Both the position numbers and the translations under genes were made by a program. A DNA stretch of 21,957 nucleotides, taken from positions 1 through 21,957 of the IMG/VR virus record IMGVR_UViG_3300050026_000598. One strand, given 5' to 3'. The notes under the pieces are model-generated. The model saw only the letters and a list, made by a program, of their open reading frames with translations, ran no database searches and had not been told where the DNA came from. Shown one piece after another: positions 1 to 21,957 of the stretch (the stretch's first letter is position 1; each line of letters begins with the position of its first letter). The stretch is from a virus.

Positions 1-55
1 AGGGGAGGCACGACACCTGGAATGGGGTAAAGCATCTTCGGGGTAACTGAGGCAG

Positions 56-92
56 TTCTTATCACAAATTGGAAGTTTTGTCAAGGACAAAA
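56..92 (-). promoter_or_regulatory. Leftward promoter with palindromic operator
   Basis: A perfect palindrome TTTTGTC-AAG-GACAAAA occupies 76-92. On the minus strand it supplies TTGACA (84-79), followed after 17 nt by a weak -10, TAAGAA (61-56). The spacer contains AAACTTCCAATTTGTGA, close to the spacer of the site at 12057. It belongs to the promoter/operator family seen at 561, 1000, 4722, 12029 and 17047. Direction and use are inferred. Confidence 0.5.
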
Positions 93-338
93 TGAAGTTA
101 TTATCCTTTATTAAGGCGAGGGAAATTATTCCTGTGAGGAACAATTTGTGCAGCACATGAACTATTGTGCATTGTTGAGGGAGGATGGCTGACTATGTGA
201 TAATGTTCCCAATCTCCGCCCGCTTGTGTGGATCTCGACTGGAGTTAGCCGGTAACTCTGCCGAGTTAGCCCCTCGTTGGTCACTTATCTGGTCACTTTT
301 GATGCTCCAATGGCCCGAAACCTGCACTCAGCGCCAGT

Positions 339-387
339 CTAAGGTCGGTGATTACATAATTCTCTATCATGTAATCTCATCTTAGCC
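339..387. repeat. Inverted repeat, cruciform or terminator-like
   Basis: GATTACAT (350-357) and ATGTAATC (369-376) are perfect inverted copies with an 11-nt loop. They are flanked by outer arms CTAAG (near 339) and CTTAG (near 381). No U-tract follows directly, so an intrinsic terminator is unlikely. A protein-binding site or cruciform is possible. Confidence 0.45.
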
Positions 388-413
388 TTAATTCTGAGGC
401 GGATCGACCGACT

Positions 414-508
414 CCCCATGCCCCCTGTCTCTTGTGTACCATACGGGTCACCACCCCCACACCTGTCAACCGGCCCCCACCCTACACGTAGCACTTCCAC
501 CCTCCCCC
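414..508 (-). other. C-rich tract with G-quadruplex potential on minus strand
   Basis: The + strand has C-runs at 414-417, 421-425, 454-458, 474-478, 480-482, 500-502 and 504-508 and is poor in G. The minus strand therefore carries four or more G-runs within about 35 nt (508 to 474) and more towards 414. No gene on either strand explains the skew. Confidence 0.4.
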
Positions 509-560
509 ATAAATCCTTCGTTTTTACATGCAAAAAACCTCGTGTCGGACAATGTTCCCC

Positions 561-599
561 ATTTTGCCCTTGACGACATCCAACTTGGTAGTGTAAATA
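561..599 (+). promoter_or_regulatory. Promoter upstream of the HNH pseudogene
   Basis: The sequence TTTTGCCCTTGACG is a degenerate copy of the operator/-35 element (box TTGACG 570-575). It is followed by an 18-nt spacer containing the small palindrome CCAACTTGG and a good -10, TAAATA (594-599). A GGAGGG ribosome binding site and ATG 623 lie just downstream. Confidence 0.6.
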
Positions 600-622
600 T
601 GCCCACTTGGAGGGTAAAACTT

Positions 623-978
623 ATGGCGGGAAAGCCGTATGTCAAGATGACCGACAGGGAGAAACGCTCCCGATATGAAAAGCGTAGGCGAATGCAGCAG
701 AGATATATGGTGCAGGTAACCCAGATCAAGCTCGGTGTGCGGGTATCACAAGTCCTCTGTTGCCCTGGACTGGCATCACGTATCATCGGAGAAGCGGCAC
801 GATACTACTATCTCTTGGGCCTCCTGTGTCCGAGAGATGGACAAGTAACTGCCACAGAGAAATCCATCATGGACTCGGCGACTCTGCGCTCTTGGCCGAG
901 AAACACCAGCCCAAGGAGAAACCGGTCCCTCCGATCCTGCATAGTGCCCCCTTTTCCTCTCCGGGAGTCCCACTTTAG
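623..978 (+). pseudogene. Broken HNH endonuclease gene
   Basis: The gene opens at ATG 623 after a GGAGGG site, with a basic N-terminus (MTDREKRSRYEKRRRMQQRY) as in small free-standing phage HNH proteins. The remaining motifs sit in other frames. CGYHKSSVALDWHHV and an IS...VREMDK segment are in the +1 frame (about 738-845, stop at 846). NCHREIHHGL is in the third frame (847-876), which ends at TAG 976. Read together, these give the order basic helix, CG, LDWHH, CHREIH typical of the family. The first Cys of the usual CxxC and the segment between MDK and NCHRE are missing, so two small deletions or frameshifts are likely. In the first frame alone a 124-residue product would be possible but would lose the HNH core. 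Sequencing error is an alternative explanation. Confidence 0.65.
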
Positions 979-999
979 CCCCGACCTCAAAAAATGAAA

Positions 1000-1079
1000 T
1001 TTTGTCATTTCCATAGCGATTTTGTTGTTGACAAGGTACCACATGGGTTGTAGTATCCACGCAACTTGGAAGTGCAGAG
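1000..1079 (+). promoter_or_regulatory. Promoter with spaced half-sites
   Basis: A half-site TTTTGTC at 1000-1006 is followed exactly 20 bp later by TTTTGTT (1020-1026), which joins a perfect TTGACA (1028-1033). A 17-nt spacer leads to TAGTAT (1051-1056). A CAACTTGGAAGT motif lies at the expected transcript start (about 1062-1073). This is the best sigma-70-like promoter in the left half and probably drives the small-gene operon from 1142. Confidence 0.7.
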
Positions 1080-1141
1080 TCGCACCACACATCTTGAGCC
1101 CGCAGAGTTGATTGATCTGGGGTTGTACAGGGAGAGTAGAA

Positions 1142-1276
1142 ATGGAAGATCATATAAGAGTCCAATTAATGGATCAAGCAAGAATCATCGCTGGGTCTAA
1201 CGCAACTGCTGAAGGTGTTGTTGCTGTTTACTGGAAACTTTACGGCGCTGTCGTGGCGGCTAAGCAGCCCCAATAG
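1142..1276 (+). CDS. Small hypothetical protein, 44 aa
   Basis: ATG 1142 follows a GGAGAG site and reads 44 codons to TAG 1276. The next gene begins 12 nt later with its own AGGAG site. The product starts MEDHIRVQLMDQAR and has an Ala/Val-rich second half (AEGVVAVYWKLYGAVVAAK) that could form one amphipathic or weakly hydrophobic helix. It would be the first gene after the promoter at 1028-1056. I do not recognise a family. The spacing, start context and position support it as real. Confidence 0.6.
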   Translation: MEDHIRVQLMDQARIIAGSNATAEGVVAVYWKLYGAVVAAKQPQ

Positions 1277-1288
1277 AGGAGATCAGCC

Positions 1289-1534
1289 ATGGCGTTTATC
1301 GCAATCGTTGACGCAAGGAAGCAGCCCAACCCGGGCGTGATCCCCATTGGGGACATGGACACGAACCTTGGGGGACACCCTGGTTTTGCGGTTTATGAGA
1401 CCCTCGCTGAGGTCAGGGAAAGACGTGGAGCTATCCGGCTGGTACTGCGACTCATAGGGAAGTCCGAGTGCGGTCGCCTTCCATGGCTCGTCGTCGACCT
1501 GGATAAGCGCCAGGTAGTGGAGGTGATCGAGTGA
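1289..1534 (+). CDS. Hypothetical protein, paralogue of the gene at 2929
   Basis: ATG 1289 lies 7 nt after AGGAG; the product is 81 aa. It opens MAFIAIVDARKQPNPG and ends LPWLVVDLDKRQVVEVIE. The protein at 2929-3171 opens MRFIALLDLEHTPRNG and ends SPCLIVDVDTQKCVEVFRG. The two share strand-like ends (FIA[IL][VL]D; L[VI]VD[LV]D...VEV) and nearly equal length, so they are probably duplicates. The fold looks alpha/beta with a charged central helix. No catalytic motif is visible and the function is unknown. The stop overlaps the next start (GTGA), showing translational coupling. Confidence 0.75.
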   Translation: MAFIAIVDARKQPNPGVIPIGDMDTNLGGHPGFAVYETLAEVRERRGAIRLVLRLIGKSECGRLPWLVVDLDKRQVVEVIE

Positions 1535-1707
1535 AGACTTACGCAGAACAGATTGCGTGTGTGAAAAGAGAGATTTTCGTGCGGGGAGCTGTATATCCTG
1601 GGTGGGTAGCGAAAGGCAAGATGAAAGCCGAGAAAGCGGCCCATGAGATTGAAGTTATGAACGCCGTCCTCGAGACTATTTACCGGATGGAAGGGTTGGA
1701 CAAATAA
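1531..1707 (+). CDS. Small conserved phage protein, 58 aa
   Basis: It starts at GTG 1531, overlapping the upstream stop (GTGA), and ends at TAA 1707. The product begins MKTYAEQIACVKREIFVRG and contains VYPGWVAKGKM followed by a helical tail (KAAHEIEVMNAVLETIYRM). This pattern (Cys-Val-x-Arg-Glu, Tyr-Pro, Gly-Lys-Met, then A..EI..M.AVL.T) recurs in short hypothetical proteins of many phages. The biochemical role is unknown. The next gene follows after an AAGGAGGG site. Confidence 0.75.
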   Translation: MKTYAEQIACVKREIFVRGAVYPGWVAKGKMKAEKAAHEIEVMNAVLETIYRMEGLDK

Positions 1708-1719
1708 GGAGGGTACCCT

Positions 1720-1902
1720 GTGGCAGACCACCCAAAGACCTTGGAGCAGAACTATTTGAAGAAGTTGCTGGCTATGGCCGCAGACAAGCCTGCTTCCCTG
1801 GGCGCTCGGTTTATCGATATCGAGCATGACGACTGGTGTGACCATATTATTGGCCAGGGATATTGTAACTGCGACCCATACATACCGGGATTAACCCCAT
1901 GA
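1720..1902 (+). CDS. Small Cys-containing hypothetical protein, 60 aa
   Basis: GTG 1720 sits 5 nt downstream of an AAGGAGGG site. The product has an N-terminal helix (TLEQNYLKKLLAMAADKP) and a C-terminal segment HDDWCDHIIGQGYCNCDP, whose three cysteines and histidines could bind a metal. It ends PGLTP. The gene's end, ACCGGGATTAACCCC, resembles the repeated gene-end sequence at 14799 and 15080. The stop overlaps the ATG of the methylase gene (ATGA). I know short phage proteins with a similar HDDWC motif, but not their function. Confidence 0.7.
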   Translation: MADHPKTLEQNYLKKLLAMAADKPASLGARFIDIEHDDWCDHIIGQGYCNCDPYIPGLTP

Positions 1903-2498
1903 GAGTTCTCGTAGCCTGTGAGTTCAGCGGTATCGTCCGGGAGGCGTTCCGAGCACGGGGGCACGACGCATGGAGCTGTGATTTGCTGCCTACCGAGATA
2001 CCTTCGGATTTCCACATTCAGAACGATGTGCGACTCTTCCTCGATGCTGATTGGGATCTGATGATAGCGCATCCGCCATGCACCTATCTCGCCAATAGTG
2101 GGGAAAGATGGATGAAAGATAATCCGGATCGCCAACGCCAACGGAGGGAAGCTGTTGAATTTGTTTTGTCCCTATGGAATGCCCCGATTCCCAAGATTGC
2201 AATCGAAAACCCGATAGGACACCTTTCTACATCCTGGCGGAAGCCGGATCAGATTATACAGCCTTTCCAATTCGGGCATTCGGAGTGGAAAAGCACATGC
2301 CTGTGGCTGAAAAATCTGCCGGCGCTTGCTCCAACAAATCTCGTTGAACCCGATTCTCGCGTTGGAGGTGGGAAGAAACCCGGACGCATCTCTTCCCGAA
2401 TTCACCGATTACCGAAGGGGCCAGAGAGACCCAAAGAACGCAGTCGAACCTATAAGGGGATTGCCGAGGCAATGGCGGAACACTGGAGTATCCCATGA
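1899..2498 (+). CDS. Phage DNA (cytosine) methylase-like protein
   Basis: 199 aa. The N-terminus MRVLVACEFSGIVREAFRARG is the cofactor-binding loop of a Rossmann-type methyltransferase. It is followed by AWSCDLLP (acidic loop), DWDLMIAHPPCTYLANSG with the Pro-Pro-Cys motif (residues 59-61) of C5-cytosine enzymes, and IAIENP, equivalent to the ENV motif. The C-terminal RSRTYKGIAEAMAEHW is typical of the short phage form. It is shorter than restriction-modification enzymes and shows no target-recognition domain, so specificity cannot be read. A role in protecting phage DNA from host restriction is inferred. The start overlaps the previous stop and the end overlaps the next start (ATGA), so the gene sits within the operon. 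Confidence 0.8.
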   Translation: MRVLVACEFSGIVREAFRARGHDAWSCDLLPTEIPSDFHIQNDVRLFLDADWDLMIAHPPCTYLANSGERWMKDNPDRQRQRREAVEFVLSLWNAPIPKIAIENPIGHLSTSWRKPDQIIQPFQFGHSEWKSTCLWLKNLPALAPTNLVEPDSRVGGGKKPGRISSRIHRLPKGPERPKERSRTYKGIAEAMAEHWSIP

Positions 2499-2704
2499 AG
2501 CAACGTACAGCGATTTACCTCTATAACAACCTGTGTACCAACGCTCGTAACGGCCTGACCCCTTTCGGGGCGGCAATGCTAGCTCTTGGTGGGAGTTTGA
2601 CTCTGAGCGCCGGCAACGCTGAACCAACAAAGATAGCTCGAGGGGATGCGGCCCGTGCTCTCCGGAGTTGGGCTAACACTATTGAGAATTTACCTGTGAA
2701 GTAA
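2495..2704 (+). CDS. Hypothetical protein, 69 aa
   Basis: ATG 2495 overlaps the methylase stop (ATGA). The product starts MKQRTAIYLYNNLCTNARNG, has a Gly/Ala/Leu-rich middle (FGAAMLALGGSLTLSAGNA) and a basic helical end. The middle is only mildly hydrophobic, so a membrane segment is uncertain. The stop is followed at once by AAGGAGG, a strong ribosome binding site that leads into the tRNA-like region. Function unknown. Confidence 0.65.
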   Translation: MKQRTAIYLYNNLCTNARNGLTPFGAAMLALGGSLTLSAGNAEPTKIARGDAARALRSWANTIENLPVK

Positions 2705-2760
2705 GGAGGGGGTTAGCACGTGGAACGCTGGCTAAATAAGATCACATGCAGTTTGATGGT

Positions 2761-2891
2761 GTGTAAGGGCGCCGGGGAGTGGCGGAAGGACAGTCATAGA
2801 CTGGTGGTAGACGCCGAGAAATCGCCTCCCACTGTCGCTACGGCGATACGCAGGTGCAGGTTCGAGCCCTGCCTCCCTTGCGCCCTTGCAC
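2761..2891 (+). ncRNA. tRNA-like RNA with very long end helix
   Basis: A canonical T-arm, GCAGG-TTCGAGC-CCTGC, lies at 2856-2872. It is followed by CTCCCTT, pairing with CGGGGAG (2773-2779; six of seven pairs). The helix continues outward: 2761-2772 pairs with 2880-2891 over 12 bp (one G-U), giving about 18 bp in all. A Leu-type D-arm sequence (GGCGGAA ... TGGTAGACGCC) is present, but its loop holds an extra hairpin, CAGTC-ATA-GACTG (2791-2803). ATCGCC (2821) pairs with GGCGAT (2842) around a 15-nt loop, so there is no standard 5+7+5 anticodon arm. No CCA follows the discriminator. A competing pair, GACAGT/ACTGTC, exists. It may be a degenerate Leu/Ser-type tRNA or a tRNA mimic. Confidence 0.5.
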
Positions 2892-2928
2892 ACCACCGGA
2901 CTGCACGACCGAAGTAAGGAGGGACCCT

Positions 2929-3171
2929 GTGAGATTCATAGCTTTGCTCGATTTAGAACATACCCCGCGGAACGGAATAATGATGGTGTGCGATTCGGCC
3001 GATCCTCAGTGCGCCCTTGTCATGGACTCCGTAGGGAAGTGGAAGGAGTTTCGGGACAAGATGGTCGAGATGGAACGTAACCGCGGGCTACTCGAGACCA
3101 CGATCAGGACGTCTCCCTGTCTCATCGTTGACGTCGACACCCAGAAATGTGTGGAGGTATTCCGTGGCTGA
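2929..3171 (+). CDS. Hypothetical protein, paralogue of the gene at 1289
   Basis: GTG 2929 is chosen because AAGGAGGG lies 5 nt upstream. The product is 80 aa, beginning MRFIALLDLEHTPRNG and ending SPCLIVDVDTQKCVEVFRG. Both ends align with the protein at 1289-1534 (FIA.[VL]D and [VI]VD.D...VEV), so the pair probably arose by duplication and then diverged strongly in the middle. Four cysteines are spread without a clear zinc motif. The end overlaps the start of the next gene by 8 nt. Function unknown. Confidence 0.75.
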   Translation: MRFIALLDLEHTPRNGIMMVCDSADPQCALVMDSVGKWKEFRDKMVEMERNRGLLETTIRTSPCLIVDVDTQKCVEVFRG

Positions 3172-3361
3172 GAATCTTTTCAGTTCTGACCACAAGACCA
3201 GTAACGCAGCTTACCGGGCGGGATGGGATAGATTGTTTGGTCCCGTAGACCATTCCTGCCACAACTGCCGGTACGAAATGCGGAGCGTATTACAGGACCC
3301 ATGTAAGGCTTGTGTCTACCTCGGTGTAGATTGCTGGCAGCTTAAGGAGGAATCCGAATGA
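3164..3361 (+). CDS. Small zinc-ribbon protein, 65 aa
   Basis: GTG 3164 is chosen over the in-frame ATG at 3128 because GGAGG (3153-3157) is correctly spaced and the overlap with the upstream gene is then only 8 nt. The product contains SNAAYRAGWDRLFG, a motif I associate with short phage proteins. Two CxxC pairs follow (CHNC and CKAC, 17-18 residues apart) and then another Cys. This is a zinc-ribbon layout. DNA, RNA or protein binding is possible; the target is unknown. The stop overlaps ATG 3358. Confidence 0.75.
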   Translation: MAENLFSSDHKTSNAAYRAGWDRLFGPVDHSCHNCRYEMRSVLQDPCKACVYLGVDCWQLKEESE

Positions 3362-3606
3362 TCGGCTTACGCGAGATGGCCGCCGTATTCAAGGCGATGA
3401 AACGCATAATGCCAAAGGCCGGAGGGATAGCCGGCAGTCGAGCTACCCGCCAGGGCAAATACGGGGTGACTCTGGGCAGGTCCGGGGCGGAATGGCTCAT
3501 CCATAGCTCCGTCAGTTATCCGGAGGGAGCAATACTCAAGAGTGTGGATGGTAGGGATACATACAAGGTCAGAGCGGACGGGAGCATTGTCCACGTCAAG
3601 CTGTAA
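3358..3606 (+). CDS. Hypothetical protein, 82 aa
   Basis: ATG 3358 overlaps the preceding stop (ATGA), with AAGGAGG (3343-3349) upstream. The N-terminal 25 residues are basic and helical (MIGLREMAAVFKAMKRIMPK). The C-terminal half looks beta-rich (KYGVTLGRSGAEWLIHSSV; TYKVRADGSIVHVKL). No recognised domain. It sits in the same coupled operon as its neighbours. Confidence 0.65.
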   Translation: MIGLREMAAVFKAMKRIMPKAGGIAGSRATRQGKYGVTLGRSGAEWLIHSSVSYPEGAILKSVDGRDTYKVRADGSIVHVKL

Positions 3607-3618
3607 AGGAGAGCTATC

Positions 3619-3975
3619 GTGAGGATCAGAATAGTAACAGACAAGATCGTAGCGGATGGAGGATCACTTCTGAGACGGATTACCCGGATCGATTGCCTTA
3701 AATACGACGAACTGCCCAGGGCGTATGTCCAGTCAAATAGATATTGCTGCAAAACCATCCCTAAAGGCGAGGAATTTGTCATCCATTGCTCGGACGGCCG
3801 ACATCCCATGCTCAACCGTCGATATCAAGTGGGGGACGACCTAAATAGTGAGGAATACGGTAACTTTACAACGGTCCTTAAACAATGTGGCGAAAACCTC
3901 CATGAAATCATGGAGCGAGAGCGTCTGGAAGAGAAGCGAAAAGAGTGGCACGGGACGGAAGTGGTGGAGATCTAG
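3619..3975 (+). CDS. Hypothetical protein, 118 aa
   Basis: GTG 3619 follows an AGGAGAG site by 6 nt. The N-terminal two-thirds is mixed alpha/beta, with a Tyr-Cys-Cys and a single His-Cys (VIHCSDGRHPM). The C-terminus is a charged helix (LHEIMERERLEEKRKEWHG) that could form a coiled coil. Its stop (TAG 3973) is one base before the start codon of the sigma-like gene, suggesting coupled translation. I do not recognise the family. Confidence 0.65.
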   Translation: MRIRIVTDKIVADGGSLLRRITRIDCLKYDELPRAYVQSNRYCCKTIPKGEEFVIHCSDGRHPMLNRRYQVGDDLNSEEYGNFTTVLKQCGENLHEIMERERLEEKRKEWHGTEVVEI

Positions 3976-3976
3976 G

Positions 3977-4717
3977 ATGCAGGTAACTGAGCAGGACGTT
4001 AAGAAGCACTCCCCGCAGATACGTAAGATGGCTCATTTCTGGGCTCGAAAATGCTGCCGGCTGGACCTGGAGGACGATCTCTTCCAGGAGGGAATGCTGG
4101 GAATGATCCAGGCATACTTGCCCCTCGACCCAGCCAAGGGATTACCCCCTCAGATTTTTCTAACTGTGCGTAGCCGGATGCAGAGGTTTATTCGGAAAAA
4201 TAACAGCATAGTCGGGCGGTTTGGGGGGAACAAAAACCATCTGGCCGTCATGCGGGGGGAACTCAAAATACAACCCGACATGCAATTTAGCCTATCTGGC
4301 GACCACGAGGAAGCGGGTAGTCCCCATTCATGGCAATCGCCCGGCCCAGCGCCTGACGCCATATTAGAAGAATCCGAGTTGTGCCGTGCCGTCCGTGATG
4401 CCCTGGACCGAGTTATCCAAAATATCGACAACCCAGCCAGGAATGCAGCGTTGGATCGGCTTATCATCGACGAGATATTTCTTTCTGATACGCCAGCGGA
4501 ATACAAACAGATATCCGCGGAGTTGGGTCTGCAACGCCACACGGTAGAAAAATCCGTCAAGTACCTGAAGGACAAACTCAGAGAAGAACTGACTCAATTT
4601 GTAATGGAGACACAAAATAGATGCGACGAGTATGCGATAACTGCGGTTGTGAATTCACTGGCCGCCGTTGCCCCAGGTGCGGATGGTGCCCAAGTTGCGG
4701 CAAAATTAAGTGGATGA
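3977..4717 (+). CDS. Divergent RNA polymerase sigma factor
   Basis: ATG 3977 is preferred to the in-frame ATG at 3848, which would overlap the previous gene by over 120 nt; a GGAG lies at 3967. The product is 246 aa. Residues 31-75 (LEDDLFQEGMLGMIQAY ... IFLTVRSRMQRFIRKNN) match sigma-70 region 2, including the DL.QEG..G...A signature. Residues about 172-205 (EYKQISAELGLQRHTVEKSV) match the region 4 helix-turn-helix. The linker is long and Pro/Ser-rich. It probably directs host RNA polymerase to phage promoters. The last ~35 residues are Ala/Val-rich, overlap another gene in a different frame, and may not be under selection. Confidence 0.8.
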   Translation: MQVTEQDVKKHSPQIRKMAHFWARKCCRLDLEDDLFQEGMLGMIQAYLPLDPAKGLPPQIFLTVRSRMQRFIRKNNSIVGRFGGNKNHLAVMRGELKIQPDMQFSLSGDHEEAGSPHSWQSPGPAPDAILEESELCRAVRDALDRVIQNIDNPARNAALDRLIIDEIFLSDTPAEYKQISAELGLQRHTVEKSVKYLKDKLREELTQFVMETQNRCDEYAITAVVNSLAAVAPGADGAQVAAKLSG

Positions 4718-4755
4718 CCATTTTGTCCTTGACATTCCAAGCTATGTGGAATTAA
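4621..4755 (+). CDS. 44-aa zinc-ribbon protein overlapping the sigma gene
   Basis: ATG 4621 follows GGAGA by 10 nt and reads 44 codons to TAA 4755, in a frame different from the sigma gene it overlaps for about 97 nt. Residues 4-30 are VCDNCGCEFTGRRCPRCGWC followed by PSCGK: seven cysteines in CxxC, CPRCG and CPSCG units, a typical zinc ribbon that chance rarely produces. The last 14 codons run through the promoter-like element at 4722, so the C-terminus (MTILSLTFQAMWN) may simply reflect that constraint. Function unknown; a nucleic-acid-binding accessory role is possible. Confidence 0.65.
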   Translation: MRRVCDNCGCEFTGRRCPRCGWCPSCGKIKWMTILSLTFQAMWN

Positions 4756-4758
4756 TAA
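4722..4758 (+). promoter_or_regulatory. Promoter upstream of the tRNA locus
   Basis: The sequence TTTTGTCCTTGACA carries the left half of the operator palindrome and a perfect TTGACA (4729-4734). The 18-nt spacer contains the inverted repeat TTCCA-N7-TGGAA, and TAATAA (4753-4758) forms the -10. It should drive the tRNA-like element, the tRNA and the phosphoesterase gene. Confidence 0.65.
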
Positions 4759-4781
4759 ACAATCCAGTAGTAAATATTAAT

Positions 4782-4866
4782 GCGAGGGGATGATCCGGGC
4801 GGCACAGGGGATACACGCCAAACGCAGCTCCCTGGACCACGTTCGACTCGTGGCCCCTCGCCCCCA
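4782..4866 (+). ncRNA. tRNA-like element without an anticodon stem
   Basis: GCGAGGGG (4782-4789) pairs perfectly with CCCCTCGC (4854-4861). A perfect T-arm, CCACG-TTCGACT-CGTGG, sits at 4837-4853. ATCC/GGAT (4793-4796 / 4809-4812) forms a D-like arm with a GG-containing loop. The 24 nt between D-arm and T-arm (4813-4836) match the length for an anticodon arm plus short variable loop, but no 5-bp stem can be drawn in any register. An alternative helix, CAGGGG/TCCCTG, would enclose 18 nt. The 3' end reads CCCCA rather than discriminator-CCA. A degenerate tRNA is likeliest, or a mimic that keeps only the acceptor/T half. Confidence 0.55.
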
Positions 4867-4871
4867 CTTTT

Positions 4872-4947
4872 TGCCATATAGCTCAAATGGTAGAGCGCCG
4901 GCCTATTAAGCCGGTCGTTGTCGGTTCGATTCCTGCCATGGCAGCCA
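4872..4947 (+). tRNA. tRNA-Asn (anticodon AUU), CCA encoded
   Basis: Acceptor TGCCATA pairs with CATGGCA (4937-4943) except at the innermost pair. D-arm GCTC-AAATGGTA-GAGC (4881-4896). Anticodon arm CCGGC-CTATTAA-GCCGG (4898-4914) puts T at position 33, ATT at 34-36 and A at 37. The variable loop is TCGTT. T-arm GTCGG-TTCGATT-CCTGC has one C-U mismatch. Discriminator G and CCA are encoded (4944-4947). The length is standard. Anticodon AUU would read AAU (Asn). An unmodified A34 is rare in bacterial tRNAs, where Asn tRNA normally has GUU, so charging identity deserves a check. Confidence 0.85.
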
Positions 4948-4971
4948 ATTAAAAACTTAACTCGGAGGGAT

Positions 4972-6225
4972 ATGGTGCTGACGAAACAAACGCTCGTGGC
5001 GACGGTCTCGGTTTACCACAAGAATAATGACCATCTCACTAATGCTGCCAAAGAGTTGGGTATCGCAAGCAGCACCATGCACCATCGCCTGGAGGTGGCC
5101 GGGGAATTTGGACTAATTGATCGAGAGTTTCTGGTGCCCCCCGTAGACCCTATGGTGATCAAAGAACTCCCTTCCGCCGAAGATCCACTGCCCACTATTG
5201 AGGACATCGCCACCCAGCTCAGCGTTACTCTGAGAAGGAGGGCCGCCCCATTAAGTGAACTAGTAACCGCTTGTTGCGTACCTCTCGGAACGGTTCTCGA
5301 TGCCCTGGATTTTCTCTCCGGCAAGGGTGTCAATGTCCTCCGCATCGGCGATTCTTTCATGATTCCCAACGACCAGAACCCTGGATATGTCGACGGCCCC
5401 GTTGTTGAGTTGGTATCCAGGAAAGACAACACCTTCCTCTTCGGCGCCTTCAGTGATCTTCATGCCGCGTCAAAACATGCCAGATGGGACGTAAGAACCG
5501 ACCTGATCAAACGATGTGAAGCGGCTGGCGCCCAGGCCATATTCGATGCCGGTAACTGGATCGACGGTGAATCCAGGTTCAATAAGTACGACCTAGAAGT
5601 TATTGGGATGCACCAACAATGCGAGTTGCTGGCTGAGAAGCACCCGATAACCGAGATCCCCATTTATGCTGTAGCCGGCGACGACCACGAGGGTTGGTAC
5701 GCCCAAAGGGAAGGCGTAAACATCGGTCTCTATGCTCAGAACATCATGCGAAACGCCGGCCATAACTGGCACGATCTCGGCTTTATGGAGGCCCACGTTC
5801 TCCTGAAGAACTCCAACACCGGGAAGACGGCCACGATGGCTGTAGCGCATCCGGGTGGAGGCTCGGCCTATGCCTTGAGTTATGCATTACAAAAGATTCT
5901 CGAGAGCCTGGAGGGTGGGGAGAAGCCGGCAGTAGGTTTGTATGGACATTTTCATAAGCTGTGGGCAGGGAATATCCGGAACGTATGGGTCATTTCTACG
6001 GGGACCGCACAAGACCAAACCCCATTCATGCGTAAGAAGCGCCTCGAAGCCCACGTTGGCGGAGCTATTGTCGAGTTGGAACAAGACCCGGAAACCGGCG
6101 CCATAATAGCCTGCACACCTAAGCTCATCCGTTACTTTAATCGCAGTTTCTATGCCGGTTCGGGCCGGTGGTCTCATCACGGGAATGTCGTGCAGTTAGA
6201 CAGGTCCATTAACGCGGGGAGGTAG
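4972..6225 (+). CDS. HTH domain fused to metallophosphoesterase
   Basis: 417 aa from ATG 4972; GTG 4975 is equally placed after GGAGGG, and upstream codons lie inside the tRNA. Residues ~15-45 (NNDHLTNAAKELGIASSTMHHRL) are a helix-turn-helix. Residues 78-130 look like a second winged helix. The rest has calcineurin-like phosphoesterase motifs: FSDLH (D162, H164), FDAGNW (D192, N195), AGDDHEGW (236-239, in place of GNHD), AHPGGG (H293) and GHFH (326-328). It is therefore a two-metal phosphodiesterase or nuclease with a DNA-binding front. Phage proteins with this domain sit near replication or packaging genes. The substrate is unknown. Confidence 0.8.
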   Translation: MVLTKQTLVATVSVYHKNNDHLTNAAKELGIASSTMHHRLEVAGEFGLIDREFLVPPVDPMVIKELPSAEDPLPTIEDIATQLSVTLRRRAAPLSELVTACCVPLGTVLDALDFLSGKGVNVLRIGDSFMIPNDQNPGYVDGPVVELVSRKDNTFLFGAFSDLHAASKHARWDVRTDLIKRCEAAGAQAIFDAGNWIDGESRFNKYDLEVIGMHQQCELLAEKHPITEIPIYAVAGDDHEGWYAQREGVNIGLYAQNIMRNAGHNWHDLGFMEAHVLLKNSNTGKTATMAVAHPGGGSAYALSYALQKILESLEGGEKPAVGLYGHFHKLWAGNIRNVWVISTGTAQDQTPFMRKKRLEAHVGGAIVELEQDPETGAIIACTPKLIRYFNRSFYAGSGRWSHHGNVVQLDRSINAGR

Positions 6226-6230
6226 GGGAA

Positions 6231-6350
6231 ATGATTGATCGAATAACTTTTGCTATCAGGTATTGGTTCGCCGGATCTTATTGGAAAGACGCCTGGTACA
6301 TCGCCGGTCTCCTCACCTTCAGAGACACAAAGAATCGACGTCGCCGATGA
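6231..6350 (+). CDS. Small aromatic/basic protein, 39 aa
   Basis: ATG 6231 follows GGGAGGTAGGGG and reads 39 codons to TGA 6350, which overlaps the next ATG (ATGA). The product (MIDRITFAIRYWFAGSYWKD then AWYIAGLLTF and a basic tail ending RRRR) is rich in Tyr, Trp and Phe. It could be an amphipathic or membrane-associated peptide. No family recognised. Coupling to both neighbours supports it as a real gene. Confidence 0.6.
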   Translation: MIDRITFAIRYWFAGSYWKDAWYIAGLLTFRDTKNRRRR

Positions 6351-6571
6351 AACTCTTCGACCCCAAACGGTCCCTCACTGTAGTCGAGAGATATGAATGC
6401 TACACCTATGGCGGAGTCCTGGCGGCGGCCGATATGTTTGGCTATACGCTACGGAGTTACGGAGTTGCTCCGCTGCATTACGAGAAGGGCACGATGCTTT
6501 TCCAGGTATTCCATACGGAGCCCTGCAACATCACCCTTTCCTGGAGTTACGAGCCTAAAGCCCATGGGTAA
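6347..6571 (+). CDS. Hypothetical protein, 74 aa
   Basis: ATG 6347 overlaps the previous stop and is preferred to the in-frame start at 6263, which would overlap the upstream gene by 88 nt. The product starts MKLFDPKRSLTVVERYECY and is beta-rich and aromatic. No motif recognised. Its stop TAA (6569-6571) lies inside the first codons of the HNH gene. Confidence 0.6.
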   Translation: MKLFDPKRSLTVVERYECYTYGGVLAAADMFGYTLRSYGVAPLHYEKGTMLFQVFHTEPCNITLSWSYEPKAHG

Positions 6572-6899
6572 AAAATTACAGAATACACCTCGCAGCAAAG
6601 TGCGCTCCGCCCTCCGGCAGTTATTCCTCCGAAGTCGGGAGCGGGCCGCATGTTTGAAAGCGGCTGAATATAAATGTGCAAGGTGCGGAGTTAAGCAATC
6701 AAAGGCAAAGGGGCGCGAGGTATTGGTGGAAGTCCACCATAAAGATGGGATTCTGCACTGGGACCAACTCATAGACTTGATCTATGTCGAGTTGCTCTGT
6801 GACCCGACCAAGATGGAGACTTTATGTGTCACCTGCCATAAGGGAGGACACAAAGAGGAAGAAAATGCCCAGGAAGAAGAAAGAAGAAAAGCCTCCTGA
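6564..6899 (+). CDS. HNH endonuclease-like protein
   Basis: ATG 6564 overlaps the preceding gene by 8 nt. The 111-aa product has a basic helical N-terminus, CARCGVKQSKAKG (first zinc CxxC), EVHHKDGILHWDQLID (the His-His of the HNH core), LLCDPTKMETLCVTCHKGGH (second Cys pair and final His) and a charged tail. This is the layout of free-standing phage HNH proteins, which often sit beside terminase genes. Some of these assist terminase cleavage; others are homing enzymes. Position immediately before terS favours a packaging role, by inference. The 3' end overlaps terS by 35 nt. Confidence 0.8.
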   Translation: MGKKLQNTPRSKVRSALRQLFLRSRERAACLKAAEYKCARCGVKQSKAKGREVLVEVHHKDGILHWDQLIDLIYVELLCDPTKMETLCVTCHKGGHKEEENAQEEERRKAS

Positions 6900-7458
6900 A
6901 GTCCCGGATGACGCTCAAGTCCAAGTGGTTGACCTCACTTCCCATAACCCTGCGCTCGAATATAAGAAAATGAAAAACGAGCGCAAGGGCAGAACACCTG
7001 GGACGAAGGTGGAGTTTTCCCCTGACGGCATACCCGTTAAGCAACTGATGGTAATGAAAAATCTCATCGACGGGCAGACCCAGGAAATGGCTGTGCGTAA
7101 CGCCGGGTACCAGGTAGCGACCGCGAACACCGCGGAGCACATGGCGGGGGCTATTAGGAAAAACCTTCACGACAGATTGCAGGCCGCGGCCGAAGCACAA
7201 GGGTTAACGGCGGAATACCTCATAGGTGTGCTCCTGGAGAACACGAAAGCCGTGAAGCATGAAAGGATCGGCAAGGACGTCTTCAAGGCTGTTCCGGATA
7301 CTCACGAGAGGACCGTGGCGGCAGACGTGGCCCTGGACGCGCTTGGGATGAAGGCCGCCAAACAGGTGGACGTGAACAATAAATTCAGCTTCGATCTTTG
7401 GGTAAACAAGCAGCATGGAATTGAATTCGGCGGAGAGGAAGACGCGATAGATGTCTAA
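6865..7458 (+). CDS. terS: Terminase small subunit
   Basis: 197 aa from ATG 6865, preceded by GAGGAAG; the in-frame codon at 6784 would overlap the HNH gene heavily. A basic N-terminal tail (MPRKKKEEKPPE) is followed by a helical DNA-binding region: residues ~55-105 (VKQLMVMKNLIDGQTQEMAV ... AGYQVATANTAEHMAGAIRKN) resemble the HTH of small terminases that choose and cut DNA ends. LTAEYLIGVLLENTKAVKHE ... ERTVAADVALDALG resembles the central oligomerisation helices of this family. The stop overlaps the TerL start by 8 nt, the usual TerS-TerL pairing. It recognises phage DNA and hands it to TerL. Confidence 0.85.
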   Translation: MPRKKKEEKPPEVPDDAQVQVVDLTSHNPALEYKKMKNERKGRTPGTKVEFSPDGIPVKQLMVMKNLIDGQTQEMAVRNAGYQVATANTAEHMAGAIRKNLHDRLQAAAEAQGLTAEYLIGVLLENTKAVKHERIGKDVFKAVPDTHERTVAADVALDALGMKAAKQVDVNNKFSFDLWVNKQHGIEFGGEEDAIDV

Positions 7459-10400
7459 GCCCATCAAGAAACTTCCCGCTCCGATCCTCGAGGAAGCACT
7501 TCCTCCTTCCGGCGCCGAAGCCCCCTCCAGAGAAAAAATGGAGAAGCTGTGCCAGCTATACCTCGACGACTTCCTTCGATTCGCCGGCCGGGTCCTGAAG
7601 GTCCAAAGTATCGATGGGAAGATCCTGCCCCTGATATTCAACCGGCCACAGAAAGTCCTACACAGCATCGTGGAGAGTATCCACGCTCAAGGCCGACCAG
7701 TAAGACTCATTGCGCTCAAGGCTCGACGGATGGGCTTCTCGACATACTTCTCGGCACGTAATTACCACAAGACCTCCTGGAATCCCAATCGATACGCAAC
7801 ACAGGTGACACATGAGCCAGAAGCTACTGACGCCCTCTTCAAAATGGTCAAAAGATTTTACAATTTCACTCCGGAATGGATTCGACCTTCAACCCTGTAC
7901 AATAATACTAAACTCCTGGAATTTAACACCAAGGATGGTAAAGGCCTTAACTCGGGATTTCGTGTTGCGACAGCAGAGAAGGATGATTTTGGCTCGGGCC
8001 AATTAATAAACTTCTTGCATCTTTGTATGCATCCCAACACAAGAGTCCTCACGGGACACGGAAGAGAAAAACGGATAGCTGACTTGCAAGTTGGAGATCC
8101 CGTGTTGACTCATCTTGGGAATCCGGGCCGAGTATCGGCAATAAGCAGGATACCCAGTGATACATTGCCTGGAGGCACTACAGCAATCTCCATCCACCCT
8201 TGGCTGGGGAACGAGGTCATCATGACGCCCCAGCATAAAGTGTTCACCAATCTTGGGTGGATGGAAGCTGGAGATTTAGACTCCAAACTACATCTAGTGT
8301 CCATGCCAGTCCGGTCCATAACCAAAAATACAACCCACTTGGAAGTTGATAACAGACATCGGGATAGGATAAGAGTCCCACATAACGGGCTCGGCCGGGT
8401 GGGTCCCAATACATTCCCCCTGAACGAGGAAACCGGATTCTTCGTTGGCTACTACCTGGCGGAAGGTTGTGTCTCTGGGAATACTCCAAACGGTCCATCC
8501 AGAATAATCTTTACTCTCCATAGGGACGAAGATGCTTACGCGCAACGTGCTTGTGATGCGGTAGCGGCTTATTGCAAATGCCCTCCTAAAACAAGGAATA
8601 GACCGGGGACGTCAACAAGGAATTTCAACTTAGATAGTGTCTCTTTGGCAGGGATGGTTGACAGATATTTCGGCCGAACGGATCAAAAACATATCCCCGA
8701 TTGGGTCTTTGACGCGGGTCCAGACTTTTGCAGGGGTCTTGTGGCAGGATACCTTTCTGGTGATGGGTCAAAGAGTCTTGGCGGCGCCCACCAAGGCTAC
8801 ACCAGCAACTCTATCTGCGCTTCAAGCATCCGCGAATCCCTCACTTACCAGGTTCGGGATCTTGTGGCGTCGCTCGGTTATGGCTGGGGCGGGATAACAT
8901 ACCGGGATGGTGGAAATTTCTACGGCAGGGACTGTAAGCCGCAATGGACTGTATTTTTTAACGGCGAATGCGGATATCGACTCAGAGAATTGCTTGGGTT
9001 GCCGAGAGGGGGGCCGCTTACAGAAAGGTCCAGACGAGGACAACGGTACACTCTGGACTTGCAGAAAGGATTCGTGTGGTTAAGAATTAAAAAAATTACC
9101 AAGACCACTTGTGATGACTTCTACGATATAGAGGTAGACCACGAGGACCATAGTTTCCGCACTGCTCACTTTTCGGTAAGCAACTCAGAAGTTAGTAAAT
9201 ATCCTACGCAGAATATCCAGAGCCTTTTAACCTCCATTCTGCAGTGCGTTCCGGATGGATTGGAAAACGAGATCGTCTTTGAGTCAACCGGGAAGGGTAT
9301 CGGCGGGGAGTTCTACGATAGATTCTGGGCAGCACGTTACCGAGCATGGGTAGACCGACAGGACGAAAACGGAAGCCCCCTGGTGAAGCATACGGTCAAC
9401 GAGGACGCGGACCCGGACAACAATTACACGGCAGTCTTCCTGCCCTGGTTCATCTTCGAGTTATACGAGTTAAAACCTCTGCCCGGTTTCGAGTTAACCA
9501 AGGAAGAAAAAGAAATCAAGATCAGGTACAATCTTCGGGACGGTCAGATTTACTGGCGCCGGGTTACGATAGCAAATAAGTGTAATGGGAGTATTGAGAC
9601 CTTTCAGCAAGAATATCCAGCAACTCCGAGTGAGGCGTTTTTAGGTACCGGCCGCCCGGTTTTCGACGTAGCCAAGATTCAGGCGCTAATGCTGGCCGCT
9701 CCGAATCCGATTGCGCGTTACGAGTGCCTGACCGGCGTCCGGCAGTGGATGAGTAAAGAAGATGGCCGGCTCCAGGTGTGGGAGGAACCTAAACGCGGGA
9801 CCCACTACATCGTGTCGGCTGACGTAGCCGAGGGTCTGGCTCACGGAGATTTTTCATGTGCGGATGTGATCGAGCATTTAACTGGAAAGCAAGTAGCCCA
9901 CTGGCACGGGAAATGCCTCGCCCCTGGCACTAAAATATTAACTCCAGGCGGATTCAAGAATATCGAGAACATCAAGATAGGAGATCATGTCTGGACTCAC
10001 ATGAACAGGTTCAGAAGGGTGACTCAAACATACAAAAGGGACTACTCCGGAGATTTAATGGAGATCCGCGCACAGGGAAACTACGAAACCGTGCGCGTCA
10101 CGCCGGACCATCCCTTCCTGGCTGCTGATTACGCCAAAGTGCCTTACCGAAAAGAGCGTTACTACCGAAAAAATCGACAATGCTGGGACACGAAAGTTAT
10201 TAAACACCTGGAAATTTCTGGACTCAGATGGGACACTGCCGCCGACCTCAAGGCCGTGGCTATTCCGAGGTCGAGATATTCGGCTGCTCCACACAGCTTC
10301 ACGATCAAACGCGCGATAAACGGCGAACGCTTCCGGGACGATTCTGTAAAACGCGGATATTGCAAATGTGGGTGTGGCAGACAAACCCCTGTTCGGAATA

Positions 10401-11659
10401 GAAATAATAAGCGTTTAGGGTGGGTCAGGGGCGAGCCTTGCGACTTTATCTTGGGGCACATTCGTCCGGTTGTAACAACGAGAGAAATAACAGTTGATGC
10501 GGATTTCGCTACAATACTGGGCTACTATGGCTCCGAGGGGTCCATTGGATACAGACGTGAAGATGGAGACCCAGATCGAGTTTGTTTTAGCTTCGGTTGG
10601 CACGAAGAGCACACACTTGGCGCGGATTGCATTGATCGACTAAGAAGAATGGGATTTAACCCAACGGTTAAAAAGCCCTCTAGTGCCTACGTGGTATCAC
10701 TGGCGGACAAAAACTTCGCAGAGTTGCTATTGTTATTATGTGGGGATGGAGCGTCCCGGAAGCAATTACATCCCGGCGTCTTGGAGTGGCCCGATGCTCT
10801 CTTGAGTGCTTTCCTGGACGCTTATTTAGACGGGGATGGAACAGTTTACCAACAAGACGGGTCGATCATCCATTCGATAACTACTACTTCCCCGGCCATG
10901 GCTCGCCAATTAAGGGACATTAGCCTATGGTTGGGGAATCGGCCACGGGTAGAGCGAATCCTGCCGGGGACCATGGCGGCTGGTGTTAAAAGTATAATGC
11001 CTCGTTTCAATATCAAATGGGTTGTCTCTGACCGGGTTAAATATAAAGGCATGGGGGATTGTGAAGCTGAGGCATACAAGGTAAAAAAGAAGACGGTACA
11101 CTACAGTGGTCCCGTATACAACCTAGAGGTGCATGAGGACAACTCCTATTCCACTGGTTGTTATGTGGCGCACAACTGCGATGCCGACGAATTTGGCGTG
11201 ATACTGATGTGTCTTGCCAAAAGATATAACGAAGCGTGGCTGGTTCCCGAGCGGAACAACCATGGCCTTACGACAGTGACGGTTATTGTTAACGAGGACT
11301 ATCCGAAGGTTTACTGTGAGATGATCCCGGAGCCTCCAGGTAGACCGCGTAAACGCTACGGTTGGCTTACGAACGGCGCTACGAGGCCGCTGATAATCGA
11401 TGGGCTCATAAAGGAGATCCGGGAGGGCACTCACGGGATAGTGTGCAAGGACACCTTCAACGAGATGATGTCATTTAAGATCCAGAGCAACGGCAAGCTG
11501 GAAGCCGATAGCGGGCGCTTTGACGACCGAGTCCTTTCCCTGTCTATCGGGAAACACGTCAGGAATTTTCTGGAGCTCCCTTCGGCCGGCCTTCCGGACC
11601 ATTACAAGAAGCAGCACAGAACGGGGAACAGACGAGTAAACCATAACCGGTGGACATAA
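7451..11659 (+). CDS. terL: Terminase large subunit precursor with two inteins
   Basis: 1402-residue precursor; removing both inteins leaves 594 residues, a normal TerL length. The ATPase half has a variant Walker A, LIALKARRMGFST (residues 86-98), and a Walker B, INFLHL|SEVSKYP, split by intein 1 (residues 192-578). Intact motor features resume with FESTGKGIGGEFYDRFW. The nuclease half (RNase H-like) shows SADVAEGLAHGDFSCADV with the first catalytic Asp, then VAHWHGK|CDADEFG split by intein 2 (822-1242), and VPERNNHG. TerL packages DNA into the prohead through the portal and cuts it. Because each intein breaks a key motif, the enzyme cannot be active until both are removed. Confidence 0.93.
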   Translation: MSKPIKKLPAPILEEALPPSGAEAPSREKMEKLCQLYLDDFLRFAGRVLKVQSIDGKILPLIFNRPQKVLHSIVESIHAQGRPVRLIALKARRMGFSTYFSARNYHKTSWNPNRYATQVTHEPEATDALFKMVKRFYNFTPEWIRPSTLYNNTKLLEFNTKDGKGLNSGFRVATAEKDDFGSGQLINFLHLCMHPNTRVLTGHGREKRIADLQVGDPVLTHLGNPGRVSAISRIPSDTLPGGTTAISIHPWLGNEVIMTPQHKVFTNLGWMEAGDLDSKLHLVSMPVRSITKNTTHLEVDNRHRDRIRVPHNGLGRVGPNTFPLNEETGFFVGYYLAEGCVSGNTPNGPSRIIFTLHRDEDAYAQRACDAVAAYCKCPPKTRNRPGTSTRNFNLDSVSLAGMVDRYFGRTDQKHIPDWVFDAGPDFCRGLVAGYLSGDGSKSLGGAHQGYTSNSICASSIRESLTYQVRDLVASLGYGWGGITYRDGGNFYGRDCKPQWTVFFNGECGYRLRELLGLPRGGPLTERSRRGQRYTLDLQKGFVWLRIKKITKTTCDDFYDIEVDHEDHSFRTAHFSVSNSEVSKYPTQNIQSLLTSILQCVPDGLENEIVFESTGKGIGGEFYDRFWAARYRAWVDRQDENGSPLVKHTVNEDADPDNNYTAVFLPWFIFELYELKPLPGFELTKEEKEIKIRYNLRDGQIYWRRVTIANKCNGSIETFQQEYPATPSEAFLGTGRPVFDVAKIQALMLAAPNPIARYECLTGVRQWMSKEDGRLQVWEEPKRGTHYIVSADVAEGLAHGDFSCADVIEHLTGKQVAHWHGKCLAPGTKILTPGGFKNIENIKIGDHVWTHMNRFRRVTQTYKRDYSGDLMEIRAQGNYETVRVTPDHPFLAADYAKVPYRKERYYRKNRQCWDTKVIKHLEISGLRWDTAADLKAVAIPRSRYSAAPHSFTIKRAINGERFRDDSVKRGYCKCGCGRQTPVRNRNNKRLGWVRGEPCDFILGHIRPVVTTREITVDADFATILGYYGSEGSIGYRREDGDPDRVCFSFGWHEEHTLGADCIDRLRRMGFNPTVKKPSSAYVVSLADKNFAELLLLLCGDGASRKQLHPGVLEWPDALLSAFLDAYLDGDGTVYQQDGSIIHSITTTSPAMARQLRDISLWLGNRPRVERILPGTMAAGVKSIMPRFNIKWVVSDRVKYKGMGDCEAEAYKVKKKTVHYSGPVYNLEVHEDNSYSTGCYVAHNCDADEFGVILMCLAKRYNEAWLVPERNNHGLTTVTVIVNEDYPKVYCEMIPEPPGRPRKRYGWLTNGATRPLIIDGLIKEIREGTHGIVCKDTFNEMMSFKIQSNGKLEADSGRFDDRVLSLSIGKHVRNFLELPSAGLPDHYKKQHRTGNRRVNHNRWT
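8024..9184 (+). mobile_element. Intein 1 in TerL (LAGLIDADG type)
   Basis: 387 residues inserted between HL and SEV of Walker B. It begins with Cys1 (CMHPNTRVLTG, block A). Block B is TPQHKVF (Thr68, His71). Two LAGLIDADG motifs, FFVGYYLAEGC (139-149) and GLVAGYLSGDG (238-248), carry the acidic residues of an active homing endonuclease. The C-terminus reads DFYDIEVDHEDHSF (block F) and ends VSN, followed by Ser+1. The residue before the final Asn is Ser where His is usual, so Asn cyclisation may use a different helper, probably the block F histidines. All parts are intact and in frame. Confidence 0.93.
9914..11176 (+). mobile_element. Intein 2 in TerL (LAGLIDADG type plus Cys-rich module)
   Basis: 421 residues between HGK and CDADEFG of the nuclease domain. 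Block A is CLAPGTKILTPGG (Cys1). Block B is VTPDHPFL (Thr63, His66). LAGLIDADG motifs are ATILGYYGSEG (199-209) and AFLDAYLDGDG (299-309). The end is VYNLEVHEDNSY ... VAHN followed by Cys+1, so the splicing chemistry is canonical. Residues ~148-184 (YCKCGCGRQTPVRNRNNKR then GWVRGEPCDFILGH) form a Cys/His module that I associate with phage HNH homing nucleases, lying between the splicing half and the first LAGLIDADG motif. It probably aids DNA recognition. Confidence 0.93.
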
Positions 11660-11662
11660 GGA

Positions 11663-11881
11663 ATGAGGCGCCTACACCATGCACCAGGTATCAGGAATAG
11701 GGATATAGGGCGCTTCGCCAAGAGGACTAGATACTGGTGTTGGGGGTGCGATGCCAACCACGTCGCCCCAGGCGCAACCTGCTCGCGTTGTGGATGCCGT
11801 GAAGATTCCAAAAAGCGAAGATACCGACAACCCATTCAGGACAACCATCGATGGCGGCCCCATCCTTGGGATGACTTTTAA
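11663..11881 (+). CDS. Zinc-ribbon protein after TerL, 72 aa
   Basis: ATG 11663 lies 3 nt after the TerL stop; an in-frame TAA just upstream excludes an earlier start. The AAGGA site almost touches the ATG, which is suboptimal. The product is basic, with YWCWGCDANHVAPGATCSRC then GCRED and KKRRYRQP: a CxxC ... CxxCG zinc ribbon of a kind found in small phage proteins next to packaging genes. Partner and role are unknown. Confidence 0.65.
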   Translation: MRRLHHAPGIRNRDIGRFAKRTRYWCWGCDANHVAPGATCSRCGCREDSKKRRYRQPIQDNHRWRPHPWDDF

Positions 11882-11886
11882 AAAAT

Positions 11887-12026
11887 AGCTGCCGGGGAGA
11901 CAAAGAGTATGCGCACAGCCCACCCTGCAGGGCAATCAGCGCCGGACTGATCCCGAGAAGAGCGCATTGGATCACGGATGGCGGCCCGATTCGTAGGCCT
12001 TAAACCCACGCAGGGCGGCAGCTTTT
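11887..12026 (+). ncRNA. Candidate three-way-junction RNA
   Basis: Closing helix AGCTGCC (11887-11893) pairs with GGCAGCT (12017-12023) and is followed by TTTT. Inside, ATGCGC (11909-11914) pairs with GCGCAT (11962-11967), enclosing a hairpin ATCAG-CGCCGGA-CTGAT (11935-11951) extended by GGG/CCC across a 2-nt bulge. A third arm is GGCC-CGATTCGTA-GGCC (11983-11999). Together they form a closed ~137-nt structure with three helices meeting near the base. A competing pair is CCCTGC (11923) with GCAGGG (12010). Possible roles are a small RNA, an RNA thermosensor or terminator, or a packaging-related RNA. None can be assigned from sequence. Confidence 0.5.
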
Positions 12027-12028
12027 CA

Positions 12029-12085
12029 TTTTGTCACCAAAAGGGCTATTTTGTCCTTGACAAAACTTGGAGTTTGTGATAAGGG
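12029..12085 (+). promoter_or_regulatory. Head-operon promoter with full operator palindrome
   Basis: A half-site TTTTGTC (12029-12035) precedes, by exactly 20 bp, the perfect palindrome TTTTGTC-CTT-GACAAAA (12049-12065). The palindrome contains TTGACA (12057-12062). A spacer with AAACTTGGAGTTTGTGA leads to a weak -10, TAAGGG (12080-12085). It is the likely control point for the portal-capsid operon. The poor -10 suggests an activator or the phage sigma factor may be needed. Confidence 0.65.
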
Positions 12086-12129
12086 TAGCGTCAATAAACT
12101 ACCATTGGGAAGTTTTTACCTCTTCAATA

Positions 12130-12256
12130 GGGAGAACGTCATGTAACCGAACCGATCCAAAATGTTTGAAGGCTAAAACCGACAACCCAAGGATGGGGGA
12201 GCGTAGGCATAACGACCCTTAGTGGCGTAGACCGAAACTCCCCGTCAGTATTTTGG
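12130..12256 (+). promoter_or_regulatory. Structured leader with start-stop codon pair
   Basis: A well-spaced GGGAGA (12130-12135) is followed by ATG directly joined to TAA (12141-12146), a minimal ORF. Downstream, CCAAAAT (12157-12163) pairs with ATTTTGG (12250-12256), and within it GGGGAG (12196-12201) pairs with CTCCCC (12238-12243). The nested helices and start-stop element suggest leader-based control of the head operon. The trigger is unknown. Confidence 0.4.
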
Positions 12257-12316
12257 CGCATTTGCAGCTTTAAATTTTCCCCTGCCTGGTGAGCAGTCAG
12301 CACTACGGAATATCGC

Positions 12317-12490
12317 ATGAGCAATGACAGCATCTCAGTAGTGCTTCTCAATAATGACGGTAGACAACAAATAACCACGCTTCTGAAGCGGTTAGGCATT
12401 CTCCCTGAGAAGCTGACCGCCAAGGTAATCCTCCACTGCGTCAACGGGCAAATTGGTGGCGTGGAGTTGGGCAACATAAAGATAGGCTGA
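12317..12490 (+). CDS. Small hypothetical protein, 57 aa
   Basis: ATG 12317 reads 57 codons to TGA 12490. The product opens MSNDSISVVLLNNDGRQQI, has a basic helix (TTLLKRLGILPEKLTAK) and ends ILHCVNGQIGGVELGNIKIG. The final strand pattern, V-hydrophobic ... NGQI..VE, resembles very small phage or bacterial proteins with an 'IQDGRVVQIE'-like ending, a loose similarity only. The ribosome binding site is weak (ACGGAAT), so translation may depend on the structured leader. It is followed by a strong hairpin terminator. Amino-acid composition favours a real gene. Confidence 0.55.
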   Translation: MSNDSISVVLLNNDGRQQITTLLKRLGILPEKLTAKVILHCVNGQIGGVELGNIKIG

Positions 12491-12533
12491 CAGGGCATTT
12501 CGTAATCGGGGCGATCCCCCGACCTAGACCCAC

Positions 12534-12584
12534 GAAACCCCAAACTGACGGTTGAACACCGTTGGCTTGGGGTTTCCTCATTTT
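12534..12584 (+). terminator. Strong hairpin, probable intrinsic terminator or attenuator
   Basis: GAAACCCCAA (12534-12543) pairs perfectly over 10 bp with TTGGGGTTTC (12567-12576). A second inner stem, ACGGT/ACCGT, sits in the loop, and CTCATTTTA follows. The T-run is short and displaced, so partial read-through into the portal gene, which begins 12 nt later, is likely. A smaller hairpin CGGGG-CGAT-CCCC precedes it near 12507. Confidence 0.7.
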
Positions 12585-12595
12585 AGGGAGACTCG

Positions 12596-14821
12596 GTGTC
12601 GGCAATCCCCACAGATACCCCAGGCGTAAGCAGTCTCGGTCTGGTCAAAATCAGAAACAACGATGCGCTCGCGGCGGAAGAAGCGGCAAGACAGGCGGCC
12701 CTCGCCTCAGCCGACGCCCCTCCAGATCTGCCCGGCCTAACGAGTTACCTCAAACATTGTTGGGCTATGGCCCGGCAAGCCAAGATCCCCATTGAACAGC
12801 AGATGCTCATAAACCTCCGTCAGCGTTACGGGATTTATGAGAACGATATCGCAGCACGTATTGAGCAGATGGGCGGCTCCGCCGTCTATGTAATGCTCAC
12901 CCTCACTAAATGCCGAGCGGCCGAAGCCTGGATAAACGATATTCTCCGTCCAGTAGCCGATAGGCCATGGGGCATCAAACCATGCCCAATCCCCGAGCTA
13001 CCCGACGATATTGCGAAACAGATCCGGATGCAGACATTCTCCGTCCTGCAGGAGCTGCAGCAGCAGTTGATGTTAGCGGGGATGTCCGGAGTCCCGATTA
13101 CACAAATTCAGGAAGAACTCCAGAAATACGAAGAGGACCTCCAGGACGAAGCCCAGCACAACATCTTAATGGAAGCCGAACGCCGAGCTGACCGCATGGC
13201 CGATAAGATCGACGATCAACTTATGGCCGGCGGATGGGCCGAAGCGTTTTGGGCGGTGATCTCCGATCTTGTAACTCTCAAGGCTGCAATCCTCAAGGGG
13301 CCTGTAGTCAGGCGGAGAAAGCAACAGAAGTGGGAACAAGACCCGGCCAGTCAGCAATGGCAGGTTCAGGTTGAAGAAACCCTCATCCCGGAGTTTGACA
13401 GAGTTAGCCCGTTTGACGCCTACCCGGAGCCAGGTTCAACATCGTTTGATGACGGATATTTCTTTGAGCGCCACATGCTCACTCGCGCCGACCTGGAGTC
13501 GATGATCGGCGTACCCGGTTTTTCGGAATCCGCCATAAGATCGGCCCTCGAGGATTACGGGAAAAAAGGGTATCGCACCATCCTGCCTACCGATAGTCAA
13601 CTTCTCTTAATGTTTACGGGAAGCACTCTCGGATTGATGGATGAATACAAAATCGAGGCCCTGGAGTTCTGGGGCTCAGCTCAAGGGAGCGATCTGATTG
13701 ATTGGGGTCTGCCCAAAGACGGTATCGATCCCCAGCTTAACTATGACATCAATGCGTGGCTCATTGGTAATTACACGATCCGCGCTATCATAAATCCCGA
13801 TAGACTCGGCAGAAAGCCATATTCAAAGGACAGTTTCGAGAGAATCCCCGGCGCCTGGTGGGGCAAAGGTCTCCCGGAGTTAATGGCTGATCTGCAGGAC
13901 GTTTGCAACGCGGTAGCCCGAGCGATTGTAAATAATTGCTCGCTCGCATCCGGCCCCCAGGTCGAAATAAACATCGAGAGATGCAAGGACGCCGAACAAA
14001 TCTATCCCTGGAAGATATGGGAATCCACTAACAAACAAATGCTCGACGGGCCTGCCATTAAGTTCTGGCAGCCACAGTTAATAGTCGCAGACCTCATGCG
14101 GGTCTATGAGACTTTCGCCAACATGTCGGATGACCAGACCGGCGTTCCGCGGTGGAGTTACGGGACGACGAACGTGGGCGGAGCGGGTGGAACGAGTTCC
14201 GGTTTGTCCATGCTCATGACGTCTGCATCCCGCAGTATCAAGGAAGTTATCTCACATCTTGATAAGATCGTGGGGGAAACCATCTCCCGGACGTATGACT
14301 TCAATATGATGTACGATCCGGACGAGAATATCAAGGGTGATGCGAAAATCATAGCACGCGGCAGCACGAGCCTTCTCGCCAAAGAACAGCTTCTTGTTCG
14401 AGTCCAAGAGTTCCTGGATAAGACGAATAACCCCGTGGACAACCAGATCATCGGCATCGAGGGAAGGGCCAAGTTACTCAGAGCGGCCGCGAAGATGCTG
14501 GAGATCGATGTCGACGACATCCTGCCCAGCTCCAAAGAAGAGCTCCAGGAGCTTGTCGACAAGATCCATCAGGCCGAACAGGAAAAGACGCAAATGATGA
14601 TGATGACGCAAGGAGCAAGCGGTCTCCCCCCCGGACCACTCCCGCCTGGCGCAATTCCTCAAACGGGTGGACCTCCTCCTTCCGCACCGGGCTCCCTCCC
14701 TCCGGCTCCGTGGAAGGGGGCACCACCTGCACAGAATCCCCAGTCATTGGATAACGCTGGCAATCCGGCCGGTGGTGTCAATCATAACGTATTCCAGAAT
14801 CGACCGGGAGTTACGCCTTGA
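12596..14821 (+). CDS. Portal protein
   Basis: 741 aa from GTG 12596, 8 nt after AGGGAG. The portal is the dodecameric ring at the prohead vertex through which TerL drives DNA. The size, position between terminase and scaffold, and helical middle (MADLQDVCNAVARAIVNNCS; SYGTTNVGGAGGTSSGLSML; EVISHLDKIVGETISRTYDF) match large P22/N4-type portals. The N-terminal third has long charged helices. The C-terminal ~100 residues turn Met/Gln-rich and then Pro/Gly-rich (PPGPLPPGAIPQTGGPPPS), probably a disordered tail facing the head interior. The final residues RPGVTP and the DNA encoding them recur at the end of the next gene. Confidence 0.88.
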   Translation: MSAIPTDTPGVSSLGLVKIRNNDALAAEEAARQAALASADAPPDLPGLTSYLKHCWAMARQAKIPIEQQMLINLRQRYGIYENDIAARIEQMGGSAVYVMLTLTKCRAAEAWINDILRPVADRPWGIKPCPIPELPDDIAKQIRMQTFSVLQELQQQLMLAGMSGVPITQIQEELQKYEEDLQDEAQHNILMEAERRADRMADKIDDQLMAGGWAEAFWAVISDLVTLKAAILKGPVVRRRKQQKWEQDPASQQWQVQVEETLIPEFDRVSPFDAYPEPGSTSFDDGYFFERHMLTRADLESMIGVPGFSESAIRSALEDYGKKGYRTILPTDSQLLLMFTGSTLGLMDEYKIEALEFWGSAQGSDLIDWGLPKDGIDPQLNYDINAWLIGNYTIRAIINPDRLGRKPYSKDSFERIPGAWWGKGLPELMADLQDVCNAVARAIVNNCSLASGPQVEINIERCKDAEQIYPWKIWESTNKQMLDGPAIKFWQPQLIVADLMRVYETFANMSDDQTGVPRWSYGTTNVGGAGGTSSGLSMLMTSASRSIKEVISHLDKIVGETISRTYDFNMMYDPDENIKGDAKIIARGSTSLLAKEQLLVRVQEFLDKTNNPVDNQIIGIEGRAKLLRAAAKMLEIDVDDILPSSKEELQELVDKIHQAEQEKTQMMMMTQGASGLPPGPLPPGAIPQTGGPPPSAPGSLPPAPWKGAPPAQNPQSLDNAGNPAGGVNHNVFQNRPGVTP
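14799..14817 (+). repeat. 19-bp gene-end repeat, copy 1
   Basis: ATCGACCGGGAGTTACGCC is identical to 15080-15098. Here it encodes the last portal codons (RPGVTP) and its GGGAG serves as ribosome binding site for the TTG start at 14818. The same DNA is therefore both C-terminus and translation signal. Confidence 0.85.
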
Positions 14822-15102
14822 GTATCCCGTTATTCGTTACAGCCAGCGGCAACTACCCGTATTACATCGGGGCAGTTGCCCTACGGGCCGAGCGCAAAGA
14901 CCTCCATGGTGTCCCCGGCTACAGGGTTTTGAATGAGGACGACGAGTGGGGGTGGATACCGGCCGAACGGTTTGAGAGACATTTTCGAGAGTTCGGGCAC
15001 AACTACTGCGGAACGATGATGGCCTGCAAGAAATCTGCCGAGGGAGTCGAGAACGCAATCAAGGAAACCAAAGTGAAATATCGACCGGGAGTTACGCCAT
15101 AA
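14818..15102 (+). CDS. Small head-module protein, 94 aa
   Basis: The start is TTG 14818, overlapping the portal stop, with GGGAG at standard spacing; no better in-frame start exists nearby. The product begins MSIPLFVTASGNYPYYIG and contains GYRVLNEDDEWGWIPAERFE, a Trp/Pro/Phe-Glu pattern I have seen in small phage proteins of unknown role. It ends KYRPGVTP like the portal. It sits between portal and scaffold, so a head-assembly or accessory role is plausible. The stop TAA overlaps ATG 15102 (TAATG). Confidence 0.7.
   Translation: MSIPLFVTASGNYPYYIGAVALRAERKDLHGVPGYRVLNEDDEWGWIPAERFERHFREFGHNYCGTMMACKKSAEGVENAIKETKVKYRPGVTP
15080..15098 (+). repeat. 19-bp gene-end repeat, copy 2
   Basis: Identical to 14799-14817, in the same reading frame relative to its gene (RPGVTP), and again supplying GGGAG for the next start (ATG 15102, 11-nt spacing). 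The spacing between copies is 281 bp, the length of the intervening gene. Confidence 0.85.
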
Positions 15103-15359
15103 TGACCGATCTGCGTCTACTGGAAACACTCAACGCAATGCGAGGCGGTGAATACCTCAAGCATCTTGCTGATCAGCAGGCGAGCGTTCATGAATCCATG
15201 GCGAGTGCGGCCGATGAAGTCCAGTTACGTTGGCTCCAGGGAAAATCGCAGTTACTCATGGAGTTGGCCGGCGAGATTGTCGACTCGGAGAAAAACCTGT
15301 CCGAAGCCATAGTGAGAGAGAGAAAAGGCGATAAGAAAGAGCGTAAAGCATTTATTTAG
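15102..15359 (+). CDS. Helical head-module protein, 85 aa
   Basis: ATG 15102 overlaps the previous stop. The sequence is almost all helical and charged (MTDLRLLETLNAMRGGEYLK ... LRWLQGKSQLLMELAGEIVD ... RERKGDKKERKAFI). Its place between portal and scaffold and its size resemble small accessory head proteins, but no motif proves a function. A strong hairpin follows the stop. Confidence 0.7.
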   Translation: MTDLRLLETLNAMRGGEYLKHLADQQASVHESMASAADEVQLRWLQGKSQLLMELAGEIVDSEKNLSEAIVRERKGDKKERKAFI

Positions 15360-15364
15360 GCTGA

Positions 15365-15391
15365 AAATCCCTACCCACTGGTAAGGGATTT
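15365..15391 (+). promoter_or_regulatory. Intercistronic hairpin before scaffold gene
   Basis: AAATCCC-TACC pairs with GGTA-(A)-GGGATTT around a CACT loop: 11 bp with one bulge. No T-run follows, so it is more likely an RNA-processing or stability element than a terminator. Confidence 0.5.
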
Positions 15392-15468
15392 ACAACCCTC
15401 CGACACTGCCATGCAGCCGGAGGAAATAAGGGAGACCGTCAAGGCGGCCCCAACGGAAAAGAGATCGC

Positions 15469-16437
15469 ATGTACGAGGATCCTGTAAAAAGAACTGAACG
15501 AGAGATCGACGAACTCATTGCTTTGCAGAAGGCAGAGTTTCCCCCTCTTGAGGCTGCGCCCGAACCGGATACCGCAGACATAGGCCCGGACGGTGGAGTC
15601 GAAAAGGTGGAAGGTGAGCCCCAAGCGAAGCCCGTGGAAGCGAAACCTGTACCTGTAGAAGATCCCAATTCGGATACTTTTAAAGCCCGATGGGAGACCT
15701 TGCAGGGCAAGTACACCTCGGAACTCGGTAGAGCGAACACCGAGATCAGGCGCCTTGCCACTGAAGTTACGAAACTCCAGCAGCAAATGGTGGCCGCACC
15801 TAAGCCGGCCGAAGCCAAACCAGCGAGCGTAGAAGAAGCTCTCGACACCCTCGAGCAAGAATATGGTCAGAAGTTTGTCCAGGCCATGGACGCGAGGGTC
15901 GGCAAACTTGTCGACGGCAAGCTGGATGAGCGCCTGAAGCCCGTTCAGGAAAGGGTCGCTCAGTACGAAACTCAGAACGCACAGACCGCACAGTCGACGT
16001 ATGAGACGGAGCTTACCCGCCTCTGCCCCGGCTGGCGCACCCAGGATAATGACCAGGGATTCATCGACTGGATCGGCACAAACAGGATCGGTCTGAAGTC
16101 CATTCAAGACCTTCTGGTTGAAGCCCACCAGACCCGAAATCCCCAGGCGGTAGCCGACATCTTTAACTGGTACTCGAGAAGTCAGCCCGCACCTCAACCA
16201 GACCCTAAACCCAACCCGGCACCGGGAAAACCCACTCCTGAAGCCTTGATAGTCCCTAACGCCAAAGGCAGTGGCGACCATGCCAAGATCGAGGCCAGCC
16301 AAGGCAAGACAATCACTATGGCCCAGATTGACGCATTCTACAAGCGCATGGAGCTTGGAAAAGTGGATGCCAAGGAAGCCGCAGCTTTTGAAGCGGAGAT
16401 ACACAAGGCCAACATGGAAGGGAGAATAACCGGGTAG
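15469..16437 (+). CDS. Head scaffolding protein
   Basis: 322 aa from ATG 15469, after GGAAAAGAG. The protein is acidic, Glu/Lys/Ala/Pro-rich and mostly helical. A Pro/Glu-rich N-terminal third (EAKPVPVEDPNSD) is followed by a coiled-coil stretch (ELGRANTEIRRLATEVTKLQ), a globular segment (CPGWRTQDNDQGFIDWIGTN), a Pro-rich hinge (QPAPQPDPKPNPAPGKP) and a helical C-terminus (TITMAQIDAFYKRMELGKVD). This layout and its position directly before the major capsid gene are typical of scaffolds that guide prohead assembly and are then removed. Confidence 0.85.
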   Translation: MYEDPVKRTEREIDELIALQKAEFPPLEAAPEPDTADIGPDGGVEKVEGEPQAKPVEAKPVPVEDPNSDTFKARWETLQGKYTSELGRANTEIRRLATEVTKLQQQMVAAPKPAEAKPASVEEALDTLEQEYGQKFVQAMDARVGKLVDGKLDERLKPVQERVAQYETQNAQTAQSTYETELTRLCPGWRTQDNDQGFIDWIGTNRIGLKSIQDLLVEAHQTRNPQAVADIFNWYSRSQPAPQPDPKPNPAPGKPTPEALIVPNAKGSGDHAKIEASQGKTITMAQIDAFYKRMELGKVDAKEAAAFEAEIHKANMEGRITG

Positions 16438-16456
16438 CCATAAGAAAGGGGACATT

Positions 16457-18556
16457 ATGTCTCAAGTTCCTTCCGCCGCAGGATATCCTATTGGCGGGTC
16501 AAGTGCGGGTAGTAAGTATACTCCCGTAATTTATGCCAAGAAACTTTTGGTCAAGTTTTATTTAAAGACGGTTTTTGGCGAAATCGCTGGTATTACGGCT
16601 ACTTAGCCGACGGTTGGCGATTTAAAATCGGGTGAATTGCTGGAAGCCTGAAATGGTAATCAGCAGCCAAGCCAAGAGAAAGGCAGAGAGTATCTTGGAA
16701 GGTTCAGAGACTAGAGGGATGAGTAGCCTAGCAATAAATTCCTCCACGAGCGCCCGGCCTCCCATTGGGAGTGATGATATAGTCCGAGCTTACGGGAAGA
16801 AAACCGTAAGAACCATAGGACAAAGAACCTATGGGATAACAATACTAAACCGTGATTATGAGGGTCTCTATTAAATGATAATGGCTCTCAATAAACCGAG
16901 TGAATTGCTGGAACACCCTAACGTAAAGCCGAGGGCAATCAGCAGCCAAGCCGACCGGAAACGGGCGGAAGGTTCAACGACTAGGACATGGAGCCTAAGT
17001 CCGCAAGGATATGGCGGTAAAGTCCCACGAGCGCCCGGTGATGATTTTTGTCTTGACAAATGCAATACAAGGGCGATATGTTCATTCCAAGTTGGAAGTT
17101 TAATACAATCCGATAAGGAGTTGACCATGTTGCCACGAAAGTTTTTTGCCACGCCGGAAGAGTTGGAAGAAACGTACCTTACCCTTGGATCGATGAAGGC
17201 CACGGCAGATTATTATGGTGTCTCGAAGAGGCTGATCCTGAACAAGATGAATCAGTTCGGGATCAAACGATGCTTCGAGAGAGAACCCATGGATCGCTGG
17301 AAGGAAGTTGTCGGATTTTTTGCAATGCTCGGTTTGAAGAGCCAAGAGATAGCCGGACGGCTTCAACTCAGTGTTCCTTATGTTCTGAAAATAGCCCGCA
17401 CCTTTGATATTGAGATCCAGGACAACTTCCATGTTGGCTTTATCACCACTCACAATGGATACAAGCTCGTAAAATGTGAGGGACATCCGAAAGCCAACAA
17501 AGATGGATATGTTCGAGAACACCGGCTTGTGATGGAGGAAAAACTCGGTAGATATCTTACTGACGAAGAAATCCCCCATCACATCAATGGCGATAAACTG
17601 GACAATAGGCCCGAGAACCTGGAACTCTTCGCTACCCTGGGAGAGCATACGTCCTTCCACCATTCGGGCAAGTCAAGATCTGAATCATTGAAGAGATAGT
17701 CTGGTCTTACGGGAAACCGTAAGGAGCCCCGGATAAAGAGCCGGGGACGCAAACAAAAACGGAAATCAAAAATATGGGGGATAAAGTTTACATCCGTACT
17801 ATCCCCGATGTGACCGTGTTCGACTATGAAAAGGGCATGGATCTGACCTCCAAACGTCAGACCCCCGAGAGCAACGCCGTCGAGTTGGACATCAGCCAGG
17901 CGAAAGCCTACTCGATTGCCATAGACGACATCGACAAATTGCAATACGACCTGAACATGCTCGACGAATGGGCGCGTGACGGTTCTGAGCACATGGGTAT
18001 CGCCATTGATAGAACCATCCTCAATGGTATGTATACCAGCGCCGATTCAACCAACACCGGCCTTACGGCTGGCGCGGTATCCGCAGGGTACAACATGGGC
18101 GTTACCGCAACACCTGTTGCCCTTACCCGCAGCAACATCCTGGATTATATCGTGGATGCGGGCAGTATCCTTTCCGAGAACAACATCCCCATGAATGATC
18201 GGTGGATGATCCTTCCGGAATGGGCAACGGGACTCATCAACAAATCGGATATGAGAAGCGCCCTTTTCACCGGAGACTCGAGCAACCAGAACCTTCGGAA
18301 CGGCAAAATCGGGATGATCTCCAACTTCACAATCTACAGCTCGAACAACCTTATCCCTGTGACCGACACGTACCAGTGCTTCAATATCCCCTTCGGCCAG
18401 AAGAACGCACTCACTTTCGCGTCTCAGTTGGTCAAGAACCGCGTACTTGAGCTGCAGAATACCTTCGGGACCGTAATGGAAGGTCTCCAGGTATACGGCT
18501 ACAACGTTAATAAGCCGACCGCAATGGGCGTTCTTTACGCCTACAAGGCCACGTAA
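16457..18556 (+). CDS. Major capsid protein, three exons (N4-gp56-like)
   Basis: Exons 16457-16588, 16848-16865 and 17762-18556 join in frame to 314 aa. Exon 1 starts at an ATG behind AGGGG and encodes YPIGGSSAGSKYTPVIYAKK ... TVFGEIA. Exon 2 encodes only NRDYEG. Exon 3 continues EIKNMGDKVYIRTIPDVTVF. The join restores the NTDYEG.I...GDKV.IRT signature of N4-gp56-type capsid proteins. Unspliced message would stop at TAG about five codons into intron 1, so all capsid protein depends on removal of two introns. Restart at ATG 17774 would miss the N-terminus. The protein forms the icosahedral shell. Confidence 0.88.
16589..16847 (+). mobile_element. Group I intron 1 in capsid gene (ORF-less)
   Basis: 259 nt. 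P1: exon AAATCGCT pairs with GGCGATTT (16616-16623), with the U-G pair at the splice site. P10: ACGGTT (16610-16615) pairs perfectly with exon 2 AACCGT. Core segments GTGAATTGCTGGAA (16632), AATCAGCAGCCAAGCC (16658), P7 GACTA (16709 area) with TAGTC, and CCACGAGCGCCCGG (16744) are present, with a P8 hairpin CTCCCATTGGGAG, P9 CTTACGG/CCGTAAG and P9.1 CCATAGG/CCTATGG. This is a phage IA-type layout. With these boundaries the last intron base is A rather than the expected G. Ending at G16835 instead would add ITIL to the protein and lose P10. Confidence 0.85.
17047..17097 (+). promoter_or_regulatory. Promoter inside intron 2
   Basis: TTTGTC-TT-GACAAA (17047-17060) is a near copy of the phage operator and contains TTGACA (17053-17058). 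After 18 nt, TATGTT forms a -10 (17077-17082). The palindrome TTCCAAGTTGGAA (17085-17097) covers the probable transcript start. It allows the nuclease gene to be expressed independently of the capsid message. Confidence 0.6.
17127..17699 (+). CDS. Intron-encoded HNH homing endonuclease
   Basis: ATG 17127 is chosen because AAGGAG (17115-17120) is ideally placed; an earlier in-frame ATG at 16875 would translate the intron core. 190 aa. The N-terminal half has two HTH-like segments (KATADYYGVSKRLILNKMNQ; KSQEIAGRLQLSVPYVLKIA), probably for site binding. The C-terminal half has GYVREHRLVMEEKLGRYLTD then EEIPHHINGDKLDNRPENLE, the canonical HNH core with His-His and Asn, and a final HTSFHH. It likely cleaves intron-less capsid genes near the exon 2 region and drives homing of intron 2. 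Confidence 0.9.
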   Translation: MLPRKFFATPEELEETYLTLGSMKATADYYGVSKRLILNKMNQFGIKRCFEREPMDRWKEVVGFFAMLGLKSQEIAGRLQLSVPYVLKIARTFDIEIQDNFHVGFITTHNGYKLVKCEGHPKANKDGYVREHRLVMEEKLGRYLTDEEIPHHINGDKLDNRPENLELFATLGEHTSFHHSGKSRSESLKR

Positions 18557-18574
18557 ATAGCTTTCAATTAACTT

Positions 18575-18599
18575 CCCCCTGGCTTGGATCAGCAGGGGG
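18575..18599 (+). promoter_or_regulatory. Hairpin after capsid gene
   Basis: CCCCCTG (18575-18581) pairs with CAGGGGG (18593-18599) around an 11-nt loop. No T-run follows. It probably stabilises or tunes the capsid message. Confidence 0.45.
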
Positions 18600-18625
18600 G
18601 TGCCTCGAAAACGGAGAAATAGGAA

Positions 18626-19222
18626 ATGCCTACCTACGATAAAACTGCGAACCAGGGCAACCAGGCGCCCGCAGTCGGTATGGGCTCGGTTTATGTGATG
18701 AAGCAGCGGATCGATCTCAATGTCTGTGCTTCTGGAGCGCAACCGGCAGCCGCCGATGTTATTAAGGTCTTCAACTTGCCACAGAGCGGCATCATTCTCG
18801 CTTACGGGCTCCGGGTAGTCAAGATCCCGACCGGAACCGGGACACCCGTTCTCACCCTGACTTTCGGCTCGGTACCATCGACCATCCCCACCATTGCCGG
18901 AACAGCGGTGCTTTACAGCGGCGGGACCGCTTACGGGGCAGGAATACTCTATCCGGCCACTCTTACCAACGCCACCATCACTCAGCTCCTGGGGTTGACG
19001 CCCACGGCTGGTTTCGAGTGGCTTGAGAGTGAAGTGGGTGTTCAGGGATCTACCCAACCCTACCTCAATGTTACCTTCACGACAATCACCACCCCCACTG
19101 ACCTTGGCGTCGTGGATTTCTACGCGGCAGTTATCGATCTCACGGGGTCCATGCCCAGAGATCCAGCCAGCGTTAGGGCACTGACGAACCTTGGACAGAT
19201 TGCCGGTTATCAAATGCAGTAA
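18626..19222 (+). CDS. Putative head decoration protein, 198 aa
   Basis: ATG 18626 follows a GGAGAAATAGG site. The N-terminus is flexible (MPTYDKTANQGNQAPAVGMG), followed by a beta-rich body with many Thr, Val and Gly (KIPTGTGTPVLTLTFGSVPS; LNVTFTTITTPTDLGVVDFY). Position directly after the major capsid gene and beta-rich composition fit decoration or head-stabilising proteins bound outside the shell. I recognise the general type rather than a named family. A stable hairpin lies on each side of the gene. Confidence 0.6.
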   Translation: MPTYDKTANQGNQAPAVGMGSVYVMKQRIDLNVCASGAQPAAADVIKVFNLPQSGIILAYGLRVVKIPTGTGTPVLTLTFGSVPSTIPTIAGTAVLYSGGTAYGAGILYPATLTNATITQLLGLTPTAGFEWLESEVGVQGSTQPYLNVTFTTITTPTDLGVVDFYAAVIDLTGSMPRDPASVRALTNLGQIAGYQMQ

Positions 19223-19238
19223 ACCGAACCTTTGAGCC

Positions 19239-19269
19239 GCCGGGGTAGGGCTTTGGCCTTACCCCCGGC
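19239..19269 (+). promoter_or_regulatory. Intercistronic hairpin
   Basis: GCCGGGGTA (19239-19247) pairs with TACCCC-C-GGC (19260-19269), with further GG/CC pairs inside. No U-tract follows. A start codon follows 20 nt later. Confidence 0.45.
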
Positions 19270-19289
19270 ATTGTAACTGGAGATAACAA

Positions 19290-19997
19290 ATGGAATTCGT
19301 AAGATTAGTCGTGGATAGCCTCCACGGGTTCGTGCTTAAGCTGGGCGCCTTTTACGCAGTGTCCCACAGTTATGCGTCGGCGGCAGTCGACTGGACACTG
19401 AGTTATACGGAAAATCTCGCTACCTGCATCAAGGTAACTCTCGCCGGCGGGGCGGTTAATGCCATAGCGACCCCCACCAACGGCAAGGTTTTTATTATCT
19501 ACAACAACTCCGGGCAGGCCCTTACTTTCAAGGCGTCCGGACAAACTGGTGTTTCGATCTCCAATGCGTCCATTGTTGTTGTCCAGGGCAACGGTACGGA
19601 CTTCGTGGCAGTTACCACAACCAGTACGTCCGTTAGCGGGGCCACGATTGAAAACTCCATCATCGGGGCAACGACTCCCGTAGCCGCTACGTTCACGACT
19701 TTGGGCTACGGAGCCCTCCTGTCAAAAACCCATGACTACGCGGCGGGCCATGCGGACTGGACCCTTTCGGCCGCAGAGGGACGGGGGAGAGTCTTCACCA
19801 CAACGAACGCGGCTGTAGGCGGAGCGAACGCCATTCTTCCGGCCGGATTCGTGGGCATCTTCTCGGTGAGTAACACTTCCGGGCAAACAGTGACCTGGAA
19901 GTATGCTGCCAGTACCGGCATCGCCAACGCAACCGCAAAGAAGCAGATCCTTTTTGCAGACGGCGTTGAAGTCTACTCTCTCAAAGCTGACTATTAA
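19290..19997 (+). CDS. Beta-rich structural protein with internal duplication
   Basis: 235 aa from ATG 19290, after TGGAGA. The sequence contains two related domains. SHSYASAAVDWTLS ... FIIYNNSGQALTFK ... TDFVAVT matches KTHDYAAGHADWTLS ... FSVSNTSGQTVTWK ... VEVYSLK, each about 90 residues. The linker NSIIGATTPVAATFTTLGYG is a motif common in phage fibre and structural proteins (IGATTP.A.TFTTL). Probably a surface-exposed head or tail protein; the exact location in the virion cannot be read. Confidence 0.65.
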   Translation: MEFVRLVVDSLHGFVLKLGAFYAVSHSYASAAVDWTLSYTENLATCIKVTLAGGAVNAIATPTNGKVFIIYNNSGQALTFKASGQTGVSISNASIVVVQGNGTDFVAVTTTSTSVSGATIENSIIGATTPVAATFTTLGYGALLSKTHDYAAGHADWTLSAAEGRGRVFTTTNAAVGGANAILPAGFVGIFSVSNTSGQTVTWKYAASTGIANATAKKQILFADGVEVYSLKADY

Positions 19998-20002
19998 AAT
20001 CC

Positions 20003-20024
20003 GGGGCGGGGCCTTCCTCGCCCT
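20003..20024 (+). promoter_or_regulatory. Intercistronic hairpin
   Basis: GGGGCGGGG pairs with CCTCGCCCT around a CCTT tetraloop, about eight pairs including G-U. Third hairpin of this kind between consecutive structural genes. Confidence 0.4.
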
Positions 20025-20080
20025 ATTCCAAGTCCACAAATACCGGATTGAATGGAGGTCGAGCCAATGGGGAGTTCCTT

Positions 20081-20182
20081 CTGAAATTGATAACAGACAT
20101 CATCCTCCAGAAAGCCGTACTCGACCTCGGCCGTCAATTATGGCGGGAAATTCTGCCAGCTAAACCTCAAACAAAAAGGTGA
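20081..20182 (+). CDS. Possible small helical protein, 33 aa
   Basis: A frame starting at CTG 20081 (six bases after GGGGAG) or TTG 20087 reads LITDIILQKAVLDLGRQLWR then EILPAKPQTKR to TGA 20182, three bases before the next ATG. The composition (regular hydrophobic spacing, amphipathic helix, basic end) looks protein-like, and the gap between neighbours is otherwise unexplained. The non-ATG start makes this uncertain. It may be a small inner-membrane or virion peptide, or a chance frame. Confidence 0.35.
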   Translation: MKLITDIILQKAVLDLGRQLWREILPAKPQTKR

Positions 20183-20185
20183 TTC

Positions 20186-20581
20186 ATGCCTCATCCTCCT
20201 TATTTGCGACACAAAGACTCAGGCCGGGTCTACGTCTGGACCGAGTATCTGTCAAAGCACAAAGACTTGCTCCCGCATTACGATGCTCCGGAGTCTCACG
20301 CTCCGGCTCCCGTCGTCGTGAAAATGACACAGGACGAACTCGAACAGTTCCGGAAGTGGCAGAGCGAACAGACGGCAACTCCCGTCTCTTCCACTCCCAA
20401 GCCTGAGCGCCCCAAAGATACTGGCCGAGAAAGTGCCATCATCGAGGCTGTAAAATCTATACCCAAGGGATCGTATGTCGCTCCGGCTTTCGGCCGTCCG
20501 TCGCTTCCCGCCATCAAGGCAGTGGAGGCCATAACCGGTTTTACAGTAACGGTCGCTGAAGTTATCGAAGCGTTGAGGTAA
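20186..20581 (+). CDS. Small structural-module protein, 131 aa
   Basis: ATG 20186 follows AAAGGTG. The N-terminus MPHPPYLRHKDSGRVYVWTE then YLSKHKDLLPHYD is a motif I associate with short phage proteins after capsid genes (P.L.H..TG..Y..TE.L....D..P). A Pro/Ser-rich hinge (TATPVSSTPKPERPKD) leads to a C-terminal helical domain (AIIEAVKSIPKGSYVAPAFG ... IKAVEAITGFTVTVAEVIEA). Possibly a head-completion accessory protein. Function unproved. Confidence 0.65.
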   Translation: MPHPPYLRHKDSGRVYVWTEYLSKHKDLLPHYDAPESHAPAPVVVKMTQDELEQFRKWQSEQTATPVSSTPKPERPKDTGRESAIIEAVKSIPKGSYVAPAFGRPSLPAIKAVEAITGFTVTVAEVIEALR

Positions 20582-20585
20582 ATCG

Positions 20586-21920
20586 ATGAAGAAATTCAAA
20601 TGGATTGTTTTGCTCCTTCTCGTAACGGGCTTGCTGTTCAGCGCCTACCCCGCGTTCTCTCAAGGAACCTTCGGCGGTTATCCGGTAGCCACAGGCACAA
20701 CGGGTAACGAGAATGTCCTTCTCGACGCCGGGCCGAATAACGATGGAGCGGGAGCCAATGGGCTCGTAGTAATCCCTCTATCCAAAGTCCAGGGCGCTCC
20801 TCTCATCGGGACCGCTGCAAACGCCGTAACTATCGGTATCGGTTCGGTTTCATTCACCACTCAGGCCGGGCTCAACTACACGATAGGTACTCGATTGCGT
20901 GCGGCAAGCGGAGCGAACCCCACCGTTAATTGGATGGAAGGAATTGTAACTTTCTATTCCGGAACGGTGCTGACGGTGACTATCGATACCATCGGGGGGA
21001 GCGGCAGTCATACCGATTGGCAGATCGGCGTGGCCGGCCAAGTGGGGCCTCAAGGTCCATCCGGTACAAACGGCACGAACGGTGCAACCGGAGCCGCAGG
21101 CACACAGGGCGCGGCGGGACCGACAGGTACAACGGGAGCCACGGGTCCGCAAGGTCCGCAAGGTGTGGCCGGGAATATCCTGAACACCGTCCCGCTGGTT
21201 ATGGGTTATTCAAACCTGCTTGTGCAGACCGATTTAACAAACCCCAACAACACGATAGATATCACGGCGGACAGCCTGGAGGTATCGAATCCAGGGACGA
21301 ACTGGACCACTCTAACTTACGTCAACGTCTCCGCAGTCTGTACCGGGTCTGGTGGTGGAACCGGAAATGACCTCGACACCGGGTCCCTCGTGGGAAGCAC
21401 CTGGTACTATATTTATGCAATCTACAACCCATCCACCGGAACCACTGCGGCACTGGTGGGAACCATAACGGAAGGCAACCCGGTCCTCCCGTCTGGCTAC
21501 ACGTACTGGCGGAGAATCGGAATTGCTGAGACGGACTCAAGCAGCCACTTTGTTACATTCATTCAGCGAGGTAAGCATTTCGTCTGGGATACAGCCTTGC
21601 TGGTAAGTTCGGCTGCCACGGCCCAGGCATGGACAACGCAGAACGTGGGAGCGCCCCTTTCGTACAGAGCAAACTTGCAAGTCAACCTCGTGAATATCTC
21701 CAGCGGGACCGGCACAGTAACGGCCGCTCTCCGTAAGAATGGATCTACGTCCGCCACTGGCCACCCCATGGGCCAAACTTCGACCTCCGGGGTTTACTCT
21801 ACAGTGAACGACTGGATTGATTTTGACTCGAATTGGGAAGTGCAACTTAATATCGTCTACAGCGGCACAACTACTGTAACCTGGAAGCTGTATGCCTTGG
21901 GTTATGAACTAAACCTTTAA
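20586..21920 (+). CDS. Collagen-like fibre protein with signal peptide
   Basis: 444 aa from ATG 20586, four bases after the previous stop. Residues 1-26 (MKKFKWIVLLLLVTGLLFSA then YPAFSQ) form a classic Sec signal peptide with Lys-rich start, Leu/Val core and an AFS-Q cleavage site. A beta-rich region (30-145) precedes a collagen-like stretch of 15 uninterrupted Gly-X-Y triplets (151-195, e.g. GPQGPSGTNGTNGATG), and then a long beta-rich Ser/Thr/Gly C-terminal domain that may bind a receptor. Gly-X-Y repeats are known from phage fibres, where they form a trimer stalk. An N-terminal secretion signal is unusual for a virion fibre. Confidence 0.75.
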   Translation: MKKFKWIVLLLLVTGLLFSAYPAFSQGTFGGYPVATGTTGNENVLLDAGPNNDGAGANGLVVIPLSKVQGAPLIGTAANAVTIGIGSVSFTTQAGLNYTIGTRLRAASGANPTVNWMEGIVTFYSGTVLTVTIDTIGGSGSHTDWQIGVAGQVGPQGPSGTNGTNGATGAAGTQGAAGPTGTTGATGPQGPQGVAGNILNTVPLVMGYSNLLVQTDLTNPNNTIDITADSLEVSNPGTNWTTLTYVNVSAVCTGSGGGTGNDLDTGSLVGSTWYYIYAIYNPSTGTTAALVGTITEGNPVLPSGYTYWRRIGIAETDSSSHFVTFIQRGKHFVWDTALLVSSAATAQAWTTQNVGAPLSYRANLQVNLVNISSGTGTVTAALRKNGSTSATGHPMGQTSTSGVYSTVNDWIDFDSNWEVQLNIVYSGTTTVTWKLYALGYELNL

Positions 21921-21933
21921 GAAAGGCATACAC

Positions 21934-21957
21934 ATGATCATCCAGGACGACGCCGGC
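21934..21957 (+). CDS. Start of next gene (truncated by window)
   Basis: ATG 21934 follows GAAAGG by 7 nt and reads MIIQDDAG to the window edge. Spacing to the fibre gene and the ribosome binding site support a real start. Nothing can be said of function. Confidence 0.5.

Follow-up and report, generated by a model that had tools for sequence, protein, structure and literature searches.

A phage capsid gene interrupted by two group I introns around an 18-nucleotide exon, the upstream intron ending in A

Layout of the interrupted capsid gene

The window, meaning the whole stretch of DNA analysed here, is an IMG/VR virus record of 21,957 bases consisting of a single metagenomic contig. It carries a capsid gene in three exons separated by two predicted group I introns, of which the second contains a homing endonuclease gene and the first none. 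The features referred to below, all on the plus strand, are as follows.

16457..16588, plus strand: capsid exon 1, 44 codons, ending ...GEIA with T as last base (gap-free alignment to five intronless relatives, spliced alignment)
16589..16847, plus strand: intron 1, group I, 259 nt, without endonuclease gene, ending in A (Rfam RF00028, 64.7 bits)
16610..16621, plus strand: internal guide of intron 1 (ACGGUUGGCGAU), with P10 half ACGGUU and P1 half GGCGAU
16776..16784, plus strand: P7 3' strand of intron 1, G-C subtype (Rfam alignment, P7 pair analysis)
16847..16847, plus strand: last nucleotide of intron 1, an A where G is usual
16848..16865, plus strand: capsid exon 2, 18 nt, AACCGTGATTATGAGGGT, coding for NRDYEG (alignment of relatives, guide pairing, spliced alignment)
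16866..17761, plus strand: intron 2, group I, 896 nt, ending in G, with the HNH gene inside (Rfam RF00028, 68.9 bits)
16884..16890, plus strand: internal guide of intron 2, GCUCUCA, forming a 7-bp P1 with UGAGGGU and a U·G pair at the splice site
17127..17699, plus strand: HNH homing endonuclease gene, 190 aa (Pfam HNH_3, E 5.5e-11; PHROG 7545, E 7.5e-21)
17762..18556, plus strand: capsid exon 3, from EIKNMGDKV... to the stop (gap-free alignment of relatives, spliced alignment)

Both introns match the Rfam group I model RF00028 above its gathering score, the first at 16549-16809 (64.7 bits, E 1.4e-14) and the second at 16847-17723 (68.9 bits, E 7.8e-16), each covering the catalytic core P3-P9 across positions 1-253, the full model. 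The HNH gene follows an AAGGAG ribosome-binding site just upstream and lies, by the Rfam alignment, in the P8 loop. The boundaries of both introns were set by guide pairing together with spliced alignment. When the exons 16457-16588, 16848-16865 and 17762-18556 are joined, they read in frame as a 314-aa protein that belongs to the phage major head protein family PHROG 267 (E 6e-47) and scores above the Pfam Phage_capsid_2 cut-off. Five IMG/VR relatives with 62-80% identity are intronless, all read FGEIANRDYEG and align with no gaps at either junction; across the 18 bases that correspond to exon 2 they depart from the window at 2-5 positions, all silent, so that 5/5 encode NRDYEG. Among 162 uninterrupted homologues this motif ranks with the most conserved parts of the capsid protein (N45 99% and G50 100% conserved), a ranking biased by the motif itself having been among the retrieval seeds.

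Spliced protein-to-DNA alignment with four relatives, using a program written for this analysis and run with and without a penalty of 4 on introns having a non-G end, returned identical boundaries in 8/8 runs. Tried on other capsid genes with no end rule, the program gave one G-ending intron each in L193, L096 and L050; in L053 it added a spurious extra intron, and its boundary missed the obvious T/G pair by one base. A 30-nt version of exon 2, using the G at 16835 and adding ITIL, was rejected, the insert being absent from all relatives and leaving no P10. As far as sequence comparison can establish it, the interruption of the capsid gene by two group I introns around an 18-nt exon is confirmed. 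The initial annotation, which had predicted two group I introns, an exon coding for just NRDYEG and junctions that would restore the capsid signature, is thus borne out by the covariance matches, the gap-free relatives and the spliced alignments, and the U·G pair it had placed at each 5' splice site is present.

Elsewhere in the window, a terminase large-subunit gene (7451-11659, 1402 aa) apparently contains two inteins, indicated by matches to Hint and LAGLIDADG near residues 192-575 and 820-1230, so that the head module combines two introns with, probably, two inteins. A tRNA gene (53.5 bits) lies at 4872-4944.

Guide pairings and the end of intron 1

The internal guide of intron 1 pairs at 12/12 positions with the joined exons (AUCGCU/AACCGU), forming a 6-bp P1 and a 6-bp P10 with the U·G pair exactly at the splice site, a match found in 10/20,000 shuffled versions of the intron. 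When the junction was slid from -9 to +12, only k=0 combined 12/12 pairing with a T ahead of the splice site; at k=-1 the protein is unchanged, but C precedes the junction and the intron would end in T. Rfam places P1 of this intron differently, starting at 16549, from the guide-based placement adopted here. The DNA pattern GGCGAT...GGTGAATTGC, used to look for further introns sharing the intron 1 site, gave no match. In intron 2, the P1 helix folds with z -3.9; no convincing P10, an element that is common but not universal in group I introns, was found there, and the L053 intron, at the same site, offers 2 bp only. The P9 and P9.1 hairpins fold well in both introns (z -7.7 in intron 1, z -3.8 in intron 2), and the stretches between the P7 5' strand and the P3 3' strand, the place of P7.1/P7.2 in IA2, form stems of z no better than -1.9 and -1.4. 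Both introns have the G-binding pair in P7 (GACUA / UAGUC), with a neighbouring covarying pair that is G-C or A-U.

Terminal G is near-universal in group I introns, and the A at the end of intron 1, overlooked by the initial annotation, is the most interesting point of the case. In relatives a conserved TAAC precedes the terminal G by a few bases, and in most of 23 other introns a G lies at about +5 to +7; in intron 1, position +7 is A and the earliest G is that at +12. Judged from these alignments and pairings, the terminal A does not look like an artefact of a misplaced junction. The arrangement that would give intron 1 its usual G extends exon 1 to 16593 (GGTAT) and begins a 13-nt exon 2 at 16853, yielding GEIAGIDYEG and predicting that GGTAT is joined to TGATTATGAGGGT. 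Such a junction retains both the T preceding the 5' splice site and a 3'-terminal G, stays in frame, costs just 14 score units relative to the model without a G penalty (1224 vs 1238) and is picked by the spliced alignment once the non-G penalty reaches 16. However, it swaps the conserved N45 and position 46, which is R or T in nearly all relatives, for GI, it loses most of the P1/P10 pairing (the best alternative being 9/12, inside the core), and it draws on a G at +12 after TAAC, beyond the usual range in relatives; we regard it as highly unlikely.

The P1/P10 test applied to the introns of L193, L096 and L050, which also lie in the capsid motif, gave 6/5, 6/5 and 6/6 bp, all of them G-ending at k=0. 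P10 often lies one base out of register, which made a blind P1+P10 predictor, applied to about 60 further introns, too noisy to survey terminal bases. Several apparent non-G ends, those of L100 and L122 and, as placed by its reading frame, that of L051, become G after a one-base shift.

A different explanation places the anomaly in the data, the true population having G at 16847 and the A being an assembly or sequencing (consensus) error or a minor variant. The window is a single contig and no near-identical contig was retrieved, the nearest being about 80%, which leaves room for such an error. Against it stands another A-ending group I intron, intron 4 of a many-intron phage capsid gene (L305 positions 2972-3248), which is common to four contigs from different metagenomes (L305, L306, L309 and L339) and in all of them ends in ATATTA before TTCATAGCA; the L343 intron at the same site ends in G. 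A Coxiella intron without terminal G has also been published, to go by a title that PMC3428280 cites, and introns of this kind therefore exist. An error at 16847 seems unlikely.

Taking A as the genuine end of intron 1, its G-binding pair in P7 is normal, and therefore nothing seems to compensate within the active site; exon joining, the second step, is probably slower than usual and would lean on the strong P10. Terminal G is among the most constant features of group I ribozymes. A capsid mRNA, needed in very large amounts, that relied on an A-ending intron would show a 12-base guide match carrying exon joining without it.

Ancestry of the two introns and the capsid motif as a landing site

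The initial annotation had read three identical core blocks as a sign that the two introns are related by duplication or that one invaded next to its relative. The blocks are real, but one of them, AATCAGCAGCCAAGCC, occurs in at least 119 viral stretches and so marks an intron subtype, not a recent copy. Core identity between intron 1 and intron 2 is 61%, a value reached by 23% of pairs among 100 distinct cores of this subtype, and the two introns rank as the 21st and 33rd nearest of each other in a core ranking for which introns were picked mostly by one core block and of which relative closeness alone was used. Compared as whole introns with the endonuclease gene removed, intron 1 shares 72% identity with the intron of L096 and 67% with that of L050, intron 2 shares 67% with that of L053, located at exactly the intron 2 site, and the two share 60% with each other. 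Across 199 distinct cores, the two bases before GACUA covary with the base after UAGUC (AC/U in 142, GA/C in 48); intron 1 is of the GA/C type, as are L096 and L050, and intron 2 is of the AC/U type.

Tandem duplication, in which one intron copied itself next door, would account for the core blocks common to both. It is very improbable given a core identity that random pairs reach so often, P7 pairs of different type in a set where A-U and G-C covary, a nearer intron for each in another phage's capsid gene, and guides and 3' tails that are unrelated. With closer kin in the capsid genes of other phages and different P7 types, separate acquisition of both introns is better supported than duplication, so far as sequence relationships can tell.

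Five other same-family capsid genes carry a single group I intron each, and their positions fall within the same motif. Intron 1 of the window lies before N, the introns of L193 and L096 between D and Y, those of L050 and L084 between Y and E, and intron 2 of the window and that of L053 between G and E. The L193 intron contains an endonuclease-like frame which, judged by eye, has a LAGLIDADG look. Conserved coding sequence is an established target of mobile introns (PMC3984707), and the capsid motif is a repeated landing site, with introns at four positions within 18 bp in different phages. The HNH endonuclease of intron 2 probably drives homing into the conserved motif, and intron 1 may be carried along as a passenger of intron 2 homing.

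Exon joining and comparison with known systems

The reading that we favour, with a probability of about 0.88, is that two independently acquired introns 18 nt apart would both be spliced out as ribozymes, exons 1, 2 and 3 being joined in frame. Both would fold as ribozymes and leave the capsid mRNA, the guide of intron 1 gripping exon 1 at its end through a 6-bp P1 and exon 2 at its start through a 6-bp P10, and the guide of intron 2 gripping exon 2 at its end through a 7-bp P1. Exon 2 is accordingly divided into 6 nt for P10 of intron 1 (nt 1-6), a 5-nt spacer and 7 nt for P1 of intron 2 (nt 12-18), with no overlap. As these grips do not compete, pairing gives no reason for a fixed splicing order, which weakens the earlier suggestion that the double role of exon 2 constrains it. 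With non-overlapping grips of 6+5+7 nt, the 18-nt exon would make two adjacent ribozymes a ready test of how independent neighbouring group I introns are.

The position of the pairings on different parts of exon 2, together with the unrelated guides, favours inclusion of exon 2 over skipping. If some of the mRNA skipped exon 2, as happens with Twort orf142 and SIOphi, the resulting capsid protein would be six residues shorter; 18 nt preserves the frame, paired phage introns are known to undergo skipping (PMC10136302, PMC11878797), and the terminal A may slow intron 1. The duplex on guide 1 nevertheless has -18.3 kcal/mol at the inclusion junction and -8.1 at the skipping junction, the end of exon 1 reaches only -2.5 kcal/mol on guide 2, and the residues lost would be nearly invariant, all of which makes partial skipping rather unlikely. 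In tandem Tetrahymena introns, differing splice-site recognition elements favour inclusion (PMC10136302), and the intron pair of the window has such differing elements.

The 18-nt exon is short, as the initial annotation noted, yet its rarity was overstated, and it is not the shortest. Published exons between group I introns measure 23 nt in Twort and 34 nt in Coxiella (PMC10136302), and other uncultured phages have predicted exons of 5-10 nt. When closely spaced introns were sought by pattern, 17 viral stretches emerged. Several of them contain arrays of 8-12 Rfam group I introns, located in the capsid gene of relatives of Synechococcus phage S-CBWM1, for which spliced alignment predicts exons of about 5, 8 and 10 nt; in S-CBWM1 itself the capsid gene is uninterrupted. 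The S-CBWM1-like capsid gene is split by about 10-12 group I introns in L305, L306, L309, L339, L336 and L343 (some of these being the same contigs as L288, L290, L295, L296 and L298), one such contig measures 279 kb, and intron content among these relatives ranges from 0 to about 11. In the viral contigs L069, L079, L066, L027 and L086, one gene region likewise holds two to four group I introns near one another, with longer exons.

Gene interruption of this kind is known, and the capsid gene described here illustrates it clearly, in a testable and slightly odd form. In Staphylococcus phage Twort, introns 2 and 3 of the structural gene orf142 (tail tube) likewise flank a very short exon, of 23 nt (PMC10136302, PMC11878797); the orf142 introns are highly similar and show exon skipping, whereas those of the window are not close kin, have different guides and enclose 18 nt of a capsid gene. 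The Bastillevirinae phages phiNIT1 and SIOphi likewise have several group I introns per gene, with a small exon between introns in phiNIT1 and exon skipping in SIOphi, and the passages of PMC11878797 that deal with them place the introns in reductase, polymerase and terminase genes and make no mention of a terminal-A intron. The capsid gene of mycobacteriophage LittleE, like that in the window, contains an endonuclease gene within an intron, there a group I-like one that splices efficiently in vivo and has U before it and G at its end (PMC3706429); LittleE has one intron and no micro-exon, in contrast to the two introns found here.

A parallel to the terminal A comes from Coxiella. That the A of intron 1 is a selected brake on exon joining, with intron 2 removed first or the capsid mRNA maturing late and the unusually strong P10 coming to the rescue, is an unlikely proposition; were it true, the occurrence in both systems of an intron pair around a short exon, with one member lacking terminal G, would be convergence. 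The Coxiella intron without terminal G is reportedly the upstream one, ends in A and still self-splices. As in the window, two group I introns there surround a short exon, of 34 bp, and one is without the canonical terminal G according to the title of Raghavan 2007 cited in PMC3428280. The Coxiella pair belongs to subgroups IB2 and IA3 and interrupts a bacterial rRNA gene (PMC10136302), whereas the pair in the window interrupts a protein gene of a phage.
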